Origin: Tubiluchus corallicola
Lineage: Eukaryota > Priapulida > Priapulimorpha > Priapulimorphida > Tubiluchidae
Direction of reading: 5' to 3'
Assembly (NCBI GenBank): GCA_030141605.1
Contig: JAQGDQ010000075.1
Span: forward strand, 648,269-712,268
Length of the DNA stretch: 64,000 bases
Positions 1 through 64,000 of this stretch are shown here, in pieces; position 1 is the stretch's first letter; each line of letters starts with the position of its first letter. The notes beneath the pieces are model-generated. The model did not search any database. It worked only from the letters and a program-made list of their open reading frames with translations, and was not told the origin of the DNA. The position numbers were made by a program, and so were the translations under genes.

Positions 1-55
<55 letters not shown>

Positions 56-62
56 ATCTATC
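1..62. repeat. (TCTG)n microsatellite
   Basis: Tetranucleotide TCTG repeat running off the left window edge, with one TTTG variant and ending in TCTA units. No coding content. Confidence 0.97.
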
Positions 63-159
63 TACTTGTATTGTTTAGGAGATGCGTAATCAAATGATTA
101 AAAATTCGTTAAGGCAAGAAAGTAGATTTGTACCCTCAGGACGATTAGGCAGCGAATCT

Positions 160-300
160 TTGCAAGTACGCTATAGTGAGTAATTACGGTGTGTTCTTGC
201 CTACCAAAGTTAAGCAATGCCGTGCCTCGCAACTTTGCTGGATGACCTCTTAGGAATTTACTGTTGGGCGATTAATTTTACTGTGATTCCGAATCATTTC
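160..300 (+). mobile_element. Diverged 5S-rRNA-derived SINE copy (S1)
   Basis: The stretch around 207-222 (AAAGTTAAGCAATGCCG) and the following TGCTGGATGACC resemble the internal promoter region of 5S rRNA (AAGTTAAGCAAC...GGATGGGTGACC). Similar blocks recur at about 3600, 21130, 27510, 27990 and 48680 in this window. 5S-derived SINEs (SINE3 class) use the 5S A/IE/C boxes as a pol III promoter. This copy is old and its ends are not defined; the coordinates are approximate. Confidence 0.5.
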
Positions 301-489
301 GTTTCTCAGTGTTTAGAAAATATATACATGCAATCGAATGTGACTGTGACATCTTTCATTTCAGAGAATTATCTAGATAACGAACTAGGGACTTTATTGG
401 GCAAATTTAGAACTCAATGTATTCACAAATCTATAATAGTTCGCAAAGCCTCGGTGTTTTAATTTCCTAGAATTGAAATTCTGAAAGAA

Positions 490-1639
<1,150 letters not shown>

Positions 1640-1950
1640 GCGTATGGTAGCCTAAAACGAGTTGGAAAACGGTGGTCTCCTGGATTCCCGTTGAAAGGTG
1701 ACCCGTATTGACTGTGATATCTGTCCAGCACGTTGTACCTGTTGTATCCATTCCCGTACAGTGGTGTAAATACGCACACTTGCTCCACGGTGTTGTCCCT
1801 GTCTGGATAGCCATGTTCTCCAGGACTATTGTTTAAGGGTGAACCATGCAAAGGGTGGTACCTGTTCAAAGGAGTATAGCTTGGACCACGTCCGTGCCCA
1901 AAATTCATATGTGCGTACCCGCGGGACCGCACTCTTGAAATTAGAATAAT
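1640..1950 (-). CDS. Tyr-rich secreted-type protein, copy 1, large internal exon
   Basis: This is a single exon of an unrecognised protein. It is bounded on the minus strand by an acceptor (TTGCTTTTCCAG before 1950) and a donor (C|GTAAGT after 1640), with entry phase 0 and exit phase 2. The 103 complete codons encode a His/Tyr/Asn/Gly/Pro-rich sequence with motifs SYTPLNRYHPLHGSPLNNS and NRYNVLDRYHSQYGSPFN. It is internally duplicated: PLNRYH..GSPLNNSPGEHGYPDR aligns with VLDRYH..GSPFNGNPGDHRFPTR. The exon at 5422-5741 encodes about 85 percent identical protein and has the same splice phases, so this is the second member of a tandem pair. It lacks three residues present in the other copy. No signal-peptide exon upstream or terminal exon downstream was found; the latter may lie off the left edge. 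The function is unknown. The composition suggests an extracellular structural or matrix protein, which is an inference only. Confidence 0.75.
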
Positions 1951-4859
1951 CTGGAAAAGCAAAGTGCAGGGTTGTAATATTGCTGATGGAACTATAATGC
2001 GCAGATTATATCAGTTTTCACTAAAAAGCAATATGATTGTGTGATTTTAAAAATTCACGCTTAGAAACATACAGTTAAGCGGACACTTTAAGGTAATAAA
2101 ATATTGAATTAGCTATAATACGTTCAACTTTTTCACTTCCTTTATTAAATCTACTTGAATAAAATAAACATTTTACCATTATAGACAACAATAAAATCTC
2201 CACATTTAACTTGACATTCATCGTTGTGGAGTCGCTCTTCCTTCACTGTAGTAAATAAACAAACAAACAAACAAACAAGTACCAACTAATCGGCGGGAAT
2301 CAATATGCCTTTCGATGTCAAGCTCGCATCAATTCTGACTGAGCAACTTCTGAGTTTCCACTATTATGAGAACTACCTCAAACACTTAATATGTTCCAGT
2401 CTAATAATTTAAAGCCTGCGATCTTGTGCATTTGATCTAAGCCATAAATCGTCTCTGATAACATTTATTCCTTTGTATTGTCTAATTTTCCTGACATCAT
2501 CATAATCCGCCCTAATGAGATTTAGCTAAACACCAGACCTAAATAAAAGCGATTACAGTAGCACGTTAATAAGTCAAGGTCTGAAAGGCCAAGGCCAATT
2601 ATCTGTAGAAAGACCCAAAACACACGTAACACAAGTAGGCGTAATTAAGTTTTGCATTTCGGTCCATTATTCTTAGGCCATCGTCGCAATGAATGCCTAG
2701 ACAAAAATAACAAATTGCAAGGGGAACAATATATGAAACGCCAATAAAAACTGAAAAGAGTAGGATTAAAATAAAAGAAAAGCTGGAAAATATTTTTAAC
2801 AAGTGATCAGGATAGTTTCAGTAATTAGGCTATTTTTACTTTGCAGCACTGCTCAATGTTAATATGGGAAAGTTTAATTATATTTACTTGTTTTATGTGG
2901 GCGTCACGTCCGGCTCTACCAGTAGACGTACTAAGCAGTTAATTAGGTCGTCAATTTTTTTGGGGGCGGGGGGGGGGGGCACCAAATTCTGGAAGTATTC
3001 CATAATTTTTAAGTTTACTAGGAGTAATAACACTTTGTACTTTTGCTTTATGCGGTTTCCTAAGATTACATAATTTCACGCAGACATTACTGACGCGTTA
3101 CCCAGCCTTTGCCCACAGTTTCTATATAAGTGCTTATAGAATGACCCTCTCGTTACTAAAAAATTTCTTACAGTAGCATTTATTTAACTAGGCAGATAAA
3201 CCTATAAGTATCGAAATCTTCATGAAGGAATACAGGAAACGAAGGCTGGCTAGTCATAAAAATGCAGTGGGCTCAAAAATTCAATTTCAAATTCAATCAG
3301 CGCAAGCTGTAGATATGTAGTTAACTACACTTATTAGTACAACATAATTCACGCATAAGCCCTACACCCAGGTATCATTATACTTTACTATAATGTTATA
3401 GAAGAAAAATTCAATATTGTGAGCATGGTGGAGACCGTCGGGAAGAGGTTGGCAGTTGAGGAGGGGCGTCAAACTACCTAGAGCCGGCTCTGGTGGGCGT
3501 TGGTTTTCCATAAATGATTAAGTTGCGGTTTCCCCCACAGATGTCAATTACAATCATTTATTGTGGGTTTTTCGTCAGACAGTAGCTTGAATACTCATGG
3601 TGCGTGATTAGTGAGTAAAGTTGAGCAAAACTGGGATTGGTTGGTAAATGGATGGGCGACCAGAAAAATATTTTCTGTACTGCCTCGGCTGTTTATCTCG
3701 CAGATTTGTAGATATCTGAATGTGGCTGAATCACCTTAGTGGATTATCACTGATAACTGGAATGATTCCGTTCTGGCACAAATTCACACTCCACTCAGCG
3801 TTAGATTCCCTACTGCTCTTGATTTCCTAACCTTGACAACGAAATTCTGTTCCCCAAGCGCAACAGTACAAAGAGATCTTTATAAAAAAGTTTATAATAA
3901 CAACTTGGTCTGTTAACTTGAATACTTCTTTCATAACTTTGATTTCCTTACTGTTAGTTTGAAATGGCGTACACAAATTGGATGTTTATATGGCGTATCG
4001 GAGTTTATGAAAGCTGGAAGGTCTCTTAACAAATATTATGTAGGACTCCCATCACACAGAGCTTTGTTATGTCCATAATTTGCTTAGCCTTGCTGCCCTA
4101 CCTGCGGTTAGTAGTATCATCTCATCATTGTCTGCTACGGGTAAGTGGCACACTTCCTGGAATAAGTGCCGTCCATTATCAGCTAAATTAGCGTTTATCA
4201 TAATAAGATCAGCTTATTGGGATCTATTTTATTATTTCTGAACCAAATGCGTTTTCATTTAGGAAGTATATTAGCATTTTTCAATGTTATCAAGTAAATT
4301 TCTAGTATTACTTTTTGACTAGACATGAAACTTGAACATAAACTTGTAAAAATCACTAACGGAAAACAAAATTTGTAATTTATTAGAATGATACTTTTAA
4401 TAAATATATATAAACTATAGAGCGAAGATGAGAGTTGCAAATGTAGACGTAATATATAAAACTAATGAGTTAAAATGTAAAAATGGTCAATATTCTACGA
4501 TTAAGCACGTTTTGCACAAGGCGTCCATATAAAAATGTCGCAGCTTGTTTTCGCTATAATTGATAAATGTTTTTTTCATTTTGACAAAATTGAATAAAGT
4601 TTTCATGTAGCGTACACATTGCAAACATAATCAACATGTTACACAATCACCACCAATCAACGCTTTGCCACAGAAATGCAACGAAAAATCTGGGTTTTGC
4701 TATTTTGTCAGCGTATGTAGCCGTCGCTTCTAGACGAAGATAAGTTACGTATTGCCTATGAGCGTTTCATAAATAAAGAAAATGCTGTATTCGTTTTTAT
4801 AATTTTGCCAGACCCCTTGAAGAAAAATAAATTAACGATAGATGTATAATGTAGTCCAC
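1951..4859. other. Intergenic/intronic stretch between the two Tyr-rich copies
   Basis: No convincing exon on either strand. It contains AAAC tetranucleotides at about 2260-2277, a G-rich run at 2959-2979 (a 13-G tract), an AGAGCCGGCT palindrome at about 3480 and one SINE copy (listed separately). A hydrophobic minus-strand ORF at 2599-2802 starts at TTG and has no splice context. Confidence 0.5.
3595..3760 (+). mobile_element. 5S-rRNA-derived SINE copy (S2)
   Basis: AAAGTTGAGCAAAACTGGG followed by GGTTGGTAAATGGATGGGCGACC (positions about 3617-3662) matches the 5S rRNA internal control region order, including the GGATGGGYGACC end. The downstream body is diverged. Ends are not resolved. Confidence 0.6.
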
Positions 4860-4865
4860 TTTATT
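4860..4865 (-). terminator. Polyadenylation signal AATAAA of the Tyr-rich gene copy 2
   Basis: On the minus strand the stop codon TAA (4867-4865) is followed directly by ATAAA, so the last A of the stop forms the hexamer AATAAA. This leaves a very short 3' UTR. The position, right after the only stop of the Gly/Tyr-rich terminal exon, supports the gene model. Confidence 0.65.
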
Positions 4866-5741
4866 TAGCCAGCCACTGTAGTTGTTGTAGCACAGTAGAG
4901 AATGTAGGGGTTATAATTATTCCCTCCATATCCTCCACTGTGACTTCCACCTCCATATCCGTATCCAGATCCATATTGCAAACCATAATTTCTTCCTGAA
5001 GGTCTGTAAAAATATTGTTTACTTTTTCAGTAAGAAAAGGAATTTTTTAATTGTGTGTTCATGCAGAAATAATTTAATATGATAAAAAAACAACTAGAAT
5101 GAGGAAAGAAAATGAATAAGAAAACGTGATGGTGGAAAAGCAAATGGATTGTGAGAGAAAGTGGAAAGGTCAAAGATAAAGTGATAAGAGTAAGAAAAGA
5201 AGTTAATAAAATAACAAACACATTTGTTAAGAACTGAAATAGGTTTGAGGTCCTGACTAGAAGTTTTTAAACGCTGGCGCTTAAAAACACGTTTCAAAAA
5301 AAACTTGCTGCAGTATTCTAGTGATTATCACCAAAGTTCAAACTTTGAATGTTAGGTTATATACATATCTACATGTACAAATTTCAGTACTTGCGCACGA
5401 TATTATTTCTGTCAAACTTACGCATAGGGCAACCGGAAACGAGTTGGATACTGATGGTCTCCTGGATTCGCATTGAAAGGTGATCCATACTGACTATGGT
5501 ATCTGTTCAGAACGCTGTACCGACGATAACCTGACCCGTACAATGGTGTGAATACGCACACTTGTTCCACAGTATTATCCCTATCTGGATAACCATGTTC
5601 TCCAGGACTGTTGTTTAAGGGTGATCCATACAGAGGGTGGTATCTGTTGAGAGGAGTGTAGCTTGGACCATGCCCGCCGTATCCGTGCCCAAAGTTCATG
5701 TGCGCATAACCCGCTGATCTTGCTTTAGGAATTAGCGTAAT
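4865..5741 (-). CDS. Tyr/Gly-rich secreted-type protein, copy 2 (two exons, 5' end missing)
   Basis: Spliced model: exon 5741..5422 (320 nt) joined to terminal exon 5003..4865 (139 nt). Acceptors are GAATTTTCAG before 5741 and TATTTTTACAG before 5003. The donor after 5422 is GC|GTAAGT. The first exon enters in phase 0 and leaves in phase 2, and the terminal exon stays open in the resulting frame to TAA. Exon A encodes the same internally duplicated RYHPLYGSPLNNSPGEHGYP-type sequence as the copy at 1640-1950. The terminal exon adds a Gly/Tyr-rich tail (LQYGSGYGYGGGSHSGGYGG, then NNYNPYILYC and a Thr-rich end). There are only two cysteines in the part seen. An upstream signal-peptide exon is expected but was not found. 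Low-complexity Gly/Tyr tails occur in extracellular matrix, cuticle, shell or adhesive proteins; no homologue is recognised, so the function stays open. Confidence 0.75.
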
Positions 5742-8700
5742 CTGAAAATTCAGTTTTGTTTTTAACAATAATTTTCTTATCTTGTAATATAAATTTTGTC
5801 AAATCCCGGACTAGCAGTGCAGTATAATGTACATTGTTTAAATCCAGTCAATTGATGCAAAAATGTGTCATTTTTTAGTGTTTTACATTTTCATTCAGGA
5901 TAACACTTAATTACAATATTAACTAAGAACTAGACTTCTCTTACATATTTTATTAATATAGATTATTAGTAAATTGGGCAGCAAGACATTATGCAGTCAT
6001 ATTAACCATCTTTAAAAAGAAATCATTGTAGCATCTCAAAACTGACTTCGCAATAAGTTATTTAACTTTTGTGTTTTGTTTTACGTTTTCTAAAATAATA
6101 AACTTCGAACATTTTTCTAAAAACGCGTTAAAAGTTTTGCTTGGCAAGGCGATAAGTGATCATGATTTGTTCATCGGCCATCAACAGCTTTAGAAAGCTT
6201 TTCCACATTCTCGGTTTGTGGTTGTTGCCTTCTTAATTAGTAATTTAAGTTTTTGTTATATTTTGATTATCTGTTGTTATCGTTTTGATTTGCGGTGGCG
6301 AGTGGTATCCCTAGATTAGCTTCTTTTTCACGTCTTTGTATAGGTTGAATCCATGGTAAAAAGTATAGTTCAGTAATTTAAAAAGAAGTTCACTAAGGAT
6401 TTACAACCATGGCTTGGACTGGCTCTCACATTAAATATAAATAGATCAAGGTAGAAAACTCATGTTTACTTACTTTATTCAAGTTAATTTAACGTTATGC
6501 TATACACGAATGGCCACATATACTATTTTGACAGCAAATATATTTATTTGCTTTTCATTAATTCAGTTGAATTTCAACTTTTTATTTGAGTCCTGCAGCA
6601 ATTACAAAAAAGGTTCGAAGAAAAATACAGTTAAAACATACCGGATTGCTGCATTAGATGCGAAGCGCTGTTAAAAAGAGTGTCGTTCATTATTAAATAC
6701 AACCCTACTAATCATCTTTATTAATTAACGCTATCATACCAGTATGAGAGACGAAGCGAGAATACTAGTGTAGGATCCAGAAATTTTGGCACCAAGAAGC
6801 AACATCGTCTTGTCCTCTTTATATCTTTCCCTTACTCAATAATGATAGTACACTGAAGTGAAAACTACCAGAGGTAAGGCACCTCTGAAACCCTAACACA
6901 AATGCCATTGCAGAAAGAATCGCGTCCATTTTCAGGGTAAAAAATTTGGGTCAGTCAGGTTACGGTCAATATCAATGAGAACCCCAAGTTCATATGGCGC
7001 ATCCATTGACCATTATTTTTTCATTACAAATCCACACTTAGATCTGTATCAAACTCATGTAACAGTTGTGGACACAAATTCTTTTCTGGGAAACGAGAAA
7101 GAAACATAACTCTTCTTTATATGGCCACTTTCACGAAAGAAAATATTGGAAACTCCCCAAGGGTCGAGCTCCCATGTTTTTGTTGTAACATTTTTATTGT
7201 ATTTGTGAACATGCACAGAGCTTCAATTCATTAAGTCACACAAAGAAAATCTCATTTGTAAACACTGTTCCTGAGTTAATTGCCTGGAAAGTAATTTTGC
7301 CACTTGGTTAAACGCATGTACAAGTATGTCCGTTGCACCAGTAATATGTTGCTTTTCCTGGAACATTGTATACTTGCTGTATGCCTTTTTCTTTTCGTTT
7401 AGGCGTTTTACTGTGATCATTACAGTGGTATGTTATACATTTAAATATTTTTTGCCTCATACGTCAGAGAGTTCATTAAATTTTGTTAAATCATGCAGCA
7501 ATGTCAACAAAATGAACGGTTTATAGTTTTCAAACGCAACAAAAAGAACGGTTTACAGATTTTAAATGCAATATAGTGCAAATAAAACTATACGAAAGTT
7601 GTTGTATAATTGTAGAATTGTAGGTTTTGTCATCATTGTCACTCCTGCCACGGCCGCTGTCGCCACTCATTTACCGTCGTCATGTTGGTTTTACTTAAAT
7701 TTTATTTTGAATTATGGCACTCTAAAAAGGATAAAATCGTCAGATACTATAATTGTTGGTTCTTAAAGGAAACATTAACGTAAGTTTCAATCCTGTTGCA
7801 TCTATTTTCACACTAAAATGTTACTTGGGCAAAAACAAAATTTATTATATTTATTCACCCTCACTGTATAGATCCTTTGAAGCGATTTCAATTGTTTAAA
7901 TTGGCGTATTATAACTATTTAGTTACATTTTATTGTTGCACGTTTTATCCCTATACTAATTTTGACATTGAACTGGTAGCTGGCAAAAATTTTTACTTTG
8001 TAAATGAAATTATTAATTTGAACTTCAGGGCGGTTTTGTTTGCAGGTGGGTACAGAAAAGTGGTGTTATCGCGTTATTTAAATTTATCTAAAGTAAAAAA
8101 GCGAATATCGTTGATCACTGATCAGTTATCATTGCTTAGTTAACATAGTTGTAACAACCGTAAAGTCCATCATAATACGATGATATTATTAGATGCCTCA
8201 GTAGAATCGATGACTTTTCTAATCATAAACTAGCAAAAAATAGTTCTATTTGTTTGATAAAAGTTTCCCCTTCAGTATGACTTTAAACCACTAGTTTGGT
8301 GAAGTGGAAAGCCCTATGCTCCTAATAACGCCTTCGTTTGACTCATATTGAATATAAGCGCACGTTCAGATGTTTTTTCTTTCAAGTGGTCCAGTCGTCC
8401 AAGTGGCAATCTACTTTTAAGTGATCTATATTTGATTGGTCTATTTTTTTAAATGGTTGCCTTTAGAGTCCTATACAAACAATGAGTTAATCAAAAGAAA
8501 ATGATCTGAAGAGACTGGTCGTGCTGTGTACACGCAGTGTGAACCCGACCTAATATCAGTTACTATTGCTATTTTGCATTAACTATTTTGTGAAATCAAA
8601 CGATTCCTTTAATGTCATCGCATAGACCATGAGCGAATGATTAATAACTATCTATATTCTCTGTATATGTCCTCTGACCTCTCCATACGGAACGCAATCA

Positions 8701-9300
8701 CTCTGCTCCGTCTCCCAAAGGTCTTGAGACCACGGAATTTCATCAAGACGATTTCTAGCTCTCCCTGCCCTAAATTGCCATATTCAATTTACTGCATTCC
8801 GGCGCAGAGCTTTGGGACACCGACTGCTAATTCGTTATTATGATAATGTATGTCCCACGCGTCAAAACGTCTAATAAACTTGGACTGCACCCTTCCGCTA
8901 CGCGCTATTCATTGCCATTTACACCAGACAAATCTTGGGCTCAGTGTCATTCGCAAGTCATAATATATACAATAATTGTATTTCAGATGCAATTTGGGGC
9001 CAAGCCTTCCACCATTGTTTAAAGTCATAAGACGGAGAGTTGACGAATGCGATGTTATTGACTGAACTTACAAGCTCATATCCCTAGTCAATTCCTTGTA
9101 ATTTGTTTCATATTGAGCTCGAAATTGGCTTACAAGTATCTAATCGTGGATAGTAACTGAGCCGAACAAATACAGATAAATTGAGACATCTGGAAGAATT
9201 CGTTTCCCAGCTTGCAATTTGGCATTGTGCGCAGAAGTTTTTTTGCTTTTTGCGAAACAAATTAGAAAATGTGCGGATTTTCATTCAATACACATAGCCT
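5742..9300. other. No gene recognised
   Basis: AT-rich sequence with scattered short ORFs lacking splice or homology support. The first exon of the Tyr-rich gene was looked for here on the minus strand (ATG, hydrophobic core, phase-0 donor) and not found. A slightly GC-richer block at about 8640-9020 carries two short plus ORFs of unknown origin and may be a decayed element. Confidence 0.5.
7505..7568. repeat. 32-bp direct duplication
   Basis: Two adjacent 32-bp units beginning CAACAAAATGAACGGTTTA and CAACAAAAAGAACGGTTTA, differing at a few positions. It looks like a local slippage duplication. Confidence 0.8.
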
Positions 9301-9535
9301 ACTCCGGTGTACCAAAAATCTTGTCACAATATTGGTACCGATATTGCCACAACATTGTAAAAAAAATTTGACAATATTTTTTTGCATATTGTGACAATGT
9401 TGTGCCGATATTGTCACAACATTGTCACAATATGGAAAACCATTGACAAAAAATGTTGGTACATTGTTGTGGCAAGTCCACATTTCTATACTGTCCCAAT
9501 ATTTGCAAAAATATATTGACAACATTGTGCCAATT
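9300..9535. repeat. ACAAT/ATTGT palindrome-rich repeat block
   Basis: Many copies of TTGTCACAA, ACATTGT, ACAATATT and GTTGTGGCAA words occur in both orientations. They include a perfect 20-bp inverted repeat (9385-9404 against 9415-9434) with a 10-nt loop. Short ORFs on both strands are by-products. It could be a degenerate foldback element. Confidence 0.7.
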
Positions 9536-10264
9536 TGCCGTGCAGCCTGGGTACAACTGGTGCACCTGAAACAGTTGTTGTGCTTCACCAACATGTTAAA
9601 AAAACAACCTTCAACAACACGCTCTTAGTAGTGCCATTATTTTACTCTTGCTAATATAAGCGTACATTCCGATATTTAATTTTTCAAGGTGTTTGAAAAT
9701 TTCAAAAAGGTATTCAAAACTAACAAGACGACTGAAAAGAACAAAGTGCTTCGTTTTCTCTGAGACTCACTAATAGTTCGGATATGGTTCCCTTCACAAT
9801 TTTTTCTGGATATGGACCACGTACCCTTGGCTTCCCAAAACTAAAGCTGTACATATTACACCTTCTCCAGAATCAACTTTCAATTTACTATATTATTTAT
9901 ACTTTTTTTACTAATATATTATTCAACTTATATATCAAAATTGAAATGTTAGTATTGTGACAAAGACTATGCTGCGACGTGAGATATTTATTTATGTTAA
10001 TAAGAGTTATTATGTTAATATGTTTTGTTAATTAGGAGTTGAAAAGAGTAAAAAGAAGGAGTAACGGAGTAAAAGAAAACATTGTTAAATTTTTTTTAGA
10101 TTAAATTAGATTATATTCTTTTTCACAACACCTAAGTCAGAAATTACGTAAAAATGCACATAATTACAAGTAAACACAATTAATAATAGAATTTATTATT
10201 GATATATAGATTATACTACAATTACATACATACAACAAAATACAAAACAGAGCTATTATAGTAT

Positions 10265-11260
10265 AGCTATTAAAAGAATTTCGTCTTACTTGTTGGCTGT
10301 CACAGTGTTGACAGACTCTCATATTCACAGGGACTTTATGTAGTTGGTACCGTCCTTTTCCTATTAGTAAGTTATGTGCACTTATTCGCAGCTTCGTGCG
10401 CTTTCAGATTTGTTATTAATAAAATGTAAATAGTTTTCTTGCTTAAATTCTGATTTAAACTTGCAATAGGTGCACAGTTCATTGTTTTCGTTATTATACC
10501 TGCCTATTTTTAAAATGTAATGTTATACTTCCAAAGATCGCTGTAGGCCGCTTATAGCTTAAATTTTACTGCACGAATGAACTGGACTTCATGCATCATG
10601 CGGTGGTTTTCTCAGAGATGTAAGAAACCAGTGTGATATAGGATGTTTTTTACAAAGGTTAGCCAGCATGACATGTTAGTATTAACAAAATTCAAGTTTT
10701 CTTGATAAGTTTGATATATTAGTGTGTTACTTGGGACTGATAATAGTCGTATCCAGTATTTTAGAATTTTTGGAATTATTTCAATATAAAATGGATAGCG
10801 ACCCAATTCACCACGGACGGCATTATTGACAGTATTTCTTCCGACACCTAATGCGAACTTACAATATTTTATGCTTAATAATTCTGCTGGGATTGAGTCA
10901 TAAACATTTTCTATGCAAATTATATTGTTAACTGTAACTTTATGATTATTAAAAGAAAGCGCTGACCAGATTTCTGAAGCGCAGAGTGCTACTGGTTTAA
11001 TTAAAGTGCCAAAAAGTTTAGTCAAAGTGTTAACATTGGTGTTCAGGTTCCAAAATATTTGCCTAAATTTAAAGGGAGCATTCATTGCCTTATTATAAAG
11101 ATCGTGTCTGGCTGTCCCGAAAAACGACTTCCACTAAAATTTAGTCCTAAAACGTATAGTTTTGTACTGTACTACGTCTACTATGTCGCTGCCTAATCTG
11201 AAGAGAGGTTTAGTAATTTTATATCCTCCTTTATTAAAAATTATTATGTTAGTTTTTTTC
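10265..11260 (-). pseudogene. LINE (CR1/L2-like) reverse transcriptase C-terminal remnant
   Basis: Decayed non-LTR retrotransposon ORF2 end. Reading minus-strand frames, about 11260-11140 gives KTNIIIFNKGGYK, followed by the block LFGTLIKPVALCASEIWSAL, then a segment CKFALGVGRNTVNNAVRGEL, and GRYPFYIEIIPKILKYWIRL. After frame changes, 10500-10270 gives FKSEFKQENYLHFI and KLRISAHNLLIGKGRY with a C-x2-C knuckle (RVCQHCDSQ). This order is the typical post-RT region of CR1/L2/jockey-type LINEs: FDTLIKPVLLYGSEIW, C+xxLGVxRNTxNxAxxGELGR, RxSaHxLxIExGRY, CxxC. At least two frameshifts and no 5' end are present, so it is not functional. Confidence 0.85.
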
Positions 11261-12435
11261 TATATTTCACATAAATCATAATTACATGCACTTTTAATTA
11301 CTATGGTTTAACTACATTAATTACTGTTTTTTGTTCTACAGAATGCATATCAACAAGGATGAAACGACAAGAGTTTGCATGTGCAGTTTTTCGACTCAAT
11401 TTAAAACACTTTTCTAGCATACCACAGGCAGTTTCATAAGATCTTTTTAAATGTTTGGTAATCCGTAATTTCTTTTGTTTTACGGTTATACTCTAATAGT
11501 GTAGTTTCTCTCACACCTTTATCTACGTTTTCAGGTTCATTAATCTATCAAATTTATACAACTGTAATATATACTTGTTATTCAGCATCACCAACTTTCA
11601 GGAAATTTTATTTTCCTTTGCAAGTTTTAGCACTAGATACAACTGAATGTGCAAAATGATGAAATAAATTTACCGCTATATTGTTTCTGAGAGGTAAAAA
11701 TCTTTATTGAACTTCACACATCACATTTTTACTCCATATTCATCGGGGTATTTGTGCGACAAAAACGTGTCTTGCTACTTGCTATATATGTGTAGTATTC
11801 ATGGCTTGTTGAACTCAAGATTGCCAATCATGGAACTATTGTGATATTATTAGGTATAATGTTCACGTCTGGATCTCGTATTCACTAACCATTTATGCTT
11901 TATCACCGAAGACAAGACTGTATTCCTATATACGCTAAGTCAAATAAGTTTTGAATTATTTTATTCTTGATTATGTACTGATTTTGTATTGACTGATCCC
12001 CGTTGCCTACGAGGCAAATTCTGTGTGCAACAACTTGTGACACAGATTTTTGCTCCTGTGCCTGCTCGATAAACGCCGTTTTTCCGACTTTACAGCAAGC
12101 AGATTTTTTATTAAACGTGCTTAATTTTCTGTCTCACCCAAACTTGTCACTCGATATGATGCATCACACAAAACTATACAGATCAGACGAATAAAATGTA
12201 ATCGATTTGTTACATGTCATCTAGTAAATGTTTATTGTTGTTACCTATGCAAAAGTAGCTTCATACAAAAGTCTGCCGTGTGCGTGCGTGCAAATTTTGT
12301 GTGAAAGAGTTTGCGTCAGACATTCTGCTTTACAGATTTTTGGCATGCAAAATTATAGTCCTTTTACGACGAAAATTATTCGGTAAATAGCGTTTTTACA
12401 AAGTTTTGTTTTCATTATTTGATTATAACGTTATT
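11261..12435. other. No gene recognised
   Basis: AT-rich sequence directly upstream (minus sense) of the LINE remnant. Part of it may be more decayed LINE, but I could not follow a reading frame. The short plus ORF at 12003-12194 has no supporting signals. Confidence 0.45.
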
Positions 12436-12453
12436 ACGTAGTTTAAACTACGT
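12436..12453. repeat. 18-bp perfect palindrome
   Basis: ACGTAGTTTAAACTACGT reads identically on both strands with no loop. Isolated; the meaning is unknown. Confidence 0.9.
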
Positions 12454-12599
12454 TTACAGATAGGGTGCACAATTGTTTTTGTTATTAACCCAACTATTGT
12501 CGCTATAACTCTATACTGATTTACGATTAAAATCTACATACATTTGCCTGTTGTGTACATAGCTGCATTTGTGTGTGGCGCATATGTTACAGGCAAAGT

Positions 12600-13720
<1,121 letters not shown>

Positions 13721-14042
13721 ACATATATAACGAATTTGAAATTTCTTCTTTTTTGTTCCGGAAATGACATTGATTGTATTACGAAATCGAGTTTGTTTAG
13801 TCGAAATTGAATTTGTTTATTCTGAAAATGACATTGATAATTACGAATAAGAAATTAATTATTCCGAATTTGATGTTGTAATGGTACATAGATGAGTTGG
13901 CATATTGCGCTATGTAGAGATACTATGTTAAACAGAACCTATACGTGGAAATCTTTTAGTTGTTGCAGTTATTCCTCCAAAAAATAGATAACAAGAAAGG
14001 CAGGAACTAGCCGCCATACAAAGAGAGACAGAGCAGCGAAAT

Positions 14043-14204
14043 ATGGCAACGATAATAATAGCAACCGTAGTAACATTGTCGTCGTTATCATTTTCTTTTG
14101 CAACTCCAGGTGGTAAATCTGTTAGGAAGTTACTTCTGTTCAGGTTAAGTTACACAGTTACCATGACGAAGCCACTTTTTGTTCCGGTGCAATCTGTTGA
14201 GTAA
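14043..14204 (+). CDS. Possible small secreted protein or first exon
   Basis: A 53-codon ORF with A at -3 and G at +4. Residues 1-20 form a plausible signal peptide (MATIIIATVVTLSSLSFSFA), followed by TPGGKSVRKLLLFR. A good donor-like site (TTCAG|GTTAAGT) lies at 14143/14144, so this may be only a signal-peptide exon whose true reading continues elsewhere. No downstream exon was identified and no homologue is recognised. It could also be chance: the AT-rich sequence yields hydrophobic ORFs easily. Confidence 0.3.
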   Translation: MATIIIATVVTLSSLSFSFATPGGKSVRKLLLFRLSYTVTMTKPLFVPVQSVE

Positions 14205-17200
14205 GAAACAGATACCCTAGTCTCACTGAATAAGCATCTAAATATACCATATGGAAATCATATTTTCAACGAAAAAAGGAGATTCTGCAAGAAGAAAGAA
14301 CAAGAAACAAAAATCTGCGGATCTTAAGAAAATAGCTGCAACGGTCTATGAGAATATTATACTTTTACTGAATACTAGCATTTTTCGTTGGCGTAGAAAC
14401 AGACCGTTCAAAGTTTGTCATTGTTAGTCGGCAATAAATCTATGACTGTCACTGGCATTGTGACTATAACTAAATAGACGTGACACATAAATTTTGTATC
14501 TACGCATTCAGGCCGTCGCATATTATGAGATAAATGATGAAGAACATAGTGATAAGTGATAAATTTTAACATTAGTGCACACAAACCCATTTCTAAGTTC
14601 AGAAGTGAGTAACGCTTAAATACAGGATAAAAATATTCAAAAATATAGAAAAACAATTGCATATACATGCGAGCATTAAGTTTAATTTCACATCGCAACA
14701 ATCACTTTGGCACTCACTGAAAGCTTTTATGTGATAAACAGAGAAAATTACAAATTTCTATCCAGTTAATCGTTTGTCCAAATTAAATTTTCAAGATCCA
14801 ATATTCCTGTCTATATGCGTTGTCTATTGTCATTCTTGAGAAACACAATTCTGATTAAATTTTCTCAGATTGAACGTTTGTGATTTTTTTTACAGTATGG
14901 TAAGGTTTTGTTGTTTTCTGATAATACACGCTTTGTCGACTTATGAATATTTAATTTTGTTATAAATATGTTATATTTTTAAAAATTGTTTTGAAAATTA
15001 ATTTACGCAAAAGGTTTCTGCATAAATGGTTTCTGAAGAGGAGAAACAACTCTTTGCCAATGATAGTAACACTGTTGTGTTATAGTTATAGAGGTCCTTA
15101 GATTATCTTATTTCTAGCGGATTGCAAAACGTGAATGACTACTACATAGTTTTACATAGTAAAAAGTTCGAGTTTTTATTTATTTTTACCATTTTTCGTC
15201 GTTATTGAGCCACCGGATTATTAACGGATGTTCGTTGACGTTTAATTCCTGAATTCTCATTGGAACACCTTTTAGAGGACTTTAATCAAACCACTACGAA
15301 TTACTAACTCAAAACTCAATCCCTCTCACAGCCCATTTAACAAAGACTTTCTACATTCAGCAAGGCGCGGAGGATTACGCAACAATTAGAATTTTAGTTC
15401 ATTTCTAGCAGTTGTTATATAGATTTCAAAAGAACATTGTAAATATCTGCCGTTACGTATTTTTAGCGTTTTAATTGCTTTTCCCACTTCGCGAAACAGT
15501 TACTTCTACTAGGCACTACATGTTCTCTTCATGATGTGCACTTGTGAGGAGGGGGGGGGGGGAGTAGGCTAGTCGTCATTTGATGACTTTGTTTTATTTA
15601 CTTTTTCGTCATCATATCTAGATACGGTTTAAACACGTTCACCATTTAGCCTTTGATATACAGAACTATTATTTCATCTATCGACTTACGTGTGTTGATT
15701 CGTGCCAAAAGCAGCAGTATTGTAATTGGCAAAGCAAACCATTTTTACAGAGCGGAAATATTCGCCAAGTTTCGTTTCTACAACAAAGGACTCAGATCAA
15801 TGGATGAAACAAAAACTACAGTTCCGCAAAATAAACTTATGTTTTTCATAAAGCCATTTGATTTGAATTCTTCTTGACTTCTTCTCGCTTTTGTGTTAAT
15901 TCGGGGAATTTGCAAGCGGATCGTAAGCTATGTCTAGATGATCAAACTTACTGTTTGAACTTTGAATTGCTATAACTCTGTGTTACAATGCAAATTCATT
16001 CTACACGATAATTGCTTCGTTTGAATTAAGGATTAAGTGAATCGTCGAAAAAAACATTTTTAAAACCAGTTTTGTAGCGGAAAGGAAAAAATGTGCATAA
16101 ATTTGGAACTCAGCCATCGACTTATATATGTATAAATGTTGCAATTTTGCTTTAACCACATTACAACCTGATTGCTTACGCTATTAACGTTTTTACGATC
16201 TCATTCTGTATTATATGAATAAAATTTAAAAAATCATATTTAATTAATATAATTAAACGATCCAAATAGTTTTGCAAAATTAATTATGAAAATTAGTGAT
16301 AAAAACTAATCAGAAATAGCATAAGAATTTTGTAATTCTCATTATAAGCTTTTTCAATGGTCTGTTAAGGCGGTTAAAATAGAACGAAACTCACAGTTAA
16401 AACTTCAAACAACATAATGTCAGGAACCGTCTGTTATTTTTATGTAAGCTGGTGTGCCACGCATATTACCGTAATTTGCCCAGCTGTGGCAGAACAAAAA
16501 TGATTAGAAGAAACTTAATACTGGTACTTCATTATTTAAAGACTGTGACTTCATTTTTGCGCAGTTTCACCAGTGCAAGCCAAGATCTAACAATTAACGA
16601 ATCTTCAAAGAATTGCTTCATTAATTATTCATAAACGTGAAGTAAAATTGTAGTAAAATATAATTGTGCTCGCACTTCAATAAATTTGATTCCATAGTGC
16701 TTTTTTAAGCCAACAGTCTGACTCAGTCAAACAATTAAAAGAAAACAAAAGATTGATTTGAGGAAATTTTTATTCTCTTGTTCTACCGACGTTACAATAC
16801 CCATCACAGATGTACAAGTGACGCCGAGTCTGTGTACAATAAGTAGAAATACTGTAAAACTCTTAACGTATCATTTGCTTATGATTTAAAATTTTGCTTG
16901 AACGTTTTTACCAAATCGCCTAGTCTATCATGGTCTCGTTTGTAAACTACAATAAAAGTCAATCTAATCAAGCTTACGGCAATATTACACACAGTGTGCA
17001 CTTTCAAATTCAATTTGCTAGTCAGCTATAATTTATTTACAATACCTTCTCGAGCTCCTTAAAGGATAAACAGAATTATATATCATTTGAGAAGTAATGA
17101 TGGAGAAAGCACAATAGTTTAAGATTAACTTTTGTTACATCACGGAAATTGGCAACTAAATGTCAAACCGAGTTCCCTCAGCTTTGTGTACATTACAAAG

Positions 17201-17861
17201 TCGCTTAGGGAAAATTGTTGCGTGGTCTAAAATGGCAACTTTTTGTTTTGTTTGTAGTTTAAGATCTTCTGAGCTTTCCCTGCATGATACGAGTAGACTA
17301 CACTTTTAGGACTGTAGATACCTAATAAAAGTACTAGATACTGTAAAATTGATCTGACAATTTGCAAAACGTTCGTGCTTTGTTTGAATGATAAATTACG
17401 CCATTAATCAGACGGACTTTAGTATGGAACAGAAAATTTAACTTAACAATACTGCTGTGCAACGACAACGTGTACTGGCAGAGGTTTAACAATGTGTTAA
17501 GGTCTTACTGCTGTATTCAAAGATGAAAATCTAATTACATCTTGATGAAGTACAATTATAGATAAGTAAGTTATTAAATTACATTTGCGTTCATAATATA
17601 TTATGTGGAAAGGAAAAGTGGAAATTTGGCACATAGATTCAGCTATAATATTAGCATGTTTCAAGAGTAACGTAGTATCCGGAATTTGATTTATGGACAA
17701 AATATGCAAATTAACTTTGTGATAAAGAATATAGTACAGACCAGATTTCTGAATAAATAGACATATTTAATCACCAGCGGTTATTTAATGAGCAAATTTA
17801 ACGAAAAAAAAGTTGCATTCAGGTTAAATCGCATTGTTTGACATCTAACAGACGAGCTAGC
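14205..17861. other. No gene recognised
   Basis: AT-rich, without coding signal on either strand. A 12-14 nt G homopolymer sits at about 15549-15562. Short ORFs (e.g. 15653-15877, 16452-16634, 17497-17709) have no splice or homology support. Confidence 0.5.
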
Positions 17862-17864
17862 TAA

Positions 17865-17939
17865 GGACCTGTTTGAACGGTGCGTTTTTGACGCAAGCGT
17901 CTGACTCATGCGTCAAAAACACACAGTGTAAATAGGCCC
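17865..17939. mobile_element. Harbinger/Tourist-like MITE, 75 bp, with TAA target-site duplication
   Basis: The element is almost entirely one hairpin. The left end GGACCTGTTTGAACGGTGCG pairs with the right end, whose reverse complement begins GGGCCTATTTACACTGTGTG, and both continue into TTTTTGACGCA. TAA flanks both ends (17862-17864 and 17940-17942). A 3-bp TAA/TTA duplication and GGSCCTGTTT-type termini are typical of PIF/Harbinger MITEs. It is non-autonomous and has no ORF. Confidence 0.75.
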
Positions 17940-18662
17940 TAACAGTAGTCGATAATATTGAGGCATATTTTTGCATCTACTTGTGCGTGAAACTAAGATT
18001 ACCATGTTGCAATACAGGTATATGGTTCTTCAGTACAGAATCTAACAAGGTTCTTAAATTAAATTAACAGACGAAAGCAACAGTTTTGACCCATACAAAT
18101 TACAGCTGTGACTTATAAAATTAATTGTGGACAATATGAAGAATGTTATAGGGCCTATGTCTACATTAATTATGTAAACGTAAACAACCAGATTATAAAT
18201 AATGTACGGTAAATTACCTTTAATATTCGCGGGCTAAAGCCGGATGTCGGACAGATGAACGATGGTTTCTTATATTTAGTTACAAGGTGTGCAAATTCCT
18301 GCTTGCCATAGGAGTTATTTTTCTTAGAATCGCTATTGTGATTCTATACAGTCAAACTCTTGCCAAACGCAACAAAATGTTGAGACATGTTGTGAACTAA
18401 AGCAGACTGACATAATTCTGAACAGAATTTGAAAGGACTAAAATCTCACTCTGCAAAAACTGAAAACTCCCAAATTTACAAATTTCGCATTTTCTGTTCA
18501 ATATGCTATCAAGGGAATAAGACATAGAAACCAAGGCATAACTACAGGATCGACATTAAGAAACATAAAGCACGCAAAGGCAAACAAATATCATAATAAT
18601 AATTATTACAAGTGATGCATGGAAGATTATTGATTGGTTAGCAGCTTTTTTTGTATAAAATA

Positions 18663-18668
18663 TTTATT
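18663..18668 (-). terminator. Candidate polyadenylation signal of the allatostatin-C-type gene
   Basis: AATAAA on the minus strand, about 275 nt after the TGA stop at 18942. It is the first canonical hexamer downstream of the terminal exon that I found. Confidence 0.5.
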
Positions 18669-18941
18669 ACAAAAAATAAATTGCCTTATCCGTAGCTAAT
18701 TAATTAAATTCTATTATACACTATGCATTATTCTTCAATTCCACCATGTCACCAAGTAGATGATCCTGCAAGATGTCTACAATTATTATTCCTGAATGCG
18801 AAACTTCGATGTGGTAATAATGCAATCGTACACTTCTCCCTTAATGACGCAGTGGATAATTTAGTAATGGAATAGAAACAGTCCCAAAAGGTGAGCAATG
18901 TGCGCAATATGTCAGAGCCGGGTAATTCCCACAGATACTGT

Positions 18942-21900
18942 TCACTTCCGTCGACCAAAACAAGAAATTGGGTGAAGCTGCAAAAGAAATAATAAATGTT
19001 CTGTATAGATAGGCACGTACGATTATAGATAAGTACAAAATCTAGCTTAATTCGTTAATTCATTAATTCATTCATTCGTCCATCCATCCATCCATCCATC
19101 CATCCATCCATCCATCCATCCATCCATCCATCCATCCATCCATCCAGTCATTCATTCATTCATTTTTATTTTGTTATTAAGTCAGCCAGTTGGTTGGCAA
19201 GTTAGCTGGTTATTGGGACAGTCAGTCAATCAGTCAGTCCGTCATTTATTTATTTGCCTTTTTCCTATTGTTTCTATCTTGCTTCGTTTCTTCTTCTGCA
19301 TTATGTCCCTCCTTCCACACTTCCTAACCGGTTCTCACATCTTCCTTATGTCCTTCCCTAGTTCGTTTCTTTCTTGTGTCTTTTTTTCTTATTCTCTTCT
19401 CTTCCCTCTGCTCTACCTTCAGCACCGTAAGACATTTCCTTTCCTTCCTCCCTCTTTTTGTACATTTTTCTATCTGCTCCAATTGTTTACTTATTTTTTG
19501 TATTCCGTTTACTCTGTCGATTTAAGCTGAAAGTGAGTAAATCGTTTGATAGTTTTAGAGCTTCGCATTTCAGAGAACATTAAAACAACTGGCAAACAGA
19601 GGCTCCTTTGGTTATCCGAGTGATTCGCATCTGGTAAGGCTAAGCCTGTGACCTGAAATAAATAATGCAAAAAAGGACGGCCTGGCGACCAGCAGACGAT
19701 CAAGTAGACAATTATGCTTGCCTCCATTTTGAATCGAAAATGGCGGATGCGACTCAGATACAGATTTCATTTTAGCATATTTCTATGACGATCCATCGCG
19801 AATTAGCAGAGCGTTAGATTTTCTCGAAAATTATGTTATTTTGAATTCAAAATGGTGGATCGAAAATCCGATTCCGCCAGTCGATGCGAAATTCCTGCTA
19901 GTATGTTCGTGTTAAGTTTCATGACGACCCATTGTAAATCCACGGCATTTTGAAAATAGTCGCCCCAGCAACAATGACAACAACAACAACAAGTTTCAGA
20001 TGAGGAGCGGTTTGAGTCGAGCCTCAACCAAAAGCTGAATTTTTAAGTAGCTTTTCTGCATCTAGGAATGTGCAATTTCAAGAATATAAAAAGTAATACT
20101 TCGGGCAAACTACGAATTTAAAGAAAGGTCCCCAGAGCATAAACCTAGTATATTAAACTCGACAGTTAGCTCTTGACAACTACCCTGCAACAAATCTGTG
20201 ACTTGTCCGTCACGCAATGTAGGCAGGCAATTTTTCGTACAAACTGACTTAAGTTTTAATCAGTGTTATTATCACTTTACATGGTCATCCAGCCACCGCA
20301 AATTCACTAACCTCTAAAATAAAGGCAACATGTAAAGAACCCATGGTCGTACCTTTTTATTCTTAGTCTTTGTATGTTTTGTAATTATTGCATTTGACCC
20401 TCTGTGTGTGACATAAATCGTCTATGTCTGTGTCTATGGTTAAGACCGTTATGCAGCTTAGTTATATAAAATTTCTATCAGAATAAAGGTCTGAGCGTTA
20501 TACATTTAAGTTATTGACTGTTAAAGTTAAAAGACTTTTACCTGACATTTTCTGAAATAATCTCGCTTCTCCGCTAGCGGTTGTACATCTCGTCCTCCTT
20601 CCACTGCTCTCATAATAGCATTGTCTATGAGCATGTTCAACAATCGGTACTGATCTGCACTTTCCTACATAAAAATATAAAATTGTTAAATAATCTGAGG
20701 CAAGCGGAATACATTAATAAATACGTGTAGCTAATTTTAATGTTCTTACAACGTAAAAGAATAATAACTATAGTCGATAATCTTAGTGTAATGGTTGATA
20801 TATTTGACTAGAATCAGAAAGTTCTGGGAATTTTCTCTATCGCCCTACATTTGGAATATATATCGCCCTGTCAGAATACAATACAGTCGTAGGTTCTGCA
20901 AATCTATGAATGTAATATGAATTATTGTTGTACTGTAGAACTATCTTATGGCAAATTTAATTAATGTAAGCCTAATCATGTAAATAGATTCACTATCTTC
21001 CATAATATGATTTTTATTTTGCATATCTTCATTACTAAAGTATTAATTAATTTGTCCAAGTCCTTCTGTCTTCATGAGGATTTAAAAACGTGATTGTTAC
21101 TTCGTTCATTGGGAGGGAATAATTGTGTGGGGTCGGGTTGTCTTTGGTGAACAAAGTTAAATAACACATACCAAGCTTGGTCTGTACGTAGGTGGGTGAT
21201 AGCTAGGCAAACTGCTGCTCGGCTGCTTCACCTGTCATACTGCTATCAGCAATTTATGTACTAAAGGGAATATGCACACTACGGAATATTAGGAATCTGA
21301 CCCTATCCAACCAAGCCCAGATTGGGCGTGGGTTTTCGGCTAACTTCGTTGGCGATCGTAGCGGTGTCATTAATAATTAGCTAGATACCAGTCCCGCCAC
21401 AGTCATTTACTTTAAGTAGGCCCTATACTTGAGTGTTGATCTGGGCTTGCAGAGTGATGAACTGTAGGGCTATAATATGGAAGGAATTTATATTGTAACG
21501 AACCCTTTCCCTAGGGAAATGCAGGTATCTGTGACATCATTTCCCTTTATAGCAAATGGCTTGTACCTGACGAAGCCTGTGCATATTTTAGGCCCTATTT
21601 AGTCTGCTTTACACTAAACTCATTGGTTCAGTTCTTAGTTCCCTGTCATACAGCACGCAAGAAAGGACTTCTGGGAAATTATTACCCGTTAATTTCCGGT
21701 TATGTCGTTCTTTTGATGGTGTTGGGCACGTAAGCTCAGTACAGTAAGAGACCATTCTGACAATAAAAACTAGCAAAGTGTTTAGCAGTTATTAAATGAA
21801 GTATATAAATATAATATTAAACATCTACTGAAAAAAATGAATGATTTAATGAAAAACGAGTAAAAGATATACGCACGAACTGATGCCTATGAACTAAATA

Positions 21901-23912
21901 AGAATGTATCATATAAATGAACAATCGCAGAAAAAAGATTTTACCGTTATTGGTGACAAATTGGTTTTTTGACACTTGTTCTATTGCATTATCATTTGCA
22001 TAAAGAAGAAAGAGATAAATAGACAGAGGAGAAAGAGAGAAAGAAAGCATTAAAATGAAAACATTTTATAAAATGTCGTATAAACCATGTAGTATTTGTA
22101 CTAAGAGCTGCATAATTTCATTTTTCATGTTATTATAAATTGTTCACTCTGTTGTAAAAAGTTACAAACGCATAATTGGTTGATCGACCGGGTCGCGAAT
22201 GAGATAAAAAAGTGTCGTTGTTACATGATGCTTACATGCGATCTTACCTAGGAGTTGGTCAAGCATTAGTTGAAAGTGTGGCTAAGCGTTGCAGAGTACT
22301 CATGGGATAGCAGGGGTTAACCGTAAAACGAAACGTTCGCACAAATATAGTTGACAGGATTCGGGAGTTGGCGTTTTATTTCCAAGAACGTTTTTCATAC
22401 ACCAAATGGCAGCTTTTACGATGTTAATAACAGCAATCATTCAAATTGCCATAGATGGAAAAGTGTAAGGTTTAACTCCTTTGTGGGCTTCTGCCACGTG
22501 ATGTGGCAAAAGAACAGAAACCTGATGCTGATTGATAGTGACAAATCATAGGTTTTATTCGACTTAATCTGCCGATATCACTGACAGTTGCGTTATTTTA
22601 AACCTCGCACCTTTTATCCCTTAAACGTCAGACCATGGAAGTAGGTGTATTTGGAAACAAAAATGCAACGTTATATATACAATTGCATAGTGGCTAAGTG
22701 ACAAATTTTTATGAGAAATGTTCTTTACATAAACAAACAGGAATAAAGACCGTAAAATGTAAAATTATCATAGAGAAGTTTGATTTGCCTGGGTAATTAA
22801 TCAACCCAATGGAGAATAATTCGCGAATTTTGTAATTTTTACTCGTGCTTAAAAAACTTTGTGCATGTAAGGTGTTAAAAAGTAACGCTAAATCGAATAA
22901 ACCACTAAATGGAGTTTCTTAGCTTCCGAGGTTATTATGCGCAAAAAGTGAAGCTTACGATGACTATATATGTAGATTTTTGTTACAAGCAAAAAAAAGG
23001 CTAAAAGATAACAGAGATCAGAAACCATTTACAATGCAAAATGGCTGATGACTACAGAGCTAATATTTTCAAAAAAAAGATCTTCAAGATCAATAAAAAA
23101 ATTAAAATCATTTAGTACTCTTGAAGTATTCGGAAGTGAAAACCGAGTTTGTCCACACAACAAGTATTAATTCCCACTTAGTATTAACTAACGCCGTTAA
23201 TTGCCCCGCAAAATAACCAATCGCAACAAGAAGTACAATGATGTTGAAAACTGGTGAGCTAAGGATATCTGGCGTCCTGAAAGCATATACACACGAACTT
23301 CCAAGAAGGTGACCAGAAATACTAATACAAATAAACGAACTAAATAAATTCAGGATAAATCCGTTCTATTGCACATTAAGATAAATCCATTGTGTTGTAC
23401 CTAAGCCTAATGTGGAGAAAAGGCTTTGGGAGTTGTGAACAGAAAAAAAGTGAGAAACTGCTCCCTATTTTGGTATATTCGTTTTAGTTATCATATTTCC
23501 TTTTTTTTCATGTCGTGACTTAATGCTCTATATAGGTCTTTTGCTCTGTGGCTGTGGCAAACGATGACTATACATGCCACACCAAGTACTGAAGGACTAC
23601 TCATACACAAATTAGGCTTTGTAAATACTTCTTTATGTCTATGCTTAGACGAGGAACAAAATGTCGAGCACTTGAGGTACAGACTCATGTTAACTGATGA
23701 TACTATCACGCAGCAGTTTTTAGTAAGGTTAGACCGAAAAAATTTGAGTAATATAGACGTAGAAAAAAGGTCGAGGACTTAAAGACTTATTTCGTTAGTT
23801 TCGCAATATTATGCGCAGTATTTATATTAACTAAACAAATAGCTAGAAAAGTAATGGGCTTGTATATATTTAAAAATTTGTTGTAAATATGTTGGCTTGC
23901 AAGTAGAGGCGG

Positions 23913-23946
<34 letters not shown>

Positions 23947-26900
23947 TATATTATATTATAAAAATAAAGATTTATTATCATCGTCATCATCATAATATAA
24001 ATATGAATAGATGAACTATGAATATTCAAAATTAATTTATTAATATTAAAAAGTGATTTTTGAATATTTAAACTGTTATTCATAAATGATTTATTACTAT
24101 TAGAAATTCCACTTTGGCGTTCTATATGTTCCATTACCCTCAAACAAAGTGCAGTAGTTATATAACATATTTACTGTATGTAGCATTCGAAAGGCAATAT
24201 TTTCTACATCTCAAGACGCTGATGATCTTTTCACATCATTAGAAATGTGGATGATATTGGGCAAGTCAGATAATATAATAAGTGGGTTTTTAAAACAATA
24301 AGAATTCAAGCTTAGTAGCAAGAAGACAATTTAATATCGCATTCAGCATGGAGGTGACGAAACTTTAAAAAATGTAAATATCTGGGCAGGTTGTTGTGAC
24401 ATTCTGCGGGGTATAATATTAAAGGATAAATTGATTTGTCAGGAATACAGGGCAAACGTTTTCTTTTATCTAAACTGAACACACCACAGTGCATCACGTT
24501 TGGGTAAAAGTAATAAAGAGAAAAATTATTAAGCTTTTCCACACTAATCTCTCAACGCATGGTCTTTTATCCAAAATTACACGAAGGTCCTAGTAGTTTG
24601 GTTAAAACCGGGACGCACGCGTTCTTCGTGCTATTTTCAATGTATTTAGAAATTCAAGAATGAACAGCTGGCAAAGAAGCGTAATTGCTTTTTTATAAAA
24701 ACCACAAATTATTCAATAGCAAACTTAACGAATAAATCAATAGTCACTTCCACATATACGTGTGACAAAACTCAAATCACCCCAAATCTAGGTTAATGAA
24801 AGGTGAGGTAGAGATATTTGCCAGCGTGTGGATCCAGTAGACAGTCCAGTGGACTTAGAGAATGCACCTCAGCACGTTGAGCGACCACGGACCCAGTCGT
24901 CGCGTATATATCTGCACAGAAACTGCTTGTAGCGGCTCACAACTTTGCTGATCCTCCCGCAAACGTGAATTTGACAGGAACTACTATCCCAAAACTTCAA
25001 GCGACTCCGTAAACTCGTGTTTTCCAGGATTCGTCAAAGTTGCACAAGAAAGCGAGAAAACTCTTCGCTTCAACAATACACCTGGAACCCATTGAGCATT
25101 CTCACCCAATCCGATTCTGTTAACCCGGATGCCTGCACTCCACCAGTCCCACTAGCAACCGATGTGGACTCCGCATCCATTCCAAACAAGCCACACAATA
25201 TGAAGCTCCACGGCTACTTTTAATGCTGCGAAAGAACCATCTTGGACTTCTCTCAAAGAAATAGAGAACGTAAACTAAAAATCACTTGTTTGGGATGGCA
25301 GTTATCAAGGAACTGTTTCGCTGCTCCTCTCGATCCAACAGATTACAGGATCACCAAAATCTGCTGCAAAATGTCTTTCCTCTATAGCAGCATAACCTGT
25401 AACGTCAGCAACAAGGAAATCATGGCTCAATGAATCCCCGAGGCGCGAAGATTTACCTGTGGATAACCACTGAAGTCGTGTTAAGGAAGATTGCTATCAA
25501 AAACGGGAAGGAGAGAGGTACTGAAGGATGGGCACAGACCCAACCCCATCACACAACAAAAGTGAACATTTTATTATTAAAGCCATTAATTAAAATGGTG
25601 TACAAATGAACTCCTGAACTCCGGACGAGGCCGACTGTGACGCCACAGTTGTTAAACATTGATGCTAACAGCGCAGGAAGATTCTGTGACACTGGCCGCC
25701 TTATTCAAATCTCACTTACGTTTTTTTGAAAACTCCTGTAGGCAAACTTCTACTTCCTGTCTACATCAGCTGAAGCTGTATGCAGAACGATGAACACTAA
25801 AAGTTAAGCAGCAAAGGAAACAGAATCTTTCCACAGAATCTTTCCACAGAATTGGATATCAAATGGCCTGATGAACTATCCAATACGTATAGAAAGAATT
25901 GGAAAGGCAAAACAAAATCTGAAGACTGCATCACTTTAAATGTGCTCGAGGAATCTCAGATTTACTTACTATACTTGTCTTACTTGAACCAACACAATGC
26001 CCAAAAATGATCAACTACTGACTTATACTGACATACTATCGACTCGCCGCCTTTCAATGTAAGTGCAACAATACATGTGCAACAATACATGTGCAATAGT
26101 GCATGTGCAACAATACATGTGCAACAATACATGAGCAAAAATGTGAGAACAATCATCATACAGTTGCCGAGAAATAGTAAAAACTGTCCCAAAGTACGTC
26201 ATTCAAGCAATCTATCGCGGACATTCTCATTGCTTAACTGCCTTGTGCCACGTGCTACTTGAAGTTCTCCAAGTTCGAAAAAGCCTTTCAGCGATAAATT
26301 GAAGGTCTTCGTAAGTGCCCAAAGCCGCGCCAACATTATTATACCGCCATGCGCATTTAAGTTGTTTACCGCTTTTCCGGACGAAATGGCCAATCGTTGT
26401 GTTATAGCAATGCTATCATTTTGTAATGAAATTGCCTGTTATCATGCACAAAGTCTATGGGCGATCATTGACAATTTTAACTGAGATTTCCAAGAAGATT
26501 GCAATATCCGCTTACCTTCACGTTTTCACGTTTTTGCGCCTAGGATATTACATACGCGTATAATGATCACGCTTATCCAATCATGTATATTACCCACAGA
26601 GGAAAAAACTAAAATAAACTGCCTGAACAAAACAGAGAAGTTATGGCCATTCAAGACCCTAGTCAAGATAACCAACTTGACTTATACCAAAGACCTAAAA
26701 TCTCATTTGTACATTTTTATTACAAAAAGTTTACTGGCGCTGTGTTGCTAACCACCAATAACTTCTAACGTCGCTTTTACACGCTGTCAGAATTTCAGAT
26801 ATGTACACAGGATAAACATTACACAATGGTAAAGAAACAAAAAAATTAAAAACAATTCAAACGTGAATGAAATATATCAAATGTGTCTTCTACACGTAAA

Positions 26901-29900
26901 ATTAAACGTCGTTAAGTTTTTTTATGTTAAAGGCAAAGAAACCAAGTTCCATTCGAACTATTGGTCGAGGGGTACGCTTGAGCTCAAGATTGTGGATTAG
27001 AAATAGAAATGACATCAATGCCGCCATGAATTTAAGATGGCAAATCAAAAGTCAAACTCTGTCAATCAGTGCATAATTCACTGTAGTATATTCCTAAAAA
27101 TTTCCATGATCGAATTGGTAATGCCTTAGGCGTTTCTTCAAAAATGATATTATTGCTGACCTTGAACTCAGAAGGGCGGATCAGTTTATGGATAATTCGT
27201 TTTAGTATATTCGTTGTAACGTTTCGTGACAATCCTATTCAAATTCGCGGAGCCTTAAGCTTTTTTTAAAAAGCCATCCCCAACAATAAGCACAACAACA
27301 TCCACACGAATAACAATTTAGCTAACAGTTCGCTGGATTTTTATATTTAATATACTAATTTTTTTAGCTAAATTTTGTAACATATCCTGTCGCTATATTT
27401 CTCTGTTAAAAATGTGTGTATAGTTTGTAACACTGTTTTATTTGATACAACTAAATTATGAATTATGAATTATATTTCACCAAGAGCAATGGGAGTGGAT
27501 GATTGGTTGCGGTGTATACTTAGCGACAGAAGTTAAGCAACGCCCGACCTGGTTAATGTTGGATAAGCCAAAAAAAACTGCATATTGGCGATTATCATCT
27601 GCCATATTGCTGCTCCGGCAATTTATATCGTTACATCCAAACATGGCGAAGATACGTTTGCCTAACGTATAATCATCTCAGAGGATTAATCTTGCTGATG
27701 AAATGGATTGCTGTCCTAACACTACTGTCAAAATAACATGTAGGCCTTGTCGCATATTCCAGGGCGTGCAACTGCCAAATAAAAGTGGCTAGAAAATCAC
27801 GCCTATTTATACAACTATATGGTAATCATTATAAAACATATAGTTGTCATTAATAATATTCAAGAATATGAACTTATCGATGTCTCACAAATCAAAAATT
27901 GCGGAAATATTTAAAATATCTGAATCTATACCGCTCTGTCTCTATGAATTACAATATTATTTGAGCCGAGTGGTTAGTGTATACGGCGTGTATTTGGCGG
28001 TCGAAATCAAGCAATGGCGAGGCTAGCTAGTGAACGGATGGGTGGTCAGCGGGTTTAATTCTCGCTCTGGACGGTTTCATTTGTCGCTGATTCTAGTTAT
28101 CTACCTCGTTTTGGAAGGATGTAGTCAGTGTCTCAACTTATATGATTAGTTTTGATAATGGGCAGGGCTCTGGTCTTACCACATTAAGTGGCTTCTGGGG
28201 TGGCGTGTGCCAAATTGCCTCAACGTTGCTATACAAAACATACATCTAACTTCACCTTTACGGTTAAGTTGCTAATTTTTAAATGCAACATTAAAAATTT
28301 TACACGTGCAAATTATGTCTGTAAGTTTTCCATAATTGACTTCCATCCCATTTCATTAGTCAGAACCTTTGAGCATTATATGCAAATTGTCCCCAAGTAC
28401 TTATCCATAACTTAAGATTAGTAACTGTTGAACATCAGTACTACGTATATTCAGCGCTGAAATGACCCAAAAAGTTTATTGTTTAATGTTTATTCAACAG
28501 TCATACAGTGATATCAGACTACCATCTTTCAGTGCAGTAAATGATGCTGAATCGTAGAAAATAGTACAACGATTTAATGATTTTATTTAGCACAATAGCC
28601 AGTAACAACAATACATGCCAAGACTCCTAGTAGAAGTTTGTATTAGAAACTTCGCATCAGTAAAACGCGCCTTGATAGATGCTATCAAGCCAAAGAACAA
28701 GTATTTATGGCTTCCATTAAGTTTAATTCACTTCAATATTTCCAAGGGCTGATAATCATTCAATAGTCGCATAACTGTACCAACTAGATTGTATGTCGTT
28801 TCGCCAGGCCACAATTTGCCAGTCTGTCTTTTCGTCAGGGAATCATTTCGCCAGTCTATCTTTTCGCTACTCTGCCTTTTCGCCAGTGCTTCGTTTCGCC
28901 AGTCTATCTTCTCACCAGTCCATCTTTTCGCCAGCCGATCTTTTCGCTAGTGCGTTGTTTCGCCAATCTATCTTTTCGCCATTGATATTGGAATTAGTGC
29001 AATACGTAGGAATGTTCATTATACTGCCAATGGTAATTTTTTTTAATGGTAACTAAGGTACACGTCTATGTAACAAAAACGTCTAAGTTACTGAATCTAA
29101 GAGCATTGCGCGAAGTGGTGATAGAATCAATCAATCTCTATCCAATGCTGTACAACACAGCCGCAACTGCTACAAGGTTGCATGTCGGTACCATAGTTAT
29201 ACTTAAATAGCAGGTATGGGCATTTTTTCCTTAAAACGCTCTGAGAACAGAAGCTATAAGTCGTCCAAAGATGCCCATATATCATCCGATTTGCCGCAAA
29301 ACCTAAAATCAGATGGCTTCACCTCAAATTTACGAATTGAGCTTCGTTTTGCCACAAAATGGCGATAAGTAAGATGCTATAAACCGAAAATGTTCACATT
29401 CAGAATCTGGTAAAATCTTTGGTCTATGGTGCTTAGTTCCCGAGGTACAGATTTTTTTGTAATAACTCAATAACTACTCGACCAAATGTGGCGTGCTTCT
29501 AATCAGGGTATACGGCCATTCTAGCTTGAAGTTTCGGGTCGTGACCCTTTGCCCTGCTTGAGCCATGACCTAAAAATCGTCAAAATAGTGTACTACTTGA
29601 GAAGCCATTACTCCCACAAGAAGCACCGCCTATCCAAACGAGAAAAAAACAAGCACCGTGCATTGGCTACGTGTAGCCGGCGTAGTTTCTGCCCAGACGC
29701 CCTTTCTGAATGGCGCCACGAGATTTGTAAGACTTTTTCTGGGGAGATGCTACAAAATCTTATTTTTAAAATGCAATTACACACACAAAAAGCGCCCTCT
29801 AGCGAACCAAAAAAAAAAACAAGTGAAGTATTGTGTGCTACATTGTTAGATAGACGGACTATCGCCACCTGTCTTGAGTAACATATTGTGTATAATCGTG

Positions 29901-32900
29901 GTAAATTCCAGCAAAAATTATGACCTCGAGGTTCTAATGGCTTCTCGACTTAGTAAGCCAAGGACGTCTCTATCTCGAGTGTTAGCCACTTTCTTCCATA
30001 AGGCTTTCTTCAAGACATATGGATTGCCAAACTAGGCATTTCGACACCTTCACCGATGGCAGCAGTTTAGGGTTCGACAAAATGGAGAAGTGTATCTATA
30101 GCCAAGACAGAGTTGCTTTTTTGTTTGTGACACTTCTTGTAGGTATCATGGCTTCTCAGTGGACATATTTTGACGATTTTTGCGTCATAATTCAGGTTCA
30201 AAGGTTCACGACCTGAAACTTTAAGCTAAAGTGGCCATGTATCCTGGCTACAAGCACGCCAAATTTGTTCGAGTAGCCCTACCTATTTTTGGGTTATTCC
30301 AAAAAGATCCGTATTTCGCAAACTAAGCATCAAAGGGGCAAAAATTTTAACAGATTCTGAAAGTGCACATTCTCGGTATCTAACATCTTACTTATAGCCA
30401 TTTCGTGGAAAAACGAAACTCAACTCCAACTTTCAGATAGAGCATCATTGTATATTTAAATGCGCATATGTGGATTCCACTTTTTAATCTCATAAGATAA
30501 ATTTCTAAGAGCTGCTATCTTATATACAAAAGTTTTGTCCTAAAACAACCGGTAATTAGAATCGTAGGGCTAGGTAAGTTTTACAAGGTTCGTTTTATAC
30601 TAGTAAACTGATTTTTTCTGTATATTCTGCACTATTAAGTTATACAAACAAGTTAGACTCGAACTGTTCTACGAAGGACTCGTTAAACTCAAGATCGTGG
30701 ATTAGAAATGATGTCAATGCCGACTTCTTGAATTTAAGATGGTAACTCATCCGACTCTGTTAATCGGGGCAGAATTCGTTGTAGCATATTCCTGTAGGGC
30801 TTCATGACGATCCATTGCAAATTGGCAGCATCTTGGGCGTTTTTCGAAAATGATCCTTTTCAAAAAGGTCATCCCCAATAACAATAACAACAACATCCAG
30901 AAGAGTAGCGATTTGGGCCGAGTCTCTCGACGAAAATCCCTGAGTCAAAGATTAAATAACTTTTTAGTTTTAATGGCTTAACTTGATTTTGCTGTAAGTT
31001 TTCTATCAAATTTAACTACTAACGTTCTTGTAAATAATTGCTTTCTGTTCAAATTATTACCAATAAAAGGCATTATAACTGCTTCGTGCAAAGTTCTTGC
31101 TTTTCTTGCTATTCAAAAGTTGTTAATCTTTGTTTTCTGACGATCGTGCACTCAATTGTTAATCTCACTGGACTCATTAATAAGTGGGTAGAAGACGTTG
31201 GAGGTGGGCAATTTTACCTGCCATATTGTTCTCTTGATTCTCACGACTGTGGGTTGGGGGTGTATGCGCATGCTGCACCTGTTTGATACCTCTGCTGCAC
31301 CTGTTTTATCCACTAAAAGATTATAATTTGTAAATAACCCCAGTGTTTATCTGCAGTTCATCAACAGTTTACCAGACTGTATTCTTCTTGCTATGAATGC
31401 TGATACTATGAATTCTGCAATCCCAGATAGGTTTGCCCATCCATACGTTGATACAATGAAGGCAAACAATATTATAATTAGTGCAGAAGTCCACGGCAGA
31501 AAATCGCCATAATGTAGAAGTAAGCCATCGCGAATTCAATACAAACTAGTGAAGAGAAAAGATCAGCAGGAAGCCAAGGAAATCCATTATTGAATGTGCA
31601 GATACATCCTGGTGTAACATCCCTCAAACTTTATCTGAAAACTTGGAAAAACTTCAAAAACGTGCCGCTTACATCTGTTCCAAAGCTATGAAACACACAA
31701 ACTCTGATAACCTATTGTTCAAAGTTGGCTTCGACCTCTTGTGTAACAGACGTACATTTCATAGATTGAGCACTTTCATAAAACTGTAAATCATGTTTCA
31801 TCTCCCTTGTTATTTGAGTTGCTACCTCCGATCAATAGAGGTGCATCTGCATATTTATTGAGAAACCGTGACAATTTATTTTTATATCAAGTTCGCTGTA
31901 ATTAATTCCGCTCATTCTTCTTCCCTGCAATCGTGTTTGACTGGAATAATTTACTCTTATATTTAAAGTCAATTCCTACCACCAGTGGGTTTTCAAATTT
32001 CAGTTTTTTTTCAAGAGACCAACTTATTATTCGCATGGTTCTAGACTACACAGCATTCAACCATACACGTCTGAGGGTGGGATGAGCACGAACATTTTTT
32101 CAAAGTTAGCTACCATAAAATCTAGCTTTGTGGGCCTGCTCGTTTGCACCATAATTCCCAGGCAATTCACTACCACAATTAGACCTATGCTCCCTATAGA
32201 CAAACGCTTAATTATTAGATCATATTACAGACATTTACTCTCGAATTCGCGTGCTTTACCGATAATTTGTATGACAAATACGGTCCTTTGACAAAGTGAT
32301 TGAAAGATCGATTGCGTCTGTCAAGAGGCGGACGCATATGCTCGATAAACTACATTCGCTATACCACTGCTGTTGTTCAGCTGTAGACTTTGAAAAACCC
32401 CACAGGTCGTGTGTCGGTGCATTTAAGAAATAACTCAAGCCACTTAATATCATAGCTGAAAAAATACCTGCCACATTCATAATAATGGTGGTGTCATTAA
32501 GTTCGCTAATACCACTTAGTAATGAAATTTCACACTGAGACCACCTTAATAACAATATTGTGGTAAAAAATTAGTAATTTGACAAAGTTAACTAGACCAA
32601 ATATTTCATTATAACAAACCTCACTGGACCAAATCATCCATTATTTGACATCTTAATCTGTAATGTTGCGTGGTGGTGTTTTTCACGTAACTGGTCTTGT
32701 CAATTTTGTTAAATTACTTATTCTTACTAAGATGTGGTACTAAACGTGGTCTCAGTGTGAAATTTCGCTATAGCTACTTTTTACATGTTCCCGAAATTCT
32801 CTAACGAGTCTGTTAAATGATGATGTTTTGCTCTAAAAACAATAAAACAGTTACAAACCTACATCAATTATGACGTCGGTTAGCTTCTCAAGATCTTTTA

Positions 32901-35900
32901 CAAGATATCATCATCATCGACCACCACCATCATCATCATCATCATCAGGATGACAGATTTTATCATTCATTAAGTGATTGACAGGATGACTGACCGACTT
33001 TCTGATTAGCTAAATAAATAACTGAGTGACAGATCGACTAACCGACTGATTGACTGACTAAGTAACTAAATGAAATAAAGCCTGACTCACCAAACCTGAG
33101 AAACAACCTAGCTAGTTATGTGAGGTATAACGTTTAGCATTTCTTAGATGATTTTCTAATCAATGGTTTCAACACAGGTAAAAACTACATAATTTATCCT
33201 GCTTGTAGCACTAAAACGTGCAGTGGTGATGAACACAAGTCGAACAACAGTTTGTTCGCGACACCTAGTACATATATGCGCCAGACACCAATACCGAACA
33301 CATGAAGACATGAAGACCTAGCATTCGCAGTACATGTTCGAAATGTTTACATTATTTTTCATTATTTAACCCCTTACTTTTATAACTACTTTTATGGCAT
33401 AATTATATTCACTGAAATTCATCGTGTAACAAAGGCTTATTAGGTAACAAAGCAGCATGACATAACTGAAATGCTACATTGTGTAACATATTACGTCATT
33501 CGTCATTACGTAACGAATCTTGCGACATTACGTAACAATCATTATGTGGCAAAGTTTGCGCCACACGTAACAATCATTATGTAACAAAAATAATGCATGA
33601 TTACATAGTACTTGATTTTTCTTACGTAGTGATTGTTACGCAATGACGCAAAAATTGTGACGTGTTGATCGTTACATGGTGATGAATTTTGTGATTTGTT
33701 AAACAATCCCGTATTTCCTGATATATAATGCCGAATTTTTACATAATGAACCTTTTGTTACATAATAAACCGCTAGCACTCCTATTTCTGAAAAACAAAA
33801 TCTCCTAATTTAGCATCAGACTTGATGTTTGACTGGTTTACTCGATTCTTAGCCTCTAGTGCTTCTTATGCTTCAAGTTGCTACTCTTACTTCGTGTGTA
33901 TTACGTACATGAACCGATCCAGTGATGTAATTCAGAGTGGAACTATTTGACAAGGGAAGACGCTTGATAGCCGTAAAACAATGGATGGAAATATCGTCTC
34001 TGTTGCTCAAGGCATATCCTGACATTTGGCGGCATATTAAAACGAGCCACTTAATAAAAGATTTCAGTCGTAAGAGCGTGGCTCACTCGACAATTGTCAT
34101 GGTGAAGGTGCTCCAATATGAAAGGAAGTTGTGCGCATGAACTGAATAGTAATGACGCCGTGAGCATCAGTCCTTCGTTTTACAAGTTCACTAACGCTCA
34201 TATTACTTTGATAGTGAGTTAGGTCCCAGTCTCACCACAATCATCCGATTTGAGTAGAACCTGCTGTTGAATGCCGCTTGCAGATTCCGAGTTGTAAAAA
34301 ATTCGGATTTTTCTTTTGTAGTCCACTGACCGAAGGAAACACATATTCGAAGGAAGAGCAGTGTATTCAGGAAGATTCCTTTCGGGAACATGGTAATCGT
34401 AATCATTAAACACGAATTCAGATTCTATAGAGAATGTTCTACGATTTGTCGTAGGCGTTTACTGCATAGGAAGGTCTGCTGTTAACATTTGTTCGCTGTG
34501 CAGAAATAAATAAAGACAATGGCGCAGATTTGATGATGATAATAAATGAAGACAATGATGAACAAAGTGGTTGTCTAAACCGGTAGTTGTGATGTGGTGA
34601 CAGTGATGGTGAAAGTGACAAAGCTACTGAGAGAGGTCGTGGTGCTAGTGGCAGCAATGGTGATGGAAATTATCTAAGAATTGAGAGACTAATCTGCCCA
34701 CATTGATTACTCAGCACAGATGTTTAAATATGCCGTATGAGAAATTTTTTATCCCAAAAATGGTTTACTATATTTTTTATTCTGCCCAAGAATTTTAAAT
34801 GTTAATACAGCAGTTTTCTAAACAGTAAATGACCAGAACAAATCATACAGCATTCTTGATAGTGATCTTGATTAGTGTTCAACAATTCCCAGCTTACCTC
34901 AAAAAGATTTTCCTGAATAATCTACACCGCTGCTTCCAAATGTGTGTTTCCTAAGGCTTTCTCCAGTAAACTTTCCTAAAAGTTGTTCCCAAAACTTCCC
35001 AAACTTTCTCAATAGATACCCTATCTGTAATAACTGCAATCTGAATTATTACTAATATCATGTACTTACAAATGCTTACTCCCCAAATCTTGAAATATGT
35101 GTATCTTTGATTTTTTTAGTAGGTGATAATAAATTAAGTTGCGTTATGTCAAAAATAGAAAAGTATGTTTTGACAATATCAATTTTACATGCAAGCAAAT
35201 CAAAAGAGCTTTTTCTCTGAAACGGCAATATGTCCTGTACATGAGTAATAGCTGAACTACTTGGCCTAAGAATATTGTCTAATTTTTCATTTTTCTGCTT
35301 CATTTTCTTTGAAATATTTTTTTTATTGTTGCGTGTAGAAAATTCTTCTTCTCGTATATTACATGCTGATTATTCTTTAAATTGATTCAGACTCGGTAAT
35401 TAAAGCTTTTTTCGGACCATTACCGTGCAGGCGTATTTGTAATAAAATTTGCATAATCGTTTTCCAAGTTCCAACTGAAAATGGTTCACAGACGGTTTGC
35501 GCTAATGTAAGCATCTTGTATTATCTTTTTCTCTTCATTTCTGCATGAATTTGCCAGTTAAGCAGATATATAGGATAGATACATAGATTACCTACAGAGC
35601 CTACACAGGCAAATAGAGAGGCAGGCGGGTAGGACATGTAAATGTACGTACGTGAATATGTACGTATGATTATAGAAACACAAATTATTTAATACGTAGC
35701 AATTATGTAATTAAGCAGGTACGTAAGTCTTTGAAATTTGGATTTATTTGTTGATCCATTTGGTACGATATTACAATATACAAAATATTACAATTACAGA
35801 ATTGACAATGCATTACAGTGCTATGAGCGTACAGAACAAATTAACTTATACGCTACGCTCATCGTGAATAGGCCTTAACTATGGCATAAACATACTGATA

Positions 35901-38900
35901 AAATTATGCTGGTAAATAAGGTAGAGCAAATGGAGGCGACGCCAGAATCGATGATCTAAACTAAGTGAGTTATTTTTACAGTGTTATGAAGATTAAAATT
36001 AAAATAGTGAACTATAAAAGATAAGGATGTGTGTTAAGGAGCCAGGAGAGCACTCCCATATTTGAAAGTGTATAAATCCAGTAACTGCATAGGTAATAAA
36101 GCAAACAAACAAAAGCACATAACAAAAGACAAGCAAATTGAGAAACAGAAAAACAAGCAAAGAAAAAACAACAAATCAAAAAATCAGCAAACATTTAGAT
36201 TTAGAATAACCTCTGCCTATGTTTTAGCCTCGTCTAATGCCAAAGTCTATGGTAAATATTTTACAAAATAAATTAGAAAACCACAAAGAAGGTAGCAACG
36301 GCAAAGCTAAACAACTAAACTTTACTATTTAATGCTTTAACCGAATAAGGAAAACTAATACAACAGCGAAGCTTTAATAAATAATGGGGTTCGGTGACTG
36401 TCTGTGAGGAAAACACGTACAAAATTAGGTTTATGTAACGAATGTGCGTGAAGTGGATTTAGCGCATCTTGTAATCATATTGTCAATGATTAAATAAGCC
36501 ATTTTTAAAGCGTAGAACTCATGTGAGACTCAAACAGCAAGTTACTCTGTTACTGTTGTATTATAGAAATTACATATACAATTCAGTTATATAATTTTGT
36601 GATAACATGCTTTTATTTACTGGATTAGCAACAGCATCCGCAACAATAATAATAAACAAGCATGGCAACCATATATCAACTGAAACTTACGCTCTTGAAT
36701 TTACGGTAGATTTTTGGGCTTTTATGACCTTTCTGATGTAATTGAGCGAATTCTTTCTGGGTTTGAGAGAAAACGAAAAACGGCAAACGCAAACTTCGCC
36801 TTCCCAGAAATATTAGGGTTAAAATAATTATTCCCCGGGAGATTGGTTAGAAGCAGCTAGTTTAACAGACATTTTCTGGGCTGCCACCGGATCTCTGCAA
36901 ACAGTATAGATATGGTCTGGCGGATTTAATCGTCTTTAGTTAAAGCTTCTTTGTAAGAGAGAATGGAGAGCTTTGCAAAAGTTGTATAGGATTTTCCTGC
37001 GTAATAGAAGATTGTTTCTTGGGGATTGAGTGCGCTTCTTGAGTCTCAACTATTATCGAGAATGCACGTATTAGCTCTTCGTGCAATGAACCAAATGAAA
37101 AAGTTCAATTTTTCATGCACAAAAAAAGCTTACTTTGAAAATAAAATTATGCATCCTATTTTCGATATAAGCTTAACTGAAGATTGATTTCGAACAAACC
37201 CAAGTCGTTTGACCTATACTGAAAATTTTGAAGGTTTCTATAGTATTTGATGACAAGGAACTAACATACGGCTTCGTCTTAACTGCCAAGTTAATAACGG
37301 CATTAGCGTGCATGCGAGCTAACATCAGAGTATTTGGAGTTACTAGTCTTACACGTCTCTCGGGCAAAACAAAAAAAGCTAGAATTGGATCCATGTACTA
37401 AGTTGTTATTAGAATTTAAACCGAAATGCGGCTTCCCATGTTCCACTACGATTTCATATAAAAAACCCAAGTCGCAAAAGTAGTCTAGCTGAGCAACCAC
37501 CTTAGAATAATAGACAATTTACATGCGACTTCTCCGCACTTTTTATACGTTAGTGTTGGGTTAGGTTGGGTTGGGTTAGGTTGAAATAGACAATAGCAGA
37601 GATTTTTGCATTTCTTGTCAGAACTGCGTAAAGTAACTTTCATCATCTCAACCTACGTAAGTAAGTTCATATTTCACAAATGATCATATCGTTTAATCAA
37701 ATTACTTTCATTTCAACTGCAACATTTGAAATTGTGACAGTGTTAAGTGCATGTTTACAGAAACTTTTAAACAATATAATAATTATTATTGAAAATTATT
37801 GAACATTATTTTTATTGATTGTTTGAAAGTTTGAGGCTTAAAGTCGCACATTGATCTTTTTTGATGTGGCTCTTTACCAGACGTCACGGTTTTTTATCTT
37901 TTGGTAAGTTTAGTTTTCAATTCTGTTACTTTGTTGCTACTTTCCTTTAGACGTTTAAATTGAGTAGATGTAAAAATATTTTATGTGAAGCACATTAATA
38001 TATATAAAGTTGGATGATGGCTGAATGACTTTCTTACTAATGGTAAATTATTATTACAGTGATTAACTTGTCGAGCGAGTGTCTTAGAAATGGGCGAGTG
38101 TATTTCTGTATACATGTTATTACATAACTATTCCCTGTTAAAGATATCACCGAAGGCCTGAAACAGATGCCATCAAAGACTTCAAACATATTTTATGTAC
38201 AGCAACATTAAATTGTTGTGCTGTTGTATGTAATAACTTTTTGTTCAGCAATGAATTCGTGCTTCATATTGTTGAAACATGTGTGAATGATTTTCTGTGC
38301 TAAATAAATAAAAGAAAGGTCATATGATTATGCATATTCTTTTCATAATACAATTCAGGCCATTGATGATGCAAAACACTTCAAAGTGAAATTTCGACAA
38401 AACTTTCATCTGAATGCAAATGTTTATAAAGAAAAATATTGAGCAGTCACAAGACAACGGGTTTTCTGAATGACGTGTCAAAAGTAAAAGGTTAAACGTA
38501 TAGATACACTCATCGTCTGATTAATATATAGATGAATGCATTGGCTTCGTTCAAAGACTAAGACAGCAGGACAAACACACTCACCGTACCACTGTTAATT
38601 AGGATTCCATTTGTCCATATTGTCTTCCTTACACAAGACATATCCGACAGACAGTTAGCTCAGCTTCTCAAATTAGGCAGGAAGGGATTACAAAATTGTA
38701 TTACATTTGTATTCACTTATCTGACGTTGGACATTCAAGCGCGAACGTGGGAACTAAATCGCTGGGACGATATGACACATCTTCGCTATTCGTAGTAATT
38801 AAATTTCATATTAAATGAAATATATAGCGAAACGATTTTCTTTTCTTTCCCTCTTTTTTATGAAAATCGGCACCCTGTAAGCCAGAATCTGGCATTCAAC

Positions 38901-41900
38901 GACAGGGCATACTTAACGTTGATGTTTATGGCAAGAACATGGCTACTTACGAATGCTTTAAGATGAACCGCAGAACCAATTACAAGCCAAAGTTGTAAGA
39001 CGTATAGTATGAGTACAGAGATGGCACAAGTAAACTTTCATAATACATTACAATATACGTTGTTTGTAAGGACGAAGAGAGTATAGGTCTAAGTTTCCTA
39101 ACTGATTTTTTTAAATCTCGGTTGTTCACATCAAATGAACGGAAGCAGACTGAATGCTCAAGCTTACTAAGATTTTGGTTTATCCTCATGAATTTTCAAT
39201 TCGTGTAAAAATTAATGAAGCGCAAACTAGAAAATCAGTCAAATTACTACTTGACTGACATGTATAACTCCATTTTATGAAACAAACCTTCGTCTGCTCA
39301 AATTCCCTGCCCGAATAATTCGATTTCTTCAACGATATTTTACCAAGTTGATTAATTTGCAGCGAAATTATCATTTAGAACTGATATGATGCAAATTATA
39401 AGCCTGCTTCCTTAATGACTTCTATTTCAAACACTAATAACAAAAATTGCATGTCTTCGTAATTCCAAACTTTAGAAAATCAAACTGTGTTTCAGTCACT
39501 AATAATGTCGCAGAGAACGTTAAAGTTTCTCAAACGAAGAGTATTAAATGATCCTGCTTCGACGGATTTTCCGCGATTTGCTTAATTAAACAATTGACTT
39601 GTTTGCAGGCGTACTATCGTTTGCAATTATAATTTTAATCTATTCAAATAAAAATCGATAAATCGGTCAAAATTGAGATTAAGTGTCGCAGTATAGTCAC
39701 TGTAAACAGATATCGTTCCTTACAACTAGCCTGTAAAGCAATGATTATTGTGCCATTAAAGGTTGAGTGTTTGTACGAGTGTTTAAAAAATCTTTTAAAG
39801 ATCCGTTCAATTTCTAACTTTGGAGATATTTAAAACTATAGTTGACGTATCCCACGTGAAAATTCGCGTGGTTACGGTAAATAGAAGTTGTGCTTGTCTA
39901 TTTTTACTTGACTTTTTTATTAAAAAGCAAAGAGCAAATAAGACACTTTCAGATTTTAATGTGCATGCAGAGTATTAAAATTGTATTATTATGAAATATC
40001 ATACCACAGCACGCGCATGATCAAATTTTCTTAACAAGAGCAAAGTTAATCATTTTTAATACCAAAACACTAGATTAACTATGTTGATTACATGATTATT
40101 GATTGTTGATAGTTGTTACCTATTGAAAACTTTTTTGTTCTCATTTTACGACTAATTTTACGATGAAAAACGATTCATAACAAGTTTCCAAAAAGTTCCC
40201 ATCTCCTTTAATCGATCCAGAAAAAGTTATATATGTATTTTTTTTCGTAAGTTTTATATATTATATGTATATATATATACATTATGTACATTATATACAT
40301 AATTTCAAAAAGCTCTTTATATTCTAGTGACGGCATAACTCGCAACCGTTGTGTCGTTCAATTTTCATTTTGTGAAAACAGGCCGGTAATTTTAGGTAAC
40401 TAAGGCCCAATATATATATATATGATACAGGCAGCTAATTATTGTTGTCTGTGACGTTAGCTTGACCCTTCAATAGTTTAGCGCCAATAAAATCTTATAA
40501 TAAAACGCATTATGACTATAATCGTAATACGTTTGCTTACATAAAATACTTTCAGAAGTTTATTTGATAAGAGATGCTGCTTAAAATTTTGTCAAAAAAA
40601 ATCAGTTGAATTCTGGATACCGTAATAATTTTGCAAACGATGACAGAAACACAAGGAAGCTAGCTCATAATTAACTCGGAACAAACTGTCAAGCAGAAAA
40701 TTGAGCAACATTACCTGTACGTTTGACGAAGAATGTAGAAAACCATACCACGAAGGTCCCCCTCTGAAGTGAGATCTGTGATGATCGTTACATTTCGCAT
40801 ATTTCACTTATAGATGCACGTATATAAACACTTAGTAACTGTGTCATAGACTTGTACAAAGGGGCAAATTACACAACGCCCCTACACATGTAGTTATTAA
40901 CATTGTAAGGGATTACGAAGCCGTAGAGATATCAAGGAAAAATAAAATGTAACAACAAACCCCTCAATCAGGGTATGCTATAACATAGCCTGGGACAAGC
41001 TGAAACAATGGTAGTTATATTCAGTTATCTGGCAAGATTTTTTAAGAGATTAATAATACGTTTTATTATAGAAACAAGCTAATACACAAATATAGCATGG
41101 CGCGCGTCCCCGGAATAGTGAAATTTTATTTATATTGTACTGATCAAACTTTTAACAACAAAATTATTGAACATAACATCTAGCAATAAATTTAACTCTG
41201 ATAAACAAATGTTATTTAAAATTTAATGGTGATTGCCGGTGAGTGATGGATTAGTAACTGGAATCGCCGGAGTCGAAATTCTGGCATGTAATTAGCGAAA
41301 TGGCTCTGTTGAACAACAGCGTTACAACTAACCCCAAGAGGAGTTTTCTACTGATAAACCATAATTTAAAAAATACTTCAGGATTTAAAAAATTTGTTTT
41401 CGCAAAGCGTAGTTGATGGACAATACTTTCTTATTTGCTACTTAACAACATTTGAAACAGCGTACTTTAATTAACAGATCAAATATTGCAAAAAAGCAAA
41501 AATTTACTTTCAACTGTTAAAACCGTCTCGAGCTCAGAACTCTACTCAGTACACTAAACACATCATCACTGACACGCATATAATAGAACGGTTGCCCAAA
41601 TGTCATTGTTACCCATGAACCCTCAGCCAATGATAACGGAGATATAAAGGCTGTTTCAGCTTCCACGTGTTACATTCACCCCGGCCTCACCTATGGTAGA
41701 ATGAAATCGACGCTTGTTACAGTGTAAAATGTTGCTGCAGTGCTCAAAAGTTTAAATTATAATTGATGTTATCTAAACAAAATAACAATTGTTTAACATT
41801 AATAACAATAGCAATAAAAAATAACAACACCCGCTTAAGTAAAACTTGTACACCGTTGTGCAATAAAAAAAATTTTTATCCTAAGTTTCTTACCTCCTCG

Positions 41901-41974
41901 TCTGGTTCCGCTAAAGCCGCACTGATAAACAAAACAAACGCGAAAAAGCTGGTGAAAAACATAACGTTTTGCAT
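18942..41974 (-). CDS. AstC: Allatostatin-C (PISCF)-type neuropeptide precursor, three coding exons
   Basis: CDS exons 41974..41894, 20664..20542 and 18977..18942 encode a 79-residue secreted neuropeptide precursor. All junctions are phase 0. Donors are GAG|GTAAGA and CAG|GTAAAA; acceptors are TTTTTATGTAG and TTTCTTTTGCAG. Exon 1 (27 aa) is a signal peptide with core [17 protein letters not shown], then EPDEE. Exon 2 (41 aa) is acidic propeptide ([14 protein letters not shown]...) ending [10 protein letters not shown]. Exon 3 adds [11 protein letters not shown]-stop. Predicted cleavage after KR gives [14 protein letters not shown] with a Cys6-Cys13 disulfide. Gly before RRK predicts C-terminal amidation. 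C-x6-C plus PISCF is the allatostatin-C signature; the single peptide at the precursor end is also typical. The family acts through somatostatin-like GPCRs. Intron 1 is 21.2 kb and TE-rich; intron 2 (1.56 kb) splits the Cys ring. Allatostatin-CC paralogues are the main alternative name. Confidence 0.85.
19080..19146. repeat. (CATC)n microsatellite
   Basis: About 67 bp of CATC repeats inside AstC intron 2, flanked by degenerate ATTC and GTCA tetranucleotides out to about 19050 and 19240. The long plus ORF at 19171-19530 is a low-complexity by-product. Confidence 0.97.
19728..20045 (+). mobile_element. Dispersed repeat family R, copy A (two monomers)
   Basis: Contains ATGACGATCCATCGCGAATT and, about 130 bp on, ATGACGACCCATTGTAAAT, followed by CGCCCCAGCAACAATGACAA, a CAA run, TTTCAGATGAGGAGCGGTTT and GAGTCGAGCCTC. 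The same order occurs at 26955-27330 and 30655-30975, so this is an interspersed repeat with a CAA-rich 3' part. The family is not recognised. Confidence 0.65.
20041..20541. other. AstC intron 2, 5' part, nothing further seen
   Basis: Unique-looking AT-rich intronic sequence between repeat copy A and the donor of exon 2. No other feature can be supported. Confidence 0.5.
21115..21480 (+). mobile_element. 5S-rRNA-derived SINE copy (S3), longest body
   Basis: The head around 21150-21200 (ACAAAGTTAAATAACACATA, then CTTGGTCTGTACGTAGGTGGGTGATAG split across the region) resembles the 5S internal promoter. The body contains ACCAGTCCCGCCACAGTCAT and GGGCTTGCAGAGTGATGA, shared with the headless copy at about 34215-34305. 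It lies in AstC intron 1. Confidence 0.5.
21481..23559. other. AstC intron 1 sequence, no gene seen
   Basis: Short ORFs at 21817-22050 (minus, hydrophobic) and 22351-22551 (plus) lack splice or homology support. Nothing else recognised. Confidence 0.45.
23560..23784 (+). pseudogene. Possible LINE C-terminal fragment
   Basis: A plus-strand ORF contains [18 protein letters not shown] followed by NVEHLRY. It resembles the post-RT zinc-knuckle region of jockey/I-type LINEs (RLGLxxxPxCxCGxxEQTVEHxLxxC), with one Cys replaced and the rest lost. Short and diverged; this is a motif-level resemblance only. Confidence 0.35.
23914..23960. repeat. (TA)n low-complexity tract
   Basis: A TA dinucleotide run followed by ATTAT units in AstC intron 1. 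Confidence 0.95.
24825..25560. other. GC-richer unclassified block, probable decayed mobile element
   Basis: Base composition is visibly closer to 48 percent GC than the AT-rich surroundings. Two consecutive short plus ORFs (25017-25223, 25242-25433) look like a broken coding region, but I recognise neither. The block lies inside AstC intron 1 and may be transposon-derived. Confidence 0.35.
26063..26146. repeat. 14-bp minisatellite, six units
   Basis: Units of GTGCAACAATACAT repeat six times. The third unit is variant (GTGCAATAGTGCAT) and the last is degenerate. Confidence 0.93.
26199..26480. other. GC-richer block with overlapping short ORFs
   Basis: The minus ORF at 26199-26393 (ending [18 protein letters not shown]) and a plus ORF overlap here. 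Neither is recognised. Composition differs from the flanks as in the block at 24825-25560, so both may be parts of one decayed element. Confidence 0.25.
26955..27330 (+). mobile_element. Dispersed repeat family R, copy B
   Basis: Shares GAGCTCAAGATTGTGGATTA, GACATCAATGCCG, GAATTTAAGATGGCAAATC and the 3' part CATCCCCAACAATAAGCACA with copy C at 30655-30975. Like copy A it seems to hold two monomers. Confidence 0.6.
27485..27640 (+). mobile_element. 5S-rRNA-derived SINE copy (S4), best-preserved head
   Basis: GACAGAAGTTAAGCAACGCC followed by CGACCTGGTTAATGTTGGAT (27526-27565) is a close match to the 5S rRNA A-box/IE region. The position inside an intron and the related copies nearby indicate a retroposed SINE rather than a 5S gene. 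Confidence 0.7.
27950..28215 (+). mobile_element. 5S-rRNA-derived SINE copy (S5)
   Basis: GAGCCGAGTGGTTAGTGTAT leads into TCGAAATCAAGCAATGGCGA and GTGAACGGATGGGTGGTCAG. The order of boxes is that of 5S rRNA. The body continues with TCTGGTCTTACCACATTAAG, similar to the S3 and S6 bodies. Confidence 0.6.
28793..28985. repeat. TTTCGCCAGTCTATC minisatellite
   Basis: About a dozen degenerate 15-16 bp units of TTTCGCCAGTCTATCT. They are open in one plus frame (FASLSFR-type peptide) because the unit contains few stops; not considered coding. Confidence 0.85.
29337..30423. mobile_element. Long-arm foldback element (inverted repeats of about 290 bp)
   Basis: The left arm (29337-29628) and right arm (30130-30423) are reverse complements along their whole length with moderate divergence. 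Shared blocks include TTGAGYTTCGTTTTKCCAC, ATAAGTAAGATG, TTCAGAATCTG, AATTTGGCGTGCTT-type and AAAAATCGTCAAAATA. The 500-bp centre has no recognisable ORF. It is a non-autonomous foldback or TIR element in AstC intron 1; the flanks may extend the arms a little on both sides. Confidence 0.8.
30655..30975 (+). mobile_element. Dispersed repeat family R, copy C
   Basis: Carries CTCAAGATCGTGGATTAG, TTCATGACGATCCATTGCAA, GGTCATCCCCAATAACAATA, then CAACATCCAGAAGAGTAGCG and GATTTGGGCCGAGTCTCTCG. This is the most complete single monomer plus 3' end of the family. Confidence 0.65.
31560..32300 (+). pseudogene. LINE ORF2 3'-end remnant (jockey/CR1-like)
   Basis: Across several frames the plus strand gives [13 protein letters not shown] (31640-31672), [14 protein letters not shown] followed by [19 protein letters not shown] (31855-31960), and HTRLRVGMSTNIF (about 32060-32100). 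These match, in order, the [28 protein letters not shown] and HTRLRLGxSxLNxHLF blocks that end many non-LTR retrotransposon proteins. Many frameshifts and stops are present. It is inserted in AstC intron 1 opposite to the host gene. Confidence 0.8.
32524..32766. mobile_element. MITE with 21-bp perfect terminal inverted repeats
   Basis: GAAATTTCACACTGAGACCA plus C at 32524-32544 is exactly inverted at 32746-32766. Internal sequence adjoining each arm is also inverted, less perfectly (GTAATTTGACAAAGTTAACT against its counterpart), giving arms of about 80 bp. There is no ORF inside. The superfamily and target-site duplication are not resolved. Confidence 0.75.
32906..33085. repeat. (ATC)n tract and degenerate GACT tetranucleotides
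   Basis: ATC/CCA triplets at 32906-32947, followed by degenerate TGACTGAC-type words to about 33085. Confidence 0.85.
33420..33770. repeat. TTACGTAAC / GTTACATAA word cluster
   Basis: At least ten occurrences of (A/G)TAACAA, ATTACGTAAC or their complements, e.g. CATTACGTAACAATCATTAT. It looks like a degenerate repeat with both orientations. Confidence 0.55.
34145..34330 (+). mobile_element. SINE body without clear head (S6)
   Basis: GTCCCAGTCTCACCACAATC, GATTTGAGTAGAACCTGC and CGCTTGCAGATTCCGAG align with the body of the SINE copy at 21115-21480. The 5S-like head is not clear. Confidence 0.45.
34480..41893. other. 5' half of AstC intron 1, nothing coding found
   Basis: AT-rich sequence with GATGGT-type low complexity at about 34530-34670, a short GTTGGGTTAGG run at about 37553-37583, TA-rich runs near 40255-40300 and 40420-40433, and degenerate GTAC words near 35640-35670. 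A donor/acceptor-bounded 49-nt stretch at 40715-40763 (minus) would break the frame if included. No other gene signal. Confidence 0.5.
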
Positions 41975-42094
41975 AGTGACTGTAATTCTTTCTTTACAAT
42001 GCTTCCAGTAAAAATTTAAAACAATGAAAAATTCTTAAAGTCCTTTTCTCCTGTGTCTTCTAGTATGCTTCTCCTGTCCTCTTCTTATCACCCA

Positions 42095-42172
42095 CTCAAC
42101 TGGATTGTCTACTCTCCTTATGATTTATATCTTTCGTTAGCCGCGGCCACGTGACGATTATTAATGACGTCA
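42095..42172 (-). promoter_or_regulatory. AstC core promoter with TATA, initiator, E-box and full CRE
   Basis: On the minus strand, TATAAA lies at 42129-42124. The sequence CCAGTTG, with its A at 42101, fits the arthropod-type initiator (TCAGTT, one mismatch) 28 bp downstream. Upstream are CACGTG (42148-42153) and a perfect palindromic cAMP-response element TGACGTCA (42165-42172), about 65-71 bp from the predicted start. The predicted 5' UTR is about 126 nt to the ATG at 41974, in a locally CpG-rich stretch. Confidence 0.65.
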
Positions 42173-42179
42173 TCACGCG

Positions 42180-43168
42180 GCTTCAGCGAAATCGCGATGA
42201 TGCTGCTACGCACTAATGATAGATCAGTTTATCGAGAAGTGGATGAACACATAAGATATAAACCCAAAGGAGAATCGCAATAAATGAATGTTTTTATTAT
42301 TATATCACGTGTTCCTATTTGATTAGTGTATGCCTAGTTATTTGTCCAGCTATTTTCCCTTGTTCGTATGACCTCGATTTCTAGGCTTACTGACGTATCC
42401 CATTAAATATCTTACTTGTAAAATATAATGTAGCTCCATCATAGTCACCACGGATAACTCGTTAACGTATTTTCCATACTAGTGCCATACCTAAGACAGC
42501 AGTTCAGTTTACATTACCATGCATAAATAAACGTTTTCGTTGCCGTTTATTTGGCCATTCTCAATACTTGTAATCTTAAAATTAAAATGTTTTATAGAAA
42601 TCCTTTAATGCATGCACAACTGTTGTTATAAAAGGCCCAATGTGCTACATCCAGCTAGGTCAGTGCTTTCAGAATCAGACGCAAACTGAACGTGGTACGC
42701 TCCCGGACCTTTGTTAGGCTCCAGCATAAATGCAACACAATGTTGTGACCTTTGGTATTTCTTTCGTTTATGTTGTTTATTGTTAAACTTTTCCTAATTT
42801 TGAGCCGCTTTTTTATTTTGACGAGTAATTTCTTCCAATTTTTATAACTGATTTTATGTTTCGAACAAACTTTACACTTGATTTTACCCTGCATTTCATG
42901 ATTTTGATCAGTTTTCCCCTAATTTTATACTGTATTTTAATTGTTAATCATAATTATAGATTATAGCTAGATTATAGAATATTATAGTTAGGTCATTCTT
43001 AGATTATAGATTTGAACCTATTTTAATCGCCCCAGTATGTTTTATGATTTCGTCTAATAGTTTTTAGCTGTGCACTATGTATAATCATACATCGCTTATC
43101 ACTTTTTGTATTTGCGGACTATTGTGGACATAATAGTCTGTAACTATTTTCAATGCAACTAAGAAAAA
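42180..43168. other. No gene recognised; possible retroelement 3' end next to the satellite
   Basis: AT-rich sequence. The part from about 42650 to 43168 runs into TCTTA repeats with the look of a LINE 3' UTR ending in a simple-repeat tail (AAGAAAAATCTTATCTTATC), but no RT motif could be read. Confidence 0.3.
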
Positions 43169-43220
43169 TCTTATCTTATCTTATCTTTTCTTGTCTTGTC
43201 TTGTCTTGTCATGTCTTGTT

Positions 43221-43251
<31 letters not shown>

Positions 43252-43601
43252 TGTCCTGTCCTGTCCTGTCCTGTCCTGTCCTGTCCTGTCCTGTCCTGTC
43301 CTGTCCTGTCCTGTCCTGTCCTGTCCTGTCCTGTCCTGTCCTGTCCTGTCCTGTCCTGTCCTGTCCTGTCCTGTCCTGTCCTGTCCTGTCTTGTCTTGTC
43401 TTGTCTTGTCTTGTCTTGTCTTGTCTTGTCTTGTCTTGTCTGGTCCTGGTCTGGTCTGGTCTGGTCTGGTCTGGCCTGGCCTGGCCTGCCTTGGCCTGCT
43501 CTCGTCTCGATTTGCCTTGTCTTGTCCTGTCTTGCCTCGCCTCGTCTTGCCCTAGCCTTGCAGCCCTTGCCTTGCCTTGTCTTATGTTATCTTATCTTAT
43601 T
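43169..43601 (+). repeat. TCYTG pentanucleotide satellite with ordered variant zones
   Basis: A pentamer array with successive zones: TCTTA, TCTTG, a long uniform TCCTG block (about 43250-43389), TCTTG again, TCTGG (GGTCT), CCTGG, mixed TGCCT/CGCCT, then back to TCTTA. The 139-178 aa VLSCPVLSC ORFs in several plus frames come from the 5-bp periodicity and are not genes. Confidence 0.98.
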
Positions 43602-44779
43602 AGACGTTAAGAGTCACGAGTTATGTTTGCAAGGGTTCTCCCGGTCGCACAGAAATGGTAAACGGTATTCTAGGTGTTTCAACCTCTGAGCCGGTTGAAC
43701 AACATGCTAAATGCGCATTCGTCGATTAGTCAAGTTACATCCAGAAATAGTTTGGGAGACGAAAGATGTCGGAGGCTTTTCGATTGCTAGTCTGTGGAGC
43801 ACAGTTTTCGCTCCTCGTGCCTACTAATGTGTGGAACAGCGTCCAGCCCGCATTGTTACGATTATCTTCTTCAAAAATAATAAGTTATTAAAACTGTCGT
43901 AATTACAGTTCAGAAATACGTTCAAAAAGGTCAGTACTATTAAAGTTTTCCCAGCTGTAAACGGCAGCACAATTAAGTTAATAAATGTGAATTAAAAGCA
44001 CGAGCTAATTACATTTTTAATAGTGTCTCACGCGTGTTGATGAGACCCTTGCAACCAGCTCACGCATCTTCTGTCTGCAATGACACTAATTATTCTGCGC
44101 AAAGGCAAATATTATCTTTGTACATGTTTCCGTTGCAAAATCATTTTTTCTTATTAGTAACGTTTTAATTTTGTTAATAAAAAACAGAATTTCTACCTGT
44201 GTCGAGCACACAGATGGCCAAGACCGAGGATAAAATACAAGTAATACATATGGCTTTTATGTCTTGCTTTGAACTGAAGTCGAACTCAAAGAGGCTGAGC
44301 ACTCGAGATCGGCAGTAGATCGCGGTCCGACATTACAAGATTGTGACGTGTTTGCCATTAGCATCCAAAATAAAAGATCTGGAATTAATCGTGTTAGAAT
44401 CGTGTATTGTATAATGCAATTATTAATCGTGTATTGTATAATGCAAAAAGAGACTGTGCATTGTTCGTAAAAGCTATAAATTTAATGAAAAAGTTATAGG
44501 GCCTACTTTATGGTAAATTTAGAAGTTTATGTAATTACTTTTCAGGGAGAGTATTAAGGCTCATTCTGCCTGAAAAATCTGTTCTAAGACAAGAATAGAC
44601 ATTAATTGTTAAATCTTGGAATTCAAAGAATTCGTTCCGACAGAGAATTTGCCAACTTTCGTTTACTTTTGCCTACTCAATAAGTTTTTATAAAGCAATT
44701 TTATGCCATTACTAAATTTACAAGTGTAGAGTAATTTCTAATGAGAACTGTATTATAGAAATCTAATAGCTACTAATAT

Positions 44780-44945
44780 AGTTAGTTGATTTGTTGGCTG
44801 GTTGGTTGGTTGATTGGTTGACTAGTTAGATGGACGAATGGATGGATGGCCAGTTGATCAGTAGGTTGGCTTGTTGATTAATTAGTTGGATAGTTGGATA
44901 GTTAGCTAGCTAGCTAGATGGATAGTAAGCTAGCTTACCAATTCC
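44780..44945. repeat. Degenerate GTTG/GATG/GCTA tetranucleotide repeat
   Basis: Runs of TTGGTTGG, GGATGGATGG, AGTTGGATAG and TAGCTAGCTAGC in a row. Simple-repeat decay. Confidence 0.9.
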
Positions 44946-47231
44946 AATTATGTCGATCCATTCCAGACGGCAATTTCGGGTCCCACTTATGTGCCCCAGT
45001 GTAACGGATCCAGGGTCCAGCGCAGACCCGTCTCAAGATGTATAGAGCGGCATACAAGTTATGAAATACTACAGCAGACGAGGAAAGTTAAAGAGCCGGA
45101 ATACGAGTGTAAAATAAACTTTATTGCATAACTAGTAGCTCCAAAAGAATGACACGTGAACAGATTTTTGTATTTTAATTAGCAAGCCTACAGCACTCAC
45201 CTTTACAAACAGAAAGGCCGGGTTGGAATCGTCAAATTACGGTGTGCATTCTGCTTTATACAGGTGCATTTGCATTACTGGGCTTCTCAGCCATACCCGG
45301 CCGTTACCAACATTAGGGGTTGATCAAAATCTGCCTTCGTAACAATATGATAGCAAGGTCACCCAATTCTTCGCGTTTCGGGCTAGGTTATTTAAAGGGA
45401 AATAAATAATTAAATAATTAAAGCAAGGGGAAAAGGAATTTTAAAGAATGTCCCAAAAATATTCCTTGCGAAGTTATAAACGCTTACCTGCTTGAAAGAT
45501 TTATGTACCTGGAAAAGAAAATTCTTAGTAATTTAAAATGTTCGCGCCAACTCTAAAACGTCAGTGTTTCACTATCCCAGTGTGCACCAAAAGGCGTCAC
45601 TTACTTACAAAAAAACGTGTTATTAATCTTACGGACAAGATAAAAAAGCAATTGATGCCTTTGCTTAGTCAGCGAAGTGTGCGCTTTATGGATGCTCTGA
45701 TTTTTTTTTTAATTTAAATTTGCTTAAAATTCTTGTTAAACACCTTATTAAAATTTCTGCACCTGACTATCAGCGCGGGGAGTTTAAATTTACAAGTTTA
45801 TATCTTTACGTAAGTAAAAGGTTTTCTTGTCTTTTATAAAAAACCTTTTATTTTCGCGTGCGTTTAGTAAGTCGTAATCGTTAAATTTTAGTTGGTTCTG
45901 TTACTAACACTTCCACTAATAATTAACAATACGTGTCCTTTCCGGTGCTTATTCAATAAAATTACATACTTGTTAAGTAAAAGAGCATAATTATTACAAC
46001 ATCCGTTATCTGAACAAAAAGAAAAAAGATTAAAAAACTGTTGCCTGATAAAATAATTTGCGCAACTTTAAGAACCTTTAAGAACGCAACTGTAACAGAA
46101 ACATTTAATTCAGCAATGCCTGAACACACCACTGTGAGCTCTTTTTACACAGATACTGGCCATTTGCTAGTCTTTCATTTCAGAGAAACGCTCCAGGGAC
46201 AACATTTCTTAACGCTACACATCTTCACTGTCTTTGATCAAGCATCCTTTTCAAAATACTTTATGACATTTATAAAGCACTGGCTCCGGGATATTTAAAC
46301 GCAATTAACTGTCTAGCGTTAAGACCGCTATAGTCTCAAGTTGTTAATTTAGTTTATTGGCATAGAAAAGAAGTTCTATTATTCTGAGAGAACGAATGAA
46401 ACATTTGGGATTTGGGTCTATAGGTGTAAGCTAGTATTAAGTTAATTCTGCTAATATACTTGCAAGAACTGAAGTTCGGCAGCTGCACCGTACTTGAAGA
46501 ATCATACATCAAACAAAATTTATCGACATAATATCTGATTGATCATTGACGGTTTACATAAGCCGAAAAAAGGTAAAGAAATAAATCACATTTTGGACTA
46601 TTTTAGTCAGTTTTCTTTGCAAAATGTAAGCTTCCCAGCTTGAAAGGATAAAAACGGCCCGAATTGGCAATAGTAAGTTAGCCCGTTTTATGATTGGTGT
46701 TATAGCCCCATACAGACTTTCAAAAATTTCCCCAAACACCATGTCTTTGGCGTCACGTTTTTGGAGTTTCACTGTTCCTTGGAGAGATGGCAATCAGGGC
46801 GGCAGGTCGTGAATAAAACATCTCTATGGAGCAAAATGGGGATTGTGTGCTCCAAACTCTATTTTTGGGATTTCTCGCTCAAAAAATTAAGTCATCGAAT
46901 ATTCATTGCCATGTATTTTTTGCTTAATACTACTAAGTGTCAGCATCAGTGTATGTCCGCCGACGTGCTTGCGTTTCCCGGAAATTTATGCAGCTATTGG
47001 GTTATGAGTCCAACATTTCAAACAATATATCAAACATTTTTGGGTAAGGTTGAGCAAGGTAACGGTAGTAAAGACCACAGAAAAATAAGACAAAAGTAAA
47101 AAGCAATGGTAAAATATAATATGCAACTATAAATCAAGTTAACACAGCAGTACAAGGTGGTACATACTAAAACAGTGACTAATTGTACGGAACAATTTAT
47201 TACATCAAAGTTTTGCTGAAACAAGAAAAAT
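44946..47231. other. No gene recognised
   Basis: Contains short unsupported ORFs (46041-46298 plus, 46554-46793 minus, 46761-47099 plus). A poly-T run lies near 45703. No splice-bounded exon was found. Confidence 0.45.
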
Positions 47232-47530
47232 CTGTCATGTCATCTGTGTGTGAAAGACTCACGCATCTCGCAAAGCCTGCAATCTTGATCGGTATGATTG
47301 GAGCAACAACTCAAAAATTCTGGGATTGATTTCTTAGATCAAACTGAAATTTTCTGAATAGCCTAGAAATTCTCCAGACCTCAACCTCGTAGAACTCATG
47401 GGCGCTTTCCTGAAAAGTGATCAATATATTGATTAGCATTCAAAAGAGAAACTTGTGAGACATCTGCAAGATGTGTCGGAAGATCTTGAGTTCGACACTG
47501 ATCTGTCTGAACAGCTGCATTAAAACACCC
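47232..47530 (+). pseudogene. Tc1/mariner transposase C-terminal remnant
   Basis: The plus strand encodes NSPDLNLVELMGAFLK (about 47368-47418), then KEKLVRHLQDVSEDLE. This matches the SPDLNPIENLWGxLK block of the DDE catalytic domain and the following helix of Tc1/mariner transposases. Stops and a frame change upstream show decay. Terminal inverted repeats were not identified. Confidence 0.65.
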
Positions 47531-48639
47531 TAATGTAAAGTTTTAGATTCCGATACGTAGAGAAAAAGGCATATTCAGGGATAGAAATTTTGCGAATTAA
47601 AGTTTACAGGAAAAAATCACCCGTAAACTAAACATATCTTTTTTTAGGAAATTACCTACTTAGAGACTGAACTGTATTGAAGCCAATATGAATAAAGCGG
47701 ATTTTAATTTCTCGACACACACCTCAAGATGTGGGTTAAATTATACACTAAATATTGAAGGCATGACAGATTTTTATTGTTTCAACAATTCTTTGATGTA
47801 ATAAATTATTCTGTACTATTAAGTAACAAACTTAAGTGAGGCACACCAATATTTTGACAGTTTGCATTTGCTGAACATTATTCATGCTCACTGTTTTAGT
47901 TTTTACTGAGCTTAGTTTTTGCTGCTGCATTTGTTAATCCAAATAGCAGAACAGTCATTTTAAATTTTTAATACACTTTCTCGGCTCTATATGATTTGCT
48001 ATTACGGTTAAAGTTTTTATTGACGCAGCTATACCTTGCTTAGGCTCCTTAATAGGAACATCTAATTTCCAACCAGTTTTCCTATAATTACCTTATCATA
48101 CGTTTTATTAAAGGTTTCAAACCTAAAAAAGTAGCGTGTACGTCCCTTTCGTTGTGAAGTTCTACTGAAGATGGCGCTACATCCTGATTCGTTCGAGTTT
48201 CTGCAATACTCACTGCAGCTTGTGCGATTAATTTTTAACCAGTTTAAATTCATTTTTATCGTATCGTGTACTTTGCTTATTTTGTAAAAGTGAAAGGTAA
48301 CAAGTCAAAATTATTAATTATTGATTCACGGTTTCAGGAAAAAGAACGTCAGTGTGTTACTCATGGGCTCAGCTTGATCAAACCACATATCTTTTTGGCG
48401 AAATCGGAAAGTGCTTTTGCAATCACATTGGATTCCGCTAATAAATTTTTCTAAGAAAAGAGTTGATACCAGCTCATGGTAATAAAGCTGTATTTTTTCA
48501 TCATCATAATATCAGTTTTCGAACCGCTGCTAAAAGCTAATTTTTTGTTTTCAGGGTTGGCATAGTTCAGTTAATTACTGGACTTTATTTGCTGGTAACA
48601 TGGGTGAGCATGGAAACGCTGGTTAGTTTTTTTTGTTCA
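47531..48639. other. No gene recognised
   Basis: AT-rich; short ORFs on both strands near 48062-48454 without support. Confidence 0.45.
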
Positions 48640-48800
48640 GAGCGAAGGACGCAGCTGAATGGTGATTATGCGTGCTTAGTGACCGAAGTTAAGCAACATC
48701 GGGCCCGATCTATGAATATGTGGACGGTCGCTTTTGTGCAATTTCAACTGCTAGGTATACTTTCCCGCTGTTCACTCTTACTGGAAGAGGATGTATGTCA
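48640..48800 (+). mobile_element. 5S-rRNA-derived SINE copy (S7)
   Basis: GTGCTTAGTGACCGAAGTTA followed by AGCAACATCGGGCCCGATCT (48672-48711) is close to the 5S rRNA internal region. The downstream body (CTGGAAGAGGATGTATGTCA) is similar to copy S5. Confidence 0.65.
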
Positions 48801-49093
48801 ATCCAAAGGTGACTGTAACACTCTAATCTTTTCATTTCAGAAGCTTCCTACATCCGCTTACATTAAGGCAGTGCTGTTCAGTGTTACTTTCTGGTTTGCT
48901 GTGTGCTGAACTGTATGAAGACGTGATCTTACAATCAGCTGCTCAGTTATCGTGACATGTATGAACTTGTTATCTCTTTTTGTTCCTGTAACTCCTAAGT
49001 TCGACATGGTCTTGTAAAGGACTTAGGAACAATTGCATTTAATCATTAAAATAATAAAATACAGTTAAGCTTAAAAAATTATCGTCGTTTTAG

Positions 49094-49292
49094 ACGACGA
49101 CGATCACCACCACCACCACGACCAAAACGGTTGTCGCCGCCGCCGCGGCCTCCACCTCCACCACCACAACCACCATCTCCACCACGACCACCACCGCCGC
49201 CACAACAACAACAACGACAACAACAATAACAACAACATCAACAACAACAACAAGAACAGCAACAACAACAGCGACAACAACACAAAGGTACT
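49094..49292. repeat. Compound triplet repeat (ACC)n, (GCC)n, (AAC)n
   Basis: CACCAC, CGCCGC and CAACAA triplets in succession. The valine-rich and Trp-rich minus ORFs here are repeat artefacts. Confidence 0.95.
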
Positions 49293-50390
49293 CATTACAG
49301 TCTGTGCATGTCCAAAGGTGATACTGAACATCGGCAAAACAACAACATGGATAAGCTAGCAACAGCAACTAAGCTGTCTTAAGCTTTAATTAATCTAATT
49401 ACGTGCGTCATGTAAAGGCGGCTATTCTTTTAAACATATACAGGAGTATTCGGTGAATTTGGACAGATCAAGATAGATGAACAGCAGTCTCAAGGAAGAG
49501 CGTATGAATTGCTTTGCGATGTTCAAAAATTCTTAAAACGTCTTTGATTTCAAATGTCAAACTTAATTAATAATGTCGTTTGCTGGAGAGGGGGTGTTGA
49601 TGGTAACAAGACTGAACCCGTTTTGGTGCTCCTGTTTACTGTTATGTAACTGTGGTAGCATCTGATGTCATGTATTATGCACAATTCCAGCGATAATGAA
49701 GTGCTAAAAATCATTAGCAGCCATTCGATTATCTAATATTAAAGGAGGTGGTGCAGCCACCGTGTGAAAGCGAAGTTGGATAAAACAGCAACAATAAGGA
49801 AGTCAGGGTTTCTTTTTTTCAAAAGTCAAAAGAGAAAAGAGATTTTGTTGGAAGATTGTTTCTCTCTACAGCAAGTGTCCAAAAGGCAAATGGGAGTGTA
49901 ATGAGGACATCATTAGTAATCACTTTTTATTAGTGTACTTCTATAAAGTGGAAAACTGCCAGGAAGCTTATTTCATGATTAAAATTAGTATCTTGCGAGT
50001 AACAGGAATAAAAACAAAATAGGGAGGTAAGCAGAATACATATAAATCTTATCTTACTAATTATATTAATAGTTCCTAAGCATGCTATTCGTTAAAAGGA
50101 TTTAAACTGTGTAATTAATTTTGTGTTCGTAGAGCGTTTTATTGATAAGGTTGGGAGTGGTAATAAGAGATGCTTGAAGTACCAGAAGTGAAGAAGTATT
50201 CGTTGATGGATAGTACAGGACTCAAACATTATACTGTCTTATTCAATAGCAGCGGTTTCACAGTTCGGATTGAAAAGACTGAAAAACGTTTGTGCATGCT
50301 TCGCTGCTAATTTCAAACCGTGTACGGGTTCGTGCTTTAAATTGACTGTCTTTTACTCCAGTTCAGGCTTTATATTGTAAATACTGTAAA
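49293..50390. other. No gene recognised
   Basis: AT-rich, without clear exons. The last 150 bp may belong to the Penelope fragment that follows, but no reading could be confirmed. Confidence 0.4.
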
Positions 50391-50603
50391 TTGTCAGCCA
50401 ATGTTATTTATTATTATTATGGCAAAACAAAGCGCTACCTAATCACAAGAACTGGCGAACATTCTGGCATCTCTGCCTTAACTAGAAGAGAAATTACTGC
50501 GTCTGATGATTCTGTTATAAAAAACACATTGCTCTCACTGGCAACCCTATTTCCAATAACTACTTCAAAAATGTTGACATCGTCATCATCATATAATATT
50601 CAT
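50391..50603 (+). pseudogene. Penelope-like element GIY-YIG endonuclease fragment
   Basis: One open frame reads VIYYYYGKTKRYLITRTGEH, then SGISALTRREITASDDSVIK and NTLLS. This is the characteristic Penelope C-terminal pattern: YxGKTKRHLxTRxxEHxGxSxLTGK...DSAIxxHLL, with the Y/G-K-T and R...EH residues of the GIY-YIG fold. The rest of the element, including the reverse transcriptase, is missing or unrecognisable. Confidence 0.75.
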
Positions 50604-50621
50604 TCTTTCATTTTCATGTGA

Positions 50622-50650
50622 CTGACGATGGACTTAGCGCGTTCGAAAGC
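50622..50650 (+). ncRNA. Hammerhead-ribozyme-like remnant downstream of the Penelope fragment
   Basis: CTGACGA (50622-50628) is followed by GGAC, a UUAGCGC loop, GTTC and GAAA (50645-50648). GGAC and GTTC can pair (with one G-U), as stem II between the two core blocks CUGANGA and GAAA. One extra U follows the first block, so activity is doubtful. Penelope-like elements are known to carry hammerhead motifs near the coding end, which is why this is listed. Confidence 0.35.
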
Positions 50651-53154
50651 TACATTATTAACTTTAAAATATTATTTCATTGCTGTGTTTATTAGTTATT
50701 GACCAGCACCATATAGGTCTCTACACTACAATACACGTATTTTTCCTGATGACTAGCCCAAACAATAAGCCTTTTCACGGTTTCGTTGTTTCTCAGCTTC
50801 TACTTTTCCAACTGTTTTTTATTTCTTTTTTCCATTGTGACTTCAGTAAGCGTTGTATTGTCCCAACGTTTATATGTAAATCATACATAATCATGCAATC
50901 TCTGCAATAAGCCGTTTCATTGTGCGCACGCGCAGTTGCTGTAGGTCAAAGGTTAAGTGTTCCCAGCAACGCGTCTTAAATACAACCGTAAAGTGTGGGT
51001 AAAGCAAAGCCGTCTGTCGCATCAGTTTAAGTAACTTCAGTTGTTTTACGTGGATTTTACTCAGTTATGAATAAGTCTGAGCGTAAAGTGATTTATTAGC
51101 AGGATCTTGCTTGGGAACAAGAAAAATGAACTAGGTAAAGGTTTTATCTAGCTGTTAAATGCGTTGTGTGGTACACTTAAGTTTTGACCTTTTCACGATT
51201 ATCATCAATCGCTTAACCTGTGAAAAGGCTTATTGACGAAACACTTGTTGACTCATAGTTAATTATAGATTCTTTACCGAAAAATGACCAACTGAACAGT
51301 CTGATCATTCTTGTCTTTTATTAAATGTCAACGCGTAGGTAAAACATTTCCAATATAACAGACGTAACAAGTCAACATAATCAGAATCCAGTAAACAACA
51401 ATTAAAAGCCAAGGGGTACACACCTTCAGAGAAATTACCAGCAATACCAACCCAGACAAATTCGTGTCTTTTTGTGAAACTCCTTTTAACTGTCAAATGT
51501 ATATAACAAACCAGTCAGAATGAAAGCCAATATGTCGTCAGTTATCAAAAGCTTTTAAGTGCAGGTGAGATGCTGAGATACGATACTCCTGATTATAAAA
51601 AATCAAGTTGCCTGCAAGTAACGCACAACAAAACGCTAAAACTGTAATCGGTCTAACTCTACTGGCAAACTATAAGCTCTCGGTCTATAAAAAATTCTGT
51701 TTAATTGTAACTATTAAAGTAAAATAAACTAAAAATTAAAACCACAATAATTGAAATATAGTTGTGTAGTGTAACTTAACGCAACAATTACACAGTCGAT
51801 ACGACGACAACCACACAATAGATCAAAATTATTAGAACTCGCTAACCTAGAATTTGCAAATATGGGCCTACATCTTTAAATGTCTTAAAAGGATTACTTT
51901 AATCATAAAATTTACCGTTTTAGTTTGCATAAATGCTTCAAAAAAAGTCAGTGTTTTGCGTAGTTTTCACGGCCCTGTGCCAAATTCGGGTGGAAATCCC
52001 TACAATGCTGAGTCGGGATCTTTAGCTGCCTTTTCCACATGAGCATCCCACTCCATCAAATGCATAAGGTCCCTGCACAATAATTATTACAGCATGGGCC
52101 GGACAAGTCAGGCAACAAAACGCTGCGCCTTAGAGAGTTTTCTGCATGTGTTTCTATTATTATCTGGCAAAGTTTTTAACTTTTTTAATCTAAATTAATC
52201 AAAAAATAGCACTGACGTTTACACTGACGATCCTCCTTAAAGGTTCCCCTTTGCCCCATCTGGTGAATTGTTGTATCTGCTGCCATTACAATGTCAGCTA
52301 AAAGGCGACCTACGCTTCTTAAAGGAATAAAAAATTAGTCTCAGGTAGGAGCTTTACTACACTGAATTAAAAATCTGCCAATGGATTAAGCGCCATTTTG
52401 CTAACCTGCTATGTTGGCAATAACGGATGACGCAAGGTTTCTATTAGACATTATAAATATTATATTTATTATAAGGGCGGGGTTAAAAGGATGTCCGGGG
52501 GAGGCGCTAGTGAAGCATAGCTTTGAAAATGGTTTGAAAATGTGTTATCCTTCAAACAAACAAACGTGTACACTGATTTTTTTACACAATTCAGAATCCA
52601 GTAAGCCAGAATTCAGCATTCAGTGACAGATCTTGCTCGAATTAGATTGTAGTAGCATGGAAAGACCAGGACCACAACTTGACTCGTTATCAAAGCTACG
52701 CCTCTAAGTTGGGCCCCCTAACTGACAGAGGTATTTCAGCCATGTTCCAATGTGTGTACATCCTCTTTCCACGAGATAAACAGGCCGAATCAGCATGGCG
52801 AATGAAACCACACAGAGCACCCGTTCACTTAAGGACTAGACTCGGTGCTATCTTAACTTCGGTAGTCAAGTTTCCGCCACTACCACTGGGCCATGTACTT
52901 CGCGTCAAATGTGAGACAAAAGTGTCGTGAATGTCCTTAACATCTAGTTATCTTTGCCATAGAAGGCCTAAATGTCTCGTGGATTCATTGATAATGTCTG
53001 ATTTTTTCACACTATTCCAAACCATTGCATATTTAGATGTAATACGTAGGTAAATGCAGTTCATGAGAGCACTGATAACTGAATAAGTTTAATTCCTGGA
53101 CATTTTAAATTTAATTTAAGCCAATTTTATTATAGGCACGTAAAAACATTTGTA
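50651..53154. other. No gene recognised
   Basis: Short unsupported ORFs only, among them two in GC-richer sequence at 52411-52626 and 52679-52930 that may be element debris. A 33-bp word near 52597-52629 resembles one at 38873-38905. Confidence 0.4.
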
Positions 53155-53608
53155 GTTAAAAACAACGCAACTTTATTAAAAACGTTTACATTAGTTTTAC
53201 ATTAAAAACTTGTACTATAACTGGGACTCATTAATAAAAGAAAGTTTGTCTATGTACCCTAATAAGCCTTCTCTTAATGTTCAAAGCAGTTCAATTCCTT
53301 TAATTTTATTTTCAAACATTTAGCGATTTGTTTCTGTGTCAATTTCTTAGGTCTGTTTACCTGTTTGGCTTTTGTAAACACATAATTGCTGCTTAAGTTG
53401 CTGTACCAATTTCTTTACTGGTCTGTTTATTCATTGCCTGTTTGGCTTCTTTTAACTACTTATTTAGTGCAATATAGGCTCTGCCTATATAAACTGGTTG
53501 TATGTTTGTAAATGTACCACCGGTGATGACAGCAGCAGCTAGTCGAAACGTCTGGCATGATTTTAACTTTCTAATGTAAAAGTTTTTAATAAAATTGTTG
53601 TTTTTAAC
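53155..53608. mobile_element. Penelope-type terminal region with inverted ends
   Basis: The left end GTTAAAAACAACGCAACTTT (to 53194) is inverted at 53571-53608 (reverse complement starts GTTAAAAACAACAATTTTAT), about 40 bp. Inside are a TATATAAA (53486-53493) and GATGACAGCAGCAGCTAGTC followed by GAAACG, the GATGAC...GTCGAAACG signature commonly seen in Penelope terminal repeats. No coding sequence remains. Confidence 0.5.
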
Positions 53609-54357
53609 CATAAATTTAATTTGTTATCACCCATAATCTGGACGACATCACTATATGACTGCAGTTCGCTTTCTATATTTTATGCGACAAGTCGCGATCA
53701 TAAGCTACACTATCGTCAGCGTGCATTTTAACAAATCATTTGCTTGTGATGAAAATAATAATGGAGTAATATCAGACCGCAAATAGTCACCGGATTTATT
53801 TGATCTTGAGTTTGGCTCTTTCACTACTTAACTCCATACGCTACAGCCTGGCAGTCAAGTAACACCAAACTTTGTCCAAAACCTATTCTATAAACCAGTA
53901 ACTTGTTTAAATAATGTTGTGATCGTCATAGAAGCATCAAAAGATTTTCTCGAGGCCTGCAACCTAATGAGTTATCAGTAATTAATTACCAATTCATCAA
54001 TTAACTTTATTAAAGCAGCTTCAATGCTATATTTAGGGCGAAAACCAGGTACGCGGAATGGCAGTTTTTGGACCCTTACAACCTCACTATACACATATAA
54101 CGCAACGCAATGCAACGCACCGAAAAACACAACACAGCAGAATGCAATTAGACTTATGGTATAGTATAATTGACACATTTTGAGCTTCAACGCGCTCCAT
54201 ATGCCCAGCGCCATGTTTTAGCACTTGTATGCCACATTTCTTGAATTATGCCCAAACTTAGTCTTACTCGAAGCCATTACTAAATTTTCGATGTTTAATT
54301 TTCAGTCATTAATTTTCAAAACTTCAATATTTACTACTAAAAAACTCTATTTTACAG
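53609..54357. other. Upstream region of the Thr-rich repeat gene
   Basis: No exon was identified. It ends in a good splice acceptor (CTCTATTTTACAG, AG at 54356-54357) with a branch-point-like TACTAAA at about 54334, so the gene probably has an upstream non-coding exon not identified here. Confidence 0.45.
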
Positions 54358-54396
54358 GTTACTGCAAAATTCGTCCTCACTGCCGATTATTGAAGA

Positions 54397-57300
54397 ATGG
54401 GGCAAATAGTTTACTTTATGATTCAAAGCATCATCATACTGGAATCAGTAAAACTATGTCTAGCAGAGGGAACGGCCCCAACAGAGCAATCGGTAGTAAC
54501 AACAGAAGTTGTTCTTGTGACAACAGAGGCAGTACAAGTAACAACAGAAGCAGCAGTTGTTACAACAGAAGAACCAGTACTAACCACAGCAGAACCAGTG
54601 CTAACAACTGAAACAGGTGTTGTGACAACAGAAGAACCAGCAGCAATAACAACAGAGCAACCAGTGATAACAACTGAAGAACCAGTGGTAACAACAGAGG
54701 AACCAGTGATAACAACTGAAGCAGCACTCGTGACAACAGAAGAATCATTAGTAACAACGGAGGAACCATTGATAACAACTGAAGCAGCTGTTGTGACAAC
54801 TGAGGAACCAGTGGTAACAACAGAGGAACAAGTGATCACAACTGAAGCAGCTGTTGTAACAACAGAGGAACCAGTGGTAACAACAGACGAACCATTGATA
54901 ACAACTGAAGAACCAGTGGTAACAACAGAGGAACCTTTGATAACAACTGAAGCAGCTGTTGTGACAACAGAGGAACCAGTGATAACAACAGAAGAACCAG
55001 TGGTAACAACAGAGGAACCATTGATAACATCTGAAGCAGCTGTTGTGACAACTGAAGAGCCAGTTGTAACAACAGAGGAACCATTGATAACAACAGAGGA
55101 ACCAGTGGTAACAACAGAGGAACCATTGATAACAACTGAAGAACCAGTGGTAACAACAGAGGAATCATTGATAACAACTGAAGAACCAGTGGTAACAACA
55201 GAGGAACCTTTGATAACAACTGAAGCAGCTGTTGTGACAACAGAGGAACCCGTGATAACAACTGAAGAACCAGTGGTAACAACAGAGGAACAAGTGATAA
55301 CAACTGAAGCAGCTGTTGTAACAACAGAAGAACCAGTGGTAACAACAGAAGAACAAGTGATAACAACTGAAGCAGCTGTTGCAACAACTGAAGAACCAGT
55401 GGTAACAACAGAGGAACAAGTGATAACAACTGAAGCAGCTGTTGTAACAACTGAAGAACCAGTGGTAACAACAGAGGAACTATTGGTAACAACTGAAGAA
55501 CCAGTGGTAACAACAGAAGAACCATTGATAACAACTGAAGCATTTGTTGTGACAACAGAGGAACCAGTGGTAACAACAGAGGAACCATTGATAACAACTG
55601 AAGCAGCTGTTGTGACAACAGAGGAACCGGTGGTAACAACAGAGGAACTAGTGATCACAACTGAAGCAGCTGTTGTAACAACAGAAGAACCAGTGGTAAC
55701 AACAGAAGAACAAGTGATAACAACTGAAGCAGCTGTTGCAACAACTGAAGAACCAGTGGTAACAACAGAGGAACAAGTGATAACAACTGAAGCAGCTGTT
55801 GTAACAACAGAAGAACCAGTGGTAACAACACAGGAACCATTGATAACAACTGAAGCAGCTGTTGTGACAACTGAAGAACCAGTGGTAACAACAGAGGAAC
55901 AACTGATAACAACTGAAGCAGCTGTTGTAACAACAGAAGAACCAGTGGTAACAACAGAGGAACCATTGATAACAACTGAAGCAGCTGTTGTGACAACAGA
56001 AGAACCATTAGTAACAACAGAGGAACTAGTAATAACAACAGAAGCAGCTATTGCGACAACAGAAGAACCAGTGGTAACAACAGAGGAACCATTGATAACA
56101 ACTGAAGCACCTGTTGTGACAACAGAAGAACCAGTGGTAACAACAGAGGAACAAGTGATAACAACAGAAGCAGCTGTTGTAACAACTGAAGAACCAGTGG
56201 TAACAACAGAGGAACCATTGATAACAACTGAAGCAGCTGTTGTGACAACAGAAGAACCATTAGTAACAACAGAGGAACTAGTGATAACAACAGAAGCAGC
56301 TGTTGTAACAACAGAAGAACCAGTGGTAACAACAGAGGAACCATTGATAACAACTGAAGCACCTGTTGTGACAACAGAAGAACCAGTGGTAACAACAGAG
56401 GAACCATTGATAACAACAGAAGCAGCTGTTGTAACAACTGAAGAACCAGTGGTAACAACAGAGGAACCATTGATAACAACTGAAGCAGCTGTTGTGACAA
56501 CAGAGGAACCAGTGGTAACAACAGAAGCTGCTGTTGTAACAACTGAAGAACCAGTGATAACAACTGAAGCAGCTGTTGTAACAACTGAAGAACCAGTGGT
56601 AACAACAGAGGAACAAGTGATAACAACTGAAGAACCAGTGGTAACAACAGAAGAACAAGTGATAACAACTGAAGCAGCTGTTGTAACAACAGAAGAACCA
56701 GTGATAACAACTGAAGCAGCTGTTGTAACAACTGAAGAACCAGTGGTAACAACAGAGGAACTAGTGATCACAACTGAAGCAGCTGTTGTAACAACAGAAG
56801 AACCAGTGGTAACAACAGAGGAACAAGTGATAACAACTGAAGCAGCTGTTGCAACAACTGAAGAACCAGTGGTAACAACAGAGGAACCATTGATGACAAC
56901 TGAAGCAGCTGTTGTGACAACTGAAGAACCAGTGGTAACAACAGAGGAACAAGTGATAACAACTGAAGCAGCTGTTGTAACAACTGAAGAACCAGTGGTA
57001 ACAACAGAGGAACAAGTGATAACAACTGAAGCAGCTGTTGTAACAACTGAAGAACCAGTGGTAACAACAGAGGAACCATTGATAACAACTGAAGCAGCTG
57101 TTGTGACAACAGAAGAACCAGTGGTAACAACAGAGGAACCAGTGGTAACAACTGAAGCAGCTGTTGTAACAACTGAAGAACCAGTGATAACAACTGAAGC
57201 AGCTGTTGTAACAACTGAAGAACCAGTGGTAACAACAGAGGAACAAGTGATAACAACTGAAGAACCAGTGGTAACAACAGAGGAACCAGTGATAACAACA

Positions 57301-60300
57301 GAAGCAGCTGTTGTAACAACTGAAGAACCAGTGGTAACAACAGAGGAACAAGTGATAACAACTGAAGCAGCTGTTGTAACAACAGAAGAACCAGTGGTAA
57401 CAACAGAGGAACAAGTGATAACAACTGAAGCAGCTGTTGTAACAACCGAAGAACCAGTGGTAACAACAGAAGCAGCTGTTGTAACAACTGAAGAACCAGT
57501 GGTAACAACAGAGGAATCATTGATAACAACAGAAGCAGCTATTGTGACAACAGAAGAACCATTAGTAACAACAGAGGAACTAGTGATCACAACTGAAGCA
57601 GTGGTAACAGCTGCTGTAACAACAGAAGAACCAGTGGGAACAACAGAGGAACCAATGATAACAACTGAAGCAGCTGTTTTGACAACAGAGGAACCAGTGG
57701 TAACAACAGAGGAACAAGTGGTAACAACAGAAGCTGCTGTTGTAACAACTGAAGAACCAGTGGTAACAACAGAGGAACCATTGATAACAACAGAAGCAGC
57801 TGTTGTGACAACTGAAGAACCAGTGGTAACAACAGAGGAACCATTGATAACAACTGAAGCAGCTGTTGTGACAACAGAGGAACCAGTGGTAACAACAGAG
57901 GAACAAGTGATAACAACTGAAGCAGCTGTTGTGACAACTGAAGAACCAGTGGTAACAACAGAGCAGTGGTAACAACAGAAGAACAAGTGATAACAACTGA
58001 AGCAGCTGTTGTAACAACAGAAGAACAAGTGGTAACAACAGAAGAACAAGTGATAACAACTGAAGAAGCTGTTGCAACAACTGAAGAACCAGTGGTAACA
58101 ACAGAGGAACCATTGATAACAACTGAAGCAGCTGTTGTGACAACAGAGGAACCAGTGGTAACAACAGAGGAACAAGTGGTAACAACAGAAGCTGCTGTTG
58201 TAACAACTGAAGAACCAGTGGTAACAACAGAGGAACCATTGATAACAACAGAAGCAGCTGTTGTGACAACTGAAGAACCAGTGGTAACAACAGAGGAACC
58301 ATTGATAACAACTGAAGCAGCTGTTGTGACAACAGAGGAACCAGTGGTAACAACAGAGGAACAAGTGATAACAACTGAAGCAGCTGTTGTAACAACTGAA
58401 GAACCAGTGGTAACAACAGAGGAACAAGTGATAACAACTGAAGAACCAGTGGTAACAACAGAAGAACAAGTGATAACAACTGAAGCAGCTGTTGTAACAA
58501 CTGAAGAACCAGTGGTAACAACAGAAGAACAAGTGATAACAACTGAAGCAGCTGTTGCAACAACTGAAGAACCAGTGGTAACAACAGAGGAACCATTGAT
58601 AACAACTGAAGCAGCTGTTGCAACAACTGAAGAACCAGTGGTAACAACAGAGGAACCAGTGATAACAACAGAAGCAGCTGTTGTAACAACTGAAGAACCA
58701 GTGGTAACAACAGAGGAACCATTGATAACAACAGAAGCAGCTGTTGTGACAACTGAAGAACCAGTGGTAACAACAGAGGAACCATTGATAACAACTGAAG
58801 CAGCTGTTGTGACAACAGAGGAACCAGTGGTAACAACAGAGGAACAAGTGATAACAACTGAAGCAGCTGTTGTAACAACTGAAGAACCAGTGGTAACAAC
58901 AGAGGAACAAGTGATAACAACTGAAGAACCAGTGGTAACAACAGAAGAACAAGTGATAACAACTGAAGCAGCTGTTGTGACAACTGAAGAACCAGTGGTA
59001 ACAACAGAGGAACAAGTGATAACAACTGAAGAACCAGTGGTAACAACAGAAGAACAAGTGGTAACAACAGAAGAACAAGTGATAACAACTGAAGCAGCTG
59101 TTGCAACAACAGAAGAACCAGTGGTAACAACAGAGGAACCATTGATAACAACTGAAGCAGCTGTTGTGACAACAGAGAACCAGTGGTAACAACAGAGAAC
59201 GTTAACAACTGAAGAACCAGTGGTAACAACAGAGGAACCAGTGATAACAACTGAAGCAGCTGTTGTAACAACAGAAGAACCAGTGGTAACAACAGAGGAA
59301 CTAGTGATCACAACTGAAGCAGCTGTTGTAACAACAGAAGAACCAGTGGTAACAACAGAGGAACCATTGATAACAACAGAAGCAGCTGTTGTGACAACAG
59401 AAGAACCAGTGGTAACAACAGAGGAACCATTGATAACAACAGAAGCAGCTGTTGTAACAACTGAAGAACCAGTGGTAACAACAGAGGAACCATTGATAAC
59501 AACAGAAGCAGCTGTTGTGACAACAGAAGAACCAGTGGTAACAACAGAGGAACTAGTGATAACAACTGAAGCAGCTGTTGTAACAACTGAAGAACCAGTG
59601 GTAACAACAGAGGAACCAGTGATAACAACTGAAGCAGCTGTTGTGACAACTGAAGAACCAGTGGTAACAACAGAGGAACCATTGATAACAACTGAAGCAG
59701 TTGTTGTGACAACAGAGGAACCAGTGGTAACAACTGAAGCAGCTGTTGTGACAACTGAAGAACCAGTGATAACAACAGAGGAACCATTGATAACAACTGA
59801 AGCAGCTGTTGTGACAACAGAAGAACCAGTGGTAACAACAGAGGAACTAGTGATAACAACTGAAGAGCAGTTGTAACAACAGAGGAACAAGTGATAACAA
59901 CTGAAGAACCAGTGGTAACAACAGAGGAACTAGTGATCACAACTGAAGCAGCTGTTGTAACAACAGAAGAACCAGTGGTAACAACAGAGGAACTAGTGAT
60001 AACAACAGAAGCAGCTGTTGTGACAACAGAAGAACCAGTGGTAACAACAGAGGAACTAGTGATAACAACTGAAGCAGCTGTTGTAACAACTGAAGAACCA
60101 GTGGTAACAACAGAGGAACCATTGATAACAACAGAAGCAGCTATTGTAACAACAGAAGAACCAGTGGTAACAACAGAGGAACCATTGATAACAACAGAAG
60201 CAGCTATTGTAACAACAGAAGAACCAGTGGTAACAACAGAGGAACTAGTGATAACAACTGAAGCAGCTGTTGTAACAACAGAAGAACCATTAGTAACAAC

Positions 60301-63300
60301 AGAGGAACTAGTGATAACAACTGAAGCAGCTGTTGTGACAACAGAAGAACTAGTAGTAACAACAGAGGAACCATTGATAACAACTGAAGCAGCTGTTGTA
60401 ACAACTGAAGAACCAGTGGTAACAACAGAGGAACAAGTGATAACAACTGAAGAACCAGTGGTAACAACAGACAGTGGTAACAACTGAAGAACCAGTGGTA
60501 ACAACAGAAGAACAAGTGATAACAACTGAAGCAGCTGTTGTAACAACTGAAGAACCAGTGGTAACAACAGAGGAACAAGTGATAACAACTGAAGAGCCAG
60601 TGGTAACAACAGAGGAACAAGTGATAACAACTGAAGAACCAGTGGTAACAACAGAAGAACAAGTGGTAACAACAGAAGAACAAGTGATAACAACTGAAGC
60701 AGCTGTTGTAACAACTGAAGAACCAGTGGTAACAACAGAAGAACAAGTGATAACAACTGAAGCAGCTGTTGTAACAACAGAAGAACCAGTGGTAACAACA
60801 GAGGAACCATTGATAACAACTGAAGCAGCTGTTGTGACAACAGAAGAACCAGTGGTAACAACAGAGGAACAAGTGATAACAACTGAAGCAGCTGTTGTAA
60901 CAACAGAAGAACAAGTGGTAACAACAGAGGAACCATTGATAACAACTGAAGCAGCTGTTGTGACAACTGAAGAACCAGTGGTAACAACAGAGGAACCAGT
61001 GATAACAACTGAAGCAGTTGTTGTCACAACTGAAGAACCAGTGGTAACAACAGAGGAACCATTGATAACAACTGAAGCAGCTGTTGTGACAACTGAAGAA
61101 CCAGTGGTAACAACAGAGGAACCATTGATAACAACTGAAGCAGCTGTTGTGACAACAGAGGAACCAGTGGTAACAACAGAGGAACAAGTGATAACAACTG
61201 AAGCAGCTGTTGTGACAACTGAAGAACCAGTGGTAACAACAGAGGAACCATTGATAACAACTGAAGCAGCTGTTGTGACAACAGAGGAACCAGTGGTAAC
61301 AACAGAGGTACCAGTGATAACAACTGAAGCAGCTGTTGTGACAACTGAAGAACCAGTGGTAACAACAGAGGAACAAGTGATAACAACTGAAGAACCAGTG
61401 GTAACAACAGAAGAACCAGTGGTAACAACAGAAGAACCAGTGATAACAACTGAAGCAGCTGTTGTAACAACTGAAGAACCAGTGGTAACAACAGAGGAAC
61501 AAGTGATAACAACTGAAGAACCAGTGGTAACAACAGAAGAACCAGTGATAACAACGAAGCAGCTGTGACAACAGTGTAACAACTGAAGACCAGTGGTAAC
61601 AACAGAGGAACAAGTGATAACAACTGAAGAACCAGTGGTAACAACAGAAGAACAAGTGGTAACAACAGAAGAACAAGTGATAACAACTGAAGCAGCTGTT
61701 GCAACAACTGAAGAACCAGTGGTAACAACAGAGGAACCATTGATGACAACTGAAGCAGCTGTTGTGACAACTGAAGAACCAGTGGTAACAACAGAGGAAC
61801 AAGTGATAACAACTGAAGCAGCTGTTGTCACAACTGAAGAACCAGTGGTAACAACAGAGGAACCAGTGATAACAACTGAAGCAGCTGTTGTGACAACTGA
61901 AGAACCAGTGGTAACAACAGAGGAACAAGTGATAACAACTGAAGCAGCTGTTGTCACAACTGAAGAACCAGTGGTAACAACAGAGGAACCATTGATAACA
62001 ACTGAAGCAGCTGTTGTGACAACTGAAGAACCAGTGGTAACAACAGAGGAACCATTGATAACAACTGAAGCAGCTGTTGTGACAACAGAAGAACCAGTGG
62101 TAACAACAGAGGAACCAGTGATAACAACAGAAGCAGCTGTTGTAACAACTGAAGAACCAGTGGTAACAACAGAGGAACCATTGATAACAACAGAAGCAGC
62201 TGTTGTGACAACAGAAGAACCATTAGTAACAACAGAGGAATTAGTGATAACAACAGAAGCAGCTTTTGTGACAACAGAAGAACCAGTGGTAACAACAGAG
62301 GAACCATTGATAACAACAGAAGCAGCTATTGTGACAACAGAAGAACCAGTGGTAACAACAGAGGAACCATTGATAACAACTGAAGCAGCTGTTGTGACAA
62401 CAGAAGAACCGGTGGTAACAACAGAGGAACTAGTGATCACAACTGAAGCAGCTGTTGTAACAACAGAAGAACCAGTGGTAACAACAGAGGAACAAGTGAT
62501 AACAACTGAAGAACCAGTGGTAACAACAGAGGAACTAGTGATAACAACTGAAGCAGCTGTTGTAACAACAGAAGAACCAGTGGTAACAACAGAGGAACCA
62601 GTGATAACAACTGAAGCAGCTGTTGTAACAACAGAAGAACCAGTGGTAACAACAGAGGAACCAGTGATCACAACTGAAGCAGCTGTTGTAACAACAGAAG
62701 AACCATTGGTAACAACAGAGGAACCATTGATAACAACAGAAGCAGCTGTTGTAACAACTGAAGAACCAGTGGTAACAACAGAGGAACTAGTGATCACAAC
62801 TGAAGCAGCTGTTGTAACAACTGAAGAACCAGTGGTAACAACAGAGGAACCAGTGATAACAACTGAAGCAGCTGTTGTGACAACAGAAGAACCAGTAGTA
62901 ACAACAGAGGAACAAGTGATAACAACAGAAGCTGCTGTTGTAACAACTGAAGAACCAGTGGTAACAACAGAGGAACCATTGATAACAGCAGAAGCAGCTG
63001 TTGTGACAACTGAACAACCAGTGGTAACAACAGAGGAACCAGTGGTAACAACAGAGGAACAAGTGATAACAACTGAAGCAGCTGTTGTGTCAACTGAAGA
63101 ACCAGTGGTAACAACAGAGGAACCAGTGATAACAACTGAAGCAGCTGTTGTAACAACTGAAGAACCAGTGGTAACAACAGATGAAGTATTGATAACAACT
63201 GAAGCAGCTGTTGTAACAACTGAAGAACCAGTGGTAACAACTGAAGCAGCTGTTGTAACAACTGAAGAACCAGTGGTAACAACAGAAGCAGCTGTTGTAA

Positions 63301-63872
63301 CAACTGAAGAACCAGTGGTAACAACAGAGGAATCATTGATAACAACTGAAGCAGCTGTTGTAACAACAGAAGAACCATTAGTAACAACTGAGGAACAAGT
63401 GATAACAACAGAAGCAGCTGTTGTAACAACTGAAGAACCAGTGGTAACAACAGAGGAACCAGTGATAACAACTGAAGCAGCTGTTGTAACAACTGAAGAA
63501 CCAGTGGTAACAACAGATGAAGTATTGATAACAACTGAAGCAGCTGTTGTAACAACTGAAGAACCAGTGGTAACAACAGAGGAACAAGTGATAACAACTG
63601 AAGAACCAGTGGTAACAACAGAAGAACAAGTGGTAACAACAGAAGAACAAGTGATAACAACTGAAGCAGCTGTTGCAACAACTGAAGAACCAGTGGTAAC
63701 AACAGAGGAACCAGTGATAACAACTGAAGCAGCTGTTGTGACAACTGAAGAACCAGTGGTAACAACAGAGGAACCATTGATAACAACTGAAGCAGCTGTT
63801 GTAACAACTGAAGAACCAGTGGTTGGGCAACAACTAGAACGAAAGAGGGGAGAGAGAAGAGAGAATGAGTGA
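54397..63872 (+). CDS. Mucin-like Thr-rich tandem-repeat protein (frame interrupted five times)
   Basis: ATG at 54397 is preceded by an in-frame TGA (54391) and, 40 bp upstream, a splice acceptor, so this start is credible. Residues 1-23 look like a signal peptide (MGQIVYFMIQSIIILESVKL...). Then come roughly 440 heptads of TTE(E/A)(P/Q/A)(V/L)(V/I), usually in triads TTEEPVV-TTEEPLI-TTEAAVV. Paired Thr suggest dense O-glycosylation of an acidic extracellular mucin-like domain (inference). First units are the most diverged. The frame breaks at 57957-57972, 59178-59210, 59862-59878, 60465-60480 and 61553-61595, each restored a few bases on as another open segment. The last segment ends with a non-repeat tail (GQQLERKRGERRENE, stop at 63872). 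No membrane anchor or other domain is visible. Breaks may be assembly errors in the repeat or real lesions. Confidence 0.65.
54480..63825 (+). repeat. 21-bp coding minisatellite with higher-order repeats
   Basis: The unit is ACAACAGAGGAACCAGTGGT plus A, arranged mostly as 63-bp triads. Longer blocks are duplicated: about 57712-57960 recurs at 58170 onward (offset 458, i.e. 22 units minus a 4-bp deletion), and about 58338-58500 recurs at 58821 onward (offset 483, 23 units). The plus strand is strongly T-poor. Because 21 is a multiple of 3, several frames on both strands stay open, so the long minus-strand ORFs (up to about 1590 codons) are shadows. Confidence 0.97.
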
Positions 63873-63886
63873 GAGACAAAAGAGAG

Positions 63887-64000
<114 letters not shown>

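Follow-up and report, generated by a model that had tools for sequence, protein, structure and literature searches.

The gene model and its promoter

The window, i.e., the whole stretch of 64,000 nucleotides that was analysed, carries on its minus strand a gene whose three coding exons, spread across 23 kb, join into a precursor of 79 amino acids followed by TGA. The coding part of exon 1 (41974-41894, 81 nt, 27 residues) holds the start codon, the putative signal peptide and the first acidic residues, and directly after the signal peptide comes intron 1 (20665-41893), 21,229 nt long. Exon 2 (20664-20542, 123 nt, 41 residues) codes for the propeptide, the KR cleavage site and DYFRKCQ, with the first cysteine of the ring. 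Intron 2 (18978-20541, 1,564 nt) falls between the codons of the two ring cysteines (CQ / LHPISC), and the coding part of exon 3 (18977-18942, 36 nt) supplies the last 11 residues, LHPISCF, a putative amidation Gly and RRK, and the stop codon. Both introns are GT-AG, lie between codons (phase 0) and have good flanking sequence, with donors GAG/GTAAGA and CAG/GTAAAA and acceptors TTTTTATGTAG/GAA and TTTCTTTTGCAG/CTT for introns 1 and 2, respectively (the slash marks the splice site). An earlier note had proposed these exons, their matching phase-0 splice sites and the general layout of the precursor (signal peptide, acidic propeptide, KR, a 14-residue peptide, Gly, RRK and stop); when the exons were read on the minus strand and joined, every coordinate turned out to be right and the translation had the layout described.

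The N-terminus of the precursor is hydrophobic (mean Kyte-Doolittle 2.03 over residues 3-22), which fits a signal peptide, predicted here from hydrophobicity alone. The propeptide is acidic, with a net charge of -7 over residues 23-59, and the dibasic KR60-61 immediately precedes the single C-terminal peptide. This mature peptide has 14 residues, with the ring CQLHPISC and a PISCF end, and is followed by Gly. The pattern [PAV][IV]SC[FYW] occurs only once in the six frames of the whole window, and that occurrence is exon 3. As judged from the pattern, the first candidate polyadenylation signal is an AATAAA on the minus strand at 18663-18668, ca. 275 nt past the stop codon, and two further copies of AATAAA are found beyond 1.9 kb past it.

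Some other characteristics of the introns deserve mention. If intron 2 were retained, the frame would read CQVKVF and then a stop (20664-20527, minus strand), giving a precursor without the ring. Intron 2 also contains a perfect (TCCA)17 repeat (19079-19146), about 100 bp upstream of exon 3. Inside intron 1 there is an inverted pair (29337-29623 and 30133-30423) that is 78% identical over 297 bp, together with a weaker pair (26983-27095 and 30688-30793), and both are possibly remnants of transposable elements.

Upstream of the start codon, elements reminiscent of a promoter are found in the order TGACGTCA (42172-42165), CACGTG, TATAAA, CCAGTT and ATG (41974) along the coding strand. The first one (42165-42172) is palindromic, matches the consensus cAMP response element (CRE) and is the sole exact copy in the window, located 35 nt upstream of the candidate TATA box (TATAAA, 42124-42129, minus strand), with an E-box (CACGTG, 42148-42153) between both. 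The initiator-like CCAGTT (42098-42103, minus strand), whose A lies 28 nt after the start of TATAAA, is a candidate transcription start; the E-box, the TATA box and the initiator were all recognized by pattern only. Since 0.83 copies of TGACGTCA are expected by chance in 64 kb, finding one is unremarkable and only its placement is of note. The pairing of the CRE with the TATA box had been noticed first and was tested post hoc. When bases 1-54400 were shuffled 300 times, 19 shuffles had a TATAAA no more than 60 nt after a CRE; when only the 1,000 nt preceding the ATG were shuffled, a CRE located 20-80 nt ahead of a TATAAA was seen within the last 300 nt in one of 3000 cases. Assuming that transcription starts near 42101, the CRE would be at -71 to -64. 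In the rat somatostatin promoter the same element is described between -58 and -35, upstream of the TATA box (PMC7312888), and according to a passage of PMC5740062 the genes with a proximal CRE and TATA box are those efficiently induced by activity in neurons. The arrangement found here recalls the rat promoter, a resemblance that is suggestive only. A scan of 41900-42400 for promoters and terminators of bacterial type found none, which is uninformative for an animal gene.

A tandem array on the plus strand (54538-63821, within the region 54397-63872) extends over 9.3 kb, with ca. 148 copies of a 63-bp unit (88% matches) that translate as repeats of TTEEPVVTTEEPLITTEAAV. The first frame begins with an ATG, has a hydrophobic N-terminus and stays open for 1191 aa; the same repeat is carried on by five more frames of 198-759 aa, with stops or frame changes in between. 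The product resembles a giant secreted protein of mucin-like type, rich in Thr and Glu. Pfam was run on ten ORFs, nine of the 167 stop-to-stop ORFs of at least 60 aa and the first ORF of the array; the latter matched the antifreeze beta-roll family (E 2e-51), probably as an effect of low complexity. At the other end, two exon-like ORF copies on the minus strand (1633-1888 and 5415-5670; 83% DNA identity over 257 bp) encode a Gly/Tyr/His-rich repeat (YTPLNRYHPLYGSPLNNSPGEHGYPDRD...), for which no Pfam family was found, and near 4900-5000 the minus strand has a third stretch rich in Gly and Tyr (YGLQYGSGYGYGGGSHSGGYGG). This points to a small group of secreted proteins or proteins of cuticle type. 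Simple repeats without mismatches are present at 12999-13124, (GA)63, and 63888-63987, (CA)50, and an array of 76 TCTTG units with 90% matches is located at 43169-43549. Rfam and tRNA scans of the window found nothing.

Relatives of the precursor

That the three exons form one gene is supported by proteins that match the spliced reading over its full length. We searched the joined model of 79 residues against 5.77 billion proteins; only two candidates passed the word filter and both matched. The first, P0001, has also 79 aa and is 89% identical (E 6.1e-40). It sits on a contig of 1,141 nt in which the 79-residue reading is uninterrupted. Since introns of 21 kb and 1.6 kb do not fit into such a contig, P0001 presumably represents the spliced transcript of some related animal and, as such, supports both junctions; its source tag, ‘lgn’, would correspond to an assembly of public reads. 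The second, P0002, is the ‘prohormone-1-like isoform X2’ of Priapulus caudatus, with 83 aa and 57% identity (E 1.9e-17). The name of this entry implies that another isoform exists in P. caudatus. The gene model and its frame, as put forward in the earlier note, are thus backed by an uninterrupted counterpart of the same length and by a full-length match in P. caudatus.

Exon by exon, the identity to P0001 is 22/27, 37/41 and 11/11 residues, and to P0002 14/27, 25/41 and 8/11 residues. Signal peptides and propeptides usually diverge fast; here the similarity to P. caudatus runs through both. With a priapulid as the sole named match, the window very probably belongs to Priapulida or a closely related group, and probably not to P. 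caudatus unless this is a paralog. The sole indel among the three aligned proteins, four residues in length, was placed by the aligner at the boundary of exons 1 and 2, although its exact place in the acidic stretch is uncertain. Residue 69 of P0001 is Leu, as encoded by the first codon of exon 3, while a read-through of exon 2 would place Val there, and in P0001 this detail favours splicing. The P. caudatus protein, with Val followed by NPISCF, does not discriminate between splicing and read-through.

An unguided tblastn of the raw window, with either P0001 or the P. caudatus protein as query, retrieved the three exons as matches 1, 2 and 3; they share a strand, and their order agrees with that of the query. 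As a control we used 100 dinucleotide shuffles of bases 1-54400, which were pooled into a single database and searched with the E cut-off likewise set at 50. This cut-off conceals weak matches, and only 43 (P. caudatus query) and 32 (P0001 query) of the 100 shuffles reported any. The best shuffle scores were 27.3 bits with P. caudatus and 25.8 bits with P0001. Exons 2 and 1 were above them with both queries (51.2 and 29.6 bits with P. caudatus, 79.3 and 47.8 bits with P0001), whereas exon 3 was above them with P0001 only (30.8 bits). With the P. caudatus query exon 3 scored 24.3 bits, a value exceeded by 4 of the 100 shuffles and therefore at chance level, which is unsurprising in such a short piece. 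The matches that followed the three exons did not exceed 21.9 bits, within the range of the shuffles.

Other searches with the precursor added no relatives. Pfam gave no family up to E 10, and the two PDB matches (best E 0.21, Cell division control protein 15) are not meaningful. When the search was widened with the alignment of the three sequences, 14 candidates were obtained, of which only P0001 and P0002 matched again at E up to 10.

The identity to P. caudatus, only 57-59% over the precursor compared to 89% for P0001, could be taken as an indication that the gene is a second paralog, not orthologous to the P. caudatus prohormone-1-like gene, i.e., that priapulids have two genes of the allatostatin-C (AST-C) type. 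Three paralogs are described as common in crustaceans (PMC6008092, PMC11959706). We consider this unlikely. Both protein searches returned one and the same P. caudatus protein, 12 of the 14 mature residues are identical to it, and 57% could be explained by the divergence between genera. Neither a scan for PISCF-like patterns nor tblastn showed a second AST-C-like exon inside intron 1 or elsewhere in the window, and none of the 14 stop-free C-x6-C stretches preceded by a basic pair (outside the array at 54.4-64 kb) contained SCF. A ring interrupted by an intron escapes the C-x6-C scan, whereas the other two methods can detect it. A local duplicate was thus not seen within these 64 kb, a result that applies to the window only. 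A second paralog would, in any case, be compatible with the explanation as a neuropeptide gene.

The gene was read here from DNA and might be a decayed or non-expressed copy. We find this very improbable, given that the frame is open, the splice and cleavage sites are intact and exon 3 is identical to P0001 in 11 of 11 residues, and since the introns are retained it is not a retrocopy. Finally, a chance assembly, in which GT-AG sites were freely picked until a neuropeptide-like reading emerged, could invoke the shortness of the exons and the weak score of exon 3 with the P. caudatus query, but it has practically no probability and is ruled out by the end-to-end match of the whole spliced reading to two proteins and by the first ranks of the same three pieces in the unguided tblastn, to which can be added that the single indel falls, as placed by the aligner, where exons 1 and 2 meet.

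Membership in the allatostatin-C family

The earlier note had ascribed the gene to the allatostatin-C family, proposing a homology search as a check. The tblastn with the relatives had placed the three exons on top, and for the family itself we carried out a profile-profile comparison with 12 lepidopteran AST-C precursors chosen among 60 returned proteins. The region of the mature peptide matched with a probability of 95.6% (E 1.1e-8, score 48.9), far above 200 column-shuffled versions of the insect alignment (best score 20.2, best probability 6.8%). The profile alignment covers residues 58-76 only, and beyond the mature peptide the insect precursors showed no similarity. Together with the presence of CQLHPISCF, with two cysteines six residues apart (C-x6-C) in one C-terminal peptide as is typical of the AST-C type, this bears out the assignment.

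The first intron of the gene points in the same direction. An N-terminal phase-0 intron is given as a conserved feature of SS/ASTC genes (PMC7536072, section 3.3), and intron 1, after residue 27, corresponds to it. In the beetle Nicrophorus the first coding exon of AST-CCC is described as containing the signal peptide plus a few residues and the last exon as containing the peptide (PMC6585902). The genes of D. melanogaster and C. elegans have a second intron of phase 2 in the C-terminal part, and the passage of PMC7536072 in question also names a mollusc gene without ascribing a phase-2 intron to it. Intron 2 of the window differs from these and counts against the assignment, being in phase 0 and inside the codons of the ring. 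A second intron of phase 2 is not universal and therefore not defining for ASTC genes.

P. caudatus P0002 has the same layout over its full length and shares KRDYFRKCQ and PISCFG, although with four extra residues. Arthropod AST-C shares with the window the Cys-x6-Cys, the PISCF end and the KR before a single C-terminal peptide. Its forms are VRFRQCYFNPISCF in most of the aligned Lepidoptera and pQIRYHQCYFNPISCF in lobster, the latter described as not amidated. Unlike AST-C proper, with its free-acid terminus, the window and both relatives have Gly after PISCF, while all 12 aligned Lepidoptera read SCFRK. Lobster AST-CCC, SYWKQCAFNAVSCFamide, is amidated, but ends in AVSCF instead of PISCF and is identical in only 5 of 14 residues. 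Vertebrate somatostatin is also a cyclic peptide with an N-terminal phase-0 intron in its gene and, in the rat, a CRE upstream of the TATA box; its ring has the FWK core by which chordate somatostatins are recognized (PMC7536072), whereas the ring residues here are QLHPIS. NLP-99 of C. elegans has a Cys-x6-Cys ring with P-x-S-C and acts on the Gi/o-coupled receptor NPR-16 (PMC13082328), but it is identical in only 4 of the 14 aligned residues and its end is different.

Over all 14 residues the nearest arthropod peptide was lepidopteran AST-C, with 8 identical residues and a BLOSUM62 score of 46, followed by AST-CCC (41), lobster AST-C (38), AST-CC (29) and, from C. elegans, NLP-99 (26). In the five residues that precede the first Cys, AST-CCC was the nearest of the arthropod forms (+11), with lepidopteran AST-C at +7 and lobster AST-C at -1. 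The peptide thus appears as a mosaic that combines the PISCF end of AST-C and an amidation Gly with a front nearer to AST-CCC. With so few residues, this is a hint and not a phylogeny.

Taken as a whole, this is almost certainly a working gene for a neuropeptide precursor of the allatostatin-C/somatostatin type in a priapulid or a close relative. It is a further member of a known family and not a new kind of thing; its less usual features, namely an intron that splits the codons of the disulphide ring and the combination of PISCF with an amidation signal, are of modest interest.

Predicted processing and significance

From the precursor a processing pathway can be proposed. The signal peptide would be removed after ALA, a prohormone convertase would cleave after KR61, RRK would be trimmed by a carboxypeptidase and the exposed Gly converted into an amide, while the two cysteines would form a disulphide closing a ring of eight residues. 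P. caudatus reads FGGRK where the window has FGRRK, and its processed C-terminus may be different, i.e., not necessarily the same in all three proteins. The cyclic amidated product would be released from neurons or gut endocrine cells to act as a modulator, and by analogy with the family its target would be a Gi/o-coupled receptor of the somatostatin/AST-C type. The candidate CRE/TATA promoter would couple transcription to cAMP or neuronal activity. One could go further and see in the priapulid gene the state before the arthropod triplication, a single gene for a peptide in which the AST-C ring with PISCF is joined to two traits of AST-CCC, the amide and the front x-Y-aromatic-basic-x-C, under a CRE/TATA promoter of the somatostatin plan, inherited from a common bilaterian SS/ASTC gene, but we regard this as a rather improbable speculation.

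NCBI already lists the relative from P. caudatus, under the automatic name prohormone-1-like. Surveys of ecdysozoan neuropeptides exist and may list a priapulid allatostatin C, and we make no claim to a first description. In the titles and abstract openings of the open-access papers searched, no description of one was found; the one paper in which Priapulus, neuropeptide and allatostatin C occur together, PMC6188537, refers to Priapulus in connection with achatin in the passages concerned.

The case illustrates that raw sequence allows the reading of a neuropeptide gene whose coding exons, 27, 41 and 11 codons long, are scattered over 23 kb. Since priapulids evolve slowly and are an outgroup to arthropods and nematodes, an intact AST-C gene in them helps to reconstruct the ancestral ecdysozoan peptide.
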